NCBI GenBank assembly: GCA_009840545.1 | Contig: VXNM01000008.1 | Location: 378,339 to 442,338, forward strand | DNA: 64,000 bases | Source of the DNA: Gammaproteobacteria bacterium | GTDB lineage: Bacteria; Pseudomonadota; Gammaproteobacteria; Pseudomonadales; Azotimanducaceae | Direction of reading: 5' to 3' | The notes under the pieces: model-generated | Databases searched by the model: none | What the model was told of the DNA's origin: nothing | What the model saw: only the letters and a program-made list of their open reading frames with translations | Translations under genes and position numbers: made by a program | Shown here: positions 1 through 64,000 of the stretch, one piece after another | Position numbering within the stretch: position 1 is the first letter of the stretch | Layout of the letters: each line of letters starts with the position of its first letter

Positions 1-2
1 CC

Positions 3-2753
3 GAAGTGGTCAAAGTGGAGACGTTGCAAAACGTTATGCGCATCGCGGTACGCACAAAACGCGATGAGTTCTACCTTGATGAAGCGGTGCGCAGTCTCGA
101 ACAGGATTTACTTGCGATCGAAGATGTTTCGCACATTCAGCTGGAAGGCAATCTTGCCTACGAAATTGCAGTCGAAGTGAGTGAGGAAAAACTAAGGCAA
201 TATCAACTGTCGATAAGCGAAGTCGCTTCTGCCATAAAAGCAACTTCATTGAATCTATCTTCCGGAGAGATTCGAACAAAGGCTGGCGACCTCCTCCTGC
301 GTACGGACCAAAAAAGAGAGACTGGTTCTGAGTTTGAAGACATTGTCATTCGAACGTTGCCCTCGGGTTCGGAATTGCGGATCGCCGATATAGCTACGGT
401 CGTAGATGGATTTGCTGATGAAGACTTGACCCAAGAAATAGATGGAGACAGAGCTGTTTTCGTCCGAATTCAAGCTTCAAAGGGTCAAAACATTCTCAGT
501 GTCTCCGAAATTCTCTATGACTTCATCGAGAACTACGAACCGCCGCCGGGAGTAAGAATTCAGATTTGGGAAGACGACGCGTCTCTACTTCAAAGTCGTC
601 TTAGTCTGCTGCTACGCAATGGTGCACTCGGCTTCGCACTCGTTTTCATGTTTCTCGTTGTGATGCTCGACCTTCGACTAGCGTTTTGGGTGGCTATGGG
701 CGTCCCAATCTCTTTCTTGGGCGGTTTCATATTTTTTGATTTCTTTGGGGTCGACATCAACATGGTCTCTTTGTTTGCGTTGATCATTGTTCTGGGCATA
801 GTGGTGGACGATGCGATTGTTGTCGGAGAGAACATCGGAAGCGAGCACCGCAGGGGTCTCCGTGGTAGTGCAGCCGCCGTATCGGGAGTTCGCGGAGTGT
901 TTTCTCCTGTTACGGTCGGAGTAGTAACGACCATGGTGGCATTTGCTCCACTTCTTTTCGTTACCGGAACGATGGGACAGATCCTAGGAATTGTCCCCAT
1001 TGTGGTCATAGCCATTCTCGCAATGTCTCTCGTAGAGGTTTTCTTCATTCTTCCCGCGCACCTATCTCACGAACAACGATGGAGTCGCTGGCCACTAGAC
1101 CGCATTCAAGACTACGTCGCTGACAAAGTCGAGACGTTTAGAGACACTGCAGTTACGTTCGCTGTGAAACATGCGGTTCAACATCGCTATATGACTCTGC
1201 TTTATGGACTTGGCATGCTCACACTCGCCGTGATGTTTGTCGTCAATGGTGCTGTAAGAGTCGAATTCTTTCCCGTTGTCGAGGCTGACAGCATCCGAAT
1301 TGAACTAGATTTTCCGGTTGGAACTCCATTTGAATTGACTCGTTCCATCGCCGTAAGAGTTGAGAATTCGGTCAAGGCGGTAAATGCGACACTAGACGGA
1401 ACTGCCGTCAGTTCAATAGCTATAACGTCTGGCGGAAGAACGCCGGAGTCAGGTGGACCTCCCACCGGCGACCCACAAACCATGCAAGCTGCTCGCAATC
1501 TGGCTGATATCGACGTTCAATTGAAGCCCGAACCTATTCGAACGGTGTCGGCACGCGAACTTGAACGACTCATTCGCCAGGAATTGGGACCAGTACCGGA
1601 AGCTGAATCGATCAACTTCTCCTCGAATCTCATCTCCGAGTCCTCGATCCTGGAGTACGAACTCACGCACAACGACGACGAAACTTTACGTCAGGCGGTC
1701 GAAGACATGAGGGAACGTCTGCAGCAGATGCCTATGTTGACCGAACTGCGAGATACGCTAAGCAATGGGAAGCGTCAATTTGACATTGAGCTCACACCTG
1801 CGGGAAAAGCCGCAGGTCTCTCGCATGCTGTTGTCGCAAGACAACTCCGACAGAATTTCTTCGGTGAAGAAGTCCAACGTATACAGCGGGGAAGAGAGGA
1901 AATCAAGGTCATGGTCCGTTACCCATCCGACGAGAGGAGGAGCACGAGCGATTTCTTTAACACCCGTATTCGTCCCGACGACGGCACCGAACTGCCACTC
2001 TCGACGGTTGCGGAAGTATCGGAAACGCGAAGTTTTTCCGCTATTGATCGAGTCGACGGGTTTCGAGTGTTAACGGTTTCCGCCGAGGTCGACAAGGAAC
2101 TGTCGTCAACCGGCGAAGCCGCAGGCCGTATTCAGCGTAATGTGATTCCCGCTGTCTTGGCCGAGTACCCAGGGCTTCGTATCGGTCAGGCGGGATTTGG
2201 ACGAGAACAAGCAAGAGATCTCGGATCGCTAGGCCGATTGGCAACGATTGCAGTGATCGTCATATTTGCCCTAATAGCATCGCAAATGCGAAGCTATTCC
2301 ATGCCTCTTGTAATCTTGTCAGGAATACCTTTTGGTGCCGCCGGCGCCGTCATCGGTCACTTTCTGCTCGGTTACGAACTCTCGATGGTTTCGATGTTTG
2401 GAATAGTTGCACTCAGCGGCGTAGTGGTAAACGACAGTTTGGTTCTCGTAGACCGCTATAGGAGACTGCGAGTCGAAAACCCGGATCTTCCAGTTCAGCA
2501 AGGCATTGTGGAAGCAACACGCCTCCGTTTTCGCGCGATTTTCCTCACAACAGCGACGACAGCATTGGGATTGACGCCCATGCTCTTTGAGACTAGCCTG
2601 CAAGCACAGTTTCTTATCCCAATGGCAGTGTCATTGGCTACAGGCATCGTATTTGCAAGCGTTGTCATAATTTTTTTGGTTCCTGCCTTGGTAGTCATTC
2701 GAGACGACATATTGAGTCTGTTCCGCCCGAAAGCGATAATTAGCGACAACTGA
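3..2753 (+). CDS. Efflux RND transporter permease, 5' truncated by window
   Basis: Inner-membrane proton-driven RND permease of the AcrB/MexF superfamily, which exports small molecules together with a periplasmic adaptor and an outer-membrane channel. The visible 915 residues are the part after the first membrane helix; the frame is open to the window edge, so the apparent GTG at position 6 is not a real start. Seen directly: a membrane block near residues 205-370 containing GIVVDDAIVVGENI, the proton-relay region of helix 4, and a second block near residues 745-905 with SGVVVNDSLVLVDRYRR, the repeated equivalent with N-D in place of D-D. Periplasmic porter regions lie between the two blocks. 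The adaptor gene, if present, would be upstream outside the window. Substrate cannot be told from sequence. The family is certain. Confidence 0.95.
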   Translation, partial: EVVKVETLQNVMRIAVRTKRDEFYLDEAVRSLEQDLLAIEDVSHIQLEGNLAYEIAVEVSEEKLRQYQLSISEVASAIKATSLNLSSGEIRTKAGDLLLRTDQKRETGSEFEDIVIRTLPSGSELRIADIATVVDGFADEDLTQEIDGDRAVFVRIQASKGQNILSVSEILYDFIENYEPPPGVRIQIWEDDASLLQSRLSLLLRNGALGFALVFMFLVVMLDLRLAFWVAMGVPISFLGGFIFFDFFGVDINMVSLFALIIVLGIVVDDAIVVGENIGSEHRRGLRGSAAAVSGVRGVFSPVTVGVVTTMVAFAPLLFVTGTMGQILGIVPIVVIAILAMSLVEVFFILPAHLSHEQRWSRWPLDRIQDYVADKVETFRDTAVTFAVKHAVQHRYMTLLYGLGMLTLAVMFVVNGAVRVEFFPVVEADSIRIELDFPVGTPFELTRSIAVRVENSVKAVNATLDGTAVSSIAITSGGRTPESGGPPTGDPQTMQAARNLADIDVQLKPEPIRTVSARELERLIRQELGPVPEAESINFSSNLISESSILEYELTHNDDETLRQAVEDMRERLQQMPMLTELRDTLSNGKRQFDIELTPAGKAAGLSHAVVARQLRQNFFGEEVQRIQRGREEIKVMVRYPSDERRSTSDFFNTRIRPDDGTELPLSTVAEVSETRSFSAIDRVDGFRVLTVSAEVDKELSSTGEAAGRIQRNVIPAVLAEYPGLRIGQAGFGREQARDLGSLGRLATIAVIVIFALIASQMRSYSMPLVILSGIPFGAAGAVIGHFLLGYELSMVSMFGIVALSGVVVNDSLVLVDRYRRLRVENPDLPVQQGIVEATRLRFRAIFLTTATTALGLTPMLFETSLQAQFLIPMAVSLATGIVFASVVIIFLVPALVVIRDDILSLFRPKAIISDN

Positions 2754-3071
2754 AGTTAGCCAGTTTTCCTCCCGATCTTGCTGAATCAATCAAGAGAAAA
2801 TTGGAACAAGCCCAAATTGTTTGAACGGGGGAAATCCAGATTTTGATCGCTCTCTCAAATCATTAGATTTCAAGACTGAACGGGGATTGAGCATGGCGAC
2901 TTCACGTTGCCAAACATCGGGTGTTGAGTTTGAATTGAAGGTTGGATCTGATACACGGAGCTTTCGCAGCGTATCGAGCACCAAGACCCTATTCGCGGAT
3001 GAAATTCGCCGGAAAGCACGGGGTCATACCGAGTCTATGGGGCTACTTAGAGTCAACAGAACACGCACACG
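2754..3071. other. 318-bp intergenic region without a convincing gene
   Basis: The stretch separates the RND permease from the DUF3419 gene. Short open frames exist on both strands, but none has a recognisable domain, a good ribosome binding site or conserved composition. I see no clear terminator hairpin. The promoter for the three-gene unit starting at 3072 is presumably here but I cannot point to a confident -35/-10 pair. Confidence 0.4.
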
Positions 3072-4178
3072 ATGACCAACCAAAGCATCGAGCCAAGCCG
3101 GAATTGGTTGGACACTGCACTCCAACTACCTGTTCGTTTTGCTCAGGTGCGCGAAGATCCGCTGCTGGATTTGGAAGTCCTGCAAAGAACGCGACCCAAC
3201 TGTCGAGCCCTGATCATTGCTTCGGGAGGCTGCACAGTATGTGCACTCAATACTCTAAAACATATCGACAAAATGGTCATCGTAGACCCCAACCGAGCCC
3301 AAGTAGTGGTTGCGCGTCTCAAATTGTTGATCCAACGAGATGTACCAGCCGGCGAAAGAGCTAGCTTGCTCGGCCACGAGCCAATCAATGCTGAAGAGCG
3401 TTGGACGAAACTTGCTCGATTGGCTAGTGAGAACAATATTGATCTTCAAGACATCGGACCGAGCCGCTTTGTGGCTAGTCGCGGTTTGGATTTCATTGGT
3501 CGATACGAGATGGTATTTGGTGAACTCTCTCGTCGACTCGCAATAGACCATCACGACACCATAGTCAATCTACTACGGCAGAACGACGTAGCAAAACGCA
3601 AACATTTGTTAGATTCCGTTGACGAATTTGTCAATTGCCTTCGAGACACACTTCACGATGTGATGGATCTCTCTAACTTAGTCGAACTTTTTGGAGAGGA
3701 AGCAACACGCAATCGTCTGCAAGACTTTTCAGAGCACTTCTATCAACGAATCCTATGGGCAATTACTCGGTTGCCCACACAGTCGAATCACTTTTTGTGG
3801 CAAATATTGTTGAATCGGTCCCCACCTCGCTCTTCAGTTCCGTGGCTGGGCATGTCTCTTCAAGAACCAGCCGCTGAGATCGGGTTCCACGAGTGTTCAA
3901 TAGAGGACTTCTTAACCCAGAGTGAGCAGACCTTTGACTTCATTCATCTGTCGAACGTTCTGGATTGGCTATCGAATGAACAGGCACGAAGTCTCTTGGC
4001 TAGTACTTGGACCCACCTTGCTTCGGGAGGCTACACACTAATCCGGCAACTCAATTCAAAGTTGAACATTCCAAGTTTGAACGATCAATTTGAGTGGCTG
4101 ACTCAAGACGCGAACAAAATGCTGGCTAGAGATCGAAGCTTCTTCTATCGCGATCTTCACCTCGCTCGTAGATTGTGA
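3072..4178 (+). CDS. DUF3419 (BtaA-like) S-adenosylmethionine-dependent 3-amino-3-carboxypropyl transferase
   Basis: DUF3419 proteins are Rossmann-fold SAM enzymes. The characterised member BtaA transfers the 3-amino-3-carboxypropyl group of SAM to diacylglycerol in betaine-lipid synthesis. The SAM site is visible at residues 46-61 (ALIIASGGCTVCALNTL, the glycine/cysteine loop of the family) followed by the acidic strand end VDPN at 71-74. A second conserved segment near residues 292-313 (FDFIHLSNVLDWLS) fits the acceptor-side motif. At 368 residues it is slightly shorter than typical BtaA. No BtaB-like N-methyltransferase follows, so betaine lipid is not the obvious product. Instead the next gene, a GNAT enzyme, overlaps by 4 bases (GTGA), implying translational coupling. 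The ATG at 3072 is chosen because an in-frame TAG lies at 3048. Acceptor substrate unknown. Confidence 0.8.
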   Translation: MTNQSIEPSRNWLDTALQLPVRFAQVREDPLLDLEVLQRTRPNCRALIIASGGCTVCALNTLKHIDKMVIVDPNRAQVVVARLKLLIQRDVPAGERASLLGHEPINAEERWTKLARLASENNIDLQDIGPSRFVASRGLDFIGRYEMVFGELSRRLAIDHHDTIVNLLRQNDVAKRKHLLDSVDEFVNCLRDTLHDVMDLSNLVELFGEEATRNRLQDFSEHFYQRILWAITRLPTQSNHFLWQILLNRSPPRSSVPWLGMSLQEPAAEIGFHECSIEDFLTQSEQTFDFIHLSNVLDWLSNEQARSLLASTWTHLASGGYTLIRQLNSKLNIPSLNDQFEWLTQDANKMLARDRSFFYRDLHLARRL

Positions 4179-5140
4179 CGTCAACACACGCCTGGAGTAA
4201 ACCTCCGGAGGTCTATTGCAGGCTGCTTCAAGAGTTTGAACGGCAGTTCGACTATCCGTTGACGGACACACGAAGGTTTCGAATTGAGCACTCCCTTGAC
4301 TATGAACGATTCTTCGCCGCAATGGGTGATTCTGTCACAGTTGTTGTAGAGAACGAAGGAAAAATTCTCGGAGTTCTGAGTGCTGCTATCCGTAAGCTCC
4401 ACCTTACAGAGAATAAGACTGAGAAATGGCTCTACATTGGAGATGTGAAAATCGAACCTTCGGAGAGAGGTCGGCACGTACTAAAAAGACTGTTTGTCGC
4501 TACTCGAACCTGGGTGGGCAACAGATGCACGAAGGGTTATTCTGTCGTGATGGATGGCACTGGTGTTACACCACACATGTACACTGGCAGACTAGGAATC
4601 CCGGAGTTTCGAGCTATACAGAGCGTCAAGCTTCTGGCTTTCTCTACACAGAGCTTCAAGCAGCATTCGGTTGACTCGGCAATGGTCCATACGAGTGAAG
4701 ATCCAAGCTCTTTCGATGAGATCATGAAAGCCATCCGAACACGGAGTCCAGCACCTCGCTGGTCGATCGAGAATATAACATTTCGTTCTCGTTTAAGTCC
4801 GGTCTGTTTCACCGTTCCCAGAACTGGATGTATAGGATTCCTGGAAGACACACGCAGTGCAAAGAGACTGTACGATTCCGACTCGGGCGAACTCCTCTAC
4901 GCGCACATGTCCAATGTTCAGTACGAGTCAATTGAAGAGTTAGTTCCCATAGTCGTCGAAGCTGCGAAGACGGCGCACACTCATGGACTTACGCACATGC
5001 TCCTTGCCGTCCCGGCGACAGAGTGCAGCATACTCACAGATGCTTTCGACAAGACGCAGTACGATGTCTTTTCCTCAACCGTCTATGCCACAGAGAAAAC
5101 GAAAGGCTATGAGATGCCCATCAGCTCATCTGAAATCTAG
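4175..5140 (+). CDS. GNAT-family N-acetyltransferase
   Basis: 321-residue protein with an N-terminal GCN5-related acetyltransferase fold. Residues about 45-115 contain the usual strand-helix layout, with GDVKIEPSERGRHVLKRLF as the acetyl-CoA-binding motif A (strand, then R-x-x-G-type loop, then helix). The C-terminal 150 residues resemble no domain I recognise; they could be a second, degenerate GNAT lobe. The gene starts with GTG at 4175, sharing GTGA with the stop of the DUF3419 gene, and is followed 14 bases later by the di-iron oxygenase-like gene. The context suggests it acylates an amine produced or used by its neighbours, which is inference. GNAT assignment is fairly sure, the substrate unknown. 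Confidence 0.7.
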   Translation: MTSTHAWSKPPEVYCRLLQEFERQFDYPLTDTRRFRIEHSLDYERFFAAMGDSVTVVVENEGKILGVLSAAIRKLHLTENKTEKWLYIGDVKIEPSERGRHVLKRLFVATRTWVGNRCTKGYSVVMDGTGVTPHMYTGRLGIPEFRAIQSVKLLAFSTQSFKQHSVDSAMVHTSEDPSSFDEIMKAIRTRSPAPRWSIENITFRSRLSPVCFTVPRTGCIGFLEDTRSAKRLYDSDSGELLYAHMSNVQYESIEELVPIVVEAAKTAHTHGLTHMLLAVPATECSILTDAFDKTQYDVFSSTVYATEKTKGYEMPISSSEI

Positions 5141-5154
5141 TCAATGCAATCACT

Positions 5155-5877
5155 ATGGTCAGTCACGTGAATAGCTCCACCGCTCCATCTGTAACAGCTG
5201 TCGCTGAACGAGTGAAGAAAGAGTGTGGCATCGATACAAACATCTACTTCAGGTCGCTGCACGACGGCTCGATGTCGCTCGACGGATTTAGGCGATCACA
5301 GGAACAGTTCTTTTTTTGTGTCGCCTTCTTTTCACGTCCGATGATGGCTCTAGTGGGACGAAAACCCAACCCCAGCCGCAGACTCGAAATCCTGCGAAAT
5401 GTGGTGGAAGAACACGGACAGTTTGAAGAGTCCGCCTTTCACCAAAACACGTTTGAGTCATTCTTGCGGACAATTGGAAGTGATGTTCAAGAACTTGAAG
5501 ACCAAAGACGACAGTGGCCTGAGGTTCGCGCTTTCAACAGTTCCCTGATCGGCACATGCCTCTTGGACGAACTGGAAGTAGGCATTGCTTGCATGGGCAT
5601 TATCGAGTACTGCTTTGTGTCAATTTCGACCCGTATTGCAGAGGAAGTGGTGCAGCGAGATTGGTTGAGAGAACAGGATCTTGTGCATTACAGGATTCAT
5701 GCAGACATTGACATACGACACGCACAAGACTTTTTTGAATTGCTGGAAGACTCTTGGGTCATGGGTAAACGCCGGGTTTGGATCGAGCAAGGACTCCGTT
5801 TGGGCGCACACATCTTTGACCGCCTCTACTCAAGCCTGCACGCTTCAGCTCTAAATCCGGCCCCAACTGTCGATTGA
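5155..5877 (+). CDS. Haem-oxygenase-like di-iron enzyme (iron-containing redox enzyme family)
   Basis: 240-residue all-helical protein of the haem-oxygenase-like di-iron oxidase superfamily, whose members (UndA, BesC, the SznF central domain, CADD) use O2 to oxidise or fragment amino acids, fatty acids and amines. Candidate iron ligands are visible: the acidic-His segment VVEEHGQFEESAFH at residues 83-96, Glu151 in IIEYCF, and the H-x3-D-x2-H triad His182, Asp186, His189 in the segment beginning HYRIHADIDIRHA. Length matches single-domain members. It is the last gene of the DUF3419-GNAT unit. Start is ATG 5155; a second start option at GTG 5167 would cost only four residues. A PqqC/TenA relative is the alternative, but the ligand pattern favours the di-iron group. 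Confidence 0.75.
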   Translation: MVSHVNSSTAPSVTAVAERVKKECGIDTNIYFRSLHDGSMSLDGFRRSQEQFFFCVAFFSRPMMALVGRKPNPSRRLEILRNVVEEHGQFEESAFHQNTFESFLRTIGSDVQELEDQRRQWPEVRAFNSSLIGTCLLDELEVGIACMGIIEYCFVSISTRIAEEVVQRDWLREQDLVHYRIHADIDIRHAQDFFELLEDSWVMGKRRVWIEQGLRLGAHIFDRLYSSLHASALNPAPTVD

Positions 5878-5970
5878 GTGACCGTTCCTCCACCTGTCCC
5901 CTTCTCGCTGCGTCCAACCTACCAGGGCTTTTCACTCCAGTTCTAGTATCCCAACGACCTGGTTACAAGT

Positions 5971-5999
5971 ATTGAGTCACATCCTGGATGTGACTCAAT
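5971..5999. promoter_or_regulatory. Perfect 29-bp palindrome (14-bp arms, 1-nt centre)
   Basis: The left arm ATTGAGTCACATCC is followed by one T and the exact reverse complement GGATGTGACTCAAT. It lies about 60 bases upstream of the DoxX start and 95 bases after the di-iron enzyme stop. No T-run follows on the plus strand, so a classical intrinsic terminator is not well supported. It could be a repressor operator for the DoxX-DUF1801 pair or a terminator-like hairpin in the mRNA. Confidence 0.6.
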
Positions 6000-6061
6000 C
6001 TACCAACCAATAAAATGCACATCACCCTATTTTTTGTAGTTGAAAACGCGAGCTGAGTCCA

Positions 6062-6652
6062 ATGGTTGTGGAAGTGGTTACTAAAGGTTATCGATGGTTT
6101 CTCGACGTATTGAGACCTATTGACGGATTGGGCCCACTAGCGCTTCGAATTTTTCTTGCGCCCGTCATGATCGAAGCAGGTTGGAGAAAAATCGTTGGAT
6201 TCGATTCGACGGTCTCTTGGTTTTCCAATATGGGACTACCCTTTCCCGAAGTCATGACTACTCTCGCAGCGGCCGCAGAATTTGGTGGAGGGATTTTTCT
6301 CATTGTTGGATTCTGTACAAGACTCGCTGCGATCCCCCTTATGGTTACTATGCTGGTGGCAGCTTTCTTGGTTCACGCAGAAAATGGCTGGTTAGCAATT
6401 TCTGATTCGAGTAGTATTTTTGCGAACGAACGAGTCATGGAAGCCGCTCCCAAGAAAGAGATCATCAAAGATATCGTGCGTGAGCACGGAAACTATCGTT
6501 ACCTCACCAGTTCGGGTTCGATTACGATTCTCAACAACGGAATGGAATTCGCAATCACCTATTTCGTCATGCTGTTGGCGTTGATGTTCACAGGTGGAGG
6601 GAGGTACGTTAGTGTTGACTACTGGATTGCGCGATGGCGCAACATTGTGTGA
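6062..6652 (+). CDS. DoxX family membrane protein
   Basis: Integral membrane protein of the DoxX/YphA-type family, a four-helix group linked to quinone or thiol redox stress in some bacteria. The family signature is visible: RIFLAPVMIEAGWRKIVGF near residues 29-47 and LAAAAEFGGGIFLIVGFCTR near 65-84, followed by hydrophobic helices near 88-103 and 162-178. A loop of about 55 polar residues (110-160) between helices 3 and 4 is longer than in most DoxX proteins. The gene lies ten bases upstream of the DUF1801 gene, so they are likely cotranscribed. The function in this organism cannot be stated. Start ATG 6062. Confidence 0.85.
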   Translation: MVVEVVTKGYRWFLDVLRPIDGLGPLALRIFLAPVMIEAGWRKIVGFDSTVSWFSNMGLPFPEVMTTLAAAAEFGGGIFLIVGFCTRLAAIPLMVTMLVAAFLVHAENGWLAISDSSSIFANERVMEAAPKKEIIKDIVREHGNYRYLTSSGSITILNNGMEFAITYFVMLLALMFTGGGRYVSVDYWIARWRNIV

Positions 6653-6661
6653 GGAATAGTT

Positions 6662-7087
6662 ATGCCCGAGAACAAGACCAAACAAAACGAAGCAAGCGTC
6701 AAGAAGTTTCTAGCCCAAGTAGAAGACGAGACAAAGAGAGCGGATACTCAATCCATTGTTGAAATGATGGGTGAAATCACTGGATATCCTGCCACGATGT
6801 GGGGTACCAGCATCATTGGATTCGGGAAATACAGTTACCAATACAAGAGCGGACATTCGGGTGAGTGGTCCCTAGTGGGAGTTTCGCCTCGTGCCCGCAA
6901 TATCTCGGTTTACATCATGCCAGGTTTCGGAAACTACGACGACCTCATGGCTCGGTTGGGCAAACATAAGACAGGCAAATCCTGTTTGTACATCAATAAA
7001 TTAGCTGATGTAGATACGGAAGTTCTCCGGGAACTCATTTCCAAATCCGTCGATTACATGAAAGAAAAGTACGACATAACCGACTAG
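6662..7087 (+). CDS. DUF1801 domain-containing protein
   Basis: Small soluble protein (141 residues) of the DUF1801/YdhG-like fold. The family pattern is clear: MWGTSIIGFGKYSYQYKSG at about residues 40-58, then the strand segment VSPRARNISVYIMPGF, and the C-terminal TGKSCLYINKLADVDTEVL. A conserved biochemical activity is not established for this family. It follows DoxX by nine bases with GAGGAATAGTT ahead of the ATG, and ends 35 bases before the convergent ychF gene. Confidence 0.85.
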   Translation: MPENKTKQNEASVKKFLAQVEDETKRADTQSIVEMMGEITGYPATMWGTSIIGFGKYSYQYKSGHSGEWSLVGVSPRARNISVYIMPGFGNYDDLMARLGKHKTGKSCLYINKLADVDTEVLRELISKSVDYMKEKYDITD

Positions 7088-7122
7088 TGTTGTCGGAGTT
7101 CTTCGAATTAACAAAACATCCT

Positions 7123-8214
7123 TTAGACGTTGAATCGGAAATATATGACATCTCCGTCTTGAACTACGTAGTCTCTGCTCTCTAGACGCCACTTTCCGGC
7201 ACTCTTGGCTCCTTGCTCTCCTTTATGGGACACAAAGTCTTCGTATTCAATCACGTCTGCTCGAATGAATCCGCGCTCGAAGTCGGTGTGAATACGTCCT
7301 GCAGCGTGAACGGCAATTGTTCCTTGTGGAATCGTCCACGCTCTAACCTCTTCCTGGTTTGTAGTAAAAAAATGATGAAGCCCCAGTAGGTTGTATCCTG
7401 CGTCCACAATCCTTGCCAGACCAGACCCGACTAAACCCAAGTCCTCAAGGAACTCGCTCTGCTCTTCCTCATCTAGTCCCTGCATTTCGGCTTCGACTTC
7501 TCCACAAAATGCAACGCACAGAGCATTCTCAGAGGTTGCTACTTCGCACAACGCGTCGAAGTGGGAATTGCCAGCAAGATCTCTTTCGCCAAGATTTGCG
7601 ACATACATGACTGGCTTGGATGTGAGAAATTCCCACGATTGCAACAATTCCTCACTCTCAGTCGTTGACTTCATGGCCCGAAGAGGGACTCCCTCATTCA
7701 TTTGAAGGACAACCGAGTCGAGAGCTTCCAATTCGGTGCGTGCGGCCTTGTCTCCCGAATTTGCCAGTCGCCTCAGCTTGTCTCGAATGCGTTCCGATCG
7801 CTCTAGATCTGAAAGAAGCAGTTCCGTATTCACCACATCCACGTCCCTGCTTGGATCGACCGATCCGTCGACATGGGCAACATTCTCGTCTTCGTAACAG
7901 CGGACAACATGGGCAATGGCATCAACTTCCCGAATGTGGGCAAGAAACTTGTTCCCCAATCCCTCGCCTTTCGATGCACCATGAATAAGGCCTGCAATAT
8001 CCACGAATCTCATTGTGGTCGGAACTGTTTTTGGCACGGAAGCAATTTCCGCGATGCGATCCAATCGCTTGTCCGGGACCGAGACAATTCCCACGTTGGG
8101 TTCTACTGTACAAAACGGAAAATTGAGAGCACTAACACTTGCATTGGTTAATGCATTGAATAGAGTGGACTTTCCAACGTTTGGCAAGCCAACAATGCCA
8201 CAAGAAAATCCCAT
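7123..8214 (-). CDS. ychF: Redox-regulated ribosome-binding ATPase YchF
   Basis: Obg-related P-loop ATPase that binds ribosomes and is involved in stress and catalase control in E. coli. The 363-residue length is standard. The G1 loop GLPNVGKSTLFNALT is at residues 8-22, the G3 region FVDIAGLIHGASKGEGLGN follows near residue 70, and a TGS domain closes the protein with the conserved ending YVVQDGDVIYFRFNV. Position downstream of rplY and pth is the usual gammaproteobacterial arrangement. Start ATG 8214. Confidence 0.97.
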   Translation of the reverse strand: MGFSCGIVGLPNVGKSTLFNALTNASVSALNFPFCTVEPNVGIVSVPDKRLDRIAEIASVPKTVPTTMRFVDIAGLIHGASKGEGLGNKFLAHIREVDAIAHVVRCYEDENVAHVDGSVDPSRDVDVVNTELLLSDLERSERIRDKLRRLANSGDKAARTELEALDSVVLQMNEGVPLRAMKSTTESEELLQSWEFLTSKPVMYVANLGERDLAGNSHFDALCEVATSENALCVAFCGEVEAEMQGLDEEEQSEFLEDLGLVGSGLARIVDAGYNLLGLHHFFTTNQEEVRAWTIPQGTIAVHAAGRIHTDFERGFIRADVIEYEDFVSHKGEQGAKSAGKWRLESRDYVVQDGDVIYFRFNV

Positions 8215-8282
8215 TGTTGCGGGTGAATTATCTCGTACTCAGTGGGACTAAACTACAGAAGCTCGGTCGAATAGACTGCCGA

Positions 8283-8849
8283 TCACTCACTGCGAGAATG
8301 TAGTAGCAGCATTGCTTGCTGCCAGTCACCGGAAACTACGCTTCGTAGCAATTCATCACCCATCTCGCTAGCCGATTCGGCTTGCGTTCGTTCTGTACGA
8401 GGCATACTGCATCCTGTCAAGTAGTTATGCATGTGATCGGGGTTTCCCGGGTGGCCTACACCAATCCGTAGCCTCGCAAATTCACGGTTGCCTCCAAACG
8501 CATCAATCAAACTCTTGACTCCATTGTGACCATTGTGGCCCCCTCCAATCTTGAGTTTGCAAGTTCCGGCTGGAAATGCGACTTCGTCGTAAGCCACCAA
8601 GACACGATTCAGGGGAATCTTGAAGTAGCGAACGAAGAGTCCCACAGACTGTCCCGAGAGATTCATAAATGTGGTGGGTACCAAGATGCGAATATCCTGA
8701 TCTAGTATCTTTCCCCGACCTACCTGTCCCTTGAAGCGGGATTCATTGCGCAAGGTAATCGCAAACTGTTGCGCAAGACTTCTAACCCATCGTTCTCCGA
8801 CGTTGTGGCGAGTGTCCGCATACTTGGACCCGGGATTTCCCAGACCCAC
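8283..8849 (-). CDS. pth: Peptidyl-tRNA hydrolase (start codon unresolved, probably extends upstream)
   Basis: Recycles peptidyl-tRNA released by abortive translation. Conserved family segments: GLGNPGSKYADTRHNVGERW with the catalytic His, then FMNLSG, HNGHNGVKSL, and RIGVGHPGNP. The only canonical start compatible with the frame is GTG 8849. This would remove the first beta-strand, because KLIV, which normally precedes GLGNPG, is encoded immediately upstream. The frame stays open past 8963 without ATG, GTG or TTG. A CTG at 8963-8961, just after the rplY stop, would give an N-terminal extension beginning LAKLRNLVAGFNRWF. So the gene likely starts upstream with a rare codon, or the start was lost to a sequence error. 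Function is certain; the start is not. Confidence 0.9.
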   Translation of the reverse strand: MGLGNPGSKYADTRHNVGERWVRSLAQQFAITLRNESRFKGQVGRGKILDQDIRILVPTTFMNLSGQSVGLFVRYFKIPLNRVLVAYDEVAFPAGTCKLKIGGGHNGHNGVKSLIDAFGGNREFARLRIGVGHPGNPDHMHNYLTGCSMPRTERTQAESASEMGDELLRSVVSGDWQQAMLLLHSRSE

Positions 8850-8967
8850 GATGAGCTTAAGTGAAGAGGAGTCTTTGTCGTCCGACTCGTCTCCTTGGAC
8901 TTCATCGTTGGGGGATTGAAACCAGCGATTGAAGCCTGCTACAAGATTACGAAGTTTTGCCAGAGGA

Positions 8968-9645
8968 CTACTCCGAATCTTCTTCGGGTTCCTCCGGAGA
9001 TTCCTCTTCGTCTTCTTCCGTTTCGACTAGCTCTTCCTCTTCCTCATCGAGTAGAGACATTCCACGCGGCATGTGTACATTCACGATTTGATCATCGCGT
9101 CCGTCGCCTTGCGCTAGAACCACAAACGAAACACCCGGAGGCAACTCTATATCCGAAAGATGGACTGCATCCCCGATATCCAAGTGTTCTAGATCTATCT
9201 CAACGAACTCAGGCAGGTCGCGGGGCAAGCAACTGACCTGTGCTTCAGTCAGGTTGTGCGAAATCATGCCGCCGTTAAGTCTTACACCAACGCATTCTTC
9301 TTCATTAAGAAAGTGAAATGGAATAGAAACTTGAAGCTCTTGATCTTCTCGAACTCTGAGAAAGTCAACATGGACTACTTTTTCGGTTGCTGGATGACGT
9401 TGCAACTCCCTCAATACGACCTGCTCGGACCGACCTCCTAGAGTTAAGCTGAGCACTTGTGAGAAGAAGGCTTCGTCTTCCACGACTTTGGCAATACGTC
9501 GATAGTCGATGGTGAAATGGACGGGGACCTCTCCGCCTCCATAGACGACTCCTGGAACTTGGTCTTGATTTCGTCGAAGTCGACGTGCGGTCGAGGTGCC
9601 AACATCCTGGCGTTGGCTCGCATCAATGGTCAGTAGATCTGGCAT
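8968..9645 (-). CDS. rplY: 50S ribosomal protein L25, general stress protein Ctc type
   Basis: Binds 5S rRNA in the large subunit. At 225 residues this is the long Ctc form: N-terminal L25 domain (about residues 1-95, with ASQRQDVGTSTARRLRRNQ and VPGVVYGGGE), the C-terminal beta domain (about 96-190), and a strongly acidic tail of repeated Glu/Asp (about 195-225). The tail is common in this form. First gene of the minus-strand rplY-pth-ychF run; tRNA-Gln lies just upstream. Start ATG 9645. Confidence 0.96.
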   Translation of the reverse strand: MPDLLTIDASQRQDVGTSTARRLRRNQDQVPGVVYGGGEVPVHFTIDYRRIAKVVEDEAFFSQVLSLTLGGRSEQVVLRELQRHPATEKVVHVDFLRVREDQELQVSIPFHFLNEEECVGVRLNGGMISHNLTEAQVSCLPRDLPEFVEIDLEHLDIGDAVHLSDIELPPGVSFVVLAQGDGRDDQIVNVHMPRGMSLLDEEEEELVETEEDEEESPEEPEEDSE

Positions 9646-9695
9646 GTGAATTTACCTCGAACAAGTGATTGGTCTGATTGTCCTTAGGAGCTAGG

Positions 9696-9770
9696 TGGCT
9701 GGGGTGGCAGGATTCGAACCTGCGAATGACGGGTTCAAAGCCCGTTGCCTTACCACTTGGCCACACCCCA
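9696..9770 (-). tRNA. tRNA-Gln (TTG anticodon)
   Basis: The minus strand folds as a full tRNA. The acceptor stem TGGGGTG pairs with CACCCCA, followed by discriminator G and an encoded CCA (75 nt in all). The anticodon stem-loop ACGGG-CTTTGAA-CCCGT carries TTG, decoding CAA. The T-arm GCAGG-TTCGAAT-CCTGC is perfect. A tRNA-Gln between the lolB/ispE side and the prs/rplY side is known in Pseudomonas-type genomes, which supports the call. Confidence 0.97.
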
Positions 9771-9782
9771 ATTTGGCACGAA

Positions 9783-9810
9783 ATTTTAAGCCAACCCTTT
9801 GCGAAGTCAA
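9783..9810 (-). promoter_or_regulatory. Sigma-70-type promoter for tRNA-Gln
   Basis: On the minus strand, TTGACT (9810-9805) and TAAAAT (9788-9783) are separated by 16 bases, close to consensus. The -10 box ends 12 bases before the tRNA 5' end at 9770, so transcription would begin a few bases upstream of the mature tRNA. Confidence 0.65.
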
Positions 9811-10002
9811 ACGGAATCAGCAGAAGTGTCAGAGCGTAATCTAAATTGAGTTGATGTAGACATTCACGATTCGGTATAGTTCTACATCCGAAGTGCAGAG
9901 ACCGATCAAAGCCCATTCCTTGACACTTACCATCTATTTGGTTCAAAACAGTCCCCTCTAACAATTGAAGGTCAAATAAATTCGATGGACGCGGCAGGGG
10001 TG

Positions 10003-10620
10003 TCAACTGTCAAAAATCATCCGCACCTTGGTCGATCCGTCCAACAATTGAATCTCCTTGACAACGTTCGAGTCCTCTGTTTTACGTGAGTCATAAATTG
10101 CCTGGACTGTCCATGCATCGTAGTTGAACTCAACGAGTCTGTCTTGCTCGTCATATACGTGATTCTGTCCAGATTTCACAAAGCTGCAGTCCATGGTCAA
10201 ACAATCGGGCAGCTCCAGAATTGGGACGGAGACGGCGAACTGCTCTTCCCACCAAGCCTGAACATCGACCTCTTCCAAAGTTTGGCCGTTTGGTGTCTCA
10301 ATATGTGCAGTTTCCCCACTTCCCAATATGCGGATCCTCCGGAGTCCGAGTCTGTCCCTCAAGAGGAGTTCGTAAGCGTTTTCTTTCGACTTCCAAGTGA
10401 AGACCGCGCTGAAAGATTCCTCTGGTGATTTGTATATGAATCTGCCTTTGAGAATTTGCGACCAATTGGGGTCGATTTGTGTTGAATCTTTCGGTGTCTC
10501 CAACGGAAGACACGACACAAGCAATGCACTCATAAGCGCAACGAGCCCAATTCTGGTTACGTTGGTCCAGAGCCGAGTTACTTGGTCGAACTGCACACCA
10601 GTTGTACGCTCTGTTATCAT
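10003..10620 (-). CDS. lolB: Outer-membrane lipoprotein localisation protein LolB-like
   Basis: LolB receives lipoproteins from LolA and inserts them into the outer membrane. Recognition rests on three things. A lipobox signal (VALMSALLVSC, Cys as lipidation site) is present. The mature-protein pattern fits LolB (WSQILKGRFIYKSPEESFSA, then ELLLRDRLGLRRIRILG). The position is divergent from hemA, where lolB sits in most gammaproteobacteria. Similarity is modest, as usual for LolB. The start is chosen at ATG 10620; the frame extends to 10686 but would then overlap the divergent hemA start. A GTG nearer the signal sequence is another option. The ispE and prs genes that often lie between lolB and rplY are absent here. 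Confidence 0.75.
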   Translation of the reverse strand: MITERTTGVQFDQVTRLWTNVTRIGLVALMSALLVSCLPLETPKDSTQIDPNWSQILKGRFIYKSPEESFSAVFTWKSKENAYELLLRDRLGLRRIRILGSGETAHIETPNGQTLEEVDVQAWWEEQFAVSVPILELPDCLTMDCSFVKSGQNHVYDEQDRLVEFNYDAWTVQAIYDSRKTEDSNVVKEIQLLDGSTKVRMIFDS

Positions 10621-10656
10621 TTCATCCAATTGCGATATACACATCGAAATTAATTC

Positions 10657-11922
10657 ATGCCGATCATTGCCTTCGGCCTCAATCACCGTACCGCGGGGAT
10701 TGACCTGAGGGGGCGGGCATCAATACTACCCAACGACCTCCCAACCGCCCTTGAAGCGCTAAAAAACTCTGCGTCCTTCATCCGTGAAGCGATCATACTA
10801 TCTACCTGCAATCGAACGGAGATTCACGCTCAAGTACGAGATATCTCTGAAAACGAAACAAGACGGCACATGCTCAGTTGGCTTGCTGACCTTCGAAACT
10901 TGACCCTGAGTGAGTTGGAGTCTTCGACTTATTGCCATTGGGAACAAGATGCTGTAGGACATATTCTTAGCGTCGCTTCAGGTCTTGACTCTCAGGTTCT
11001 TGGAGAGCCTCAGATATTCGGACAGTTCAAGGCTGCCTTTTACGCCGCAAATCGCGCAAATTCAGTGAATACGGATTTGACAGATCTTGTGATGGCCGCT
11101 ATCAAGACAGGCAAGAGAGTCCGTTCCGATACAGAGATAGGACAAAACTCAATTTCTATCGCGCAGGCAGTGGTAATAATGGCGCGTCAGATATTTTCAG
11201 ACCTAAACCAGACGAATGTCTTGCTTCTTGGCGCTGGTGAGACTATCTGCCTAGTAAGTAAACACATGAAATCGGCAAACGTCCGCACTATTGCCATAGC
11301 GAACCGAACCATGGCCAATGCATCGCGCGTTGCAGAGCTTGTGGACGGAGAAGCCATGGCTCTATCGGAGTTCGGTTCGCGACTGCACGAATACGACATA
11401 GTCATAAGTTCAACGAACAGTCCGTCGTCGGTATTGAGCAAGGAAGTCGTGGCGCACGCATGCAGCCAGCGACGGTTTAGACCCATGTTCATCGTAGACC
11501 TTGCAGTTCCTAGAGATGTGGAGGCATCTGTTAGCGACTTGAGCGATGTATACCTCTACACCATTGACAATCTGACATCGGTAATTGATGAGAACCTAAA
11601 GCTGCGCACGAACTGCTTGGCGCAAGCGAAATCGATCGTCGATGAAGGAGTACAGATGTACGAGGAACAACACAGAATTCGACAAGTCTCAGGTCTGGTC
11701 ACTAACTTTCGCGAATCCGTTTCAGACATGCGCAAGCAAGAAATTGATAAAGCTCATGCACGGCTCCGAGCAGGTGAGGACCCTCACGAGGTTATCGAGC
11801 GTCTAGGTGAAGCACTGGCGCACAAGTTTGCGCACAACCCTACAGTGGCTATGAGAAATGCCAGCAAGTCCGATGATCAGGAACTACTGGCTCTACTGTC
11901 TGAAATATTTCAATCCAAGTAA
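10657..11922 (+). CDS. hemA: Glutamyl-tRNA reductase
   Basis: First step of C5-pathway tetrapyrrole synthesis: reduces glutamyl-tRNA to glutamate-1-semialdehyde with NADPH. 421 residues, a standard length. The N-terminus GLNHRTAGIDLRGRASI and the catalytic cysteine in ILSTCNRTEIHA (about residue 50) are intact. The NADPH domain shows LLLGAGETICLVSKHM (about 188-203), and a helical dimerisation domain follows. Its stop overlaps the prfA start by one base (TAATG), the conserved hemA-prfA-prmC arrangement. Confidence 0.97.
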   Translation: MPIIAFGLNHRTAGIDLRGRASILPNDLPTALEALKNSASFIREAIILSTCNRTEIHAQVRDISENETRRHMLSWLADLRNLTLSELESSTYCHWEQDAVGHILSVASGLDSQVLGEPQIFGQFKAAFYAANRANSVNTDLTDLVMAAIKTGKRVRSDTEIGQNSISIAQAVVIMARQIFSDLNQTNVLLLGAGETICLVSKHMKSANVRTIAIANRTMANASRVAELVDGEAMALSEFGSRLHEYDIVISSTNSPSSVLSKEVVAHACSQRRFRPMFIVDLAVPRDVEASVSDLSDVYLYTIDNLTSVIDENLKLRTNCLAQAKSIVDEGVQMYEEQHRIRQVSGLVTNFRESVSDMRKQEIDKAHARLRAGEDPHEVIERLGEALAHKFAHNPTVAMRNASKSDDQELLALLSEIFQSK

Positions 11923-13019
11923 TGTCGCTGTCTCCCAGAATTGTTCAACGTCTTGAGGAAATCTCTGATCGTCACGCAGAGATTGAGTCCTTGCTAGGCG
12001 ACCCAGAAGTGGTTTCCAATCACGAGAGTTTTTCGAGTCTCTCGCGAGAGTACTCCGAGCTTCAACCAGTCGTAACTGCATACGAACGCATTAGAACGAT
12101 TGAAGATGAAATAGAGGAAGCCGAGGAGCTTCTTCAAGAGGAAGACGAAGACTTACGGACGCTTGCTCGAGAGACGATTGAAGAACTTCGTCCGTCGCTG
12201 AACGATGCTCTTGAAGGGATTGAATTATTGCTGGTGCCGTCCGACCCCGACGACAAAGCCAACGTTTTCTTAGAAATACGCGCGGGCACAGGTGGTGAGG
12301 AAGCCGCGCTCTTTGTCGCCGACTTGGCAAAGATGTACGAGAAGTACGCGACGCTAAAAGGCTGGAATGCGAAACTCGTCTCCAAGAGACCAGCAAGCCA
12401 AGGAGGATTGAAAGAGGCGGTTTTCAGGATCTCAGGTCAAGATGTATTTGCGAAGTTGAAGTTCGAGGCCGGCACACATCGCGTGCAACGAATTCCGCAA
12501 ACCGAGTCGCAAGGACGCATTCACACGTCGGCATGCACCGTCGCAATTCTGCCCGAGATCGAAGAACTCACCGAAGTCGAGCTGAATGTTGCTGACCTGC
12601 GAATCGATACATTTCGCGCATCCGGTGCAGGTGGGCAACACGTGAACAAGACCGACTCCGCAGTTCGAATAACTCATATGCCCTCCGGGACCGTAGCCGA
12701 GTGCCAGGAAGAGCGTTCACAGCATCAAAACAAAGACCGAGCCATGGCTTTGCTAAAGTCCAAGATCCTCAGCGAACAACGCCGAGCTCAAGAGAAAGAG
12801 CGAACAGAAGATCGAAAGCTCCAAGTAGGCTCTGGCGATAGGTCCGAGAGAATTAGAACCTACAACTTTCCTCAGGGAAGACTTACAGATCACAGAGTTC
12901 AACTCACGCTGTACAAGCTGGATGAAGTCATGGAAGGCGCGCTTGATCAGGTGGTTGAGCCATTGGTCAAAGAACGACAAGCCGATCTACTGCGGGGCAT
13001 GAAGGATGAAGTGGATTGA
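11922..13019 (+). CDS. prfA: Peptide chain release factor 1
   Basis: Terminates translation at UAA and UAG. 365 residues. The GGQ peptidyl-hydrolysis loop is visible as RASGAGGQHVNKTDSAVRITH (about residues 228-248, written here with the central GGQ at about 233). The codon-recognition domain precedes it, and the C-terminal basic segment ERIRTYNFPQGRLTDHRV follows. It lies in the hemA-prfA-prmC operon with overlapping starts and stops, so its GGQ-modifying methyltransferase is made from the same transcript. Confidence 0.97.
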   Translation: MSLSPRIVQRLEEISDRHAEIESLLGDPEVVSNHESFSSLSREYSELQPVVTAYERIRTIEDEIEEAEELLQEEDEDLRTLARETIEELRPSLNDALEGIELLLVPSDPDDKANVFLEIRAGTGGEEAALFVADLAKMYEKYATLKGWNAKLVSKRPASQGGLKEAVFRISGQDVFAKLKFEAGTHRVQRIPQTESQGRIHTSACTVAILPEIEELTEVELNVADLRIDTFRASGAGGQHVNKTDSAVRITHMPSGTVAECQEERSQHQNKDRAMALLKSKILSEQRRAQEKERTEDRKLQVGSGDRSERIRTYNFPQGRLTDHRVQLTLYKLDEVMEGALDQVVEPLVKERQADLLRGMKDEVD

Positions 13020-13894
13020 TTCCCGCTGTAGGAGGTGCAAAACACCCCGTGCTAGGCAATTCGACTGAAGACCAAACGCACCGTCTCAAAAACCTAGGAG
13101 ATTGCTTCGCTTGGGCTCGAAGCAAAATCGGTAGAAGAGATTCAGAACGATTGCTCGAGTATGCGTTGGGCACAACAACCTCTCAGCTCTACACAAACCC
13201 GTCATTGGATGTCACTACGGAATCAGCCAAATACCTCTCTGGACTGGTTTCCCGGCGAAGTAGTGGCGAACCTGTTGAGTACATCATTGAAGAGTGCTAC
13301 TTTTGGACTCAAAAGCTGCAGATTACTTCCGATGTACTCATACCGAGACCAGAGACCGAAATTCTTGTCGAGTCTGCGCTCCAGTTCCTGAAGGACGGGG
13401 ATCGTGTACTGGATCTTGGCACGGGTTCAGGCGCAATTGCACTAGCGTTAAGCTCTGAGTTGAATCTGAAAGTGGTAGCTACAGACATTGACTTGAACGC
13501 CCTAAATTTGAGCCGAGAAAACATTGATCAACTCGGTTTTGACATTGAGCTGGTTCAGTCGGATTGGTATTCCTCGATCAAAGGAGTATTTGACGTGATA
13601 GTCTCGAATCCACCTTACGTAGCGATTGGCGACCCTTTACTCACAAAGAGCGGATTGCGCTACGAACCGCTTGTCGCATTGGCCAGCGACAAAAATGGGC
13701 TCGAAGCACTCGAGACTGTTATTTTCGGATCCACAAAGTACCTTGAAGATGGTGGTAGCTTGCTGGTCGAGCACGGATTCAATCAAAGAGACCAAGTGAT
13801 GAGCATGTTCAACACAGCCGGATTCCTCAACATAAGCTGTCGAAACGACTTCAGCGATGTTCCACGAGTGGTTTTTGGACAGAAAGGTGAATGA
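13016..13894 (+). CDS. prmC: Release factor glutamine methyltransferase PrmC
   Basis: SAM-dependent enzyme that methylates the Gln of the GGQ motif in RF1 and RF2. Diagnostic sites: VLDLGTGSGAIALALSSE (SAM loop, about residues 130-147), the acidic VATDID, and the substrate-binding VSNPPYVA (NPPY, about 200). The N-terminal helical domain has GEPVEYIIEE (about 80-90) and the Arg of LIPRPETEILVE. The open frame starts with TTG at 13016, giving a TTGA overlap with the prfA stop; a start further in would remain possible since residues 1-20 look unstructured. Confidence 0.96.
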   Translation: MIPAVGGAKHPVLGNSTEDQTHRLKNLGDCFAWARSKIGRRDSERLLEYALGTTTSQLYTNPSLDVTTESAKYLSGLVSRRSSGEPVEYIIEECYFWTQKLQITSDVLIPRPETEILVESALQFLKDGDRVLDLGTGSGAIALALSSELNLKVVATDIDLNALNLSRENIDQLGFDIELVQSDWYSSIKGVFDVIVSNPPYVAIGDPLLTKSGLRYEPLVALASDKNGLEALETVIFGSTKYLEDGGSLLVEHGFNQRDQVMSMFNTAGFLNISCRNDFSDVPRVVFGQKGE

Positions 13895-14627
13895 CAACGA
13901 GCTACTCCGCTACAGTCGGCAGATCATGTTGCCGGAAGTGGAGATTGAAGGTCAGGAGAAAATCCTCGCAGCGCACGTGGCAATAGTCGGTTTAGGAGGA
14001 CTGGGATCGCCTGTTGCGCTCTATTTGGCGGCCGCAGGAGTAGGACACTTAACGCTAATCGACGACGATGTGGTAGACGCGTCGAATCTCCAGCGCCAAA
14101 TCGCACACTACGAAGACAGCCTGAATGAGAGCAAAGTCGATTCCGCGGCTCGTGCAATTTCCAATATCAACTCAGCAACACAAATCTCCCGTTGTTATGA
14201 ACGTCTGACGACTAAAGATCTTTGCAACGTTGCCAGTCGCGCAGATGTATTGGTAGACGGTACCGACAACTTTGCTTCGAGATATCAAGTAAACGAGGCT
14301 TCCCTCTCAACTCGCACGCCACTTGTTTCCGGTGCAGCCATTCGTATGGAAGGGCAAATCGCTGTGTTTGATCCCAGAGAGGACTCGTCGCCTTGCTATC
14401 GTTGCCTCTATCGTGATGGGTCCTCTGAAGACCTAAACTGTGCGGAAAATGGCGTAGTCGCTCCTCTCGTGGGAATCGTAGGTTCTGTTCAAGCAATGGA
14501 AACCATGAAGCTCATTTGCGGATTTTCAGAGTCATCCGTGGGCTGGGTTCATTATCTGGACGCCAAACGAATGGAATGGAGAAAACTCAGGCTTAAGAAG
14601 AACTCTAAGTGTCCGTCTTGCTCTTGA
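13887..14627 (+). CDS. moeB: MoeB/ThiF/HesA-family adenylyltransferase
   Basis: E1-like enzyme that adenylates the C-terminal glycine of a ubiquitin-like sulfur carrier (MoaD or ThiS). Seen: RYSRQIMLPEVEIEGQEKI at the N-terminus, the nucleotide loop IVGLGGLGSPVALYLAAAGV, DDDVVDASNLQRQI with the R finger, and two Cys pairs (CYRC and the terminal CPSC) that bind structural zinc. The catalytic-loop region has the conserved DGTDNFASRYQVN. I prefer GTG 13887, overlapping the prmC stop by eight bases, over the upstream ATG 13857, because homologues begin at N-E-L-L-R-Y-S-R. No rhodanese domain is fused. The position after prmC is common; moeB rather than thiF is inferred from context. Confidence 0.88.
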   Translation: MNDNELLRYSRQIMLPEVEIEGQEKILAAHVAIVGLGGLGSPVALYLAAAGVGHLTLIDDDVVDASNLQRQIAHYEDSLNESKVDSAARAISNINSATQISRCYERLTTKDLCNVASRADVLVDGTDNFASRYQVNEASLSTRTPLVSGAAIRMEGQIAVFDPREDSSPCYRCLYRDGSSEDLNCAENGVVAPLVGIVGSVQAMETMKLICGFSESSVGWVHYLDAKRMEWRKLRLKKNSKCPSCS

Positions 14628-14940
14628 GCGATATTGGAGTAGGTCTTCACGAAGGTAACACTCCACCGTAAGGTCTTCTGTTTCAAGAGAGGGACATTGT
14701 TCATCTAAGTCCACTTCGATTGAGAGACAATCGAGAACAAACCCAAATGCCCACCTTCAAGAAGAATAAAGGAACTAGTGAGCGATTTGCGTTTGATTTC
14801 ACCTAACAACTCCGAATTAGGTTCTTAGAGACAAGGAGCCCCGCAGCTTGGACCTTGCTTGGATGCTCCATTCAATAGCAAGAAATCCGTTTTGGCTTTG
14901 AACTGCAAGACCGGATCGAACTCTCAATCTAGGAGATTCC
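14628..14940. other. 313-bp intergenic region, no confident gene
   Basis: Between moeB and the vapB-like gene. The minus strand carries open stretches in two frames (for example 14714 towards 14628, with the segment LETEDLTVECYLRED) that might be a worn remnant of a gene, but I cannot name a family. A good ribosome binding site (TAGGAG) for the following gene sits at 14929-14936. No clear terminator. Confidence 0.3.
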
Positions 14941-15171
14941 ATGAGTTTCAACATTAAGAACGAAGAGACATGTCACTTAGCAACAGAATTGGCGCGTTTG
15001 ACCAGCGAGACAAAGACGAAAGCAATAGCGATAGCCCTGTGTGAACGCTTGATTCGCATACAACATGCTCGTTGTGCTCAAAGTAGACTAAAGGAAATGC
15101 GCGCCATTGCAAAACGAAGTGCGAGGTTTGTGGGACCCGGACCTGAAGAGCATGGCTGTCTTACTTTTTGA
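14941..15171 (+). pseudogene. VapB-type antitoxin (Rv0623/PSK family), 3' frameshift
   Basis: The translation MSFNIKNEETCHLATELARL continues through EMRAIAKRSARFVGPGPEEHG and matches the N-to-C pattern of Rv0623-like antitoxins that pair with VapC PIN-domain toxins. The expected ending, a short F-D-E-G-G-L-P-K tail, is displaced. A run of five T (15165-15169) creates TGA; removing one T restores DEGGLPK and a TAG at 15191-15193, which overlaps the toxin start. So the reading frame is nearly complete but broken in its last ten codons. A strong TAGGAG precedes the ATG. The antitoxin may still fold. Confidence 0.75.
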
Positions 15172-15189
15172 CGAAGGGGGACTGCCAAA

Positions 15190-15418
15190 ATAGTCGTGGA
15201 TAGTTTCGCGTTGCAGGGCGCACTCTTCGACGAATCTGTCTCGGAGCAATACAAGAATTTGATTGCCAATGCCCTATCTGTCCTCAGTTGAAAATGCCTT
15301 GGAATCAGCCAAAGCTGTCTAGAGCCGTGGAGGGAGAGACATCGGGTAATCCGCTTCTGTTCAAGGCGTAGACTTTGCACGAACATACATTGAGCCTGCA
15401 ACACCTGCTTCAGAGTGA
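15190..15418 (+). pseudogene. VapC PIN-domain toxin remnant
   Basis: Directly after the broken antitoxin, one frame reads VVDSFALQGALFDESVSEQY, the start of a VapC PIN domain (first acidic residue D in VVDS), and stops at 15289-15291. A later frame reads GNPLLFK and then, after a one-base shift, GVDFARTYIEPATP, which is the characteristic VapC C-terminus. The middle of the domain, including the other acidic catalytic residues, has been deleted: only about 230 bases remain of the roughly 400 expected. The toxin is certainly inactive. This is decay seen in sequence, compared with the well-known VapC pattern. Confidence 0.75.
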
Positions 15419-15626
15419 CAAAGGAGTTACTTGTACGAGACGCGCGCGCAGCACATTGGATCGACAGAATACTGAGCAGTGCGCCGAAAGATTCTTTCTC
15501 GTGCGTTTGAGTTAGCAACTTAAGACAAGGCAAGACACTCGTCTGCAGGACGTATTGGCATCGAACTGAACGTCTTGCTTAGACGCACATCGGCGAAATC
15601 TTCGCGAATCCGCAGGCTAGTGCGGC

Positions 15627-16265
15627 TTAGTACCAGATTTGTCTTATACACGCAGCCGTTCTTTCAGTCGCATCCTCATACAAGACGTCGGGTACATAGT
15701 CGGCGATCTGCGAGACTTTCATGCCTATGAGTCCACAAGGATTGATGAGATCAAACGGGGTTAGATCCATCGAGACATTCAGACTAATACCGTGATACGA
15801 GCATCCATGGCGAATGCGCAATCCAATTGCTCCAATCTTGCTGCCTTCGACATAAACACCTGGATTGCTCGGCATTCGCAGACCCTCGAGGTCAAAGGAC
15901 TCGAGCACGTCAATCATGGATTGTTCCAGTCCACGAACAAAATCGTGAACACTCTGACCACATCGTCGCAAGTCGCGCAGCAAGTATGCGACAACCTGTC
16001 CTGGTCCGTGATAGGTGACCTGCCCACCCCGGTCTGTCTGTACTACCGGGATGTCTTGGGGTGCCAAGAGATGTTCTGGCTTTGCGGCTTGTCCTAGCGT
16101 GAATACGGGGTTGTGTTCCGTTATCCACAACTCGTCACTTGTAGACTCGTCCCTACTATCAGTAAATTCCTTCATCCTGTCCCATACCGAAACGTACTCC
16201 GTACGCCCCAGACGTCGTACTACAAGCTTCGTCTTGTCGGCAACAGGACTAAGATTCGTCGACAT
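15627..16265 (-). CDS. lipB: Lipoyl(octanoyl) transferase LipB
   Basis: Transfers octanoate from acyl carrier protein to lipoyl domains of dehydrogenase complexes. 212 residues from ATG 16265. Family motifs: TDRGGQVTYHGPGQVVAYLL (about residues 74-93), the catalytic Lys in GSKIGAIGLR, HGISLNV, and the catalytic Cys in LINPCGL. The open frame continues to 16445, but that part overlaps dacA and lacks conservation, so the inner ATG is preferred; it overlaps the dacA end by 17 bases. The lipA gene that usually follows is not in this window. Confidence 0.94.
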   Translation of the reverse strand: MSTNLSPVADKTKLVVRRLGRTEYVSVWDRMKEFTDSRDESTSDELWITEHNPVFTLGQAAKPEHLLAPQDIPVVQTDRGGQVTYHGPGQVVAYLLRDLRRCGQSVHDFVRGLEQSMIDVLESFDLEGLRMPSNPGVYVEGSKIGAIGLRIRHGCSYHGISLNVSMDLTPFDLINPCGLIGMKVSQIADYVPDVLYEDATERTAACIRQIWY

Positions 16266-17454
16266 CTTCCTCAGGATCTGTTTCGCTCGAGTCTTGGGGT
16301 TTGGGCTTCGAGGAAAAGAAATCTGCAATGGCTTCCATGATGCCTTGAAAAAAACCAATTTTCTCAACGTCTGCTTGAGCATAGAGATTCTCGGTTGCGA
16401 TTTCCTCGCCTCCAATAGAGACGACCAACGTGCCAATGACGTCACCCGAACTTACCGGAGCTTTGAGCATCTCAACCGGTCTAACCGACATCTTTGCGCC
16501 CGAATCGCCACGAGGAACTAAGTACTTGACCGCTGTACGAAGTCGAGCCTCCACGCTCTTGACCTTTCCATTGTCGACGTCTAGCTCGAAAATCTTCTCA
16601 GGACCAACAAGATTCTTGAACTCGAAATTCCGAAATCCGTAGTTGAACAGTTTGCGAGTTTCGCGAATCCGTACTTCATTGCTTTCGGTGCCCATAACAA
16701 CGCTGATGAGACGCATGCCGTCTCGCATTGCAGATGCGACCAAGCAATATCCGGCTTCTGCTGTGTAGCCTGTCTTCACTCCATCAACTGTGTCATCGAG
16801 AGTAAGCAGTCGATTGCGATTCGGTTGTCGAATATCGTTGTATGTGAAATCGCGTTCCGCGTACATTTCATAGTGTTCCGGATAGTCAAGAATCAATGCC
16901 CTGGTGAGCAACGCGTTGTCGTACGCAGTTGAGAGGTGGTCAACATCGGGTAGACCTGTTGAGTTCTTAAAGACAGTGTCTTCCAAGCCTAGATGTTCTC
17001 CATACTCATTCATGAGCTTGGCAAACTCGTCATCCGAGCCCGAAATGTACTCGGCAAGCGCAACACTGGCGTCGTTTCCCGACTGAATGATGATGCCTCG
17101 CAAGAGGTCGGAGACTGATACTGTGGTTCCTTCCCTGATGAACATTCGTGAGCCGGGTGTCTCCCATGCAGTCACGCTCACTGGAACCATCTCGTCGATC
17201 TTCAGTCGACCCGAATCAACTTCGGCTGCCGCCACATAGCTAGTCATAATCTTGGTGAGACTTGCAGGTGCTAGTTTCTCACGACTGTTGAATTCAACAA
17301 GCACTTTTTTGCTGTGTGCGTCCATCAGTACATAACTCTTCGCTTCCAACGTTGGCGGCTGAGGAACGATGAAAGTTGCGAGGCTCGACGAGCACGCAAA
17401 GACAAAGCCCAAGGCAACTACGAGACAGGATGATTGCAAGAAAGGTTTTCTCAT
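16249..17454 (-). CDS. dacA: D-alanyl-D-alanine carboxypeptidase (PBP5/6 type)
   Basis: Periplasmic penicillin-binding protein that trims the terminal D-Ala of peptidoglycan pentapeptides. A signal peptide covers residues 1 to about 26. The three penicillin-binding motifs are intact: SLTK (Ser65, Lys68), SGN near 127 and KTG in VDGVKTGYTAEAGY. A C-terminal beta domain follows (about 285-370), then a weakly amphipathic segment (FFQGIMEAIADFF) that fits the membrane anchor, and an unusual acidic tail of about 20 residues rich in D, E and S. It belongs to the minus-strand cell-elongation block. The rlpA gene often found before dacA is missing. Confidence 0.95.
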   Translation of the reverse strand: MRKPFLQSSCLVVALGFVFACSSSLATFIVPQPPTLEAKSYVLMDAHSKKVLVEFNSREKLAPASLTKIMTSYVAAAEVDSGRLKIDEMVPVSVTAWETPGSRMFIREGTTVSVSDLLRGIIIQSGNDASVALAEYISGSDDEFAKLMNEYGEHLGLEDTVFKNSTGLPDVDHLSTAYDNALLTRALILDYPEHYEMYAERDFTYNDIRQPNRNRLLTLDDTVDGVKTGYTAEAGYCLVASAMRDGMRLISVVMGTESNEVRIRETRKLFNYGFRNFEFKNLVGPEKIFELDVDNGKVKSVEARLRTAVKYLVPRGDSGAKMSVRPVEMLKAPVSSGDVIGTLVVSIGGEEIATENLYAQADVEKIGFFQGIMEAIADFFSSKPKPQDSSETDPEEDVDES

Positions 17455-17517
17455 TGATTTTGCTGCTAGATGGATGCGGTGAAAAGTTTCAATTGCTAAT
17501 TGAACGTCGGAATCGCC

Positions 17518-18567
17518 CTATAGACCATCGCGAATGTCCATTGCTAACTGGTAGACAACCCTCGCATACAACCGGCTTATGTTGTAGCGTGTAATGACGT
17601 AGAAATTGTCGAACCCAAGTACGTAGTCGTTGCGTTCGACTCCGTCCTTGTCATCTAGGCGGTATGCGAACAATGCTGCTAACGAGTCGTCCGCGGCCTT
17701 CGTCTTGATGCCAAGAGAACGCCATTCAGACACAGTCTTGCTCGGTTTTAGATCTTCGTTAGCTAGATCTCCTACTTCGGATTTAGTCGGCTCCACGGTT
17801 ACTCGTTCGAGGATGTCTGCATCGGGGACCCATCCGTGTTCGGAAAAGTAATTGGCAACGCTCCCAATTGCATCCGTCGTATTTGTCCAAATATCGCGAA
17901 TTCCATCACCATCAAAGTCGACTGCAAAGTTGCGATAGCTCGACGAGATGAACTGTCCGTACCCCATGGCTCCAGCATAGGAACCCAAGAGTTCATCGAT
18001 GGATCTACCGTTCCCGCTTGCGGAGGAATCGTTCATACGATGGCACGACTCGTCAAGGTCGAAGGGTTTGATTCTCTCCTCGCATGCAAGAATAAGAAAG
18101 TGACGCAATTCTTCGCTGAAGAACTCTGCACGTCTTGGATAACCGAATCCAAGCGTTACGAGGGCATCAATCACGCGGTACTTGCCCAGAAACTTGCCGT
18201 AGTAGGTTTCTACGCCAATGATTGCTGAAATGATGTGAGGCTCGACGCCATAGGCTTTTTCTGCACGTTTGAGAACCTCGGAGTTTGTCTTAATGAACTC
18301 AATACCCGCTTCGACTCGCTCCGGCTGCAAGAATATGTCCTTGTACTCATTCCAGTACAAGGCTTCTGCGGGCTTTTCCATGATTTCGATGATTTCGGGT
18401 ACGTGTTTCGCCTCGCGAAATACGGACACCAAGGCGTTTCGGTCAAAGTCGAGATCTTCAACCAGTCCATCGATTAGGGCTACGGCTTTTTCATTCTCGC
18501 TGTAATCTCCAACAGCGTGAAATGCCAAGATCAACGAAGCCAACGAGACTATGTGCTTTAGTTTCAT
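17518..18567 (-). CDS. mltB: Lytic murein transglycosylase B
   Basis: Cleaves glycan strands of peptidoglycan to form 1,6-anhydro-muropeptides. Family pattern: SAIIGVETYYGKFLGKYRV with the catalytic Glu in GVETYYG, then DALVTLGFGYPRRAEFF, GSYAGAMGYGQFISSSYRNF and VDFDGDGIRDIW. The start is ATG 18567, sharing ATGA with the rodA stop. The N-terminus (KHIVSLASLILAFHAVGDYS) looks like a secretion signal without a lipobox Cys, so this copy is probably soluble periplasmic rather than a lipoprotein. About 349 residues, near the family norm. Confidence 0.93.
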   Translation of the reverse strand: MKLKHIVSLASLILAFHAVGDYSENEKAVALIDGLVEDLDFDRNALVSVFREAKHVPEIIEIMEKPAEALYWNEYKDIFLQPERVEAGIEFIKTNSEVLKRAEKAYGVEPHIISAIIGVETYYGKFLGKYRVIDALVTLGFGYPRRAEFFSEELRHFLILACEERIKPFDLDESCHRMNDSSASGNGRSIDELLGSYAGAMGYGQFISSSYRNFAVDFDGDGIRDIWTNTTDAIGSVANYFSEHGWVPDADILERVTVEPTKSEVGDLANEDLKPSKTVSEWRSLGIKTKAADDSLAALFAYRLDDKDGVERNDYVLGFDNFYVITRYNISRLYARVVYQLAMDIRDGL

Positions 18568-19709
18568 TCCTTGTCCATCCACTGTTTTCGCGTGCAAATT
18601 GCCATGATGACTCCGAAGGAAACGAGCGTAGTCACAGCGGAAGTGCCACCGTAGCTAACAAGAGGAAGTGGTAGGCCCATTACTGGCAGCAGTCCGACCA
18701 CCATCGCGACGTTAACCACGACACATAGGAAGAAAATAATCGCAATCCCTGCGCCAACAAGATGTCCGAATCCATTCGAAGATTGAATGCTGATATACAG
18801 CGCGCGCATAAAGATTAACAAATAGCAAATCAAAAGCAATGTGCACCACACAAAACCGAGCTCTTCGCCAATGACGGCTAGAACAAAATCAGTGTGCCCC
18901 TCAGGCAAGAAGTCAAGCTGGCTCTGCGTGCCCTGGAACAAACCCTTTCCGTTCATACCACCCGATCCAATCGCAATCTTTGACTGCAAAATGTTCCACC
19001 CGGCACCTTGGGGATCGCTGTCAGGATCAAAGAGCACTAAGATTCGTGTCCGATGGTAGTCGTGTAGCAGGTAGTGCCACGCAACGGGAATGGATGCGGC
19101 GACCAGGAACACCACCAGTGCAATCCATCGCCATCTGATTCCTATCAAAAAGATTATTCCCGCAGAACCAAGAAGCAGAATCAATGCGGTGCCGTAGTCT
19201 GGCTGAAGCACGACCAGTGCGGTGGGCAGACCGGCAATTGCCAGCACAACACAGAAGTCAAGAAAATTCATGCGGAAAGACCGCAAGCACAAGTACCACC
19301 CAATCATTAGCGGAATAGCAAGCTTTAGAAGTTCTGAAGGTTGGAAACGTGGTAGCAACGGCAAGTCCAGCCACCGTTGAGATCCCTTGGAGGTCTCACC
19401 GATGAACATAACAGCCACAAGCAAACCAATGACTCCTACATATAAGACAGGGGTCAGCCGAAAGTAGGTCTGTGGCGAAATACTGCAAGCAACAAGCATC
19501 AACCCGAACGCAAAAGCGATTTTGACAATCAGCTTGATCAGTGCCATCTGATCCTTTCCTAAGGAACTGTAGAGAATGACCAAACCAAACGTTGCGACAC
19601 AGGCCAAGAGAAACAGGAGTGTCCAATCCAGATTGAAATTTCTCTTGATCGATTCGATCAAGTAGGTATACGGAGGCCGCGAAGATGGGATGCTCAGTAA
19701 TTCACTCAC
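18564..19709 (-). CDS. rodA: Rod-shape peptidoglycan polymerase RodA
   Basis: SEDS-family glycosyltransferase that polymerises lipid II during cell elongation, partnered with PBP2. 381 residues, about ten membrane helices. Conserved segments: GSQRWLDLPLLPRFQPSELL, LQPDYGTALILL, GWNILQSKIAIGSGGMNGKG, FLPEGHTDFVLAVIGEELGF and LPLPLVSYGGTSAVTTLVS. Its start overlaps the mrdA end by eight bases and its stop overlaps mltB, which supports a single elongation operon. Confidence 0.96.
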   Translation of the reverse strand: MSELLSIPSSRPPYTYLIESIKRNFNLDWTLLFLLACVATFGLVILYSSLGKDQMALIKLIVKIAFAFGLMLVACSISPQTYFRLTPVLYVGVIGLLVAVMFIGETSKGSQRWLDLPLLPRFQPSELLKLAIPLMIGWYLCLRSFRMNFLDFCVVLAIAGLPTALVVLQPDYGTALILLLGSAGIIFLIGIRWRWIALVVFLVAASIPVAWHYLLHDYHRTRILVLFDPDSDPQGAGWNILQSKIAIGSGGMNGKGLFQGTQSQLDFLPEGHTDFVLAVIGEELGFVWCTLLLICYLLIFMRALYISIQSSNGFGHLVGAGIAIIFFLCVVVNVAMVVGLLPVMGLPLPLVSYGGTSAVTTLVSFGVIMAICTRKQWMDKE

Positions 19710-21612
19710 TAGTCACCGCCACAGAATTTTCTAAGTACGCATCGATAACACTGCGAACAACAGGACCAGCAACACTGGATCCGCCTCCGCCGTCTGCGGC
19801 ACCATTCTCGATTACCACCGCAACCGCAATGACGGGATCTTCAACTGGAGCAAAACCAAAAAACAAGGCGTGCTCCTGTTTGTACTCCTCCAGAGGCTCC
19901 TCCACGACATCGTCCCCATGGGGAATTCCAACGACCTGGACTGTACCTGACTTTCCAGCCATGAGATACGGAATGTTCCTTCCAATATGCGCCCAGGCAA
20001 TTCCGTTCTGTAGATATCCTTGATCGCCCCGATGAACGACTGCACGAAGCGCATCGATCATCAAGAACCAGTCTGCTTTCGATGGTCCATCAACGGGTGA
20101 AAATGGTCGAGTGAACGCTTCATCTAAATCGATCGGTTGGTCGCTCGACATTAGCAAGCGCGGCCTAATCCACTCTCCGCGATTGGCTAGAACAGTTGCA
20201 AAGGTTGCCATTTGTAGTGGCGTGACCAGTATGTCTCCCTGACCGATGAACAGGTTGACGTTGTCGCCGCGATACCAAGATTCTCCCTTGGTCTCGCGTT
20301 TCCACTGCTTCGTTGGCATTAAGCCACCGACGGCGTCTGCTACATCTATAGCAGTGCTTCTTCCAATTCCGAAACTGTTGGCAAAATGTGCCAGATCATC
20401 TACTTCTAAACGAGTACTCATCTCATAGAAGAAGATGTTGGACGAACGGTAAATTGCCCGATACATATTGACAGCACCCTGACCCCGGCCAGTGTTGTGC
20501 TCAAACCAGTCGCGCCACACTTTAGTGGAGTTCGGTAGTTGGAACTTACCGGTTATGTCTAGGATTTCCTCTTGCCAATCCACGAGCTCCGCACTGAGAC
20601 AAGCCAAAGCCACAATCGGTTTGAAAGTCGAACCAGGAGGGTAAGTGCCTTGAGTTGCTCGGTTGAACAACGGTGTGTCTCGTCGATTGATCAAATGGTT
20701 GTAAGCTCGATCAGTCATTCCCATGACAAAACCGTTTGGATCGTACGTTGGTTTGCTAACCAGCGTCAGGAGCCCACCCGTTTTGGGGTCTACGGCTACG
20801 ACGGCTCCGCGGCGGTCTCCAAGTGCTTCGTCTGCAATTTGTTGCAATCTCGCATCAATGTGCAAGGTAATCGTTCTGCCACGAGCTGGCGGCTCGCTTG
20901 TTAGCTCTCGCATCACTCGGCCGTGGACATTGACCTCTACTGTCCGATAGCCCACTTGGCCATGAAGTGCATCTTCATAAAACTTTTCGACTCCCCGACG
21001 ACCTATGAACATCGTTGCGCCATACCTGATAGGGTCCAGACGTTGTAGATCTTCAGTGGTGATCTGACGTACCGAACCCACGACATGAGCCGTGAGATCA
21101 CCCATGGGATAGTCGCGCAACGTCTCTGTCGTAACGGAGAGTTCGGGATAACGAAAACGATTGACTGCAAATGTTGCGAGCTCTACGTCACTCAAATGTC
21201 GCTTCAGAATGACCTTCTCGCCAGGTCTCGAGGAGTTCTTCAGACGTTTTCGAAAACTCTCTTCCTCGTCAGCATCAAACGAAAGAATTTCTCGAACCCG
21301 AATGAGCAGCGCGTTGATATCCTCGACATTCTCACCCACCACCGACAACGACTGAACTTGCTTATTACCTGCAAGAACGTTTCCATTTCTGTCGAAGATC
21401 AGTCCTCGTGCTGGAGCTAGTGGCTGAGTGACCAGACGATTGTCGGTTGCACGTGTCGCATAACGCTCGTGATTGAGTATTTGCAGCTGGAACAGCCGCA
21501 ACAGAATGCCCGCAATCAGAACCATGCTGATTGCGCCAACGACAATCGTCCGAACGAGCATGGTCTTCTTCTGCTCGTTCGAGACTTGCAATCGAGCTTT
21601 ATCTATCTTCAT
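19702..21612 (-). CDS. mrdA: Penicillin-binding protein 2 (elongasome transpeptidase)
   Basis: Cross-links peptidoglycan in the rod complex. 636 residues: one N-terminal membrane anchor (about residues 19-46), a pedestal domain, and the transpeptidase domain with the active-site STFK in GTYPPGSTFKPIVAL, SSN in YRSSNIFFYE and KSGT in AGKSGTVQVVG. Length matches PBP2. ATG 21612 lies inside the end of rlmH (14-base overlap). Confidence 0.96.
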   Translation of the reverse strand: MKIDKARLQVSNEQKKTMLVRTIVVGAISMVLIAGILLRLFQLQILNHERYATRATDNRLVTQPLAPARGLIFDRNGNVLAGNKQVQSLSVVGENVEDINALLIRVREILSFDADEEESFRKRLKNSSRPGEKVILKRHLSDVELATFAVNRFRYPELSVTTETLRDYPMGDLTAHVVGSVRQITTEDLQRLDPIRYGATMFIGRRGVEKFYEDALHGQVGYRTVEVNVHGRVMRELTSEPPARGRTITLHIDARLQQIADEALGDRRGAVVAVDPKTGGLLTLVSKPTYDPNGFVMGMTDRAYNHLINRRDTPLFNRATQGTYPPGSTFKPIVALACLSAELVDWQEEILDITGKFQLPNSTKVWRDWFEHNTGRGQGAVNMYRAIYRSSNIFFYEMSTRLEVDDLAHFANSFGIGRSTAIDVADAVGGLMPTKQWKRETKGESWYRGDNVNLFIGQGDILVTPLQMATFATVLANRGEWIRPRLLMSSDQPIDLDEAFTRPFSPVDGPSKADWFLMIDALRAVVHRGDQGYLQNGIAWAHIGRNIPYLMAGKSGTVQVVGIPHGDDVVEEPLEEYKQEHALFFGFAPVEDPVIAVAVVIENGAADGGGGSSVAGPVVRSVIDAYLENSVAVTSE

Positions 21613-22033
21613 TGTGGTGGTACGGATGACCGTTGACTATTGAGCGTGCCCGATAGAGTTGCTCACACACTACCAATCGAGCGATAGAGTATGGGTAGGT
21701 GAGTTCAGAAAGAGACCAGACAAAAGCTACTTGACTGCGTTCAGACTCTGAGAATCCATCAGAGTCACCTATTAAGAAAGATACATCGTTTCCGCTAAAG
21801 TTCCATTGACGATATTTTTTCGCGAGCTCTGCCGTACTCAAGTGTTTTCCGCGGCGGTCAAGCATCACAACAGAAGATGATCCAGCACTTCGAATCATTC
21901 TGTCAAAGCAAGATCGATTAGGATTGTCTCGAACACGAACGAGCACCAACTCGGGCATCCTTCGAACATAGTCGCCGATGGCGGCTTCCAGCCATTTAGG
22001 CCCTTTTCCAACGTGCAGAACTCGAAACTTCAC
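21599..22033 (-). CDS. rlmH: 23S rRNA pseudouridine-1915 N3-methyltransferase RlmH
   Basis: SPOUT-fold SAM methyltransferase acting on helix 69 of 23S rRNA in assembled ribosomes. 144 residues versus about 155 in E. coli. Visible: VVMLDRRGKHLSTAELAKK, the trefoil knot segment VSFLIGDSDGFS, and ELTYPYSIARLVVCEQLYRA followed by HPYHHNEDR, the conserved C-terminus. Overlaps rsfS by four bases (ATGA). Confidence 0.95.
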   Translation of the reverse strand: MKFRVLHVGKGPKWLEAAIGDYVRRMPELVLVRVRDNPNRSCFDRMIRSAGSSSVVMLDRRGKHLSTAELAKKYRQWNFSGNDVSFLIGDSDGFSESERSQVAFVWSLSELTYPYSIARLVVCEQLYRARSIVNGHPYHHNEDR

Positions 22034-22392
22034 ATGACGTTTTCAGTTTGGTGAACGGGGTCCCAAAGACGTTCGAGTTGATAGAAGTCCCTAGTTTTCC
22101 CCTGCATCACGTGCAGGACGGCGTCTCCATAGTCCACTAGGACCCACTCAGCCGAGTTTTGACCTTCAACTCCGAGAATTGGCATCCCAAGTTTCTTCGA
22201 TTCCCTTAACAAGTGCTCAACAATCGACGACACGTGACGGCTGGACGTACCCGTAGCTACAAGCATGTAGTCCGTCATATCGGTTAGCTTTCGGACATCG
22301 AGAACTTTGATATTGAGAGCTTTTATTTCTTCAAGCAGCTCCACGAGGGTAACACTAAGAGTCTGAGTGGTCAGCGAACGTCCTTTAGCCAC
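22030..22392 (-). CDS. rsfS: Ribosome silencing factor RsfS
   Basis: Binds ribosomal protein L14 and blocks subunit joining in starvation. 120 residues. Typical segments: IKVLDVRKLTDMTDYMLVAT, GTSSRHVSSIVEHL, and EGQNSAEWVLVDYGDAVLHV with the family's D-x-G-D-x-x-V-H-V. Lies between nadD (eight-base overlap) and rlmH in the conserved order. Confidence 0.96.
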   Translation of the reverse strand: MAKGRSLTTQTLSVTLVELLEEIKALNIKVLDVRKLTDMTDYMLVATGTSSRHVSSIVEHLLRESKKLGMPILGVEGQNSAEWVLVDYGDAVLHVMQGKTRDFYQLERLWDPVHQTENVM

Positions 22393-22990
22393 GATACAAA
22401 CGATTTTTGATTATATGCTTGCAAACTTCGGGATGGATTGACTCAGAGACGTCGCATCCGTCGCGAACTTTTCGACGAATTTCCGTTGCGGAGACGTCCA
22501 ACATCGGCTTAAAAGATACGAACACACCACCCGGACTTTCAAGCAATTGACCGGGTTCTTTCACTCTTGAGAAGCCAATCGGTACTTCGTCTGAAGAGGG
22601 GCTCATTCGCTTCAGCACAAAGAAACTTACGATTTCGGGCAATTCCTCTGCACGGTACCAACTTGAGACGTTTTGGAAGGCATCCATGCCTATCGCCCAA
22701 ACAATTGGAACATCATTTGTTCTTGTCAAGTCTCTCAACGTCTCTACAGTACGGGTCGGACCATCGCGACCATCCTCAAATCGAGATGCCTGAAGGACTG
22801 GGTTCGACTTGCACGCGAGCAACAACATTGTCCAGCGATCATGAAGACTGGCAACAGGCGGTTTCCGAAGTTGCGGATTGGGCGCAACCATCATGGTCAC
22901 AATTGCACCACCCAGAGATTTCGAGACATGGTGTGCACCATGCAGGTGACCAACGTGGACTGGATCGAAAGTTCCTCCGAAGACAACCAC
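22385..22990 (-). CDS. nadD: Nicotinate-nucleotide adenylyltransferase
   Basis: Converts nicotinate mononucleotide to deamido-NAD. 201 residues. FGGTFDPVHVGHLHGA carries the HxGH nucleotidyl-transfer motif, and VSATEIRRKV near the C-terminus corresponds to the ISSTEIR motif. Start is GTG 22990; an in-frame TAG two codons upstream excludes a longer form. First gene of the minus-strand elongation block. holA, which often precedes nadD, is not adjacent. Confidence 0.94.
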   Translation of the reverse strand: MVVFGGTFDPVHVGHLHGAHHVSKSLGGAIVTMMVAPNPQLRKPPVASLHDRWTMLLLACKSNPVLQASRFEDGRDGPTRTVETLRDLTRTNDVPIVWAIGMDAFQNVSSWYRAEELPEIVSFFVLKRMSPSSDEVPIGFSRVKEPGQLLESPGGVFVSFKPMLDVSATEIRRKVRDGCDVSESIHPEVCKHIIKNRLYRG

Positions 22991-23067
22991 AATCTACCGA
23001 TTGTTCTCACAGATCCCTAAGTGAGGCATATGGTTTCTTGCAGCAAAGCAGGGCGATTGGACATCTC

Positions 23068-23679
23068 TCAGAACTCTTCGGTTGTAGATTCTCGCAACCA
23101 CTCCCAAATTAGATTGAATCGTTGGTGAGCATCGTTCAGTTCAAGCAGCTTCTGTCGATATTGCAGGTCAATCGCTAGATGCTCCGACAGTCGCATGCTG
23201 ACTGATGAAGCATCGTCAAAGTCTATGTTCAATTCTCCGGCTTCAGCACCCATGGCATCGACTACTTTTTGGAGAATGTCGACCAAGACGGCATCGGAAT
23301 TGCGAATCTCGAGCTTTGGTTCATCCATTTCGATCCGCACTTGCGCCATTCGCAAGTGGTCTTCAAGTTCCCATGTAGTCTCCACATGAAATTTTGCTCC
23401 ACCTTCCGCTAACACATAGAAACGTCCATCGTCGAGCCTTCTGTGTTCACGAAGCGAAGCCAAAGTTCCCACGCTATGTATAGCGGGCGGGCTAGATGTT
23501 CCTTTCTCGTGTACTTCGCTTCCGTTCTTTAGCAAGACGACGCCAAAGCCAGTTTCAGTTTCGATCGCTTTTTCAACCATGGTGACATAGCGTGGTTCAA
23601 AGACGTGCAGTGGCAACAATCCATCTTTGAACAAAACCGTCCCGAGTGGAAACAGTGGCAGTTCAAGCTGAGGTGTCAT
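23068..23679 (-). CDS. LON peptidase substrate-binding (N-terminal) domain protein
   Basis: 203-residue stand-alone LON-N domain protein without ATPase or protease parts. The opening LELPLFPLGTVLFKDGLLPL followed by HVFEPRYVTMVEKA is the diagnostic family N-terminus. The rest is beta-rich up to residue 120 and then helical. In other bacteria such proteins are uncharacterised or modulate proteolysis. It is a single gene upstream of uppP with 135 bases between; no partner is evident. Confidence 0.85.
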   Translation of the reverse strand: MTPQLELPLFPLGTVLFKDGLLPLHVFEPRYVTMVEKAIETETGFGVVLLKNGSEVHEKGTSSPPAIHSVGTLASLREHRRLDDGRFYVLAEGGAKFHVETTWELEDHLRMAQVRIEMDEPKLEIRNSDAVLVDILQKVVDAMGAEAGELNIDFDDASSVSMRLSEHLAIDLQYRQKLLELNDAHQRFNLIWEWLRESTTEEF

Positions 23680-23814
23680 ATCGAGACCAGCTGCATAATT
23701 TACGGAAGATGCAAACCATGGTGAGCTCCAAGAGTTGGACTCATTGAGAAAATCCTAACAAGTCGAGTCTAATGCACATGTTACGAAATGAATTTCAAAT
23801 CTTGAATTAGCGTC

Positions 23815-24615
23815 TCATGAAGCTAGAGTAACAGTCAATAAGACACCACCTAGTAATAGTCGATATATCACGAACGGAGTCACTCCAATCCTTTCGATCC
23901 ACCTGAGAAATGCATCAATGCACAGGTATGCGCTGAGGAAGGAAAGTAATGTGCCAATTCCAAGGCTTAGCCAATCTACTTCACTTAGAGGACTGTTGAC
24001 TGCATCAAGACCAAGTAGCGCAGTCGCAGCCGCAATTGTGGGGATAGCTAACAAGAAAGAGAAGTCAGCTGAAGCGCGACGAGAAAAACCGAGAAACAGG
24101 GCAGCCGTAATCGTTATTCCCGAACGAGAAGTACCCGGGATCAATGCGATCGCTTGTGCAAGTCCGATAAGCAAGGCTTGAAAGTTTGACATCTCGGACA
24201 CTTCGCTTTCGCGTTTTCCTAGCCGGTCGCCAATTAGAAGCAATACTCCGAACGCAATAGTGGCAACACCAATCACCGTAGCAGAGCGAAGATGAGCTTC
24301 TATTGCACTTTTCGCAACGAGACCAACAACAATTACTGGAAGTGTAGCGATCACAATACGGCCGACGAATCGAATTTCGTCGTTGGTCTGACCATGCAAC
24401 AGTCCATGTACGGTCGACGTAGCAAGCCGTGCAAGCCGTACTCGAAAGTATGTGAGCACAGCCAACAACGTACCAAAGTGAGTTGCAACATCAAACGCAA
24501 GCCCTTGGTCCGTCCAGCCGAGAATCTTCGATCCGAGAATGAGATGGGCTGAACTGGATATCGGCAAGAATTCAGTGAATCCTTGTATTAGAGCCAATAC
24601 CATGACTTGGGTCAT
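23815..24615 (-). CDS. uppP: Undecaprenyl-diphosphatase UppP (BacA)
   Basis: Membrane phosphatase that regenerates undecaprenyl phosphate, the lipid carrier for cell-wall precursors; over-production gives bacitracin resistance. Conserved active-site segments: LIQGFTEFLPISSSAHLIL near the N-terminus and ALIPGTSRSGITITAALFLG in the middle, with about eight membrane helices. ATG 24615 (MTQVMVLAL) is preferred over ATG 24633 on family alignment. Divergent from the VOC gene. Confidence 0.94.
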   Translation of the reverse strand: MTQVMVLALIQGFTEFLPISSSAHLILGSKILGWTDQGLAFDVATHFGTLLAVLTYFRVRLARLATSTVHGLLHGQTNDEIRFVGRIVIATLPVIVVGLVAKSAIEAHLRSATVIGVATIAFGVLLLIGDRLGKRESEVSEMSNFQALLIGLAQAIALIPGTSRSGITITAALFLGFSRRASADFSFLLAIPTIAAATALLGLDAVNSPLSEVDWLSLGIGTLLSFLSAYLCIDAFLRWIERIGVTPFVIYRLLLGGVLLTVTLAS

Positions 24616-24738
24616 CGATTGCGCACCCGCCACTACAAATCGTTAGGAATTACACGAACTGCACACAATTGCATTCTGCACACGTGCCCTAGTGGTGAAG
24701 TAATCTTTCATAGCCCGAGCACCGAGATTCTGAGCCAC

Positions 24739-25152
24739 ATGGCAATCGCATCAATCGATCACGTTGCAATACCAATCATGAAAGTCGACGAAGTCCTTTC
24801 CTTCTATGAATCGCTTGGATTTCGCATCGACTCATCGTTTGCTCCCCGACTATACAGTGCACACTTAGGGCAGCAAAAGATCAACTTTCACGACCCAGCT
24901 CTATGGAGTGACTCCAAGTTCACTTTGCGCGGACCAAAGGCAAGACCCGGCTGTGGTGATTTCTGCTTCGTATGGTCAGGTTCTGTGTCTGCGCTTGAAC
25001 AGACATTGCGGGATCGGTCAATCGCGACAATCCATGGACCTGTTGATCGACTGGGTGGCAGATCTTTCGGATCTTCAGTGGGCGAGAGTTATTACGTTCG
25101 AGATCCTGACAAGAACCTTGTTGAGTTCATCGTGTATCCATCGGAAAACTAG
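24739..25152 (+). CDS. VOC superfamily (glyoxalase/bleomycin resistance-like) protein
   Basis: Small vicinal-oxygen-chelate fold protein, 137 residues from ATG 24739. Paired beta-alpha-beta modules: IASIDHVAIPIMKVDEVLSF with metal-ligand candidate His8, and the second half CFVWSGSVSALEQTL through SYYVRDPDKNLVEFIVY, whose Glu is the usual last metal ligand. The profile is close to the virulence-associated/glyoxalase subgroup (RDPDKNLVEF). The frame extends upstream to 24607, but that part overlaps the divergent uppP gene. Its TAG stop shares the bases CTAG with the stop of the convergent ssb gene. Confidence 0.85.
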   Translation: MAIASIDHVAIPIMKVDEVLSFYESLGFRIDSSFAPRLYSAHLGQQKINFHDPALWSDSKFTLRGPKARPGCGDFCFVWSGSVSALEQTLRDRSIATIHGPVDRLGGRSFGSSVGESYYVRDPDKNLVEFIVYPSEN

Positions 25153-25685
25153 AATGGAATGTCGTCGTCAAGATCGTCAAAGTTGTCGTCAGCTCCGGTC
25201 GCTCCGCTAGAGCGAGCCCCTCGATTACCAGAGCTTCCTTGACGATCGGAACGTGAGCCAAATCCATCGTCTCCTGATCGTGGTGATCGATCACTGCCAC
25301 CGCGAGGAGGTGATCCACCGTAACCTCCACCACCTCTGCCTTGCCCGCCGCCTCCACCACCCAAAAGGATGATGTTTCTGGCAAATACTTCGGTTCGATA
25401 GTTTTTCACTCCTTCCCGTTCCCAAGAAGAAGTGCGTAATTCGCCTTCCACGAAACACTGGCGACCTTTTTGAAGATATTCCCCTACTATTTCCGCATTT
25501 CGGCCGAAACTAACGACGTTATGCCAGTCTGTTTCTTCCTGCCATTCTTCGGTTCGATTGTCTCTCCATCGTCGTGTTGTAGCGAGCGAAAATCGCGCAA
25601 TTGGAGCACCACTATTCGTGAATCTCGTTTCCGGATCGCCGCCCAGATTTCCAAGAAGCATTACCTTATTGAGACTACGAGCCAT
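25149..25685 (-). CDS. ssb: Single-stranded DNA-binding protein
   Basis: Tetrameric OB-fold protein that coats single-stranded DNA. N-terminus MARSLNKVMLLGNLGGDPET, then WHNVVSFGRNAEIVGEYLQK. A long Gly-rich, Arg/Ser/Asp-rich linker follows (about residues 112-168), and the acidic tip ends DDIPF, the docking tail for repair and replication partners. 178 residues from ATG 25685. Lies alone, convergent with the VOC gene. Confidence 0.96.
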   Translation of the reverse strand: MARSLNKVMLLGNLGGDPETRFTNSGAPIARFSLATTRRWRDNRTEEWQEETDWHNVVSFGRNAEIVGEYLQKGRQCFVEGELRTSSWEREGVKNYRTEVFARNIILLGGGGGGQGRGGGGYGGSPPRGGSDRSPRSGDDGFGSRSDRQGSSGNRGARSSGATGADDNFDDLDDDIPF

Positions 25686-25768
25686 ATCAAGCAAATCGTT
25701 GAGAGTTGTTTCGAGACTATATTAGCTGAGTGAAACTGCCATTTCTTGATTACGGACCCACTTAGATA

Positions 25769-26815
25769 GTGAAGCGACAAACTGTTGTGCTACTCGGCGC
25801 TGCCTTGTATTTCCCGCTCGTCGTATATCCACCCTTGCGTCTTGTCAGTTGGCTGTTTGAAGACTTATCCAACTTCACATGGGTTCTACTTCTACTGCTA
25901 GGTGCAGTCCTTTTTCCACCGTATATCTCGCGTTCCTTGCGATCAACTCTAAGTCGTCCGCTATCCGTTTTCCTGATGACTTGGTATTGCCTAATGTTCC
26001 AGCTCTTTCTTCTCGTCATGCCTTTGGAGCTTCTACGAGTGTGGGTCAATTTGAGCGATCAAACTCTGGCTTCCATTGCTTTAGCAGGATGGTCTATCTT
26101 CGTTCTAACAAGCCTGTTTGGTGCACTACACATATCAGTTCACCGCCTTCCAATAACCAGCAAACACGCCACCCAAGGCAAGTCGTTGGTTCAGATTTCG
26201 GATGTTCACATTGGTACTAGACGACCTGGATTCCTTAAACGCATTGTGAAGAAAATAGCGAAGCTAAATCCCGACGCCATACTCATAACAGGAGATTTGG
26301 TGGATGCGAAGAGCGTTGATTCATCGGACCTGTCTCCGCTAGCCGAACTGAAAGCGCCAGTTTTCTTCTGCACAGGCAATCACGAACGACAAGAACACTG
26401 CGAGGATATTGTTAGATGGCTTCAAGATCACAAAGTCAATGTACTTCGCAACGAGTCTTTTGATCTCCGTCCCTTTCAGCTCATTGGACTGGAAGACCAA
26501 GACTCGGAAGAACAGATTTCCAATGCGTTAAATGAACTGGAACCATGGCCCGATCGATTTCGAGTGCTACTGTGTCACAAACCCGACGGAACGGAAAACG
26601 CTGCGTCTTGGGGTGTCGACCTAATGCTATCCGGCCACACCCATCATGGGCAAGTGTTTCCCTTTGGTTTGGTCGTCAAGAAGGCGTATAACCCATACCG
26701 TGGGCAACATGCGATTGGTCAAATGACGCTCTACATTTCTTCTGGAACGGGTACGACTGGACCACTTCTGCGGGTGGGTACTCGCAACGAGATTACCCAC
26801 CTGAAGTTTGTTTAG
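25769..26815 (+). CDS. Membrane-anchored metallophosphoesterase (YkuE/YaeI-like)
   Basis: 348 residues. Four hydrophobic helices in the first 125 residues, then a calcineurin-like phosphoesterase domain with every metal motif present: ISDVHIGTRR (D-x-H), GDLVDAKS (GD), GNHERQ (GNHE), and SGHTHHGQ (GHxH). Related proteins hydrolyse UDP-sugars, phospholipids or nucleotides at the membrane; the substrate here is unknown. GTG 25769 is the apparent start, with the divergent ssb 84 bases away. No operon partner. Confidence 0.88.
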   Translation: MKRQTVVLLGAALYFPLVVYPPLRLVSWLFEDLSNFTWVLLLLLGAVLFPPYISRSLRSTLSRPLSVFLMTWYCLMFQLFLLVMPLELLRVWVNLSDQTLASIALAGWSIFVLTSLFGALHISVHRLPITSKHATQGKSLVQISDVHIGTRRPGFLKRIVKKIAKLNPDAILITGDLVDAKSVDSSDLSPLAELKAPVFFCTGNHERQEHCEDIVRWLQDHKVNVLRNESFDLRPFQLIGLEDQDSEEQISNALNELEPWPDRFRVLLCHKPDGTENAASWGVDLMLSGHTHHGQVFPFGLVVKKAYNPYRGQHAIGQMTLYISSGTGTTGPLLRVGTRNEITHLKFV

Positions 26816-26839
26816 ATTCTCAGCCTTTACGGAGGTGAG

Positions 26840-27523
26840 CTAACTGCCCATGACTTGGGTCCATGTTTCCAAGTCTCGTACGTTTAGGTACGCATTACAA
26901 GACTTCGCCTCACCCATCGTTGAGTTGGGCACCGAACTGTAGTTGTGTCCGGGAAGCAAAAGCGTGTCGTCGGGTAGCGACTTGAGCTTCTGCAAGCTGT
27001 GGAACATGTCCTCCTTGTTTGACCCGGGTAAGTCAACCCGACCACATCCATCAATGAATAGAGTGTCACCTGAAACTAGAGTCTTACGAACTCGAAAACA
27101 CTGGGAACCCGGTGTGTGTCCCGGCGTATGCAAGAATTCCACACGAATGGTCCCCACATCCAGGAAGTCTCCCGACTCAACGCTAACAATATCTGACTTC
27201 GACAATCCTGTGACCTTCTTGATACCCTCGGTTTCAAGCTTGTTGGCGTATACCTTGACAGATCGAGATCCAACAAGCTCGGCAACACCTGCGATGTTGT
27301 GCCCACTCATTCCCCCACCTACGTGATCGGGGTGGTAATGGGTCGCCAACGCGCCAACAACTTGATAATCTCTTTCGTCTGTATGGCTAAGCAAACTGTC
27401 TATGTCCCAAGCAGGATCCACGATAACGACTTCCCTTGTTTCGCGAGATCCGAGGATGTATGTGAAATTAGCCATGGGACCAATTTCTATCTGTTCGATG
27501 ATTAGCTCGTCTTGGATTGACAT
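26840..27523 (-). CDS. MBL-fold metallo-hydrolase (glyoxalase II-like)
   Basis: Metallo-beta-lactamase-fold enzyme of 227 residues. Metal ligands are visible: THYHPDHVGGG (HxHxDH, about residues 61-71), HTPGHTPGSQCF with the third His, VSGDTLFIDGCGRVDLPG with the bridging Asp, and the last His in LLPGHNYSS. The GCGRVDLPG segment is typical of the glyoxalase II/persulfide-dioxygenase branch. The substrate is probably a glutathione thioester or persulfide, but this is inference. Stands alone, convergent with the phosphoesterase. Confidence 0.85.
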   Translation of the reverse strand: MSIQDELIIEQIEIGPMANFTYILGSRETREVVIVDPAWDIDSLLSHTDERDYQVVGALATHYHPDHVGGGMSGHNIAGVAELVGSRSVKVYANKLETEGIKKVTGLSKSDIVSVESGDFLDVGTIRVEFLHTPGHTPGSQCFRVRKTLVSGDTLFIDGCGRVDLPGSNKEDMFHSLQKLKSLPDDTLLLPGHNYSSVPNSTMGEAKSCNAYLNVRDLETWTQVMGS

Positions 27524-27694
27524 TAAGAACTATGCTTACAAGTGAGAACTGTGCCGAGGGCCTTGGTGTACACACGCTTCTAGAACTCGAACATTCTAAG
27601 CGCGGACCTGTTTGGACCTGCTACGTAAAGAAACTCCCAATGAGCAATTGCCCAATCATATTCCTGGAATCCATCAAAACGGTCCTTTGACACC

Positions 27695-28549
27695 ATGAAT
27701 TTCGCAGAGATAGATTTTTCGTTCGTAGCATCCCCATTTGTCTCGTCATTAGTCCTCTGCTTTGGACTAGCAGCGCTCATTTGGGTCTTGTCTATCGTGA
27801 CGCGCGAGTATTCGTGGATTGATCGGGCATGGTCAATTTGTCCTCTTCTCTACTGTTTGATCGTTGTTTGGGATGTCGGGTTTCAGAATCCTAGAGTTGG
27901 CTTGATGACAGCTCTTATTGCGTTGTGGAGCGTACGATTGACATACAACTTTGTTCGAAAGGGTGGATATGCACCAGGAGGTGAAGACTATCGATGGAAG
28001 GTAACACAGGAGAGAATGGGACCTGTCCTCTTTCAGGTTCTGAACATCACCTTCGTCGCACCGGGGCAAATGTTTGTGATTTGGCTTTTTACGTCGCCCA
28101 TTTTTCAAGCCTGGCGCATAAACGAGGTACCTCTGGGTCTCCTTGACTTTGTTGTCGCTGGGATTTTCCTTATGTTCTTTGTGGGTGAGACTGTCGCCGA
28201 TGAACAGATGTGGCGCTTCCAACAAGACAAGAAGAAACGCGTCGCTCGCGGAGAATCCGTTGAAGTGCCTTTTCTGACTTCGGGTCTCTATCGCTACTCG
28301 AGGCACCCCAACTACCTGTGCGACATGGGATTGTGGGGCACGTTTTATTTCTTTGGAGTCATCGCAACAGGAGAATGGCTGCATTGGAGCGGGCTCGGAT
28401 TCATTGCCTTGTGCTTGATTTTTGTGGGTTCCATTCCGCTCACCGAATCGATCTCTGCATCCAAGTACCCGGGCTACAGCAAGTACCAAGCAACTACTCC
28501 TGTTCTCGTTCCAACTCCGTGGCGACGCCGACCTTCGTCCGACACCTGA
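27695..28549 (+). CDS. DUF1295 / steroid 5-alpha-reductase-fold membrane protein
   Basis: Polytopic membrane protein (284 residues, about six or seven helices) of the DUF1295 family, a relative of 3-oxo-5-alpha-steroid reductases and isoprenylcysteine methyltransferases. Seen: DRAWSICPLLYCLIVVWDVG, and the C-terminal LYRYSRHPNYLCDMGLW, the nucleotide/cofactor-binding signature of the fold. Bacterial members have no settled substrate. ATG 27695. No cotranscribed neighbour is obvious. Confidence 0.85.
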   Translation: MNFAEIDFSFVASPFVSSLVLCFGLAALIWVLSIVTREYSWIDRAWSICPLLYCLIVVWDVGFQNPRVGLMTALIALWSVRLTYNFVRKGGYAPGGEDYRWKVTQERMGPVLFQVLNITFVAPGQMFVIWLFTSPIFQAWRINEVPLGLLDFVVAGIFLMFFVGETVADEQMWRFQQDKKKRVARGESVEVPFLTSGLYRYSRHPNYLCDMGLWGTFYFFGVIATGEWLHWSGLGFIALCLIFVGSIPLTESISASKYPGYSKYQATTPVLVPTPWRRRPSSDT

Positions 28550-28682
28550 ACCGCATTGGTCTAAACGGGAGAACGATCAAGAATGGTGCCCTGTCTTGAC
28601 ATGCGGTCTCTCGGTAACATTGGAATTGGAGTTGATTGACCAATTGCGACTCGACAAATTAACTTCATAGGTTTAACTGACT

Positions 28683-29882
28683 ATGCCCGCACTCGATGGA
28701 CTTCGAATATTAGACATGACCCAATATGAGGCTGGTACTTCCTGCACTCAAGCTCTAGCTTGGCTAGGGGCCGATGTTGTGAAAATCGAATCCCCTGGTC
28801 ACGGGGACCCGGGACGTGCTGTGGGTTTGTCTGGTGAGCAAGAGTATTCCGCGTATTTCTGCAACTGGAATGCAAACAAGAGATCAGTCGTTTTGAATCT
28901 TCGGCAGCAGGAAGGTCGCCGAATCTTTCTCGAGCTCGTCCCAAAATTTGACGTTTTTGTCGAGAACTACGGTCCTGGCGTCGTGGAGCGCTTGAATCTT
29001 GAGTACGAGACTCTACGTAAATACAAAGAAAGCATCATCTATGCGAGACTCAAGGGATTCGGGCTCAGCGGACCTTACAGCGAGTACAAGTGCTACGACA
29101 TGGTGGCTCAAGCTGCAGCTGGTGCTGTTTCGGTCACGGGAGAAGGAGATGGGCCACCCCTCGTACCTGGACCAACAACAGGGGATTCCGGCACAGGCGT
29201 ACAACTCGCAATGTCCATACTCGCCGCTTACATTCAACGACTTCGAACGGGTAAGGGTCAATTCATCGAGATTTCGATGCAGGAAGCCATGACGTACTTT
29301 ATGAGAACTCGCATCGCCGTAGGTTCCAAATGGGGGAGTAGACCAACAAGGAGGACCGGAAACATACATGGTTTGCCGCCTGTAAACATGTACCCTTGTA
29401 AACCATTTGGACCAAACGACTGGGTATACCTAATGCCAATAACGGCTGGGCATTGGGATGCCTTCTGCGCCGCCTTGGATAGAACAGATCTAATTGTCGA
29501 CGAAAGATTTGCAGATCCCTTCATGAGAAGAGCTCATCAATCGGAACTGTACGAACTAGTTTGCGAGTGGACGGGGGCACGAACTAAGCAGCAAGCGATG
29601 AAAGATATGGGAAAAGCGGGTGTACCGTGTTCAGCGGTGCTAGATACTAAAGAGCTCCATGAAGACCCGCATTTGGTCGCTCGCGACTTCGTGAAGAACG
29701 TGGAACACTCCGGGTACGGTGAGGTTCCCTTGCTTGGATTTGCTCCACGGATGTCGGAATCGGAGGTGGAACTAACGGCGGCACCACTACTTGGAGAACA
29801 CACTCAAGAATTTCTCGAGCAAGAGCTCTCGATCGACGAGAATCAATTTGAACAATTAAGGCAGGACGGTACCGTTCAATAG
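28683..29882 (+). CDS. Family III CoA transferase (CaiB/BaiF type)
   Basis: Transfers CoA between carboxylic acids through an enzyme-bound aspartyl-CoA intermediate. 399 residues, the normal length. N-terminus LDGLRILDMTQYEAGTSCTQ, then ALAWLGADVVKIESPGHGDP, RSVVLNLRQQEGRR, and IYARLKGFGLSGPYSEYKCY. The catalytic Asp is in TTGDSGTGVQ (about residue 165). The specific acids are not predictable. Single gene followed by a convergent amidohydrolase. Confidence 0.9.
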   Translation: MPALDGLRILDMTQYEAGTSCTQALAWLGADVVKIESPGHGDPGRAVGLSGEQEYSAYFCNWNANKRSVVLNLRQQEGRRIFLELVPKFDVFVENYGPGVVERLNLEYETLRKYKESIIYARLKGFGLSGPYSEYKCYDMVAQAAAGAVSVTGEGDGPPLVPGPTTGDSGTGVQLAMSILAAYIQRLRTGKGQFIEISMQEAMTYFMRTRIAVGSKWGSRPTRRTGNIHGLPPVNMYPCKPFGPNDWVYLMPITAGHWDAFCAALDRTDLIVDERFADPFMRRAHQSELYELVCEWTGARTKQQAMKDMGKAGVPCSAVLDTKELHEDPHLVARDFVKNVEHSGYGEVPLLGFAPRMSESEVELTAAPLLGEHTQEFLEQELSIDENQFEQLRQDGTVQ

Positions 29883-29938
29883 AGTTCGCATGTGGGGAGA
29901 ATTCGCAGTGGGCGAGTTCAGTCGCGCGATCCACCTCA

Positions 29939-31291
29939 TCATGCAGCATGTTTCTTATATTGGACTTTTCCTTTAACTATTGTCAGCTGAACGCTTTCGC
30001 TAAAGAGACTCTTCTGAGTCTCTTCCCAAGGCTGTGAAAGGAGAACCAAGTCGGCACACTGTCCCACATCTAGTCGTCTAGGCGTCCCACCGGGATCTTC
30101 AGGCGGAGTTGTATACAGTTTCAACGCTCGATCGGCGCTGATGCATTCGTCAGCGTTCAGAACGCGTCCAGAATTTGTTTTTCTCTCGACAGCTGAACGG
30201 ATAGCCAACCAAGGGTCTGGAGATCCGAATGGCGCGTCGGTACCTGCACCAACCGAGATTTTCTCTTCAAGCAATCCACCAATTCGGTAGAGCGCTTGCA
30301 ACTCGTCGTGTTGCAGGTCGTGGGTGTATTGGTCTCCACGTTCAAAAATAAAGTTGGGTTGTGTAACGACCGTTAAACCGAGTTCACGAATTGATTCGAG
30401 TGTGTCTGCATCTACGACCGATGCATGTTCGATGCGGTCACCCTTAACTACACCGACACGCTGCAGAGCCGCGAGCGCAAATACTAGCTCGACTCGAGAG
30501 ACGCAATGTATTGCGACAGTCCTATCCGCACGATGGGCATCCGAGATCCTACGTTCAAAGGAGTCGACGTCGGGCAACCGGTAGTCGTCAATCAAGAGTT
30601 TCAAGGGACCCTTGGTAAGTTGCTCGTTTCCCATTACTTGAACATTCACCCGGTCAGCCGATATTTCCTTCAGCAGGGACTCCATCGTGTCGTCATTTGA
30701 AGGAGTAGCATCAGTCACACCTGTAACTCCCATACCTAGGAGACGAGAGAATACTTCTACTATGTCAGTTTTGAACGATTCACTCAATTGGGAATTTTGT
30801 CGCACTCTCTCGTCCATTCGATACAGTTCCCCATCTCCCTTTGCGTTCAATCTCAGTTCAGTCAGTGCTCTAGTGTTTAACCACCAGACTCTTCCGGAAC
30901 GGTGCTGAATCCTTATGGGTCGATCCCGTTCGATCGCGTCAAGAGCTTTGCGGTTAAGTACTCCAGCCACCGATTCGTGATAGCCGACTCCGCGAACCCA
31001 ACCGTGTCCCGGATACGTACGAATAATTTCCGCCAGTTGATTTGAATCTGAAACTGACGGAGGACCGCATTCCACCGACGAAAGTCGCGCCGCAAGCGAG
31101 AGCAGATGAATGTGGTGGTCATGCAATCCTGGAATCAGTGCGCAACCTCTAGCGTCAATCACTTCTTCGCCAGGATTCGGGCTCAACTCAGAAGAACATT
31201 CTCTGATGATTCCTGCTTGACAACGCAAATCCATTAACTTGCGGTGAGAGACTTCCGCTCTCTTAATTAGCAGGCTGCGACTATCAGACAC
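29939..31291 (-). CDS. Amidohydrolase family protein (YtcJ-like)
   Basis: TIM-barrel metal-dependent hydrolase, 450 residues. The first metal motif is HDHHIHLLSL (HxH, about residues 56-58). Further ligands are in VAIHCVSR, DRIEHASVVD and GAGTDAPFGSPDPW with the conserved Asp. The N- and C-terminal strands form the urease-like beta-sandwich (DARGCALIPGLHDHH and CADLVLLSQPWEE). YtcJ-like proteins are annotated broadly as exoenzymes or N-acyl hydrolases; no substrate can be assigned. Divergent from the crotonase gene. Confidence 0.85.
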   Translation of the reverse strand: MSDSRSLLIKRAEVSHRKLMDLRCQAGIIRECSSELSPNPGEEVIDARGCALIPGLHDHHIHLLSLAARLSSVECGPPSVSDSNQLAEIIRTYPGHGWVRGVGYHESVAGVLNRKALDAIERDRPIRIQHRSGRVWWLNTRALTELRLNAKGDGELYRMDERVRQNSQLSESFKTDIVEVFSRLLGMGVTGVTDATPSNDDTMESLLKEISADRVNVQVMGNEQLTKGPLKLLIDDYRLPDVDSFERRISDAHRADRTVAIHCVSRVELVFALAALQRVGVVKGDRIEHASVVDADTLESIRELGLTVVTQPNFIFERGDQYTHDLQHDELQALYRIGGLLEEKISVGAGTDAPFGSPDPWLAIRSAVERKTNSGRVLNADECISADRALKLYTTPPEDPGGTPRRLDVGQCADLVLLSQPWEETQKSLFSESVQLTIVKGKVQYKKHAA

Positions 31292-31382
31292 TTGACTCTA
31301 GCATTTGAGTTTGAGGAGTAACGACATAATCTATCATTCCAACCAATCCAAGCAATTACCAAGTTGCAAATGCGATTCTGAC

Positions 31383-32342
31383 ATGCGCATAGCTCAAGAC
31401 GCATTAGCCCGCAAAATTCGACACCTAGCTGATGCTGAGGACTTTTGTGTATTCAATGGAGTGTCTCATGTTCTCGTCGAAGTGGATGGAAGCGACAAAC
31501 GGTGGAAGCATATGCCGGCCTGCCCTCTCATTGGGATTGGAGGTCCAACAATTGCTCATTCTCAATTTGATGTGTTAGTCGAGGACAGCGACCAAGCAAC
31601 CAAGATCTGCAGTGCAATCGAAGAGCATCCAATTGCTTCGGCCACGTTCGTACAACTGCTTCGCCACAACGAGAACTCGTCCATTGAAAACGCTCTATTT
31701 GCAGAGTCTCTATCGTTTTCCACTCTTCAGCACAGTTCTGAGTTTAGGTCTTGGCTCGCCACCAACAATAGCTCAATTCCCAATGAGGCCATTGACGAAG
31801 AGATCGTTCTCATTGATCGCAGCGACGGGACCCTGCGGATTACGCTCAACAAACCCAATCGCCACAATGCCTGGTCCGCAGCGATGCGAGACTCTCTATG
31901 TGAAGCACTTGTACTAGCTATCGAAGACCCAACTGTCAAGGCGGTGGAAATACGGGGCGTTGGTCCGTCCTTCTGTTCGGGAGGTGATTTGAGTGAGTTT
32001 GGATTGGCACAGGATGCCGGAGTTGCGCATGTGTCGCGAATCGTTCGTAATGCAGGATATCTTCTCGAATCAATTCGCGAAAAGGTCTCTGTTCACGTGC
32101 ACGGAGCATGCATTGGCGCCGGAATTGAGGTACCGGCGTTTGCCTCACTTGTCGATTCATCCGAAGACGCATACTTTCAGCTACCGGAAGTACAGATGGG
32201 ACTCGTACCCGGGGCCGGAGGCACTGCGAGCATTCTCCGGCGCATAGGCAAGCACCGTATGGCATGGATGGGTCTAACCGGAGAAACGATTACAGCTCAA
32301 ACCGCATTGAGTTGGGGCTTGATCGACAAAATCTCAGCCTGA
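31383..32342 (+). CDS. Enoyl-CoA hydratase/isomerase with N-terminal extension domain
   Basis: The C-terminal 180 residues are a crotonase fold: LRITLNKPNRHNAWSAAMRD, the oxyanion loops IRGVGPSFCSGGDLSEFG and VHGACIGAGIE, and QLPEVQMGLVPGAGGT. Both catalytic glutamates are in place (the Glu of GAGIE and the Glu of LPEVQ). Before it lies a region of about 135 residues ending SLSFSTLQHSSEFRSWL, which I have seen only as an extension of some hydratases and cannot name. I chose ATG 31383; the frame opens at TTG 31305, near the divergent amidohydrolase. Likely acts in fatty-acid or aromatic-acid CoA degradation. Confidence 0.85.
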   Translation: MRIAQDALARKIRHLADAEDFCVFNGVSHVLVEVDGSDKRWKHMPACPLIGIGGPTIAHSQFDVLVEDSDQATKICSAIEEHPIASATFVQLLRHNENSSIENALFAESLSFSTLQHSSEFRSWLATNNSSIPNEAIDEEIVLIDRSDGTLRITLNKPNRHNAWSAAMRDSLCEALVLAIEDPTVKAVEIRGVGPSFCSGGDLSEFGLAQDAGVAHVSRIVRNAGYLLESIREKVSVHVHGACIGAGIEVPAFASLVDSSEDAYFQLPEVQMGLVPGAGGTASILRRIGKHRMAWMGLTGETITAQTALSWGLIDKISA

Positions 32343-32416
32343 TCACTATAGAAGATTCACTCGTTTATTCGTTCCTACAAAGTTCGTAGCTTCATTATTC
32401 CTAGGGCAAGGGTTGT

Positions 32417-32432
32417 GTCTTCACGTGAAGAC
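32417..32432. promoter_or_regulatory. Perfect 16-bp palindrome, possible operator
   Basis: GTCTTCACGTGAAGAC reads the same on both strands. It lies in the 248-base gap between the crotonase stop and the TonB receptor gene, about 90 bases upstream of the Fur-like site. It may be an operator or a short terminator stem; no T-run follows. Confidence 0.4.
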
Positions 32433-32519
32433 TAGTCCGAAGGGCAAGTAGTTTGCACGCACCAAGCGTTTTCGCTCTCCTTTCCTCCTTCAATGCTCCA
32501 AGAGATTCACATCAAATAT

Positions 32520-32546
32520 AAATGCAAGTGATAATGATTCGTATTT
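32520..32546. promoter_or_regulatory. Fur-box-like palindrome upstream of haem uptake operon
   Basis: The core GTGATAATGATTCGTATTT contains GATAATGAT, the exact left half of the Fur consensus. The 27-base segment is an imperfect palindrome with nine of thirteen pairs matching around position 32533. It lies about 45 bases before the receptor start, overlapping the likely promoter (TTTAGATTATTATTT follows). Regulation by iron through Fur is inferred from the site and from the haem transport genes behind it. Confidence 0.7.
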
Positions 32547-32590
32547 AGATTATTATTTACGCTCTCTTCCTCAATCACAAGGCATGCCTA

Positions 32591-34831
32591 ATGTATCAAC
32601 GAGCCATCGTCGTGGCAGGAGTTGTATCGTTAACTCTAGCTACCTTAATGAGTCAAGCGCAATCCACTGAGACTGACTCGACTGAACCAGCCGAGAATGA
32701 AGAGCAACTCGAGAACTTAACAGTTGTCGCGTCTCGCACGGAACGTGACCCCAACCAAGTCCCTGCAACTGTCTCCGTTCTGTCTGAGCAAGAAATTGCT
32801 CGAGAATTGAGTACGGACATTGCTGATCTCATTCGTTACGAACCGGGGATATCTGTTGGCGGTACGGGATCTCGATGGGGACTACAAGGCTTTACTATCC
32901 GAGGCATTGGGGGAAATAGAGTCTTGGTGGTTATGGATGGTGTGAGGGTTCCCGATCAGTTCTCTTTCGGACCATTTCTCAATGCACGAAGAGATGTCGT
33001 CGACATAGATAGCCTCTCAAAAGTAGAAATTATGCGCGGGCCAGTCTCCGTGCTTCACGGTAGCGATGCGCTTGGAGGGGTTGTTGCTTATACCTCGAAA
33101 CGAGTCAGCGATCGAATGCGCGATGGAAAGTCCTGGTTTGCCGAGGGCAAGTATCGATTTGACGGATCGAGCAACAACTCTACGATTGGCTTGGCTTTGG
33201 GTTTTCAGACAGAACGTGTTGCGGGTGGGATGTTCATCGATAGTGAACGCGGAAACGAAACACAAACAGCAGGAAACCTTGATGTCAACGGTCCCAAGAG
33301 GGAAGTACCCGATCCAAGCGACATCTCATCAGACAATATCGTCGCCAAGCTTTCTGTGTTTGTGAATCCGATGCATACCGTCAAACTAACTCTCGAGGAC
33401 TTTAGCCACAAGGTCGATACCCAAATACTTTCCGACTACGGTTCAAGTTTCTTTGGCACAACAATTCACTCGCGAGACGGCATAGACACAAGAGACCGAC
33501 AGCGCATGGTGCTGAATTATGAGGGACAGCTCGACAATGCCGTTGTTGACAGGATGTCGCTCATCGTATATTCGCAGTCGTCAACCACGGAGCAGTTAAC
33601 AAGAGAACAGCGCGAGTCATTTGGACTTCGATTGAATCGTACGCGTCGCTCTGTTTTTGAACAAGAAGTCAATGGGATGCTCTTTCAAATAGACAAGCAG
33701 CTGAACCATCAGAGAATGCTGCATCACGTCATATTTGGTTGGGACTACCAGTCCATCGACAGTGAGGAAATTAGATGGGGAGCAACGTTCATGCTTGATG
33801 GTACTCCCCGCCGCGAGTTCTTCCCCTATCCGACGAGGGACTTTCCTTTGTCGCAAACTTCGCATGCAGCTGCATTTCTTCAGGACGAATTGACGCTCCT
33901 TGACGGAAGACTTCTCGTATCTACTGGAATCCGTCATCATCAATACGAAGTTGAAGCTGTTGCGGATGCAATCTACCGATCCGGAAACCCCGGGCAGCCA
34001 GAACCCTCAGATCTCGGCGATAGCAAGACTACTGGAAAGATTGGCTCTATTTTTAACATTGACAATGAGTTCTCTGTGTATGCGAGTTTTGCACAAGGAT
34101 TCAGGGCACCACCCTACAACTCGGTCAACGTTGGGTTCACTAACCCTATAGGTGGGTACAAGACCATATCCAATCCAAATCTGCTATCGGAAACTTCAAA
34201 TGGTTACGAACTAGGTTTACGTTATGTCAATTCGACAATGAATGGGCGGATTGTCGCATTTTGGACCGACTTCGAGAACTTTATTGAAGACTTAGCCATA
34301 GCTCCGCAGTTTGGTTCAACTTTTGGAATTGACCCCAGTGACGGACTCCTAACATTTCAATCAATCAACCATTCGCAGGTTGAAATCTCCGGCTGGGAAC
34401 TGTCGGGAGACGTAAACCTTGCATTGATACACGGAATACAAACACGAGCCCGTGTTGCCTTCGGAACAGCCAAAGGGGAAGACAAAGAACTTGAACAACC
34501 AATAAACAGCATTGATCCCGCAAAGCTTGTAGTTGGATTCTCAGCATATGGAACCAATTGGAACGGATCTGCCGTACTGACTCACGTCGCCGACAAGAAA
34601 TCTGGCGACATAGCAGAGGACACTTTCCAACCCGTGGATGGTCACTCTGTGGTCGACATCTTGGGTGAATGGCAAGTACGCGAAAACATCAAGGTGAATG
34701 CAGGAGTGTTCAATCTGTTTTCCGAAGAGTACATACGCTGGGCAGATGCCGCAGCGATCGGATCTGACGCTCCGATGCGCTTTGCCCAACCCGGTAGGCA
34801 TCTGTTGCTCTCCATCCGTATCCAACAGTGA
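32591..34831 (+). CDS. TonB-dependent haem/haemoglobin-type outer-membrane receptor
   Basis: 746-residue outer-membrane beta-barrel receptor. A signal peptide covers residues 1-23 (ending SQAQS). A TonB box region LENLTVVASRTER (about 40-52) is followed by a plug domain with IADLIRYEPGISV, FTIRGIGGNRVLVVMDGVRV and VEIMRGPVSVLHGSDALGGV. The barrel ends with FNLFSEEYIRWADAA and the terminal aromatic-type strand GRHLLLSIRIQQ. Its place in front of HmuTUV-like genes, with a Fur-like site upstream, points to haem uptake. The barrel FRAPPYNSVN segment resembles the FRAP-type motif of haem receptors. Confidence 0.88.
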   Translation: MYQRAIVVAGVVSLTLATLMSQAQSTETDSTEPAENEEQLENLTVVASRTERDPNQVPATVSVLSEQEIARELSTDIADLIRYEPGISVGGTGSRWGLQGFTIRGIGGNRVLVVMDGVRVPDQFSFGPFLNARRDVVDIDSLSKVEIMRGPVSVLHGSDALGGVVAYTSKRVSDRMRDGKSWFAEGKYRFDGSSNNSTIGLALGFQTERVAGGMFIDSERGNETQTAGNLDVNGPKREVPDPSDISSDNIVAKLSVFVNPMHTVKLTLEDFSHKVDTQILSDYGSSFFGTTIHSRDGIDTRDRQRMVLNYEGQLDNAVVDRMSLIVYSQSSTTEQLTREQRESFGLRLNRTRRSVFEQEVNGMLFQIDKQLNHQRMLHHVIFGWDYQSIDSEEIRWGATFMLDGTPRREFFPYPTRDFPLSQTSHAAAFLQDELTLLDGRLLVSTGIRHHQYEVEAVADAIYRSGNPGQPEPSDLGDSKTTGKIGSIFNIDNEFSVYASFAQGFRAPPYNSVNVGFTNPIGGYKTISNPNLLSETSNGYELGLRYVNSTMNGRIVAFWTDFENFIEDLAIAPQFGSTFGIDPSDGLLTFQSINHSQVEISGWELSGDVNLALIHGIQTRARVAFGTAKGEDKELEQPINSIDPAKLVVGFSAYGTNWNGSAVLTHVADKKSGDIAEDTFQPVDGHSVVDILGEWQVRENIKVNAGVFNLFSEEYIRWADAAAIGSDAPMRFAQPGRHLLLSIRIQQ

Positions 34832-35700
34832 CGCTGCGCGGCTGCCAGCGCGTGGCATACGTCGTGCTTGCGTTCACGTCTGTCATGATGTGGGCGTGCG
34901 ACGAGGCTGAAGACACATCACGAATAGCGATAGCAGGAGGGTCGCTTACCGAGATCGTCTACTTGCTGGGACTTGAGGATCGCATTGTCGCGACGGACAC
35001 CACGTCGGTATACCCAGATGCCGCGCAAAGCTTTCCGTCTATTGGGTACGTACGTGCATTGTCAACAGAAGGGATTCTCTCCATCAATCCGTCCTTGTTA
35101 CTTAGTGAAGACGATGCCGGCCCACCCCATGTAATAAAGCAGCTCAAAGAACTTGGAGTTGAAGTTCGAACCGTACCTGAAGAGCAAACTGCGAGAGGAA
35201 TTATCGATAAGGCTCTGTGCGTCGCAAAAATTCTAGGTGCAACAGAGAGTGAACGATCCTCTCTCGAAAGACGCTTGCAAAAGGAGGAAACTCGGCTGGA
35301 CTCGACTCGAAAGCAGCTAGAGGAAGTTCGTGCGACTGTGATTTTTGGAATTAACGACGGTATTCCCACAGTGGGCGGCGAGGGAACTAGCGGTCACTCG
35401 CTACTGGCAATGATTGGGCTAAGAAATACCTTCGACAATGTTTCTGGTTGGAAACCGGTTTCTCTCGAGTCTATGGTGGAAGCTAACCCACAGGTACTCA
35501 TAGTGCCGCAACGCGCACTCGACATATCTGGTGGACAGAAAATCGTTATAGAAAGCAAGAGCATTCAAATGACCGAAGCCGGAAAGAAAGAGCAATTTGT
35601 CGTCGCAGACACGATGGCACTCTTGGGGTTTGGCCCGAGGACGCTCTCCACAGCCGCCGATCTCGCCGAGCAAGTTCTCGGAATGATCGTTCAGGAATAA
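34828..35700 (+). CDS. hmuT: Haem ABC transporter substrate-binding protein (HmuT-like)
   Basis: Periplasmic helical-backbone binding protein, 290 residues, probably a lipoprotein (VMMWAC lipobox at about residue 24). The sequence IAIAGGSLTEIVYLLGLEDR through SFPSIGYVRALSTEGILSIN is typical of HmuT. The expected binding-site region GGEGTSGHSLLAMIGL follows near residue 180. GTG start shares GTGA with the receptor stop, so translation is coupled. Delivers haem to the HmuUV pump encoded next. Confidence 0.88.
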   Translation: MTLRGCQRVAYVVLAFTSVMMWACDEAEDTSRIAIAGGSLTEIVYLLGLEDRIVATDTTSVYPDAAQSFPSIGYVRALSTEGILSINPSLLLSEDDAGPPHVIKQLKELGVEVRTVPEEQTARGIIDKALCVAKILGATESERSSLERRLQKEETRLDSTRKQLEEVRATVIFGINDGIPTVGGEGTSGHSLLAMIGLRNTFDNVSGWKPVSLESMVEANPQVLIVPQRALDISGGQKIVIESKSIQMTEAGKKEQFVVADTMALLGFGPRTLSTAADLAEQVLGMIVQE

Positions 35701-35707
35701 GAACTCA

Positions 35708-36787
35708 GTGGTCGAAGAAGCACAGAATCCCACCGACAGAATGTCGTGGTTGAAGCGCTTAGGAATAGTTTCGAAGTATTCCTTCTCGACATCTCAAGCT
35801 GCAATCCTTGTTGGTCTTGTAGTCTTTCTCCTTGTTACATTCGTTTTAGCCTCGATGACCGGCGCGCTGTGGCTGCCGTTGTTCGACATTGTTTGGAACC
35901 CGAGCAGCTTCGACATCGAGCGAACGATCTTCTTCCAATTGCGCATGCCAAAAGTACTAATGGCTGGCGTAGTTGGAGCTACCCTCGCTCTTGCGGGAGC
36001 TTGCCTCCAAGGCATGTTCCGCAATCCATTGGCAGATCCCGGTCTTCTCGGTGTTGCGAGTGGGGCAGCGCTTGGCGCGACCAGTTTTATTGTGCTGGGT
36101 GGATATCTTCCATTTCCTAACTGGTTTGAACCCTATGGGCTGCCTGTCGCTGCGGCAATCGGTGCGACACTAGTCACACTGTTCTTATATGCATTCACTC
36201 GCCGGCAAGGACGATTGAATCTCGTCACTCTCATACTGGTGGGAATTGCAATCAACGCTATGGGAGGCGTTGGACTCGGGCTGCTACAGTACGCCAGTGA
36301 CGACAATCAGCTTCGCAGCCTAACTTTTTGGATGATGGGAAGCTTCGGCCGCTCCACTTGGGACGCGATCATTCCAGCTTTCTTCATCATGGCACCAGCT
36401 TCGTACTTCCTGCTTCGAAGTGTCCGATCATTGGACTTGCTTCAATTAGGAGACGGAGAAGCACGAAATCTAGGTATTGATGTTCATCGTGTTAGAAAGT
36501 CGATAGTGTTTGGTGTTGCCGCAATTGTGGGAGCTGGGGTCGCAATCGTAGGAATGATCGGGTTTGTAGGGCTTGTAGTTCCGCATATCGTCAGGCTTCT
36601 TGGTGGACCCATTCATAGATATGTCATTCCAGCTTCTGCCCTACTAGGGGCTAGCACGCTAATACTTGCCGATCTAATCAGCCGAACAATCGTGGTGCCT
36701 GCGGAACTTCCGGTCGGGTTGGTCACCGCCTTCATTGGGTCACCGTGTCTTTTGTGGCTACTACTCAAGACGAGGATTCATTCATGA
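35708..36787 (+). CDS. hmuU: Haem ABC transporter permease (FecCD family, HmuU-like)
   Basis: Inner-membrane permease of 359 residues with about ten helices. FecCD signatures: FFQLRMPKVLMAGVVGATLA, ACLQGMFRNPLADPGLLGV, LTFWMMGSFGRSTW, GMIGFVGLVVPHIVRLLGG and ELPVGLVTAFIGSPCLLWLL. GTG 35708 lies seven bases after the binding-protein stop. Partner of the ATPase encoded directly after with an ATGA overlap. Confidence 0.93.
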   Translation: MVEEAQNPTDRMSWLKRLGIVSKYSFSTSQAAILVGLVVFLLVTFVLASMTGALWLPLFDIVWNPSSFDIERTIFFQLRMPKVLMAGVVGATLALAGACLQGMFRNPLADPGLLGVASGAALGATSFIVLGGYLPFPNWFEPYGLPVAAAIGATLVTLFLYAFTRRQGRLNLVTLILVGIAINAMGGVGLGLLQYASDDNQLRSLTFWMMGSFGRSTWDAIIPAFFIMAPASYFLLRSVRSLDLLQLGDGEARNLGIDVHRVRKSIVFGVAAIVGAGVAIVGMIGFVGLVVPHIVRLLGGPIHRYVIPASALLGASTLILADLISRTIVVPAELPVGLVTAFIGSPCLLWLLLKTRIHS

Positions 36788-37563
36788 CCTTGAGCGCAAA
36801 CAATGTATCTGTGAAACTAGGGGACGCTGAAATTCTCAAGGGTGTCAGTTGTCAAGTTGAACCGTGTAGGACTACGGCAGTGATCGGGGCAAACGGATCC
36901 GGAAAATCGACTCTTTTGCGCACGTTAACTGGCGAGTATTCTCCCAATGAAGGAACTGTTCTGCTTGACGGTATCAATATCGCAAGTCTCTCCCCATTGG
37001 ACCAAGCTCAACACCGCGCCCTAATGTCACAAAATCCTTCCATAGCATTCGACTTTCTGGTTTCTGAGATCATAGAGATGGGTTGGGTACAAGACTCATT
37101 GCCACACAAGTTCTTGAAGGAGTCGTTGGCTGAAGTTTCGCGACTATGTGGCATAGAGAGTTTCTTGCAGCGAGCGTTTAATGGACTCTCCGGAGGTGAA
37201 CAGCAGCGAGTCCATTTTGCACGCGTTCTCTTGCAGATTTGGAATGCATCTCACGACGACACATCGCGTTACTTGCTTCTCGACGAACCAACATCCAACC
37301 TCGATATGGCGTATGAACTAGAGATTCTGAAACTAACTAAGTTGGTGAGCAGTCAAGGAATGGGAGCTCTCGTAGTGCTGCACGACTTGAATCTTGCAGC
37401 TCGGTTCGCTGATTTCGTGTACCTTCTCGTGGACGGAAGAGTATTTTGCGAAGGTACAGTTGTCGAAGTGTTCACTGAAGAGGTCCTTTCAGAAACTTAC
37501 CAAGTTCCAATCAGGGTCGAACGGCATGGAGAGCTGAACAGACTGCTGGTGATTGCAAACTAA
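36784..37563 (+). CDS. hmuV: Haem ABC transporter ATP-binding protein (HmuV-like)
   Basis: Cytoplasmic ATPase, 259 residues. Walker A GANGSGKSTLLRTL, signature LSGGEQQRVHFARVL, Walker B YLLLDEPTSNLD and the switch His in VVLHDLNLAARFA. ATG 36784 overlaps the permease stop (ATGA) and is preferred over the upstream ATG 36745. Completes the TonB receptor, binding protein, permease and ATPase set. Confidence 0.95.
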   Translation: MTLSANNVSVKLGDAEILKGVSCQVEPCRTTAVIGANGSGKSTLLRTLTGEYSPNEGTVLLDGINIASLSPLDQAQHRALMSQNPSIAFDFLVSEIIEMGWVQDSLPHKFLKESLAEVSRLCGIESFLQRAFNGLSGGEQQRVHFARVLLQIWNASHDDTSRYLLLDEPTSNLDMAYELEILKLTKLVSSQGMGALVVLHDLNLAARFADFVYLLVDGRVFCEGTVVEVFTEEVLSETYQVPIRVERHGELNRLLVIAN

Positions 37564-37580
37564 CAAGAGGAGAAAAATCT

Positions 37581-37883
37581 ATGTTCCTAGCGATGAATCG
37601 GTTCAAAATCTACAAAGGATTTGAAGAAGGATTTGAAACAGTCTGGCGCGAGCGGGAATCTTTCTTGTCGGGAGTTCCAGGCTTCAAGCAATTCGCCCTG
37701 CTACGAGGACAAACAAACGACGAGTTCACGCTTTATGCGTCCCACTCTGTGTGGGAGTCCCGAGATGCATTCGACGCATGGACTCAATCAGATTCCTTTA
37801 GGAAGGCACACGGACAAAGAAGCGCACCGAAGGGCACCTATGTTGGACACCCCCAACTAGAGACCTTCGAGCAAGTTCTGTAA
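37581..37883 (+). CDS. Antibiotic-biosynthesis-monooxygenase-fold protein, probable haem-degrading monooxygenase
   Basis: 100-residue ferredoxin-like ABM-fold protein of the IsdG/HmoA type. MFLAMNRFKIYKGFEEGFE, VPGFKQFALLRG, and VWESRDAFDAWTQSDSFRKA followed by H give the N-F-x-W and H signature residues of small haem oxygenases. It follows hmuV by 17 bases with a strong AGAGGAG site. Operon context supports release of iron from imported haem. Activity on haem is inferred. Confidence 0.8.
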   Translation: MFLAMNRFKIYKGFEEGFETVWRERESFLSGVPGFKQFALLRGQTNDEFTLYASHSVWESRDAFDAWTQSDSFRKAHGQRSAPKGTYVGHPQLETFEQVL

Positions 37884-38082
37884 CGCAACCATCCAAAGTC
37901 GTCAGCGGCTTGACGCAGCCGTAGACGCTTATATTGGGGCCTTTCCAGCTTCATGTGTTTGCCTGGAAGTGACCAGACCTTGTCAGATGCAACGTGAACT
38001 GGTTATACATCCCGTTTATAGCGGCATCTACGTCAGTTTTTGATCCAATAGTTGATTCGTCCTAAGCAAATTTTGCGATCGA

Positions 38083-38449
38083 ATGACTACCCATTCGGAG
38101 AGTGAACAGGCGTACACCCTCAAATCTGCTCTGAACCATGAGGTTCCACAATGGCTAAAGAGACATGCAGATCTGTGGATAAACGACCCTTCTGCCGAGG
38201 CTGTAGTGCAATCTTTGGCAGCAAAACTACAGGCCAGGCAGATTCCTACAGCGACTGGGATGTAGCGATACTGCACGGGGCACGAAAACCGAATAATTTG
38301 GTAAGAGAGAGAGACCCGCTTTCACAAGCTGTAGACATGCCTATGTTTCCGCTGGAGACGCACCTCAATTAGGCTCACTGCGTCGGATCTTGGTGCACGA
38401 GGTCGCAGCTCATGGAAGAATCTTGGCCGGGAGGTTCCCACAACTCTAA
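38083..38449 (+). pseudogene. MNT-domain nucleotidyltransferase (antitoxin-type) remnant, two frameshifts
   Basis: Three frames together spell one minimal nucleotidyltransferase. The first frame gives the N-terminus from ATG 38083 (YTLKSALNHEVPQWLKRHAD). The second gives IFGSKTTGQADSYSDWDVAI, the G-S-x(n)-D-x-D active-site motif, and continues to VDMPMFPLETHLN. The third gives LGSLRRILVHEVAAHGRILA and ends at a TAA at 38447-38449. Shifts lie near 38205 and 38370. Such proteins pair with HEPN toxins as in HepT/MntA modules. The gene is broken and cannot make the intact enzyme unless frameshifts are sequencing errors. Confidence 0.65.
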
Positions 38450-38451
38450 CA

Positions 38452-38735
38452 ATGAGGCTTGTATTGAGTGAGGAAGACTTGAGCAGGCATCTCGAATACT
38501 CGTTTTGGTACCTGGCATTTGCTATCACAGACTTCCAAAGCGTATTGAAACTTGCCCGTGCTCCAAGTCCGCCACTTGAGAGCACTCTAGGTAGAACGGC
38601 CGTCGTACCGAGTGCGGAAAGAGTAGAAAGGGTTGCCTAACACTATGTGTACATTTAGACATACCCGTCACGCACACTCACGATATGGAGCAACTTGCCA
38701 GATCAATCCAAATTAGTGGACTGACAAAGTGCTAG
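38452..38735 (+). pseudogene. HEPN-domain toxin remnant
   Basis: Starts with ATG two bases after the MNT remnant's TAA. The first frame (LSEEDLSRHLEYSFWYLAF) gives a helical N-terminus. It then shifts to a frame reading ECGKSRKGCLTLCVHLDIPV and THTHDMEQLARSIQISG, which matches the Q-x-x-E-K-x-x-K-x-x-L and T-H-D-x-x-x-L pattern of HEPN proteins. The R-x4-6-H ribonuclease motif is not intact. Expected length for a HEPN toxin is about 130 residues; about 95 codons remain. With the preceding MNT remnant it forms a dead toxin-antitoxin pair. Confidence 0.55.
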
Positions 38736-39049
38736 ACATGAATGGAAACACCCATCGAGCGTACTTGGCGACACACCTTGAGAACCCAGAAACACTTGCC
38801 GATGTGGAGAAACGCATTTCTAGTGGTCGAAGACTGCTTACGCAAATAGTCGGACGGTGCAGCGATCAGCTGTCTGACACCATTTTGGCTTCTCTCGACG
38901 ACTGGGTACGCAATCAAGTGAATGTCTTGACGGTTGAACCATATCTGAACGATCAAGACATCCGACCTAGCGTGCGGCCTACCAGCAGGTGTTTCGAAAG
39001 TGCTCGGCGAATTCTGCACGATGAACACCTGAAGCGCTTCAATCAATAG
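38729..39049 (+). CDS. Hypothetical protein, 106 residues, uncertain
   Basis: Open from GTG 38729 (ATG at 38738) to TAG 39049. The product is hydrophilic and likely helical (LADVEKRISSGRRLLTQIVG, then SDTILASLDDWVRNQVNVLT). No family recognised. It immediately follows the MNT/HEPN relic and could be part of the same decayed locus. The opposite strand carries an almost equally long open frame (39046-38732), so coding status is doubtful. The plus frame looks more protein-like in composition. Confidence 0.3.
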   Translation: MLDMNGNTHRAYLATHLENPETLADVEKRISSGRRLLTQIVGRCSDQLSDTILASLDDWVRNQVNVLTVEPYLNDQDIRPSVRPTSRCFESARRILHDEHLKRFNQ

Positions 39050-39143
39050 TCAGTGACAAAGCGATCCCTCTATCCGTTTGGCTCTTTCCCTGTTCCACTC
39101 ATTTCACTGACCTATGAGGTTTCCGTTAACTCATGACACGTGC

Positions 39144-39293
39144 CTAGAAAAACACCAAGAAAACGGCTGCCACTGCCGCCGCCGCAGCTGGAACCAACAC
39201 GACGAGAACAAAACTCACCGAAAGCCACTGATCGTTCAGCTTTTCAAGAACACTACGGCTCGCAGTCTGAGATTGAGTATCCGTTTCGTTCAT
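39144..39293 (-). CDS. Small single-pass membrane protein, 49 residues
   Basis: On the minus strand an ATG at 39293 opens a frame ending at TAG 39144-39146. The polar N-terminus (MNETDTQSQTASRSVLEKLN) is followed by one strong hydrophobic helix of about 25 residues containing VPAAAAAVAAVFLVFF at the very end. It lies ten bases downstream of the 148-residue membrane protein on the same strand, so the two are likely cotranscribed. There is no strong Shine-Dalgarno. The clean N-out/TM architecture argues that it is real; no homologue is recognised. Confidence 0.6.
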   Translation of the reverse strand: MNETDTQSQTASRSVLEKLNDQWLSVSFVLVVLVPAAAAAVAAVFLVFF

Positions 39294-39303
39294 TGTCAGG
39301 TGT

Positions 39304-39750
39304 CTATTTGTTAGGAACCGTAGTACTGTGCAATTGCTCGACTTCTACCAGGTCACAAGTATTAAGGTCGATTGCGGCTGTTACAAATAAACCTGCACCT
39401 AGTAATGCAAGTGATGCCAAAAACGCGGTCACGAACCACTTTAGCAATGGTGCCTTTGCTTGTAGCGCTTTGTGAGTGGTAAAGAAAGCAATCCAAGCGA
39501 GGGCAATCAAGAGAAAGCTGAATGTCAACCTTAAGGAGATGGACTGGTACACTGACCGACTACAAGTGGATACCCAATGCGTCTCAGTCCCGGCATCTAC
39601 CTGCGCTACCGCGTCGCTCCCGATCCCGAACCTAGTCTCGTAGCCGACTTCAGCGTCTGAAACTTGAACCCAATCTGGCGATGTCGCCAGCACAACTAAT
39701 GCTCCAGCAATTAGCATTAGCACGAATCTTGAAAAGCTCCTCACTTTCAA
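39304..39750 (-). CDS. Hypothetical three-helix membrane protein
   Basis: 148 residues. First helix at residues 7-23 (signal-anchor like), a periplasmic stretch of about 50 residues with a Cys in STCSRSVYQS, then two helices near 75-92 and 105-127, and a short tail containing another Cys. Starts TTG 39750 or GTG 39744; neither has a strong binding site. It pairs with the 49-residue membrane protein downstream. No family recognised, and a function should not be guessed. Confidence 0.6.
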   Translation of the reverse strand: MKVRSFSRFVLMLIAGALVVLATSPDWVQVSDAEVGYETRFGIGSDAVAQVDAGTETHWVSTCSRSVYQSISLRLTFSFLLIALAWIAFFTTHKALQAKAPLLKWFVTAFLASLALLGAGLFVTAAIDLNTCDLVEVEQLHSTTVPNK

Positions 39751-39990
39751 TCGATCAACCTGAGAAAGTCTAGCCTGTCCTATGATGTGTATAACTCACA
39801 GAATTGAATAGTAAGTAACGATAGCGTCGTGGAATTTGGCACATAATGCCACGCAAATCTATACCTCTCGAGAGAAGAACATTGTCACGTAAGCGTCTGA
39901 ATGGATTCGAATCGACGGTTGTGATCTAACAATTCGCTTAGAATTCGGCATCGTCTAAGAATCCCACCTCGCAAGCAACGTCTCACTCAA

Positions 39991-41001
39991 ATGCTCGCAG
40001 TTGTAGAGATTGGTGGCTACGCCGCCGGCTACTGTGGCCGTCTGTTTGCTCAGACGGGAAACTTCGTTACCCGTATCGACATGGGACAGACACTCCCTGC
40101 ATGGACAAGCAAAGAAGCAATGGATGTGTTCTTGCATTCGGACAAATCGATGTTAGAGACTCAAGATCGGAACGAGGTGAACCGCCTAGTCAATTCCGCA
40201 GACATCGTAGTCTTGGAGACATCGACAGCAGATGAAATAGAACAGGTCGGATTTGACGGCTGGTCGTGTCCTGTAAAGGTTGTGATTTCGCCATTTGGCC
40301 GGACGGGACCATACAAGAACTGGCAAGCCACTTCTTCGACTCTGTTGGCGATGGGAGGGTTTACCAACCTGATGGGTGACCCCGATCGAGCTCCCCTGAC
40401 TCTTCCCGGTCATTTTGTCGAGTTCCAGTCCGGAGGATTTGCTTACGCTGCGTCACTTGCATGCGCGCTCGCAGATGAGACTAACTCAATCGACATTGGG
40501 ATGCTTGAAGTAGTCATGGCTCTGAGTCAGTTCACAACCGTCATGTGGCACTGTGCGAGCATCGTACGCTCTAGGCATGGCAATGACTTTTGGTCGGTAG
40601 TGCCTACCAACCTATTTCGATGTCGTGATGGTTGGGTCTATATCAATATCGTTCCAGGCTTTTGGGATCCTTTCGTGGCTTTTCTCGAGCTTCCAGAACT
40701 CGTCTTGGATGAGAGATTCGTAACAAATACTCGCAGGATGCAGAATCGTCAAGAGTTACACGAAATCACTGCAGGGGTTCTCGCCAAACTCACCCGGAAT
40801 GAAGTTCAGCAGCGTGCCGTTGATTGCCGCATTCCACTTGGTGCTGTACTTTCGTTCGAAGAAGTTCTCGATGACGTGCACCTTGCCGCCCGAAACATGT
40901 GGATCTCACGGTCCACACCGTCAGGCCACGCGGTAAACGTTCCGCGTTTACCGTGGCTCTGCCACGACAAGTTTCCTACAGATCAGCTAGCGCACTCCTA
41001 G
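39991..41001 (+). CDS. CaiB/BaiF-type CoA transferase homologue lacking the catalytic Asp
   Basis: 336 residues, about 60 shorter than standard family III enzymes. The fold is recognisable: VVISPFGRTGPYKNWQATSS, IDIGMLEVVMALSQFT and LFRCRDGWVYINIVPGFWDP. At the position of the catalytic Asp, where functional members have G-D-x-G-x-G or P-D-P, this protein reads GHFVEFQSGGF, with Glu at best. The N-terminus lacks the usual G-x-R-V-L-D segment. It lies 12 bases upstream of a complete CoA transferase, so a non-catalytic subunit of a heteromer, as in BbsEF-type enzymes, is plausible. Confidence 0.75.
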   Translation: MLAVVEIGGYAAGYCGRLFAQTGNFVTRIDMGQTLPAWTSKEAMDVFLHSDKSMLETQDRNEVNRLVNSADIVVLETSTADEIEQVGFDGWSCPVKVVISPFGRTGPYKNWQATSSTLLAMGGFTNLMGDPDRAPLTLPGHFVEFQSGGFAYAASLACALADETNSIDIGMLEVVMALSQFTTVMWHCASIVRSRHGNDFWSVVPTNLFRCRDGWVYINIVPGFWDPFVAFLELPELVLDERFVTNTRRMQNRQELHEITAGVLAKLTRNEVQQRAVDCRIPLGAVLSFEEVLDDVHLAARNMWISRSTPSGHAVNVPRLPWLCHDKFPTDQLAHS

Positions 41002-41013
41002 GGTAGGGCGTCA

Positions 41014-42240
41014 ATGGCAAACGGACCCTTGAGAGGCTTAAGAATTCTTGACTTAACTCATGTCTGGGCAGGTCCTCTTGCAACTCGCATACTGGCAGAT
41101 CTAGGCGCGGAAGTGGTTAAGATCGAAGCACCGATGGGTAGAGGACCAAGATTCTACGGAGGGATCCCCATCGGCGGGTTTATTGGTCGCGAACCGGGAG
41201 AAGAGCCCTACAACAACAATGCAGCCTTCGTCAAACTGCAACGAAACAAGAAAAGTGTCGCGTTAGACCTGAAAACTCAAGAGGGGAGACAGGTTTTCTT
41301 GGACTTAGTAGCCAAATCAGATGTTGTGATCGAAAACTTCAGCGCCAGAGCCATGGCTGATCTAGAACTAGACTATCGGCACTTGCAGAAGGCAAATCCG
41401 CAAGTGATCCATGTTGCTATGCCCGGTTTCGGACTGACCGGTCCCTACAGCAACCGAGTCGCCTTTGGTCCTACAGTCGAGCCAATGTCTGGGCTAACCC
41501 ATGTCATGGGCTATGACGAACATGAACTGCGATCCACCGCTATGGCATTGCCCGATCCCATAGCCGCGCTTCATGCTGTAAGTGCAGTTTTAACTGCCAT
41601 CCAGAAACGGGCAATAACAGGATTCGGAGAGCTCGTTGAAATGTCGTTGCATGAGTCGGCGGTGTCTGCCCACGGCGCATGGATCGTCGAAACCCAGTTG
41701 TCCGATAGAAAACTGAGTCCACAAGGAAACAAGCACCCCGCAATGGCTCCACATGGAGTCTATTCGTGCAACGGCGACGACGAGTGGGTTGCAATCGCAT
41801 GCCGGGACGATAAGGACTGGCGCAGTCTGTGTAGCTGCATAGGAGAAGACCTTGATGCCAAACTAAATCTTGCCGAGCGGAAGTCTAAACATGACGAAAT
41901 CGACCGACAAATCTCTCTGTGGTGCACAGAAAGACCACCTGAGGAGGTTGTTCATACACTTCAAGAAAACCGAGTGCCAGCGGGGCATGTACGCATCACA
42001 CCTCAAATGACCTCAGACCCGCACGTTCAATTCCGCGAATTTTTTGTACCTCTTGAGAAAAACACACCAATTCCAGGTAATCCAATCAAAATGGACAAAG
42101 TGTCACCTGCAGACTGGACACCGTGTCCTCGCCTAGGGGAACACAACGAATGTATCCTCAAAAATTGGTTAGGTCTCACTGATGAGCAAGCCTCGCGCTT
42201 GAAGCATCTCAACATAATCGTAGATAAACCCCCTCGCTAA
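41014..42240 (+). CDS. Family III CoA transferase (CaiB/BaiF type)
   Basis: 408 residues with intact family features: LRGLRILDLTHVWAGPLATR, ILADLGAEVVKIEAPMGRGP, KKSVALDLKTQEGRQVFLDL, VIHVAMPGFGLTGPY. The catalytic Asp is in MALPDPIAALHAVSAV (about residue 180). A loop of about 20 residues after the EAPMGRG segment (FYGGIPIGGFIGREPGEEPY) is longer than average. Start ATG 41014, GAGGC-type site weak. It is paired with the Asp-less homologue just upstream and followed by a PqaA-like gene 11 bases on. Confidence 0.92.
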   Translation: MANGPLRGLRILDLTHVWAGPLATRILADLGAEVVKIEAPMGRGPRFYGGIPIGGFIGREPGEEPYNNNAAFVKLQRNKKSVALDLKTQEGRQVFLDLVAKSDVVIENFSARAMADLELDYRHLQKANPQVIHVAMPGFGLTGPYSNRVAFGPTVEPMSGLTHVMGYDEHELRSTAMALPDPIAALHAVSAVLTAIQKRAITGFGELVEMSLHESAVSAHGAWIVETQLSDRKLSPQGNKHPAMAPHGVYSCNGDDEWVAIACRDDKDWRSLCSCIGEDLDAKLNLAERKSKHDEIDRQISLWCTERPPEEVVHTLQENRVPAGHVRITPQMTSDPHVQFREFFVPLEKNTPIPGNPIKMDKVSPADWTPCPRLGEHNECILKNWLGLTDEQASRLKHLNIIVDKPPR

Positions 42241-42251
42241 CAGAGGTTCAT

Positions 42252-43997
42252 ATGAGGAAACCCTTTTTTGACACACGAATAGTCAAATCAACACTTTGGA
42301 CCGTGCTATGCGTGGGTCGAATCATTGCCATCATCGCTTTTGCTGGAACTACAGGAATTGGCATGGCAGCTGAGAACTCAGAGTCGGTGGAGGGATTCTT
42401 GAAGACTTACGTCGGCAAAGAAGACCCCTCGTATGAATGGAGTATTAAGCAAGATACCAAGACGGAAAAAATTCGCTTTGTTCTAGTTGAGCTCACGTCT
42501 CAAACTTGGCTGACTCCCAAGGAAGTCAATCGGACCGATTGGCGACATTGGCTTGAGATCTACATTCCAAACGATCGGGAGTCCGATGTTCCATTGCTCT
42601 TCATATCTGGTGGGAGCAATGCGGGAGAGGAACCACAACGCTCAAACTCAGTTGGACAGCAGATTGCACTGGTTAGCAAGACGATTGTGGCTCAACTATC
42701 GCAAGTACCAAACCAACCGCTTGTTTTCCTCGGTGACGGAGTTGAACGGAGTGAGGACAACCTCATCTCCTTCTCATGGATTCAATACTTGAACTCAGGC
42801 CGCCTCGAATGGTTGGCTCAAGCTGCAATGGTCAAGAGCGCATCTCGCGCCATGGACGCAGTCATTGAGGTTCTTGCTACAGACGACATGGGGCCAATTG
42901 ACGTAGGCAAATTTGTCGTGGCTGGGGGCTCGAAACGCGGCTGGACCACATGGCTAACAGCCGTTGTTGATGCCCGGGTCGTTGCCATCGTGCCAGTAGT
43001 CTTCGATGTCTTAAATATGCGTAAGTCGATGAAGCATCACTTTGGCGCATACGGCTTTTGGTCGGTTTCGCTTGGTGACTACGTTAACCAAGGAATATTG
43101 CGCCAGTTCGATTCTGAAAAGCTGAGTCCGATTCTTCAAGTCGTCGATCCCTTTCACTATCTAAGTGAATTAGACATTCCCAAGTTTGTCGTGAATGCCA
43201 CAGGGGATGAATTCTTTCTGCTCGATTCATCTCAGTTTTATTGGAATGAAATGCTAAATCCAAAATACCTTCGCTATGTTCCAAATGCGGATCATGGGTT
43301 GAGTGGGTCAGATGCACTTCAGAGCGTGGCGTCGTTTGTCTCTCTCGCGGCGCAGAATAAGCCGATCCCATCCATTGAATGGAATCGTACCAGTAGTAAT
43401 CGGATCGAGATTCGAACCTCCATCGAACCGATTCAAACTATGGTCTGGGAGGCACACAGCCCGGTGAGTAGGGACTTTCGCCTTCTGCGAGGACCAGATG
43501 GGTCGCCGCGCGGTCCAGTGTTCTCAAGTCGGCCCTTGACCTCGCACTCTGAAGATCTGCTGTCTTTTGAGGCGTCTGTGGACATGCCACACTCGGGTTG
43601 GACTGCTTGGTTTGTGGAATTTGCGTTTGACGTCGGACTTGATGTGCCTCTCAAGATGTCCACGGATGTACAAGTCCTACCAATCGACTTGCCTTTTGCA
43701 GCAGAAGACTTCACCCAAGACACCTTCCTCACCATCCATTGTCTAAGGAATCACGATGACGACCAGACACCCGATAATGTACTAGAGTTTATCGAAGAGA
43801 CAACCGGTTCGCCCAAGATCAACCATAAGTTCTTCTCCAATCGAGACTACTACACGTGGAAACAATCCGGAGACTTGCTTGTCGAAGGAACTGCAGTCTC
43901 AAGATTCTTGAACTTCATGGGCTACGAAGAATGCCACTATCAGCTTGAGTCCGGTGAGGGTCCTACGATGCCACCGCTCCTCAAAGTGGAGGATTAG
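42252..43997 (+). CDS. PhoPQ-activated pathogenicity-related (PqaA-type) protein
   Basis: 581-residue exported alpha/beta-hydrolase-like protein of the PhoPQ_related family. A signal-anchor segment lies at about residues 15-38. The nucleophile elbow is FVVAGGSKRGWTTWLTA (Ser in G-x-S-x-x-G, about residue 227), with VVDARVVAIVPVVFDVLNM after it and candidate catalytic Asp in VVNATGDEFFLLDSS and His in VPNADHGLSG. The family is named from a PhoP-regulated Salmonella gene; molecular function is not settled. ATG 42252 follows an AGAGG site, and 60 bases separate it from the envelope cluster that begins at 44058. Confidence 0.85.
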   Translation: MRKPFFDTRIVKSTLWTVLCVGRIIAIIAFAGTTGIGMAAENSESVEGFLKTYVGKEDPSYEWSIKQDTKTEKIRFVLVELTSQTWLTPKEVNRTDWRHWLEIYIPNDRESDVPLLFISGGSNAGEEPQRSNSVGQQIALVSKTIVAQLSQVPNQPLVFLGDGVERSEDNLISFSWIQYLNSGRLEWLAQAAMVKSASRAMDAVIEVLATDDMGPIDVGKFVVAGGSKRGWTTWLTAVVDARVVAIVPVVFDVLNMRKSMKHHFGAYGFWSVSLGDYVNQGILRQFDSEKLSPILQVVDPFHYLSELDIPKFVVNATGDEFFLLDSSQFYWNEMLNPKYLRYVPNADHGLSGSDALQSVASFVSLAAQNKPIPSIEWNRTSSNRIEIRTSIEPIQTMVWEAHSPVSRDFRLLRGPDGSPRGPVFSSRPLTSHSEDLLSFEASVDMPHSGWTAWFVEFAFDVGLDVPLKMSTDVQVLPIDLPFAAEDFTQDTFLTIHCLRNHDDDQTPDNVLEFIEETTGSPKINHKFFSNRDYYTWKQSGDLLVEGTAVSRFLNFMGYEECHYQLESGEGPTMPPLLKVED

Positions 43998-44057
43998 AGT
44001 CCCCGAGCAACGGACGCCTCGAATTAGGCCATAGTTGCATGGGAGCTCGAGATAGCG

Positions 44058-44819
44058 ATGAGTTTGTTGGAGAAATTCGAAACATACGTTACAGCAACGC
44101 TTCGAATTGTTCTGATGGCGGTGGGAACACTCGCAATTCTGGCAATGGCTGTTCTGTTCACTTGGACTGTATGGACTGTCATAGCTCCTAACAACGTCGA
44201 CCACAGAGAATTCTTGACTGCACCGTCGTATGCGGAACTCCGTAGAGACTTGCTTCCAACCTACGACACAACACCTTCGTCACAATCAAGCAACGGGTCT
44301 CAAGGAGTCAGTTCTCCCTACCGAGACCGACTCTCTGCGGTGGTATCGACTTTAGACAGACAGTACAACATCGCAGGTCGGCAAGAGAAGAAATTTAGTG
44401 ATACATTCTCTGCTATCCACCTCGAACGAGAGCTCATCGAGCAAGGTCTCGCCAAGAATTTCAACCTGCAAGAAGTCGCCGATGACTACTTGGAAGCGCT
44501 CCAATCTGTAGCAACAGAGATAGCAGACGATCAGGTCCTCTCGCGCATCGCCGAAACCAGCTCTAGGACATCAATCATTATCGATGCCATAAACAAGTTC
44601 CATGACGAGTACTTGCTCCGACTTCAAGATTCATTCGACTTCGCATCTATACTCAGTGCCGAGCAAGACACCGCCGAGACATTCACGCTCCAAATACTGC
44701 TGTGGAGTTTCGTTGCTTGCTTTGCGGCATTCTTGATGGCATCTTTGGTACTTCTAGCGTTTCGGATTGAGAGTCACCTGCGCAAACGTAACGAGAGTCT
44801 TGAAGTGAGTGTGCAGTGA
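44058..44819 (+). CDS. Two-helix membrane protein, first gene of the envelope cluster
   Basis: 253 residues. Membrane helix near 16-42 (IVLMAVGTLAILAMAVLFTW), a hydrophilic, mostly helical extracytoplasmic region of about 165 residues (45-210), and a second helix near 215-238 (LLWSFVACFAAFLMASLVLL), then a short charged tail. The topology resembles periplasmic-sensor or scaffold proteins; no domain is recognised. It overlaps the next gene by four bases (GTGA) and opens a tight nine-gene run. Nothing in the sequence gives an enzymatic role. Confidence 0.75.
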   Translation: MSLLEKFETYVTATLRIVLMAVGTLAILAMAVLFTWTVWTVIAPNNVDHREFLTAPSYAELRRDLLPTYDTTPSSQSSNGSQGVSSPYRDRLSAVVSTLDRQYNIAGRQEKKFSDTFSAIHLERELIEQGLAKNFNLQEVADDYLEALQSVATEIADDQVLSRIAETSSRTSIIIDAINKFHDEYLLRLQDSFDFASILSAEQDTAETFTLQILLWSFVACFAAFLMASLVLLAFRIESHLRKRNESLEVSVQ

Positions 44820-45547
44820 GTCAGTCTGGCCCATCTCTAGCATGTTTCGTCTTGATTTCGATCGGTTTGGTGCTAGCACAGTCGTCTGAGGCCCAAGACG
44901 AAGAACAAGATTCAGTGAAAGATCCTTGTGCCGAACTCCTGGCCATCGACACCTCAGAAATCTCAGATGACGAAGAGTTGGCGTCCAAGCAATTGGAACA
45001 ATCGATCAACCTATTGGATGAATGTCTCAACTCCCTTCTATTGGGTGTTGGAGGAACAGGGGGGACTGGTGTAGTCGACAATTTAGACCACAGCGCATCG
45101 CCGTTGTTGCTGCACCCGCAAGGAGAAGAGAATCCAAGTGCGGCGCAAAACCCAGGCACACTGTCCGGCAGTTTGACCGAATTAGATAATTTTCTGGACA
45201 GCGTGGAGATTGAGTTGGATCCGTTGAATGCAAATACACGTTCAACTAATGGCAGACAGATCGATTCCGAACCGCTGTCGGAGCTTTCGGAACTAAACAC
45301 ACAGAAGACTGACCCAGGAGAACCGCAAGGAGACCTGGAGGGCGGTGAGGAACTCAAGAGCGACGACAAGGTCGATAATGAGTCTCAGCATGCTGAGAAG
45401 AACCGGCAACCTGCCGACCCCAAAGACGAGGACGCAGTACTCAAACAAATCCGAGAAGCCGCCGAGAGAGAGACAGACCCCGACACTAAAGAGGCATTGT
45501 GGGACCAATACTATGACTATCTGGATATCAAGAAACGCAGCAAGTAA
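44816..45547 (+). CDS. Exported acidic low-complexity protein
   Basis: 243 residues from GTG 44816. A signal peptide is visible (ACFVLISIGLVLAQSSEAQD, cleavage near residue 26). The mature part is very acidic: D/E-rich stretches, a Gly-rich patch (LLGVGGTGGTGVVDN) and a charged C-terminus (LKQIREAAERETDPDTKEAL) likely to form a helix. Two cysteines near residues 38 and 70 could pair. No family recognised. Second gene of the cluster; the next starts eight bases after its stop. Confidence 0.7.
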   Translation: MSQSGPSLACFVLISIGLVLAQSSEAQDEEQDSVKDPCAELLAIDTSEISDDEELASKQLEQSINLLDECLNSLLLGVGGTGGTGVVDNLDHSASPLLLHPQGEENPSAAQNPGTLSGSLTELDNFLDSVEIELDPLNANTRSTNGRQIDSEPLSELSELNTQKTDPGEPQGDLEGGEELKSDDKVDNESQHAEKNRQPADPKDEDAVLKQIREAAERETDPDTKEALWDQYYDYLDIKKRSK

Positions 45548-45554
45548 CAAGTGC

Positions 45555-46883
45555 ATGAGTAGATTCGCAATCACATCAATGGTCTGCTTGGCGACTCTTA
45601 TTGCACTAACAGGTTCCGTCGTAGCCCAAGGTGTAAAAGTGGGTCCTCAGCCCGTGCCGCAACAGCCTGCGAATGTCGATGTGACGGAAACGAAGGGTTT
45701 CCTAAAGACTCGCATGAACATTCCATCTCTGCGTCTTGCAATACCAGTACTGGATCCTGGAATTCCAGCGAGTTCCAAGGAACAACACGACAAAGGCATC
45801 TGGCCTGAGCTAAGACGAAGCGAGTCTGTGTGGGCGGCATTCAAACTGAAGGAATGGATGCATCGCTACAACCAGTTCGACGAAATTATTGTTTGCGCAG
45901 ATAGTTCGGTGAGTGCTGACCTCTATCTGATCGGAAAAATCCTTAAGTCCGATGGCGAGACAATGTCCATCGAGTATTCAGTCATTGATGCGACCGGTTC
46001 CGTTTGGTTTGCCGACGAAACCGATACATATCGTGTGGAAATAGGCTGGCACCAACGTAACGAAGGAAGCGACAAAGATCCTTTTGATCCGCTCTACAAC
46101 AAAATTGCAGAAACGGTATATGAAGCACTCAAGGATCGTGGAAAGGCGCACGTAAAGAACTTAGAGAAATCGTCGCGCAACAATCAGAATCAAGGTCACT
46201 CGCTATCGGACTTGGAACGAATCGAACTCACACGAGACCTCGCTTTTGCAAGGTTTCTCTCACCCGAAGAATTTGGCGACTCAATCGTCGCATCGAATGG
46301 CCGCTATCAGATTCAATACATACCTTCTCGAGGCGGACCCGACTGGACTCGCATCGAGAGTATTCAAACTAGAGAAGATGCATTCCTTGAGGTAGTCGAA
46401 AAGTACTACTCACAATTCGTAGAGGATATCGGTGACGAATACCATCAGTGGCAGCTAGACTCTTTTCCCATTGCAAGAGAAATCCGAATTGCTAAGCGCA
46501 ATCGAGCTATCCAAGGGGTCGCGGGTACTGTCTTGTTGGTTGCATCTGTCGCAGCAGCAGCCGATGGTGCGGCAGACGACGGGGATAGTTCCGCCGAGCT
46601 CGGCACGAAAGTGGGTGCCGCCATAGGAGGTTCTCTAATCGTCTCAAGCTTCATGCAAAACGCACGTCGAAAAGCGGCAGTCGATGAAATCAACGAGCTT
46701 GGAGGCAGTCTGCACAACTCATTGAAGCCAACTCGGGTCGACTTGAACGGAAAAGTAGTCACCCTTTCGGGCACGGTACACGATCAATTTACCCAATGGC
46801 GAGCCATGCTGACTGAGATGTACGAGAATTCCAGTGATGCGGATGCCATAACGATTCTTGACGACGAAGCTGCGTCCGAGTAG
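45555..46883 (+). CDS. Exported protein of the envelope cluster, BON-like C-terminus
   Basis: 442 residues from ATG 45555 (the frame is open from 45345 but that part overlaps the previous gene). A signal peptide ends near GSVVAQG. Residues 60-200 look like a beta-rich domain (FDEIIVCADSSVSADLYLIG, EYSVIDATGSVWFADETDTY). Residues 300-390 contain a hydrophobic/Gly-Ala segment (VAGTVLLVASVAAAADGAAD) that could insert in a membrane. The C-terminus (VDLNGKVVTLSGTVHDQFTQ, then WRAMLTEMYE) resembles a BON-type domain, which binds membranes or other periplasmic proteins. This is a suggestion from pattern only. Confidence 0.65.
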   Translation: MSRFAITSMVCLATLIALTGSVVAQGVKVGPQPVPQQPANVDVTETKGFLKTRMNIPSLRLAIPVLDPGIPASSKEQHDKGIWPELRRSESVWAAFKLKEWMHRYNQFDEIIVCADSSVSADLYLIGKILKSDGETMSIEYSVIDATGSVWFADETDTYRVEIGWHQRNEGSDKDPFDPLYNKIAETVYEALKDRGKAHVKNLEKSSRNNQNQGHSLSDLERIELTRDLAFARFLSPEEFGDSIVASNGRYQIQYIPSRGGPDWTRIESIQTREDAFLEVVEKYYSQFVEDIGDEYHQWQLDSFPIAREIRIAKRNRAIQGVAGTVLLVASVAAAADGAADDGDSSAELGTKVGAAIGGSLIVSSFMQNARRKAAVDEINELGGSLHNSLKPTRVDLNGKVVTLSGTVHDQFTQWRAMLTEMYENSSDADAITILDDEAASE

Positions 46884-46887
46884 CTCG

Positions 46888-48240
46888 ATGATCAGTCGTA
46901 ATTTTGATCGTTTTTTCAAGTTCTCCATCGGTTGTGTCTTTTTCCTCTTCTCAACCCAGACTCTTGTCTCTCAAGAAATCGAATTTCTCGACTGTGAAGG
47001 CGAATGGGCAGACTCTCAGCTTTGTAAAGAACGAGAAGAAGCGTTTGAGTTCAAAGCCCGCGTCGACTTGATACTCGAAGATCTGCCTAAACTCGAAAAT
47101 CCGCCTTGGGATACCGCTCAACACAAGACTGCGCTGTCCGACTACGAAAAGGCAATGGACTACTACAACGATGCGTACTTTGGAGATGCAACCACGGTGT
47201 TTGAGTCTGTGCTCGACTCGCTATTGAGTCTGAAATCAGAGTTTGAGGAATCTACTGCGAAAACCGAGGAACTCGCATTTTCACTGCTTGAAGAGGACAG
47301 ATACAGCGAGGCCATTCCCCATCTCCAAAATCTTGAACTGTGGATGCCCTCGTCTTCACGAGTTTTGGAAGGAGTCACTCACGCCCGTCATGGCATTGAG
47401 CTAGAAAAACTGGTTACCAGAATGGAGGAGCTCATCGAGAACCACGCCTACGAGGATGTCGAAGCCGAGCTAGCGGACTTTCCTGCGGGATACTGGCAAC
47501 AAAGAGTCAGCGCACTTCGATTAAGCGTGTCGAACTTTCGAAACGAACAATCGTTCAACGCTCTCATGTCTCGGGGACTTGAAGACCTAGATGCCAGCCG
47601 ATGGCAATCGGCTCATGACTCTTTTGAAGCAGCTTTGAAATTATCTCCCCACTCAGTTGTGGCCAAAGAATCTCTCGATCAGGCTCGTGCCCACATCACG
47701 AAAACGAATCTAGCGACACTACGGGAAACACTCTCTAATCAGGAAAGTGCGGAGCAATGGGAGGAAATGCTTCAAACGTTAGCTGCGATTGAACAGTGGT
47801 CTGCGAGTGAAGAGACTGAAGCATCAAAGTTGAAGGTAAAGCACTTATTGAGCACCGAAACCCAGCTTACGGAAGCAATTTCCAAAGCATCAGTACCCAT
47901 GAGCAAACAAGTGAGATCTGAGATACAAGCGCTTATTGCATCCACTGAGGAACTGGATTCCCATGATCGAATCAATCTACAGAGAAGCCGCCTGAAAGAG
48001 GAATTTGACCGTAATACGAAACGGGTGTCGATCACCGTGATTTCAGATAGTGAAACCAATGTAATGATTCGTCCAGGACAGGCACTTGGAAAGTTCTCCA
48101 AGATGGTACTTAGTGTCTATCCTGGTTCTTACGACTTCATTGGTCGGCGCAAGGGCTACCACGAGACTCGCGAATCCATCACCATCGAGCCGGATTCAAA
48201 CGAGGTCGAGATACGAATAGTTTGCGATGTCAGATTCTAG
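46888..48240 (+). CDS. Exported helical-repeat (TPR-like) protein with PEGA-like C-terminus
   Basis: 450 residues from ATG 46888, five bases after the previous stop. N-terminal signal segment (FSIGCVFFLFSTQTLVSQ), then about 330 residues of helical repeats; LLEEDRYSEAIPHLQNLELW and GLEDLDASRWQSAHDSFEAA are TPR-like units. The last 75 residues switch to beta (VSITVISDSETNVMIRPGQA, PGSYDFIGRRKGYHETRESI), the form of a PEGA domain. Two Cys lie just after the signal peptide. Overlaps the PEGA/FGE gene by 14 bases. Probably a periplasmic scaffold. Confidence 0.7.
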   Translation: MISRNFDRFFKFSIGCVFFLFSTQTLVSQEIEFLDCEGEWADSQLCKEREEAFEFKARVDLILEDLPKLENPPWDTAQHKTALSDYEKAMDYYNDAYFGDATTVFESVLDSLLSLKSEFEESTAKTEELAFSLLEEDRYSEAIPHLQNLELWMPSSSRVLEGVTHARHGIELEKLVTRMEELIENHAYEDVEAELADFPAGYWQQRVSALRLSVSNFRNEQSFNALMSRGLEDLDASRWQSAHDSFEAALKLSPHSVVAKESLDQARAHITKTNLATLRETLSNQESAEQWEEMLQTLAAIEQWSASEETEASKLKVKHLLSTETQLTEAISKASVPMSKQVRSEIQALIASTEELDSHDRINLQRSRLKEEFDRNTKRVSITVISDSETNVMIRPGQALGKFSKMVLSVYPGSYDFIGRRKGYHETRESITIEPDSNEVEIRIVCDVRF

Positions 48241-50251
48241 TTTCGGTTCAGACACCGATCCTCTCGACCTACGTCGCATTCAAAAAGAGAGACGCGCGAG
48301 AATAGTCACCGCGATTGTCGTCGTCACTCTCTTAGTCTCTATACCGCTCCTCCTCTTCAGGACGACAGCATTCAAGCTGGAAATAGCCCCAGATAAAGCG
48401 AACGAGACCGTTCGTATAACCACGGACGAGGGAATGGCTCTAGCAGTCGGCAAGCGAATTCTTTTGTTTGGGCAAACTACAAAACTGAGAATCGAAAGTG
48501 TTGGATTTCAGCCCTACCAAACGCGGGTTGACCGAACAACCCAAGATCGTGTCCTTTCAATAATGATGGACCCACTTCCTGGCTCGGTAACGATACACGT
48601 ACAAGCTTCCTCAGATGTATCGGTAGAAGTTCAAGGCACTGAAGTCTCGGGTACGCCGCCCCTCACGACAGAACTGGCCAGAGGAGTCTATGTGGTTTCT
48701 GTGACCGGCAACCAAATTGTTCCACTACAGCACGAGTTTCGAGTGGAAGGGTATGGTGTAACCCAGGATGTACAACTTGTAACTGAAGAAAGTACAGCAT
48801 CACTGACGGTTCAGGTCGTGCCAAACACCGCAGCCATTGAAATCAATGGTTCGCCAATCGGACATGGTGTCTACAACGGTCGAATCGCCGTCGGAACGCA
48901 TGAGATTTCGTTGGTTGCTGAAAACTACCTGCCGCACCATTTGCAAGTGTCCGTGGGCATCAACGAGCAAGTTGATCTTGAAGTCGTAGAGCTACGCCCC
49001 CTACCCGCTAGTCTCGACGTAACAAGCAATCCTAGTGATGCATCAATCCTCCTCGACGGCACCTTCGTTGGAAGCACACCGTCGAAAGTGACCATTGCAG
49101 CGAACAAGGAAGTGGAGATCAAGATTCGAAAACCGAACTACTTAACACAAACTACAAGCATTGAATTGCGTCCAGGAGAGAGAAGTACACGCTCATTCAA
49201 TCTCGAGTCGGTTGAGATTCAAGCCGAGGTTAACTCTTCACCCAAAGCCGTAGTCTGGGTAAACGGCGAACGCAAAGGATCTACACCATCCAAGTTGGTC
49301 GTCAATGTAGGAGATGTTGTCAAAGTGACCCGTGAGGGGTTTGCGTCTCAGAGCGTCGAGATAGAGGCCGCGGGTCCCGAAAGACGATCTCTGGACTTTC
49401 AGCTAGTTGATGAATTGCGGGACAAGTACGACAAGTCTCCCGAACTACTCGTAATCAACGATTCCATTACTCTCCGAAAGATTCCCCCACTGCAGGTCAG
49501 TACACGTGTGCCGCCCGATATTGCGGGTGGCAGCGATCCGAGTACTCGGGAGTTTGAATTGACGCGAGCGTTCTATTTAGGTACACATGAGATTCGCCGC
49601 AAGGAATACGCGAAGTTTGTTACATCACTCAAAGTCGAAGCGTCGAACGAAGACTTGCCCATAAGCGAGATCTCGTGGGAGGAAGCTGCTCGTTTCTGCA
49701 ATTGGCTAAGTGCCCAGCAGAAACTCGAACCTGTATATGTCTTCGAGTCCAATGGTGGAGTAACAATTAACTCTGCTGCTCTCGGATTCAGGTTGCCAAC
49801 GGAAGCTGAATGGGAAGCTGCTGCTCAGTTCGACTTATACCGCGAGACTGTGATTGGTGCTTATCCCTGGGGTAGCGCTGATGCACCTAGAACAGGATCG
49901 GGTAACTACTCTGGCCGGGAATCTCGTCCAGAAATGTATCCCTTTTTGGACGTGCACTTGGACAATCATGTAGAAGTCGCTCCGGTGGGTTCATATCGTC
50001 AGAACGCAAACGGCTTTCACGATCTTGGCGGTAACGTTGCAGAGTGGGTGCAAGACCGCTACGAAAGCAAGTCGCAAGGGTTGAATCAAAAACTGAAGGA
50101 CCCGCTTGGACCTCAGTCCGGTTTGGATCGCATGGTCAAGGGAGCAGACTTTCGTACCCATGACTTGAAAGAAATGTACATAAACTCAAGAAGAGTAGTG
50201 GGGCTCAAAGACGAGACAGTCGGATTTCGAGTGGCAAAGTGGCTATGGTAA
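48227..50251 (+). CDS. PEGA-repeat protein fused to a formylglycine-generating-enzyme-like (FGE-sulfatase) domain
   Basis: 674 residues. A cytoplasmic N-tail, a single membrane helix (about 26-45), then four or so PEGA-type beta modules up to residue 400; LDVTSNPSDASILLDGTFVG and VNSSPKAVVWVNGERKGSTP are typical units. The C-terminal 240 residues are an FGE-sulfatase fold: FYLGTHEIRRKEYAKFVTSL, EISWEEAARFCNWLSAQQKL, FRLPTEAEWEAAAQ, GFHDLGGNVAEWVQDRY and the terminal VGFRVAKW. The cysteine pair needed by true formylglycine-generating enzymes is not visible near the C-terminus, so a binding or structural role is likely. Central gene of the cluster. Confidence 0.85.
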   Translation: MSDSSFGSDTDPLDLRRIQKERRARIVTAIVVVTLLVSIPLLLFRTTAFKLEIAPDKANETVRITTDEGMALAVGKRILLFGQTTKLRIESVGFQPYQTRVDRTTQDRVLSIMMDPLPGSVTIHVQASSDVSVEVQGTEVSGTPPLTTELARGVYVVSVTGNQIVPLQHEFRVEGYGVTQDVQLVTEESTASLTVQVVPNTAAIEINGSPIGHGVYNGRIAVGTHEISLVAENYLPHHLQVSVGINEQVDLEVVELRPLPASLDVTSNPSDASILLDGTFVGSTPSKVTIAANKEVEIKIRKPNYLTQTTSIELRPGERSTRSFNLESVEIQAEVNSSPKAVVWVNGERKGSTPSKLVVNVGDVVKVTREGFASQSVEIEAAGPERRSLDFQLVDELRDKYDKSPELLVINDSITLRKIPPLQVSTRVPPDIAGGSDPSTREFELTRAFYLGTHEIRRKEYAKFVTSLKVEASNEDLPISEISWEEAARFCNWLSAQQKLEPVYVFESNGGVTINSAALGFRLPTEAEWEAAAQFDLYRETVIGAYPWGSADAPRTGSGNYSGRESRPEMYPFLDVHLDNHVEVAPVGSYRQNANGFHDLGGNVAEWVQDRYESKSQGLNQKLKDPLGPQSGLDRMVKGADFRTHDLKEMYINSRRVVGLKDETVGFRVAKWLW

Positions 50252-50550
50252 GTAGACTCAGGATCATCTTCGCGACCTGCATTGTTCTCTTCTGTATAAC
50301 AGTGTTTGGTGAAACCGAGCCAAAAGAAAACGAACCGGTTAGCGAAGAAACGTCAGTAGCTGAAGAGAAACAATCCGATTCTGAGAGTCAACCCCAGGAC
50401 GGCGAAGAAAGTGATTCGCAGATCGACGAGCAACCGGCAGTGAACGACACAGAAGGTACAGATTCAGAGCCTAACGAAACTTACACAAGACTACCTGTTC
50501 AGACGCGAATCAATCCAAATCAAAACGTTGCCCTTCCGCAAGACATTTGA
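50239..50550 (+). CDS. Small exported acidic protein
   Basis: 103 residues. A signal peptide (IIFATCIVLFCITVFGET) is followed by a disordered, strongly acidic region of E, D, S, Q and P residues and a short basic/aromatic end (YTRLPVQTRINPNQNVALPQ). It overlaps the PEGA/FGE gene by 13 bases and the proton-channel gene by four (ATGA). No family recognised. Its end could be a docking tail. Confidence 0.6.
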   Translation: MAMVSRLRIIFATCIVLFCITVFGETEPKENEPVSEETSVAEEKQSDSESQPQDGEESDSQIDEQPAVNDTEGTDSEPNETYTRLPVQTRINPNQNVALPQDI

Positions 50551-51446
50551 CATTTTCTATGGCCTCAACAACATCGCCTCTAACACCACAAAAAGGACTC
50601 AAGAGCTTTGTTGCAAAGTATGGTCTTGCTGTCGATCTGATCGGACTGCTTCTGAGCATTGTGGTTATACACACGCTCTATGTGATCCTCATTGAACCCG
50701 CGGCTGCCAATGCGCTAGCAGTCGCTGACAGTACGGGAACCGTTCCAGAACGCACATTCGCAATTATTTTCAAAGACTTAGAACAGGAATTGTGCCTGAT
50801 TCTTACGCTTTGGTGTATCTGGTTGTGGTTCTTTCGCTACCGACTGTTTCAAAGCGATGGCTATTTGCTCGAACTTGACATACTCCGTCTAGATCGTCTT
50901 GATGATGAGACTCTTCGATCTGGAAAGTCAATCTTGGCCTTCGTCGATGAAAGAATTCAGCACCTGCAATCTGAGGTTAGTGGAACGCAACTCGTAAATG
51001 CTCTCGATCTCGCAGTTCAGAGACTGCGGCTCAATCAAAGTTTTCACGAAGCAAACGAAGTGGCCACTGAAGCCTGCGACCTCCACTTGGAACTTCTCAA
51101 TTCGAGACTCTCCATATCTAAGTACATCTTGTGGGCTATTCCATCCGTGGGCTTTCTTGGTACGGTACGAGGCATCAGCGAAGCTTTGACGCAAGCACAT
51201 GAAGCTATGCAAGGGGACATATCGGGAATCGGTGCAAGTCTAGGAGTGGCCTTCAATTCCACTTATGTAGCATTGTTTTTGAGTCTTATTTTGATGTTGA
51301 TCTCGAACACGTTGCAGGGTCGAGAAGAGAGACTCGTGGCGCGTTTCAAGCACTTCATAGCCACTAGTTTTATACCTGTCTTGAGCTCTCGTTTGACTGA
51401 AGAAACGGCAATTCAGGCAGACGCGGAAGAAGACGCGATTGAGTAA
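50547..51446 (+). CDS. MotA/TolQ/ExbB-family proton channel protein
   Basis: 299-residue inner-membrane protein. Helices near 27-52 and 80-100, then a cytoplasmic region of about 95 residues, and two conserved helices at about 195-220 (YILWAIPSVGFLGTVRGISE) and 232-258 (SLGVAFNSTYVALFLSLILM). The P-S-V-G-F-L-G-T-V-R-G-I signature is that of TolQ/ExbB/MotA subunits, which form the proton path with a single-helix partner. No ExbD/TolR gene follows; instead two single-helix vWA proteins do, which may take that role. Overlaps neighbours by four and eight bases. Confidence 0.88.
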   Translation: MTFSMASTTSPLTPQKGLKSFVAKYGLAVDLIGLLLSIVVIHTLYVILIEPAAANALAVADSTGTVPERTFAIIFKDLEQELCLILTLWCIWLWFFRYRLFQSDGYLLELDILRLDRLDDETLRSGKSILAFVDERIQHLQSEVSGTQLVNALDLAVQRLRLNQSFHEANEVATEACDLHLELLNSRLSISKYILWAIPSVGFLGTVRGISEALTQAHEAMQGDISGIGASLGVAFNSTYVALFLSLILMLISNTLQGREERLVARFKHFIATSFIPVLSSRLTEETAIQADAEEDAIE

Positions 51447-52566
51447 GCAAATCCGTCGCGATGATGCGGTCGGCTTCTCTCTTTCTTTCCTCGATTTGCT
51501 TAGTTGTGGCCTCGGAGCTGCGATTCTCCTCTTGTTGGTTGTGAAACATGGATCCACAGATGTACCCATTAATACTGAAGCCTACGTCGCGTCACAAGCT
51601 GAACGGCTACAGAACGAACTCGATGAACGTCTTCAAGAAAAATCCGGGCTCGAAGAACAACTGGCCGCTGCCGTGGAAGAAATTGAGAGTGCCGCGGCCA
51701 ACAAGACCGCGCTAGCCACAGCACAAGATGATGTGTTAGCCGACTTACGCCGGCAGTTAGCAAATCTATCCGATGCTAGAGACAGACTTCAGTCGGCGTC
51801 TGACGAGCTTCAGGCACTGCAGGCAATCCCAGTAGAGGAACCCGAACCGAAAACGGGACCTACTGGACATCTTGGTGGTTTGTATGTTGCAGACTCCCAA
51901 GTTGTTGTGCTACTCGATCGTTCTGCGAGCATGCTTGACCGCTCATTGGTTGAAATCATTCGACTTCGGCTAACTAGCAAGCAAACACGCCAAAAGGTAG
52001 AAAAGTGGTCCACCGCACGAAAAGCAGCAGAATGGGCATTCAATAGAGTCAAAGACCAGCAGACCTTTCAGCTTCTCACCTTTAGTGATACGGTCCTTGA
52101 CATTAACGGCAATGTCGTAGCTCCTAGCAGGCAACTGTCTTGGCTAACCAAAGGAGCTGCTGGCTCGGAACTCAAAAATGTACGGACCATGTTGGACTCA
52201 GTAGACGCAAATGGACCGACAAACCTTGAAAGAGCGTTTGAAGCTATTGCCACGTTACGTCCTTCGCCGAAGCAGGTCCTTCTCATTACCGATGGTTTGC
52301 CCACTGTTCCGGAGAATGTGAGTCTTGGTCGGATTCGTGGATGCCCAAATGCTAGGACGGGGCAGGTGCCGATTCTCTCTCCGCAATGCAGAAAAAATAT
52401 TTTTGAACGATCAGTGCAAACGTTTAGGTCAAAGCTCAGAGACACAAGTATCAGTGTTGTATTGCTTCCTCTTGACGGTGACGCGCAAGCCATGTATTCA
52501 TACTGGGGTCTTACAGCTCGCTCACGAGGTCGAGTTCTCACTCCTGCCGAGGGTTGGCCATGGTGA
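51439..52566 (+). CDS. Membrane-anchored von Willebrand factor A protein 1
   Basis: 375 residues. N-terminal helix with the segment VGFSLSFLDLLSCGLGAAIL (about residues 11-30), a coiled-coil stretch (about 50-125, with LQNELDERLQEKSGLEEQLA), then a vWA domain whose MIDAS is intact: VVVLLDRSASMLD (D-x-S-x-S), the Thr in GPTNLERAFEAI and Asp in LLITDGLPTV. Such domains bind a ligand through Mg2+. It overlaps the proton-channel gene by eight bases. The membrane segment carries no clear Asp on the ExbD model, but its location suggests partnership with the channel. Confidence 0.85.
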   Translation: MSKQIRRDDAVGFSLSFLDLLSCGLGAAILLLLVVKHGSTDVPINTEAYVASQAERLQNELDERLQEKSGLEEQLAAAVEEIESAAANKTALATAQDDVLADLRRQLANLSDARDRLQSASDELQALQAIPVEEPEPKTGPTGHLGGLYVADSQVVVLLDRSASMLDRSLVEIIRLRLTSKQTRQKVEKWSTARKAAEWAFNRVKDQQTFQLLTFSDTVLDINGNVVAPSRQLSWLTKGAAGSELKNVRTMLDSVDANGPTNLERAFEAIATLRPSPKQVLLITDGLPTVPENVSLGRIRGCPNARTGQVPILSPQCRKNIFERSVQTFRSKLRDTSISVVLLPLDGDAQAMYSYWGLTARSRGRVLTPAEGWPW

Positions 52567-52594
52567 ACAACCTGATTGTCGTGGACGTGAACAA

Positions 52595-53602
52595 GTGACT
52601 CGTTCCGTTACGGAGAAAAAAGAGGATCAGACATCCGTTAGTTTCCTCGACGTCATTGCATGCGCGTTTTGCGCCATTGTGATTCTGGTTCTCATCCTTC
52701 CCATTGGGCAACAGACTCTCACGGACACGAAAGAGACTCCTAGCTCGCCTGCAGGTCGGCTTCTATTCCTCATTGACGCAACGGAGACTGAGATTACCTC
52801 GCTTCATGCGCAAATTGAGGAAACTCAAGAACTGCTGGCCGAAATCGAATCGGATTCCGCATCCATATCCGAAGCTACAAATCGAATTTCAATTGCAGTG
52901 AAGAATGCCGATTCACGGACTTCCACACTAGAAGCGCAACGTCAAGCACTCGCACAAACTCGAACGATTATTGAAACTACGCGTCCTCAAGGTCCAGACA
53001 CAGAACAGGTGGAGACTGAACTAGCGGGCATTCCCGTCGACTCTGAATACATCGCGTTTGTAATTGACACTTCGGGAAGTATGCAGTCCATTTGGCGGGA
53101 CGTTTCAAAGGAAATCGAACGATTCTGGCTTCTGTATCCACAGCTCAAGGGCTTTCAGATTATGAACGACAACGGGAATTACCTTTACAAGCGAAATAGG
53201 GGACGCTGGATTACGGATTCTCCGAGCGCAAGAAAGAGAGCTCTGACACGCATGCAGTCTTGGCTCGGATTCTCTAACAGTAGTCCCGTCGAGGGAATCG
53301 AAAAAGCAATTGACGACCTGTACCGAGAGGGAATAAAGATGGCAGTCATTGTCGTTGGAGACGACTACCAAGGGGACAGTTTTCAAACTTTTCTCGACAA
53401 AATCAACCATATAGTCAGTTCTCGTTCGGTAGGTGAGGGAGACCTAAGAATCCATGCAATGGGATTTTGGAATGAAATGACCGCACAACCCGGGCGGTTT
53501 GGCTCGTTGATGCGCGAACTCACCAACAGGTACGACGGAGCGTTCGTCGCTTTAGACTCAAAAATCAATCCATGGACCATAGGGGACTTCGTATTTCCCT
53601 GA
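52595..53602 (+). CDS. Membrane-anchored von Willebrand factor A protein 2
   Basis: 335 residues from GTG 52595; the open frame begins at 52325 inside the previous gene, but the conserved helix starts after 52595. N-terminal helix TSVSFLDVIACAFCAIVILV resembles that of the preceding protein (S-F-L-D-x(3)-C). A coiled coil follows (about residues 60-130), then a vWA domain with AFVIDTSGSMQSIW (MIDAS D-x-S-x-S) and VIVVGDDYQGDSF. The two vWA genes likely arose by duplication and diverged strongly. Last gene of the cluster; 312 bases of gap follow. Confidence 0.82.
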   Translation: MTRSVTEKKEDQTSVSFLDVIACAFCAIVILVLILPIGQQTLTDTKETPSSPAGRLLFLIDATETEITSLHAQIEETQELLAEIESDSASISEATNRISIAVKNADSRTSTLEAQRQALAQTRTIIETTRPQGPDTEQVETELAGIPVDSEYIAFVIDTSGSMQSIWRDVSKEIERFWLLYPQLKGFQIMNDNGNYLYKRNRGRWITDSPSARKRALTRMQSWLGFSNSSPVEGIEKAIDDLYREGIKMAVIVVGDDYQGDSFQTFLDKINHIVSSRSVGEGDLRIHAMGFWNEMTAQPGRFGSLMRELTNRYDGAFVALDSKINPWTIGDFVFP

Positions 53603-53950
53603 GTCTCAATCCATTTAGCGCGCCAAACGGCAACGTGATCTTATTCATGCAATGTTGGCGCATCAACGGGCTGTACAGGAGTTCTAGTCGACATTGAGTA
53701 AGTCCAACAAAAAACGTCAGTCAATGTCTAAAATGTGATTGTCGTTCTCGTGGCGTAGTTCGACGCGAATTTTCTGCAATTTGCTCTGTCATTTGGAGGC
53801 TTTGGGTTTCAATAGGCTAGTGAATACCAAGATTTGAACAGCAGCTGATCTTGCTCTTTCATAACAGCTGAACGTTCGCAAGAATCCCGATAGTGGTAGC
53901 AATATTCGGCGTACTTGCTAGATTTGTGGCTAATGATTACCCTTAGACAA
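53603..53950. other. Intergenic region of about 350 bases after the envelope cluster
   Basis: No open frame with recognisable content and no strong hairpin-plus-T terminator was seen. The region contains AT-rich stretches that may hold the promoter of the haloperoxidase-fusion gene. Confidence 0.3.
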
Positions 53951-56900
53951 ATGAGAGGCCCGAATTCGCCGTTTTGGTTGAAGCAACGATACCTTTCCAA
54001 GAATCAGTCGAGCTCGACTTGTGACTCCCAGGTACAGAGTCACACAAACCAGTGCGGGTTTCGCATTCCTTTCAAGCTAGTCTGGACACTGGCTTTTTGT
54101 TGCATCCTAATATTTCTCTCGGGCTGTGGTGGCGGCGGTGGCGGCTCTCCAGATCCCAATCAGCCCGACGATCCTGTAGACCCCGACGATCCGTCCACAC
54201 CCGACATTCCGAATCCCACTGGATTACGCTTCGTCCAGGACATTGATGCAGGCTTCACACGTAGGATTATCGGTTCGTCCGAGGCGTTCACAGATCCTGA
54301 GTTCTTTGCTGCAGGCGTCGCGGCGGGAGACTACGACCTGGATGGAGACACCGATCTGTATATCGTAGGTCGAGATTCGGATCCCAATCACCTATATCAG
54401 AACCAAGGTGACGGCACTTTCGAGGAAGTGGGTTCCTCGCTAGGAGTTGGAGTTCGCCACTGGGGAAGCGGTCCTGCGTTCGGAGATATTGACGGCGACG
54501 GCGATCTTGACCTATTTGTTGGATCGGTAGTGAACAACCCTATCTACTTGTTTGAGAATCGCCTCAATGAAGAGGAAGAGAGTTTTGTGGACATCACACC
54601 GTCATCCCTCCTGACCATTGATGCACAACATACTATTTCAGCTCTGTTCTTCGACTACGACACCGACGGATTTCTCGATCTCTTTCTGACACACTGGGGC
54701 GCAAACTGGGCACCTGGCATCGACACTGAATTCATTTGGCGCAACAATGGAGACCGAACCTTTTCCAGCGTGAGCATACAAGCTGGAGTTGCGTATTCCT
54801 CCCATGAGCGCTTCGATTGGAGTTTCACACCGAACCTAACCGATATCGATGGCGATGGATATGCGGATTTTCTATTGGCTTCTGATTTTGTGACGAGCGA
54901 AATTTATCTCTACATTGGCGACGGGAAATATGTACGGATTACTGATAGAAACGTGATCAAAGATCAGTCTGGAATGGGAGCTGCCGTGGCTGATTTTGAC
55001 AACGACGGCGATATGGATTGGTTCGTAACCTCTATCTACAACCAAGACGTCGGTTTCGGAAATAGTTTTGGAAATCGACTCTATAGAAATCTCGGCGGCG
55101 GCTTCTGGGAAGATGCAACCGACGAATCCGGAACGAAAAATGGCGACTGGGGATGGGGTGCTTGCGCTGCTGACTTCGATCAGGATGGGTTGATTGACCT
55201 AATGATGGTGAACGGTTGGGCTGAAGTTGGCAAGGATTACAACGACAGACCAATTCGATTCTGGCGGAATCTAGGTAATGGGATGGAATTCCAAGAAATG
55301 GGCGAGACGGTCGGTATGACCAACGATGGCCAAGGACGGGGGCTTGCTTGTTTTGACTCGGATGGCGACGGAGATCAGGATGTAGTAGTAGTCAATAACA
55401 GTGAGGACCACATCATCTACTACCGCAACGAAACAGATAACGAAAACAACTACTTAATAGTCGAATTGCAGGGGATCAATACAAACCGTTTTGGAGTTGG
55501 CGCACGCATCACAGCGACCACTGAGTCTGGCGACCAAATCCGCGATATTGGCGGCAGCAACAATTTTGTGTCGCACAATCCTCTGGAAGCACACTTTGGT
55601 CTCGGAACTGCGACAAGTGTCGACATTCATGTTCGATGGCCCGATCTAACTACCACCGAGCTAGAAGGTGTTGCTGTAAACCAGACTCTGTCCATACAAG
55701 CTACGGAGACTGCACTGCGTCTCACCGTAGTCCAAGGCGAGGGAAGTGGCAATTACGAGGAAGGAGATGTCATCGACGTTCGTTCCGACCCGGCAGACAA
55801 TCATTACTTCTTCTCTCACTGGAGCAGTAGTGGAGGAGGCTCATTCGGAGACGAGTACTCGGAATCAACTACCTTTACGATGCCCGCAGAATCAGTAACG
55901 ATAACCGCTCACTATATTCCCGGTGTTGGGCCCGACGACAACGTCTCCGTTGCTCGTAGATGGAATGAATTGGTGCTTCAATCCATCCGCAACGACTGGG
56001 CTCGACCTACCGTTCACGCTCGAAACTTGTTTCACACATCTGCAGCGATGTACGATGCTTGGGTTGCCTATAGTGATCTTGAGAGCACTTGGCTATTGGG
56101 AAAGAGCCAGAATGGGGTCTCATGTGCTTGGACAGATCGTATAACTAACGAAGAAGCTGATGATGTCAAGGAAATGCGCAATGAAGCCATCAGCCATGCG
56201 GTATACAACATCATCCGCCACCGATTCCACAATTCACCGCGAGCGAGTCGCATCCGAATCGATGCCGATGCTCTTATGGGATTTCTCGGCCTCGACAGAG
56301 CCAACGAATCCACAGATTGGGAGAGCGATGATCCGGCCGCAATTGGGAATCATATAGCTGGTTGTTACATAGATTTTGGAATGACAGACGGCTCCAATGA
56401 GGAAAACGACTATGCGAATCTCGCATACGAACCCGTCAATCCCGCACTGGAACCACACTTACCTGGAAATCCCAACATAGTTGACCTCAATCGATGGCAG
56501 CCGCTAGCACTTCAGACATTTGTTGACCAAGCTGGCAATCCATCGACGACCAATCAGCCGGATTTCCTATCGCCGGAATGGGGAAGTGTCTGGCCCTTCT
56601 CTCTTAAGGAGGAGGACCTAACAATAGAGGAAAGAGATGGATTTTCGTATTGGGTCTATCACGACCCCGGAGGACCACCCTTGACCGGAGATACCGATAC
56701 GGACGACGCCTACAAATGGGGGTTTTCACTTGTAGCCACTTGGTCTTCGCACTTGGACCCCGCTGATGGCGTGATGTGGGACATCTCTCCCGAGACATTG
56801 GGGAACATCCAATCCTATCCCGATAGTTCCGACTACGACAGCTACAACGTCTTCTTTGATCGCCTAGCTGGAGGAGATCCCAGCCAAGGATACGAAACGA

Positions 56901-57811
56901 ATCCAGTCACGGGAGAACCCTATGAAGCTCAAATTGTTCCTCGGGGCGACTACACCCGGGTGCTTGCGGAGTTTTGGGCTGACGGACCGGATTCTGAAAC
57001 ACCTCCCGGGCATTGGTTCACAATTCTCAATACCGCCGTAAACGACCATCCACAATTGGATCGTCGGCTCAGCGGTATTGGACCCGTGCTCGACGATCTT
57101 GAGTGGGACATCAAAGCTTACTTCGCCTTAGGCGGCACTATGCATGATGTTGCAATCGTTGCTTGGGGCTTGAAGGGTTGGTACGACTATATTCGCCCAG
57201 TCTCAGCTATCCGTGCTATGGCAGACCTTGGGCAGAGTTCCGAGCCAGATGGTACGAATTACAACGTCGGAGGCATCCCACTCATCGAGGACTACATTGA
57301 GCTGGTTGCAGAAGGTGACGAGTTGGCCGGAGAGGAAAACGAACATGTTGACAAAATCAAGGTGTTAGCGTGGCGTGGTCCGGACTATATCGAAGATCCT
57401 GCTGAAGATGTTGCTGGAGTTGGATGGATTCTGGCGGAAAACTGGTGGCCCTACCAACGTCCCACCTTCGTAACTCCTCCATTTGCTGGTTTCGTTTCCG
57501 GTCACTCTACGTACTCCCGGGCGGCGGCGGAAGTCCTCACCGCATTCACAGGATCGGAGTATTTTCCTGGAGGTATGAGCGGATTTGAGATCACCGCAAA
57601 CGAGTTCTTGGTTTTTGAACAAGGTCCTACTGTGGATATGACTCTACAATGGGCAAAGTACTACGACGCTTCCGATCAGTGTAGTTTGTCGCGGATCTGG
57701 GGAGGAATACATCCACCGGCTGACGACATTCCTGGTCGACTCATCGGCATCGTCGTGGGAAAGAATGCGTTTGAACACGCGACCCTTTACTTTAACGGTC
57801 AAGTAGACTAA
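53951..57811 (+). CDS. Lipoprotein fusion: FG-GAP/VCBS propeller, ASPIC/UnbV domain, bacterial repeat and vanadium-dependent haloperoxidase-type domain
   Basis: About 1290 residues. A lipobox (LIFLSGC, Cys codon 54125-54127) is followed by a Gly run and an acidic Pro linker. Then come FG-GAP/VCBS repeats with calcium loops such as GDYDLDGDTDLY, GDIDGDGDLDLF and DSDGDGDQDVVVV (54270-55440), and an ASPIC/UnbV module (FGVGARITATTESGDQIRDI, 55440-55710). An InlB-type repeat (55710-55920) precedes a helical acid-phosphatase/haloperoxidase domain (55935-57811). The vanadate/phosphate site is complete: K-x6-R-P (Lys 57173-57175, Arg 57194-57196), S-G-H (57497-57505) and S-R-x5-H (57689-57712) with D four residues on. 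The start is uncertain: ATG 53951 gives a long N-region before the signal, and the frame opens at 53915. Confidence 0.85.
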   Translation: MRGPNSPFWLKQRYLSKNQSSSTCDSQVQSHTNQCGFRIPFKLVWTLAFCCILIFLSGCGGGGGGSPDPNQPDDPVDPDDPSTPDIPNPTGLRFVQDIDAGFTRRIIGSSEAFTDPEFFAAGVAAGDYDLDGDTDLYIVGRDSDPNHLYQNQGDGTFEEVGSSLGVGVRHWGSGPAFGDIDGDGDLDLFVGSVVNNPIYLFENRLNEEEESFVDITPSSLLTIDAQHTISALFFDYDTDGFLDLFLTHWGANWAPGIDTEFIWRNNGDRTFSSVSIQAGVAYSSHERFDWSFTPNLTDIDGDGYADFLLASDFVTSEIYLYIGDGKYVRITDRNVIKDQSGMGAAVADFDNDGDMDWFVTSIYNQDVGFGNSFGNRLYRNLGGGFWEDATDESGTKNGDWGWGACAADFDQDGLIDLMMVNGWAEVGKDYNDRPIRFWRNLGNGMEFQEMGETVGMTNDGQGRGLACFDSDGDGDQDVVVVNNSEDHIIYYRNETDNENNYLIVELQGINTNRFGVGARITATTESGDQIRDIGGSNNFVSHNPLEAHFGLGTATSVDIHVRWPDLTTTELEGVAVNQTLSIQATETALRLTVVQGEGSGNYEEGDVIDVRSDPADNHYFFSHWSSSGGGSFGDEYSESTTFTMPAESVTITAHYIPGVGPDDNVSVARRWNELVLQSIRNDWARPTVHARNLFHTSAAMYDAWVAYSDLESTWLLGKSQNGVSCAWTDRITNEEADDVKEMRNEAISHAVYNIIRHRFHNSPRASRIRIDADALMGFLGLDRANESTDWESDDPAAIGNHIAGCYIDFGMTDGSNEENDYANLAYEPVNPALEPHLPGNPNIVDLNRWQPLALQTFVDQAGNPSTTNQPDFLSPEWGSVWPFSLKEEDLTIEERDGFSYWVYHDPGGPPLTGDTDTDDAYKWGFSLVATWSSHLDPADGVMWDISPETLGNIQSYPDSSDYDSYNVFFDRLAGGDPSQGYETNPVTGEPYEAQIVPRGDYTRVLAEFWADGPDSETPPGHWFTILNTAVNDHPQLDRRLSGIGPVLDDLEWDIKAYFALGGTMHDVAIVAWGLKGWYDYIRPVSAIRAMADLGQSSEPDGTNYNVGGIPLIEDYIELVAEGDELAGEENEHVDKIKVLAWRGPDYIEDPAEDVAGVGWILAENWWPYQRPTFVTPPFAGFVSGHSTYSRAAAEVLTAFTGSEYFPGGMSGFEITANEFLVFEQGPTVDMTLQWAKYYDASDQCSLSRIWGGIHPPADDIPGRLIGIVVGKNAFEHATLYFNGQVD

Positions 57812-58003
57812 TCATCGAATCGAGACTATGTCACTAAGAGACTTCCACTAAAGTACCCTGGTGACTAAGTCAAAGTACAAGCCCATTGCGTTTAGGAGCC
57901 AACGCGGAGTCATAATCCAATCCTTATATCAAAGCTCACGGACCCCTTGTAGCACGAGTCGCTCCTTTTTAACGTTGTCAATTGCGCTCACCAAGATCCA
58001 CGT

Positions 58004-59053
58004 ATGACAACGTACTTCATTCGTCGATTCCTTCTAATTATCCCGACTTTTATCGGCGTGACCATTCTCGTATTCACGCTCACTCGCCTTGTTCCTGGTG
58101 GACCAATCGAACGCATGCTCAACGAAGCGGCAATGGCTGGAGCAGAAGGAACCACTTCAATGTCCACTGACTATGCGGGACGTGGTGGAAGCACGCTTTC
58201 CGACGAACAGATGCAGGTGCTTCGTGAATACTACGGATTTGACAAACCGATCATTGTGAGCTACGGAGAGTGGCTCAGTCGCGTTGTAGTCTTGGATCTT
58301 GGAACGTCAACGCGCTACACGGAACCAGTTTGGGACATCATACGTTCGAGATTGCCTATTTCAATTTTCTATGGTGTGACAACCTTGATCCTTACCTATG
58401 GCATTTGTATTCCGTTGGGGATCGTGAAGGCAATCAAACACAAGACTGTCTTCGACAACGTGAGCTCCGCTCTAGTCTTTCTAGGCTATGCAATTCCGAA
58501 CTATGTTGTAGGCATTGGTCTACTGACAGTATTCGCCGCAAACTTGGAGTGGTTTCCGCTAAGCGGATTTGTAAGCGACGACTTCGAGCAGCGTTCGACG
58601 CTGGGAAAAGTGGCAGACATTTTTCATCATGCAACGCTGCCATTGATTGCCTATGTTGCAGGTAGCTTTGCATTCACGACTATGCTCATGAAGAACTCGC
58701 TGATGGACAATCTTGCGGCGGACTATGTGAGGACTGCCATCGCCAAAGGACTGCACTTCCGGTCCGCTATTTTTCGGCATGCATTGCGTAACAGCCTGAT
58801 ACCAATAGCGACTTCTTTCGGCAACAACCTTTCGTTAATTATCACGGGTTCGTTCCTAATCGAAAAGATCTTCAATATTGACGGATTCGGTCTGTTAGGG
58901 TTCGAGTCTCTCGTAGAGCGAGACTACCCGGTCGTTATGGGCATTCTCGTGATATCTTCGCTACTGTTTGTGATTGGCAACATTCTTTCAGACATCTGTG
59001 TCGCAGTTGTCGATCCCCGAGTGAAGTTTGGCGCTGACGGATCGAACCAGTAG
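58004..59053 (+). CDS. yejB: Peptide ABC transporter permease (YejB-like)
   Basis: 349-residue inner-membrane permease of the DppB/OppB family. YejB-type N-terminus FIRRFLLIIPTFIGVTILVF followed by a long periplasmic loop with LSDEQMQVLREYYGFDKPII. The EAA loop is AADYVRTAIAKGLHFRSAIF. Six helices. It is the first gene of a five-gene peptide-import operon: permease, permease, binding protein and two ATPases. Confidence 0.92.
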   Translation: MTTYFIRRFLLIIPTFIGVTILVFTLTRLVPGGPIERMLNEAAMAGAEGTTSMSTDYAGRGGSTLSDEQMQVLREYYGFDKPIIVSYGEWLSRVVVLDLGTSTRYTEPVWDIIRSRLPISIFYGVTTLILTYGICIPLGIVKAIKHKTVFDNVSSALVFLGYAIPNYVVGIGLLTVFAANLEWFPLSGFVSDDFEQRSTLGKVADIFHHATLPLIAYVAGSFAFTTMLMKNSLMDNLAADYVRTAIAKGLHFRSAIFRHALRNSLIPIATSFGNNLSLIITGSFLIEKIFNIDGFGLLGFESLVERDYPVVMGILVISSLLFVIGNILSDICVAVVDPRVKFGADGSNQ

Positions 59054-59062
59054 TCGAATCTC

Positions 59063-60103
59063 ATGCTAGATCCTCAAACCATCAAGCAATGGAAAAGGTT
59101 CAAGTCCATCAAGAGAGGGTACTGGTCCTTCGTCATCTTAATGGTGCTGCTTGGACTTAGTCTAGTTGCCGAACTCTTCGTAAATAGCCGCGCACTCATT
59201 GTCTCCTTCGAGGGAAAGTGGCACTTTCCCACCTATGCGGGTGTGATACCTGGCGAGACATTTGGACTCGACTACGACTACGAAACAAACTATCGAGAAC
59301 TGAAGCAACAATTCAAAGATGCAAACGAAGGAAATTGGGTGCTAATGCCTTTGGTGCCTTACAACGCCTTCGAGAACGATCTGAGGACTGACAGGTTTCC
59401 GCCCTATCCTCCTTCGCTAGAAACACAACACTATCTAGGAACCGATTCAACCGGTCGTGACATAGTGGCACGATTGATGTACGGCTTCAGAATTGCGATG
59501 GGGTTTGCCTTAGTCTTGCTTGTCTGCAGCTACGCCGCTGGCATTCTGGTCGGTTGCGCCATGGGTTATTGGGGCGGTGCGTTCGACCTGCTCTTTCAAC
59601 GGTTAATCGAAATTTGGAACACCATTCCGTTCTTGTACGTGATCATGATCGTTGCCAGTGTGGTAGTCCCGAGTTTTTGGACACTAGTCACCGTCATGGT
59701 GATCTTCGGATGGACAGCGATGACGTGGAATATGCGAACTTCGACCTACAAAGAAAAGGCTAGAGAGTATGTAGATGCAGCCCGAGCGCTGGGAGCTGGG
59801 CATTCCCGGGTAATCGGTGTTCACATCTTGCCAAACACCATCTCGGTGATTGTGACCTTCATTCCCTTTTCAATTGCTAGCGGAGTTGCTTCCTTGACAG
59901 CTTTGGACTTCTTGGGATTTGGTCTGCCCCCACCGACACCTAGCTGGGGTGAACTGCTCTCCCAAGGAACCAATAACCTAGAATCTGGATGGATTGTCGG
60001 CTCGGTCGTCTTGGCCATAGTCGCAGTGTTACTAATGGTCACTTACATAGGCGAAGCCATTCGCGAAGCCTTCGATCCCAAGAAATTTACTTATTACGAG
60101 TGA
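59063..60103 (+). CDS. yejE: Peptide ABC transporter permease (YejE-like)
   Basis: 346 residues. After the first helix (about 24-44) a long external stretch includes TYAGVIPGETFGLDYDYETN, and HYLGTDSTGRDIVARLMYGF is the DppC/YejE signature. The EAA loop is ARALGAGHSRVIGVHILPNT, and FLGFGLPPPTPSWGELLSQG is near the end. The YejE-specific insertion between the first helix and the LGTD motif is present. Pairs with the preceding permease. Confidence 0.92.
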   Translation: MLDPQTIKQWKRFKSIKRGYWSFVILMVLLGLSLVAELFVNSRALIVSFEGKWHFPTYAGVIPGETFGLDYDYETNYRELKQQFKDANEGNWVLMPLVPYNAFENDLRTDRFPPYPPSLETQHYLGTDSTGRDIVARLMYGFRIAMGFALVLLVCSYAAGILVGCAMGYWGGAFDLLFQRLIEIWNTIPFLYVIMIVASVVVPSFWTLVTVMVIFGWTAMTWNMRTSTYKEKAREYVDAARALGAGHSRVIGVHILPNTISVIVTFIPFSIASGVASLTALDFLGFGLPPPTPSWGELLSQGTNNLESGWIVGSVVLAIVAVLLMVTYIGEAIREAFDPKKFTYYE

Positions 60104-60105
60104 GG

Positions 60106-62103
60106 ATGCCAATCATGGAGATATTCTTAAGACGATTTCGTTTGCTTTTATTCCTTGTCGTAGTGGGAATCATGGCGGGCTGTAGTGGACCTGACGGTTC
60201 GATAGATCAGAACGACGGCGGAAGCACAGAGAACAATGTTTCGGACCAAGACCAAAACGAGGGAACCGACGAAGATGACTCTGGCGAAACCGTGTATGTC
60301 GAATTGCCCCCGATTGCGGTCCGGGAAGGAGATGGACTGCCGTTCGAGCTTCCACCAAATCTCGTATGGCTAACAAACAACGAAGACCCTGAATTCGCTT
60401 CGCCAGACGCCATTCGAGGGGGAATGTACCGAACTTGGATGCTCAGCTTTCCTCTCACACTGCGCTTGGTAGGTCCAGATTCCAATGGTGCATTCGCAGG
60501 TGTCGTGCGTGCCAATCAGTTTGGTCCGGTCTCATACCATCCACAAACAGGAAATCCGATTCCGGTTCTCGCAACACACTGGGCGTTCGGGGAGGATGGG
60601 CGTTCAATTTTCTATCGCTTGAACCCCGAAGCCAGGTGGTCAGATGGAGTTCCCGTAACTGCTGACGATTTTGTGTTTGCAGTTCAATTTCTACGTTCTG
60701 AGCAAATTGTGGGACCTTGGTACAACAACTACTACACGGAACGCATTCGAGATGTCAAGAAATATGACACTCACATCTATGGTGTTCAAGGAGCCGATGC
60801 GAAGCCACAGGAAGAGATGCATTACTACTACGGTATCGGTCCGCGACCCAAACACTTTCACAGAATGAGCGATAACTGGGTGACTGAATACAACTGGAAA
60901 CCCGACCCCACAACTGGACCCTATCACATCGGAAAAATTGAAAAAGGCAAATATGTCGATCTGGAGCGAACCAAAGACTGGTGGGCGGACGATCTGCGTT
61001 ACATGCGGAATCGCTTCAATCCAGAAACGATACGGTATAGAGTGATTCGTGACGAGAATTCTGCATGGCAACACTTCCTTAAAGGAGAAATTGATACTTT
61101 CGACCTGACTATACCCGAGTATTGGCACGACAAAGCACAGCATGAAGTCTTCGAAAAAGGATATGTAGGAAAGTACTGGTTCTACAACCAATTGCCGTTG
61201 GGATCCACCGGAATCTATCTAAATACAGCCGACCCATTGCTTTCCGATAAGAACATTCGACTTGGAATAGCTCACTCCATCAACTTTCAGAGAGTCATTG
61301 ACACGATTCTGAGGGGAGACTACGAACGTTTGGAGACATTTCAGCTGGGATTTGGACCATACGACAACAAATCCATCCAACCACGCAAATTCGACCTTAA
61401 GAAGGCCAGCGAGTACTTCGAGGCGGCAGGATTTGATAGTCGCGACAATACAGGCATTCGGACAAGAACCAATGACAACGGTAGTAAGACTAGACTCTCG
61501 TTCCGAGTCACATACGGGAATCCACTGCATACACCACGCTTGGTAGTCATTCAGGAAGAAGCCAAGAAAGCGGGACTCGAGCTCCAGCTTCACATGCTCG
61601 ATTCAGCGACATCATTCAAACAAATGCTTGAGAAGAAGCATCAGATGGCATGGATGGGATGGGCTTCATCGGGTGTCGCCCCTCGCTATTGGGAGCATTT
61701 TCATTCGGACAACGCCAACGTAACTCAGACCAATAACATCACCAACCACGCAAATCCTGCCATGGACGAACTAATCATGCAGTTTCGTGCGTCGGCCGAC
61801 CGTGGCGAACGAATTTCTCTAGCTCATCAACTGGAACAAATCGTTCACGAATCGGCCGTCGTAATTCCTCGGACAAAGGTGCCATTCACTCGACAGGGAG
61901 CTTGGCGGTGGCTAGAACTTCCTGAGTGGCTTGGGACTCGACATAGCACAGCGCTCTTCAATAGCCAACCATCTTCGCAAATGTATTCAGGCGGTGGGTT
62001 GTTCTGGATAAACGAAGAGAAGAAGCGAGAGATTCTCCAAGCCAAGCGAGAAGATCGGCCTATGGCAAAACTGGTAGTAGTCGACGAAACTTATCGAAAC
62101 TGA
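60106..62103 (+). CDS. yejA: Peptide ABC transporter substrate-binding lipoprotein (YejA-like)
   Basis: 665 residues from ATG 60106, three bases after the permease stop with GAGG just ahead. The signal ends in a lipobox (VGIMAGC), so this copy is a lipoprotein. An unusual acidic, Asn/Gly/Asp-rich linker of about 40 residues follows. The SBP_bac_5 domain shows GEDGRSIFYRLNPEARWSDG, PVTADDFVFAVQFL and GPYHIGKIEKGKYVDLERTK, and matches the large YejA subclass in length. It probably presents oligopeptides to the YejBE permease. Confidence 0.9.
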   Translation: MPIMEIFLRRFRLLLFLVVVGIMAGCSGPDGSIDQNDGGSTENNVSDQDQNEGTDEDDSGETVYVELPPIAVREGDGLPFELPPNLVWLTNNEDPEFASPDAIRGGMYRTWMLSFPLTLRLVGPDSNGAFAGVVRANQFGPVSYHPQTGNPIPVLATHWAFGEDGRSIFYRLNPEARWSDGVPVTADDFVFAVQFLRSEQIVGPWYNNYYTERIRDVKKYDTHIYGVQGADAKPQEEMHYYYGIGPRPKHFHRMSDNWVTEYNWKPDPTTGPYHIGKIEKGKYVDLERTKDWWADDLRYMRNRFNPETIRYRVIRDENSAWQHFLKGEIDTFDLTIPEYWHDKAQHEVFEKGYVGKYWFYNQLPLGSTGIYLNTADPLLSDKNIRLGIAHSINFQRVIDTILRGDYERLETFQLGFGPYDNKSIQPRKFDLKKASEYFEAAGFDSRDNTGIRTRTNDNGSKTRLSFRVTYGNPLHTPRLVVIQEEAKKAGLELQLHMLDSATSFKQMLEKKHQMAWMGWASSGVAPRYWEHFHSDNANVTQTNNITNHANPAMDELIMQFRASADRGERISLAHQLEQIVHESAVVIPRTKVPFTRQGAWRWLELPEWLGTRHSTALFNSQPSSQMYSGGGLFWINEEKKREILQAKREDRPMAKLVVVDETYRN

Positions 62104-62122
62104 TTCGAACGACCAGTTCATA

Positions 62123-63112
62123 ATGCCATTACTTGACGTTCGCGACCTGTCTGTAGCCTTCGATACGGACGAAGGTAGGGTCGATGTGATCGATCAAGTC
62201 AATCTACAACTCGAAAGCGGCGAAACCCTCGGTGTAGTCGGAGAGTCTGGCTGCGGCAAGAGCGTAACTGCACTGGCGATCATGGGCTTGTTGCCGCGAC
62301 CTTCTGGTCGTATCACCAATGGACAAATCGTCCTCGACAATCAGGACTTGCTCAGCAAACACCTCGATGAGAGACGCAGAGTTCGAGGCCGAAGAATATC
62401 CATGATCTTTCAAGAACCTATGACTGCCCTCAATCCGGTACAACGCATCGGAAAGCAACTCGTCGAGTCTGTTCAATTGCATCGACCGGACGTAGGCAAA
62501 GATGAAAGTCTCGAAGAATGCGTGAAGATCCTTGAGCAAGTGGGTATCTCGGAACCCGAGCAGCGTCTAATGGACTATCCACACCAACTTTCCGGCGGAA
62601 TGAGGCAACGAGTCATGATTGCAATGGCGCTCATCCATGTTCCCGACATTCTTATCGCAGATGAGCCCACTACGGCCTTGGACGTCACGATTCAAGCACA
62701 GATTCTTGAGCTGATCGCAAAGCTACAACAGGAAAATGGAATGGCCGTGATCTTTATAACTCACGACCTTGCAGTAATTGCGGAACTCGCTGACCGTGTA
62801 AGCGTGATGTATGCCGGGCGTGTCGTTGAGCAATCAACAGTAACTGAACTGTTCTCAGCTCCGCTTCATCCGTACACACAGGGGCTACTGAACTCAATCC
62901 CCAAGTTGGAAGGGACTCCAAAGACACAGCTAGAGACTATTCCAGGGCTGGTTCCGAGCTATGACGAAATGCCATCGGGCTGTCGATTCCGAAATCGTTG
63001 CAACCACGCTCAAACTCTATGCGGCGACAGAGTTCCGAGCTTGGAATCTGAAAGCAACACACATCACGTCGCGTGCCACTATTGGGGCAACCTGTCGGAA
63101 CGAATTCAATGA
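62123..63112 (+). CDS. Peptide ABC transporter ATP-binding protein (DppD/OppD type)
   Basis: 329 residues. Walker [20 protein letters not shown]-loop [15 protein letters not shown], signature [15 protein letters not shown], Walker [15 protein letters not shown] and switch [13 protein letters not shown]. The C-terminal region has [13 protein letters not shown] and the oligopeptide-transporter extension [14 protein letters not shown], a cysteine cluster that in some members holds an iron-sulfur cluster. Overlaps the second ATPase by four bases (ATGA). Confidence 0.93.
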
Positions 63113-64000
63113 CAGAGAGTCGCAATGCTCCGCTGCTTGAAGTTCGCGGGCTAACTAAGCACTTCCCTGTTCGAGCAGGAGTGATTCCCCGAACAGTAGG
63201 TCATGTTCATGCCGTCGACGGCGTTTCCTTTACGTTGCACCAGGGTGAGACTCTCGGGTTAGTGGGTGAGTCGGGATGCGGAAAGAGTACGGTGGGAAAG
63301 ACTCTCCTTCGCTTAGAAAAGCCAACGCATGGAACAGTGCTGTTCCAAGGCAGAGACATTTCCGCTATGCGATTCAGAGAACTTCGAGAGCTGAGACGCG
63401 ATGTCCAGATCATTTTCCAAGATCCTTTCGAGTCGCTCAACGCTCGTCACACTGTAGGAAAGATTCTTTCCGAACCCTTCGTGATTCACCGAATAGGAAC
63501 TACACAAGAGCGCAAGGAGCGAGTGGCAGAACTGCTTGAGCGTGTTGGAATAGACAGGTCCGCGGCGAGTCGTTTTCCGCACGAGTTTTCTGGCGGACAA
63601 CGTCAGCGTATTGGAATTGCCCGTGCCATTGCTCTTCGTCCGAAACTGATTGTTTGTGACGAAGCAGTCTCAGCCTTGGACGTCTCGGTGCAATCTCAAG
63701 TGATCAATCTCTTGTTGGACCTGCAAAGAGAAATGCATCTCGCTTTGTTGTTCATCGCTCACGACTTAGCTGTCGTCAAGCATGTTTCAGATCAGATCGC
63801 TGTAATGTACTTGGGCAAGGTGGTGGAAACCCGAAACTCAGAGGATGTCTATAGCTCGCCAAAACATCCCTATACCCGTGCATTGATATCAGCCATACCT
63901 CGACCAGACCCGTTGCACAAGGGTGAACGTGTAATTCTTGAAGGAGATGTACCTTCTCCCATTAATCCTCCTAGTGGATGTAGATTTCGAACTCGCTGCC
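63109..64000 (+). CDS. Peptide ABC transporter ATP-binding protein (DppF/OppF type), 3' truncated by window
   Basis: Starts ATG 63109, sharing ATGA with the preceding stop, and stays open to the end of the window (about 297 residues visible). Walker [19 protein letters not shown]-loop [14 protein letters not shown], signature [15 protein letters not shown], Walker [15 protein letters not shown], switch [13 protein letters not shown], and the family end SGCRFRTRC. The Walker B segment has D-E-A where most have D-E-P, a minor change. In E. coli YejF the two ATPase halves are fused; here they are separate genes. Confidence 0.92.

Follow-up and report, generated by a model that had tools for sequence, protein, structure and literature searches.

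Three adjacent genes of a gammaproteobacterium of the family Azotimanducaceae form one unit, beyond chance, which probably builds an undescribed lipid-like molecule from S-adenosylmethionine (SAM). They are encoded on the forward strand of a 64,000-nucleotide stretch of contig VXNM01000008.1 (the window) and specify, in order, a DUF3419 protein (gene 1, 3072..4178, 368 aa, ATG start), a predicted double-GNAT acyltransferase of the N-myristoyltransferase (NMT) type with the C-terminus ...SSEI (gene 2, 4175..5140, 321 aa, GTG start) and a predicted haem-oxygenase-fold di-iron protein (HDO; gene 3, 5155..5877, 240 aa, ATG start), all of them intact. Genes 1 and 2 share 4 bases and 14 bases separate gene 2 from gene 3, as an earlier note on this DNA had described.

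Of 18 genomes of the genus, 10 (the window's own and nine of 17 congeners) carry all three genes in a single order, and no trace of genes 1 and 2 was detected in the remaining eight; this all-or-none co-occurrence indicates that the grouping is not due to chance. Among the 58 genomes searched, genes 1 and 2 were found in an identical set of 10, and gene 3 in the same 10, together with more distant matches in two other members of the order, G049 (E 7.2e-20, split over two pieces) and G057 (E 7.5e-4), in neither of which gene 1 was found. The flanking genes change among the congener loci, of which only those of the two closest relatives (L012, L013) retain the 4-base overlap of genes 1 and 2; L014 has an overlap of 8 bases, and in L015 to L020 a gap of 47 bases separates the two genes. 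The triad is also conserved beyond the genus; its absence elsewhere was one of the two results that the earlier note would have taken as a refutation. In one scan the full trio was present at 38 of 42 loci of the window's DUF3419 subfamily (nine of the 42 being congeners; two of the 44 loci scanned, L086 and L087, were set aside as weak DUF3419 matches without partners), and the four misses comprise three contig ends and one Legionella locus. With five further loci added, the full trio is found at 43 of 47, and the trio loci span at least five phylum-level groups. Cultured bacteria that carry the unit include Haloferula sp. BvORR071 and Verrucomicrobium sp. BvORR106. The locus of L. worsleiensis holds the DUF3419 gene and a frame-broken HDO gene, the GNAT gene being missing. 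The divergences of the three proteins correlate across 31 loci (r 0.949, 0.894 and 0.895), and for each r none of 2000 permutations reached as high a value. The coupling of the three genes claimed in the earlier note is thus upheld by their all-or-none occurrence in the genus, changing flanks, wide conservation and correlated divergence. The distribution of the system is patchy. In the titles and abstract openings of the open-licence papers listed the trio is not named, and the open-licence literature returned nothing joining aminocarboxypropyl, N-acyltransferase and lipid, nor iron-containing redox enzyme, GNAT and gene cluster.

The trio would constitute a minimal biosynthetic unit, and the favoured reading, for which the chances appear evenly balanced, is a pathway of aminocarboxypropyl transfer to a lipid alcohol, N-acylation and di-iron oxidation, whose substrates, order of steps, lipid nature and product we infer. 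The DUF3419 enzyme would transfer the 3-amino-3-carboxypropyl group of SAM to a hydroxyl group on a lipid alcohol, for example diacylglycerol, yielding methylthioadenosine and an ether head group of the homoserine type. The NMT-type double-GNAT protein would then N-acylate the alpha-amine of the head group from an acyl thioester, using as general base its own C-terminal Glu/Asp-Ile-COO-, as in N-myristoyltransferase. Finally, the di-iron HDO would oxidize the product, either at the amino-acid head or at the acyl chain, possibly by C-C cleavage or desaturation. In the ornithine lipids made by OlsB/OlsA, a GNAT-fold N-acyltransferase also produces an acyl-amino-acid lipid; free ornithine serves as the amino acid in that pathway, whereas the head group of the trio product would derive from SAM. 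The fuller reading, a new bacterial lipid class in which a SAM-derived aminocarboxypropyl glycerolipid is N-acylated by means of a C-terminal carboxylate, a chemistry reported until now for eukaryotic NMT, and then rearranged by the di-iron enzyme, is put forward more tentatively, with the balance somewhat against it. If that lipid class exists, the catalytic strategy of NMT is also used in bacterial lipid metabolism. The pathway, if right, would give BtaA-type chemistry a new use and bacterial NMT-type double-GNAT proteins a function and a gene context, and would make a lipid a possible substrate of the HDO superfamily. Because of its small size the trio lends itself to expression in E. coli followed by lipidomics, and a single experiment could reveal an undescribed metabolite.

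In other phyla, the genes adjoining the trio speak, on balance, for a lipid product. With profiles built here, a gene for a desaturase-fold protein was found beside the trio at 24 of 42 loci and one for a PAP2 phosphatase at 9 of 42, mostly in Verrucomicrobia; four desaturase-fold and three PAP2 proteins were confirmed with Pfam, and in L056 both are encoded in a single 645-aa frame. In these organisms the lipid alcohol would come from the PAP2 phosphatase, and further changes to the product would fall to the desaturase-fold membrane enzyme. The top score of the desaturase-fold proteins, below the cut-off, was to the arginine gamma-hydroxylase GntB, and acyl chains may therefore not be their substrates; a search for solved relatives returned none for the desaturase-fold protein and unrelated-looking matches only for the PAP2 protein. 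The long frames of L064 and L066 were considered as desaturase-DUF3419 fusions and rejected: Pfam finds nothing else in the added length, and the desaturase occupies a separate stretch before the DUF3419 gene. On one Mycobacterium plasmid an MmpL transporter gene follows the trio and might serve to export the product. In the window's genus, the 42-locus profile scan detected no PAP2 or desaturase gene adjoining the trio.

A serious, if unlikely, alternative to a membrane lipid is a small, diffusible product, either an N-acyl amino acid or a lactone-like signal or natural product. The DUF3419 enzyme would in that case transfer the aminocarboxypropyl group to a small acceptor or release a cyclised form, which the NMT-type enzyme would acylate and the HDO trim. 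In natural-product pathways, characterized HDOs are mostly linked to substrates that are fatty acids or amino acids (PMC13108848), the double-GNAT enzyme HisAT acylates a free amino acid (PMC12219266), and in the window an RND efflux gene precedes the trio, all of which fit a small product. The PAP2, membrane desaturase-fold and MmpL partners suggest a lipid instead, and beyond desaturase and PAP2 each flanking cluster recurs in at most six of the 48 loci compared. The functions of these other clusters are mostly unannotated; in a cluster shared by three loci the member scanned (L062) is an AMP-binding protein.

The N-acylation step of the proposed lipid pathway is suggested by the model of gene 2. 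The matches of this protein to Pfam GNAT families were all below the cut-off (Acetyltransf_9 best, 23.4 against 25; the second, 17.9 against 20.7), whereas its homologue in L078 passed for Acetyltransf_1 (22.9 against 20.7). The model has a confident double-GNAT fold (pLDDT 92.3), and the best 50 Foldseek matches listed were all NMTs (top E 9.4e-13). Both the NMT-type idea and a C-terminal base had been predicted ahead of this fold search. Superposed on an NMT (VIA), the model gives Z 19.4 and rmsd 3.8 over 292 aligned residues, a likeness that the archaeal double-GNAT protein 3ddd nearly equals (Z 18.3). The last aligned pair joins residue 321 of the model to residue 496 of human or 455 of yeast NMT; against NMT1 entries lacking the last two or three residues the alignment stops at model residue 317 or 316. 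In sequence, no NMT family was found in Pfam at E up to 0.1 and no NMT chain in a profile search up to E 10, and a search for solved relatives gave generic or chance matches only.

The C-terminus of the protein (Ser-Glu-Ile, codons at 5129..5137 on the forward strand) is exactly [ED]I in 43 of the 43 copies that reach the end of the model, and one further complete copy ends in DL, so that Glu/Asp-Ile closes 43 of 44 complete copies; the codons vary and all three stop codons are used. This count leaves out copies at contig ends (L053, L072, L076), with an early stop or broken frames (L065, L083) or repeating the same copy (L012 to L020, L088, L089, L110), and two weak matches to the GNAT protein only, L090 and L091, whose endings differ and whose 1.5-kb flanks contain neither a DUF3419 nor an HDO gene. 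The L065 copy, tentatively judged a broken frame, ends 37 model positions short and is without the [ED]I ending.

In NMT the C-terminal carboxylate is reported to be the catalytic base (PMC7048800), a strategy described in a 2016 review as unique to NMT among GNATs (PMC4964394). Removal of the last three residues of human NMT1 nearly abolished activity, whereas after loss of the last two kcat stayed the same, a different Glu having assumed the role of base (PMC7048800). By its place in the model, the C-terminal carboxylate of gene 2 is proposed to act as a catalytic base at the NMT position. The earlier designation of gene 2 as a GNAT enzyme therefore stands as regards the fold and is sharpened to an NMT-type double-GNAT protein with a nearly invariant C-terminal residue. 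It differs from NMT in that no sequence similarity was found, in being bacterial and in its linkage to a SAM enzyme and a di-iron enzyme. Bacterial structures of the NMT type have been pointed out earlier, with no function given in the portions available of that source (PMC12219266). HisAT/NAT16 and GLYAT share the double-GNAT fold, and the amines acylated by NMT and HisAT belong to peptides or amino acids. Two GNAT domains per chain also occur in the bacterial proteins MshD, Eis, VipF, a clavulanate-pathway protein and NpuN, the last of which acylates a lanthipeptide lysine; these have other partners, and C-terminal catalysis is not described in the available portions of their sources.

The same ending admits a second explanation, a self-sacrificing or RiPP-like reaction in which the HDO acts on the C-terminal Ile of the double-GNAT protein. 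L-isoleucine is bound by another HDO, PolF (PDB titles; PMC12614342), CADD uses up a Tyr and a Lys of its own chain (PMC11965152), and the near-constancy of the Ile agrees with this idea. It is nevertheless very improbable: alignment with the catalytic C-terminus of NMT explains the position of the Ile without any reaction, one copy ends in Leu, and L. worsleiensis has an HDO without the GNAT protein, though the HDO frame is broken.

The first step of the proposed lipid pathway is assigned to gene 1, which matches PF11899 (DUF3419) with E 1.8e-20 and 73.9 bits, above the cut-off of 28.2. Its SAM motif is intact in the homologues, the earlier note having named loss of the SAM-binding residues as evidence against its reading: E28, D29, P30, D33, S51, G52, G53 and D72 are kept in 37 of 37 and N74 in 36 of 37. 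In one survey the 29 BtaB-linked BtaAs scored 327-395 bits with the same model (two weak matches, of 39.2 and 19.3 bits, were left out of the locus comparison), and identity between gene 1 and BtaA is about 23%. Eleven trio sequences were compared with 13 BtaAs (L095 and 12 of the 29) over about the first 85 residues, the range of fair comparison, as several BtaA rows hold the N-terminal stretch only. Both groups share E28, D29, P30, D33, S51, G53, V71, D72, N74 and K84 (the last in 10 of the 11), while F23, R27 and L59 of the trio are Y, W and Y in BtaA. The search for solved relatives of gene 1 yielded generic or chance matches only. On this sequence evidence gene 1 is proposed to represent a divergent, non-BtaA DUF3419 subfamily and to act as a SAM:acceptor 3-amino-3-carboxypropyl transferase; its remoteness from BtaA implies that the acceptor may differ. 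The BtaA/BtaB system for DGTS shares the EDPxxD, SxG and VDxN motifs and, by prediction, the aminocarboxypropyl transfer from SAM, whereas in the trio BtaB is replaced by an acyltransferase and a di-iron oxidase. Ordinary betaine-lipid synthesis, by a BtaA-type enzyme with an unlinked BtaB, would account for the common Pfam family and SAM motif and is extremely unlikely given the low PF11899 score of gene 1 and a single-sequence BtaB probe that matched at all 29 BtaA loci and at none of the 47 trio loci, in agreement with the earlier statements that no BtaB follows and that betaine lipid is unlikely. At the 29 control BtaA loci neither HDO nor GNAT genes were found (0/29 each). The open-licence literature on DUF3419, as far as its available portions go, concerns algae, betaine lipids and a plant-pathogenic fungus; the term "heme oxygenase-like" is absent from that on betaine lipids and BtaA.

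Gene 3, to which the oxidation step is assigned, is predicted from its sequence and model to be a haem-oxygenase-like di-metal oxidase/oxygenase. It matches PF14518 (E 1.3e-15, 58.1 bits, cut-off 28.9) and its model has the haem-oxygenase fold (pLDDT 93.0). The six 3H/3C ligands E86, H96, E151, H182, D186 and H189 are all present in 37 of 37 homologues, a complete set that bears out the earlier description as a di-iron enzyme. Fold and ligands are those of the HDO superfamily (CADD/PabS, BesC, HrmI, UndA), whereas the genomic context is new; DtpC, an HDO co-transcribed with katE, has no link to the trio in the available portions of its report (PMC13232832). The closest solved relatives are CADD and pABA synthases (profile E 3e-17; Z 26.7 against CADD), and Y31, one position off the place of CADD Tyr27, is kept in 36 of 37. 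That gene 3 serves folate synthesis as a pABA synthase, grouped incidentally with the other genes, is scarcely credible all the same: residues and score make this identity unlikely (33.2 against a cut-off of 200 with the NCBIfam CADD model), and the grouping is conserved across phyla. CADD Tyr27 and Lys152 are not conserved at the aligned places, Tyr27 aligning with F in 27, L in nine and Y in one of the 37, and Lys152 falling inside an insertion of the profile alignment; the residue reached by counting ten positions from the shared Glu is I in 32, L in four and V in one.

Promoter and terminator scans gave no excess over shuffled sequences. Between the trio and the next gene lies a perfect 14-base inverted repeat with a 1-base centre (5971..5999, no strand assigned), which is a possible operator or transcript end.

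Three open reading frames on the plus strand of the window encode a DUF3419 protein (3072-4178; Pfam 73.9 bits, cut-off 28.2), a GNAT-like protein (4175-5140; Pfam GNAT matches below threshold only) and a haem-oxygenase-fold di-iron protein, HDO (5155-5877; 58.1 bits, cut-off 28.9). The 4-base overlap between the first two genes and the 14-base gap before the third, described in the earlier note, were confirmed in the sequence. The conservation of this trio was examined in 58 genomes (its own, 17 congeners, 19 from its family and 21 from its order), and the trio-type DUF3419, the GNAT protein and HDO were all found in the same 10 genomes, in each case in the order DUF3419-GNAT-HDO. The flanks fall into three contexts, one in the window and two relatives, a second in one genome and a third in six (one of these known downstream only); with a single gene order inside differing flanks, the trio moves as one unit. 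Only the two closest relatives retain the 4-base overlap exactly. Eight of the 18 genus members yielded none of the three genes, three of these eight assemblies being less than 90% complete. More distant HDO matches occur in two further genomes of the order, G049 (E 7.2e-20; loci L031/L033, in a genome without trio-type DUF3419) and G057 (E 7.5e-4).

When 84,980 species genomes were scanned with patterns drawn from aligned trio DUF3419 proteins, 44 loci emerged, of which 42 remain after leaving out two weak matches without partners (L086, L087); nine of the 42 are the congeners again. HDO accompanies DUF3419 in 40/42, GNAT in 40/42 and both in 38/42. A contig edge lies at the expected HDO place in L053 and L061 and at the expected GNAT place in L081, and in Legionella worsleiensis (L057) the HDO frame is broken and GNAT was not found within the stretch examined. 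With five further loci (L092, L093, L094, L112, L113) all three genes are present in 43/47. The trio is a coupled unit that crosses phyla, with carriers of the scan titled as Gammaproteobacteria, Verrucomicrobia, Planctomycetota, Chloroflexi, a deltaproteobacterium, a Sandaracinaceae bacterium and one unassigned bacterium, and with varying gene orders (DUF-GNAT-HDO, HDO-desaturase-(PAP2)-DUF-GNAT, HDO-DUF-GNAT and DUF-HDO-GNAT). Pairwise divergences of the three proteins correlate over 31 loci (r 0.949, 0.894 and 0.895; 0 of 2000 permutations as high for each), which demonstrates shared descent but does not on its own demonstrate function. The distribution is patchy. In the window's class, 5 of the 369 genomes sampled match the GNAT profile, own included (two weak and partnerless in their flanks); in the Verrucomicrobia phylum 6 of 387 do so (one weak). 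The DUF3419 profile matches 2 of 77 genomes in the L. worsleiensis family and 3 of 148 in the Chloroflexi carrier's class (two weak).

The DUF3419 family includes the betaine-lipid enzyme BtaA. PF11899 matched in 32 of 398 Pseudomonadota genomes, two weak matches (39.2 and 19.3 bits) standing outside the locus comparison; among the 30 with loci, 29 scored 327-395 bits and the window's DUF3419 scored 73. In the 1.5-kb flanks of these 29 high-scoring BtaA loci the BtaB probe matched at all 29 and HDO and GNAT at none, whereas the 47 trio loci have HDO in 45, GNAT in 45 and BtaB in none; the absence of BtaB noted from the window alone was borne out. By score and by partners, the trio DUF3419 is a subfamily separate from BtaA. 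Kinship nevertheless appears in the residues that 11 trio and 13 BtaA sequences have in common (EDPxxD, SxG, VDxN and a Lys; a comparison fair for about the first 85 residues only), and these belong to the SAM-binding motif.

The GNAT protein is predicted to be a double-GNAT enzyme with a conserved C-terminus resembling that of N-myristoyltransferase (NMT). In copies from several phyla the last residues before the stop are Ser/Thr/Pro, Ser/Ala/Asp and then Glu/Asp-Ile, with the same final column in all 43 distinct copies reaching the profile end (EI 39, DI 4); the copy at L151 ends DL, giving C-terminal Ile in 43/44. Outside this count are three copies cut by contig ends, L083 with broken frames and L065, whose stop comes 37 model positions early and is tentatively taken as a broken frame. 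Codons are varied (two Glu, two Asp, three Ile, all three stops), and the C-termini of DUF3419 and HDO, unlike that of the GNAT protein, are ragged. The NMT reading was set down from this C-terminus before any fold search. With the model (pLDDT 92.3, pTM 0.90), all 50 Foldseek matches listed are NMTs (best E 9.4e-13; query TM-score 0.50-0.64, rmsd 5.1-12.4), as are 49 of the 50 VIA matches listed (best Z 19.4, rmsd 3.8, 292 aligned), where the last aligned pair sets model residue 321 against human NMT 496 and yeast NMT 455. These are the catalytic C-terminal residues Gln496 (PMC7048800) and L455 (PMC4964394), the C-terminal carboxylate acting as base. The remaining VIA match is the archaeal double-GNAT 3ddd (Z 18.3); fold alone therefore does not single out NMT, and it is the conserved C-terminus that does so. 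NMT and the GNAT protein have predicted fold and C-terminal position in common, but no sequence kinship was found by Pfam or profile search. Human NMT1 lacking its last two residues kept its kcat, a Glu taking over as base, and lacking three was nearly inactive (PMC7048800), data which count against a simple C-terminal-carboxylate reading. NMT-type structures in bacteria were previously reported from structure databases, with function absent from the text covered (PMC12219266).

HDO carries the full ligand set, with E86, H96, E151, H182, D186 and H189 invariant in 37/37, the three-histidine, three-carboxylate make-up described for the superfamily (PMC13108848). Its profile matches chains of CADD (E 3e-17) and BesC (E 5e-12), and CADD is closest to its model (pLDDT 93.0; Z 26.7, rmsd 2.1, 213 aligned); the CADD self-sacrifice residues Tyr27 and Lys152 (PMC11965152) show no conservation at the positions aligned with them, although 36/37 have a Tyr one residue away from the Tyr27 position.

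Lipid-enzyme partners stand beside the trio in some lineages. A desaturase-fold gene (profile from six) adjoins it in 24/42 loci, namely 22 titled as Verrucomicrobia lineages, L054 and L056, the profile matching no more than a fragment at L054 and L077; a PAP2 gene (profile from three) adjoins it in 9/42, and both share one frame at L056. Neither was found by profile at the Verrucomicrobia loci L053 and L055. Among proteins scanned, four were confirmed by Pfam as desaturase-fold and three as PAP2. Three desaturase-fold proteins gave arginine gamma-hydroxylase and carotene hydroxylase as top scores, below cut-off, which makes head-group hydroxylation as possible as acyl desaturation.

From family knowledge, DUF3419 would transfer the aminocarboxypropyl group of SAM, the double-GNAT would N-acylate the alpha-amine so created and HDO would carry out a di-iron oxidation, the end product being a lipid. 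This lipid pathway has about an even chance of being correct; the same pathway ending in a small molecule seems rather unlikely. The earlier interpretation, a SAM-derived homoserine-type adduct acylated and oxidised by a three-gene unit, is partly supported: the coupling and the SAM motif stood and the acylation step was sharpened to an NMT-like double-GNAT, substrates and product being inferred. The parts belong to known superfamilies; their combination was not found in open-licence papers, represented mostly by titles and abstract starts.

Several loci carry other neighbors. The Mycobacterium riyadhense plasmid (L094, 10153-15814) has the order DUF3419-HDO-GNAT-MmpL, with a DUF3419 frame interrupted near its start, a double-GNAT ending NTAEI and an MmpL-family transporter next. 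In L. worsleiensis (L057, 5414-8871) a PLP decarboxylase (best match, below threshold, L-2,4-diaminobutyrate decarboxylase) lies upstream of DUF3419 at the locus with the frame-broken HDO. In a genome of the same family (L151, 1836-5735, minus strand) another DUF3419 gene, distinct from the first, comes after DUF3419-HDO-GNAT. At the DUF-HDO-GNAT loci L092 (5410-6171) and L093 (9403-10134), from the window's class, similar-looking membrane proteins of ~250 residues, without a Pfam match, adjoin DUF3419. In the window, an RND efflux gene lies upstream of the trio and DoxX/HvfX-type and DUF1801 proteins are encoded downstream, the former (6062-6652) matching the HvfX copper-RiPP maturation family at 211 bits (cut-off 80). 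Between HDO and the next gene, a perfect inverted repeat (5971-5999; 14-base arms, 1-base centre) is possibly an operator or a transcript end.

Follow-up and report, generated by a model that had tools for sequence, protein, structure and literature searches.

The window analysed here, a stretch of 64,000 nucleotides from a gammaproteobacterial genome (GCA_009840545.1, VXNM01000008.1:378339-442338), contains nine co-directional open reading frames at positions 44058-53602 of the plus strand, all of which were confirmed in place and strand and are referred to below as genes A to I. With the best start positions used for these genes, neighbours overlap by 4-14 bases or are separated by gaps of 4-28 bases. 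The open reading frames, the Pfam matches and a structural model of I agree with the original prediction, which described nine tightly packed co-directional genes including those for a TolQ/ExbB-type channel and two vWA proteins. The genes, together with the one that precedes them, are the following.

42252..43997, plus strand: PhoPQ_related (PqaA-like) exported protein, possible first gene of the unit (PF10142, E = 5.6e-121)
44058..44819, plus strand: gene A, two-TM protein with a loop of about 180 residues (hydropathy segments 17-35 and 217-235)
44816..45547, plus strand: gene B, exported, acidic, low-complexity protein with the C-terminal motif QIREAAxxETDPxxKExLW (alignments, motif regular expression)
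45555..46883, plus strand: gene C, exported protein with a FlgT/PelC/CsgG-like domain, a hydrophobic hairpin and a small C-terminal alpha/beta part (AF2 model, Foldseek, VIA-align)
46888..48240, plus strand: gene D, exported TPR protein whose C-terminal stretch is PEGA-like by eye (Pfam TPR_2, 1.1e-05; order and position conserved)
48227..50251, plus strand: gene E, N-terminal TM segment (26-44), PEGA repeats and C-terminal FGE-like domain without catalytic cysteines (Pfam PEGA, 8.4e-24, and FGE-sulfatase, 4.8e-32; hydropathy; cysteine check)
50245..50550, plus strand: gene F, small acidic protein, exported or signal-anchored, ending in LPQDI-COOH (tail motif)
50547..51446, plus strand: gene G, TolQ/ExbB-type channel subunit (firm Pfam match to MotA_ExbB, PF01618, E = 9.7e-15)
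51439..52566, plus strand: gene H, vWA protein 1, with an ExbD-like transpore helix, a coiled region and a vWA domain with MIDAS residues (Pfam VWA_2, E = 3.8e-06; alignments)
52595..53602, plus strand: gene I, vWA protein 2, with a transpore helix, a 76-residue helix and a vWA fold with MIDAS residues (AF2 model, alignments)

For genes A, B, C and F, the Pfam search gave no match. The PhoPQ_related gene lies 60 bases upstream of A in the window and is syntenic in the window lineage; across 14 matching loci, several of which represent the same genome taken from two collections, it is found on the same strand at 17-60 bases from A in 13, the distance in the remaining locus being 1336 bases. The unit may be transcribed from a start upstream of 44058, with this gene as its first member, and a functional link with the cluster is putative. 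Matches to a sigma-70-type promoter consensus were fewer than in shuffled sequence and are uninformative.

The core of the cluster consists of G, H and I. In addition to its Pfam match, G shows weak similarity to TolQ in a PDB profile search (E 0.004-0.014), and its Thr206 (51162-51164) and Thr239 (51261-51263) align by HMMER to T145 and T178 of E. coli TolQ, the residue numbers being counted from that alignment; both pore threonines are invariant in 40 of 40 relatives. H and I each begin with an ExbD-like helix containing SFLD, in which the transpore aspartate, Asp19 in both proteins (codons 51493-51495 in H and 52649-52651 in I), is invariant in all 23 ungapped rows for H and in 52 of 52 for I. 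The residues of the vWA metal site (MIDAS), DxSxS and a downstream D, are invariant in both proteins. By sequence, the similarity of I to vWA domains is only marginal (0.03, Pfam), and its AF2 model (pLDDT 80.7) has a clear vWA fold (VIA-align Z 16.9, rmsd 3.0, 166 residues).

As originally claimed, the cluster encodes no partner of the ExbD, TolR, MotB or ZorB type: a genome-wide profile scan placed six ExbD (PF02472) matches elsewhere in the same genome and none near the cluster, and PADLOC reported no ZorB. The retained TolQ threonines, the ExbD-like helices with their invariant Asp and the gene content as a whole support the proposal that vWA proteins take the place of ExbD in a motor. H and I could instead act as side-bound force transducers of the TonB/TolA type on a separate ExbBD motor and not as the axle of a G pentamer, and a vWA family with this TonB/TolA-like topology is described beside tolQR genes in the searchable text of a recent study (PMC12204202). 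Such an arrangement is very improbable here, as tolR and exbD are absent from the cluster and H and I, inspected by eye, lack the SHLS motif and carry instead the ExbD-like SFLD helix with its invariant Asp.

The remaining proteins were compared with known folds and families. Among the loci compared, A is confined to those of the window type, and the C-terminal motif of B was matched by its regular expression in 46 of 74 B proteins. For C, searches by sequence found no relative of solved structure. Its AF2 model (pLDDT 82.8) has TolB proteins as the top Foldseek matches (best E 9.4e-4), and its domain at model residues 46-204 is similar in VIA-align to FlgT (Z 11.6, rmsd 3.6, 132 aligned) and PelC (Z 11.3, rmsd 2.3, 112 aligned) and also resembles CsgG and TolB-N, in all cases at a sequence identity under 15%. 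A hydrophobic segment follows the FlgT-like domain in 44 of 49 relatives; according to a simple regular expression, 30 of the 49, the window copy not among them, possess a lipobox-like motif and 19 have none. Several proteins of the FlgT/PelC/CsgG/TolB-N type are located at the outer membrane, some of them as rings, and by analogy of fold a similar placement can be inferred for C.

The original prediction of exported and PEGA/FGE-like proteins was borne out with respect to the domains and can be refined: C is of the FlgT/PelC/CsgG type, the acidic F is conserved, and the FGE-like domain of E is devoid of cysteines at the catalytic positions. The absence of the latter, seen in the corresponding columns of 27 relatives and in the alignment to bacterial FGE, rules out E as an active FGE enzyme. 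A cysteine-less FGE fold of this kind serves as a structural hub in PorK, a component of the type IX motor ring (PMC12421860), and in NCBIfam it is GldK/PorK that E matches best (5.7e-21). This likeness raises the possibility of a type IX-like secretion or gliding motor, in which E would form a PorK/GldK-type ring, G with H and I would replace GldL and GldM, and surface proteins would be exported or moved. We consider this unlikely, since E scores 75 bits against the 350-bit GldK cutoff and has an N-terminal TM segment and not a lipobox, and since GldM and GldN are absent among the nine proteins.

Gene F, so short that gene callers may overlook it, is present as a frame between E and G in 87 of 87 loci and invariably terminates in hydrophobic-Pro-x-Asp-Ile, which takes the form [FL]PxDI in 86 loci and IPxDI in one; the codons of the window tail, LPQDI, are at 50533-50547. 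The motif was chosen after the first loci had been inspected, and its background frequency was estimated from 46,978 other stop-terminated segments of the same loci, among which there was no unrelated match, the two matches obtained being F tails in loci where the frame assigned to G was too long. Within the window's own genome, only the two F genes bear the tail on plausible proteins, which rules out a common sorting signal there and further weakens the comparison with type IX secretion. In Alphaproteobacteria and Alteromonadales, F is reduced to a signal-like segment followed by approximately 13 residues. The near-invariance of the tail across the examined loci suggests a strongly constrained interaction, and the Pro-x-Asp-Ile C-terminus would dock on one component of the machine. 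The vWA metal site requires an acidic ligand and the groove of true FGE accommodates extended peptides, and because of these properties the metal site of H or I and the FGE groove of E appear to be the likeliest docking sites.

The conservation of the cluster was assessed at several levels. Besides the window's own genome, 16 genomes of the same genus contain a close match to G, and the larger regions examined in 15 of these 16 preserve the order A-I in nine cases and B-I without A in six. This uniformity bears on the possible defence role that was initially considered, specifically on a relationship with the Zorya anti-phage system, which also employs a MotA/ExbB-type channel and to whose ZorA component G shows a weak PADLOC match (0.0019). 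None of the nine proteins matched ZorB, ZorC, ZorD or ZorE in PADLOC, no nuclease or helicase is encoded, and the cluster is present in all 16 of these genomes, unlike patchy defence islands. With no convincing PADLOC match, the suggestion of defence found no backing, and a Zorya-related function is scarcely credible.

Beyond the genus, a scan for I in about 85,000 species genomes yielded at least 571 confirmed relatives among the 591 pattern matches listed, and the named loci are the best 80 of these at least 571; similarity to I was the basis of their selection, and the conservation observed in them is accordingly conditional on I. The order B-C-D-E-F-G-(X)-H-I, where X is an additional gene described below, is found in most of the complete loci among these 80. 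The gene order sought in other genomes thus recurs as B-I in the same genus and, with variations, in wider taxa: Gammaproteobacteria, Rhodospirillaceae of the Alphaproteobacteria, one deltaproteobacterial genome and one Kiritimatiellia genome. An independent test of co-occurrence was performed on 274 evenly drawn genomes of the class, of which 20 possess I and 19 possess C, with both found together in 18 of the 21 carriers (hypergeometric P = 5e-25 under an assumption of independence that related genomes violate); the cluster is therefore not a chance association, and the rarity of co-occurrence that would have spoken against the original prediction was not seen. Of 398 genomes sampled across the phylum, 16 contain I, and 13 of these belong to one family. 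Many of the carriers are marine Gammaproteobacteria; Agaribacter marinus and Pseudohongiella are examples of carriers that can be cultured. A tblastn search of PLSDB with the I protein of the paralogous cluster as the query revealed no plasmid copies, and viral contigs gave a single partial match with H.

This paralogous cluster, a second and divergent one in the window's own genome (locus L040, at G000:C5), has the order T-B-C-D-E-F-G-X-H-I-Y-Z. Its X protein shows weak similarity to Hsp70 chaperones and contains a C-terminal stretch with weak FHA domain matches. In the midpoint-rooted tree of G, H and I, the X-bearing clade, to which L040 belongs, is separated from the X-lacking loci, which comprise the window lineage and an alphaproteobacterial/Alteromonadales group; the Alteromonadales relatives L075 and L093 fall into this sister group of the window. 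The presence of the cytoplasmic Hsp70/FHA-like X beside the channel hints at signalling and, together with the intact MIDAS residues, which suggest ligand binding, could point to a sensing or regulatory complex in which the channel acts as a gate and the vWA heads recognise a ligand in the periplasm, without any mechanical work being done. Such a role appears quite unlikely for the window cluster, as X is missing from it and from the related alphaproteobacterial/Alteromonadales clade, and as those pore and axle residues that force-generating motors possess are kept without exception here.

In loci of the X type, I is followed by the putative lipoproteins Y and Z, and an M48 peptidase comes next in 42 loci; this peptidase is the only flanking gene that is both recurrent and adjacent, the others reflecting local synteny. 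The arrangement is compatible with work at the outer membrane and is also a point in favour of the type IX-like alternative. The neighbourhood of a third MotA/ExbB-type channel (locus L041) encodes a double-FGE protein and a pair of proteins that carry hydrophobic segments at their N-termini.

Taken together, these data are best accommodated by a machine that the proton gradient probably powers and that probably extends across both membranes. G would form a TolQ-type pentamer in the inner membrane, and the N-terminal helices of H and I would constitute a heterodimeric axle inside its pore, where, by homology, the Asp19 residues would load and release protons beside the Thr206/Thr239 ring. Through their long helices, H and I would reach to vWA heads that retain the metal-site residues and stand in for the periplasmic domain of ExbD. 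E, with its membrane anchor, PEGA repeats and enzymatically dead FGE-like hub, and the TPR protein D would provide the periplasmic scaffold, and C, via its FlgT/PelC/CsgG-type domain, the outer-membrane end. To this proposal of a proton-powered, force-generating trans-envelope machine as a whole, with the G pentamer, the H/I axle and the C/D/E/F assembly, we assign a probability of roughly two in three. It builds on observed gene content, motifs and co-inheritance and on domain folds predicted for single chains, and it is from these that the 5:2 assembly, its rotation, the contact of C with the outer membrane and the partner of F can be inferred. A more specific version is advanced tentatively, at somewhat less than even odds: a widespread trans-envelope machine, hitherto unrecognised, that comprises eight or more conserved components (B-I), with a vWA heterodimer as the axle, C as the outer-membrane part and F as a docking peptide that couples motor and scaffold, its PxDI end being the ligand of the metal site or groove. 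Maintenance of the outer membrane, or the movement or export of a surface component, is our guess at the role.

Proton-driven 5:2 motors power flagella, TonB-dependent import, the Tol-Pal system, gliding and type IX secretion. The present cluster would extend this series by a motor with integrin-like vWA heads at the end of its axle, and its defined gene set and mutable residues make its role testable. With the Tol-Pal and Ton systems (TolQR, ExbBD), it has in common the channel family, the pore threonines and the axle Asp, but it lacks ExbD/TolR, TolA/TonB, TolB and Pal, and the adjacent ExbD, TolR or MotB partner gene that characterizes Ton, Tol and Mot systems was not found. Like GldKLMN/PorKLMN of type IX secretion, it combines a proton motor with an FGE-like protein without catalytic cysteines, whereas its E protein has the N-terminal TM segment, the PEGA repeats and the sub-cutoff GldK score, vWA proteins are found in place of GldM, and GldN is not among the cluster genes. 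The likeness to ZorAB of Zorya is in the MotA/ExbB-type channel, in the absence of ZorB, ZorC, ZorD or ZorE matches. C shares its fold with FlgT, PelC, CsgG and the TolB N-domain and differs from them by the extra hydrophobic hairpin. When the literature was searched for a named system of this nine-gene composition, a single study emerged (Mol Biol Evol 2025, PMC12204202, Fig. 4c-d), the searchable text of which predicts, for Proteobacteria and bacteria related to Verrucomicrobia, a TolQ-like protein with a pair of transpore-helix vWA proteins and without TolR/ExbD, with AF3 models that place the vWA helices inside the TolQ-like pentamer. Judged by the features described there, and not by sequence match, these motors, found from an Idiomarina seed, resemble the window cluster: in both, a TolQ-like gene accompanies two different vWA proteins with an ExbD-like helix and Asp, without tolR or exbD, and the window has the pore threonines, the adjacent vWA pair with Asp and no tolR, exbD or motB. 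The initial statement that no such system had been described consequently does not hold for the core and holds for the wider set to the extent that the searchable text of that study covers the core only, without description of B, C, D, E and F; neither the wider set of conserved genes nor the F tail seems to have been described in the searchable literature text. As far as this text goes, the motor core was already predicted in 2025, and the window cluster is a version of a widespread, unnamed envelope machine.

The genome that carries the window also encodes a second, divergent copy of the cluster, with additional genes for a TPR-TonB_C protein, the Hsp70/FHA-like protein X and two putative lipoproteins, and a third MotA/ExbB-type channel locus. 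TPR proteins with a C-terminal TonB domain are encoded near the motor clusters of L040 and L041.

L040 (G000:C5:992000-1010000), 479-13800: second cluster copy
L040:479-1810: TPR-TonB protein
L041 (G000:C5:615000-634000), 5839-10697: third channel locus
L041:2817-4043: TPR-TonB protein

Beside the L041 channel lie one double-FGE protein and a pair of proteins that have hydrophobic segments at their N-termini.

In 42 loci, the putative lipoprotein genes Y and Z are followed, on the same strand, by an M48 peptidase gene (for example, L131:3150-4703). Upstream of the window cluster, synteny of the PhoPQ_related gene is retained within the window lineage.

Window 42252-43997: PhoPQ_related (PF10142) exported protein, immediately 5' of the cluster
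Window 53915-57811: large FG-GAP/UnbV_ASPIC protein, downstream of the cluster

The C-terminal portion of the latter resembles vanadium chloroperoxidase.
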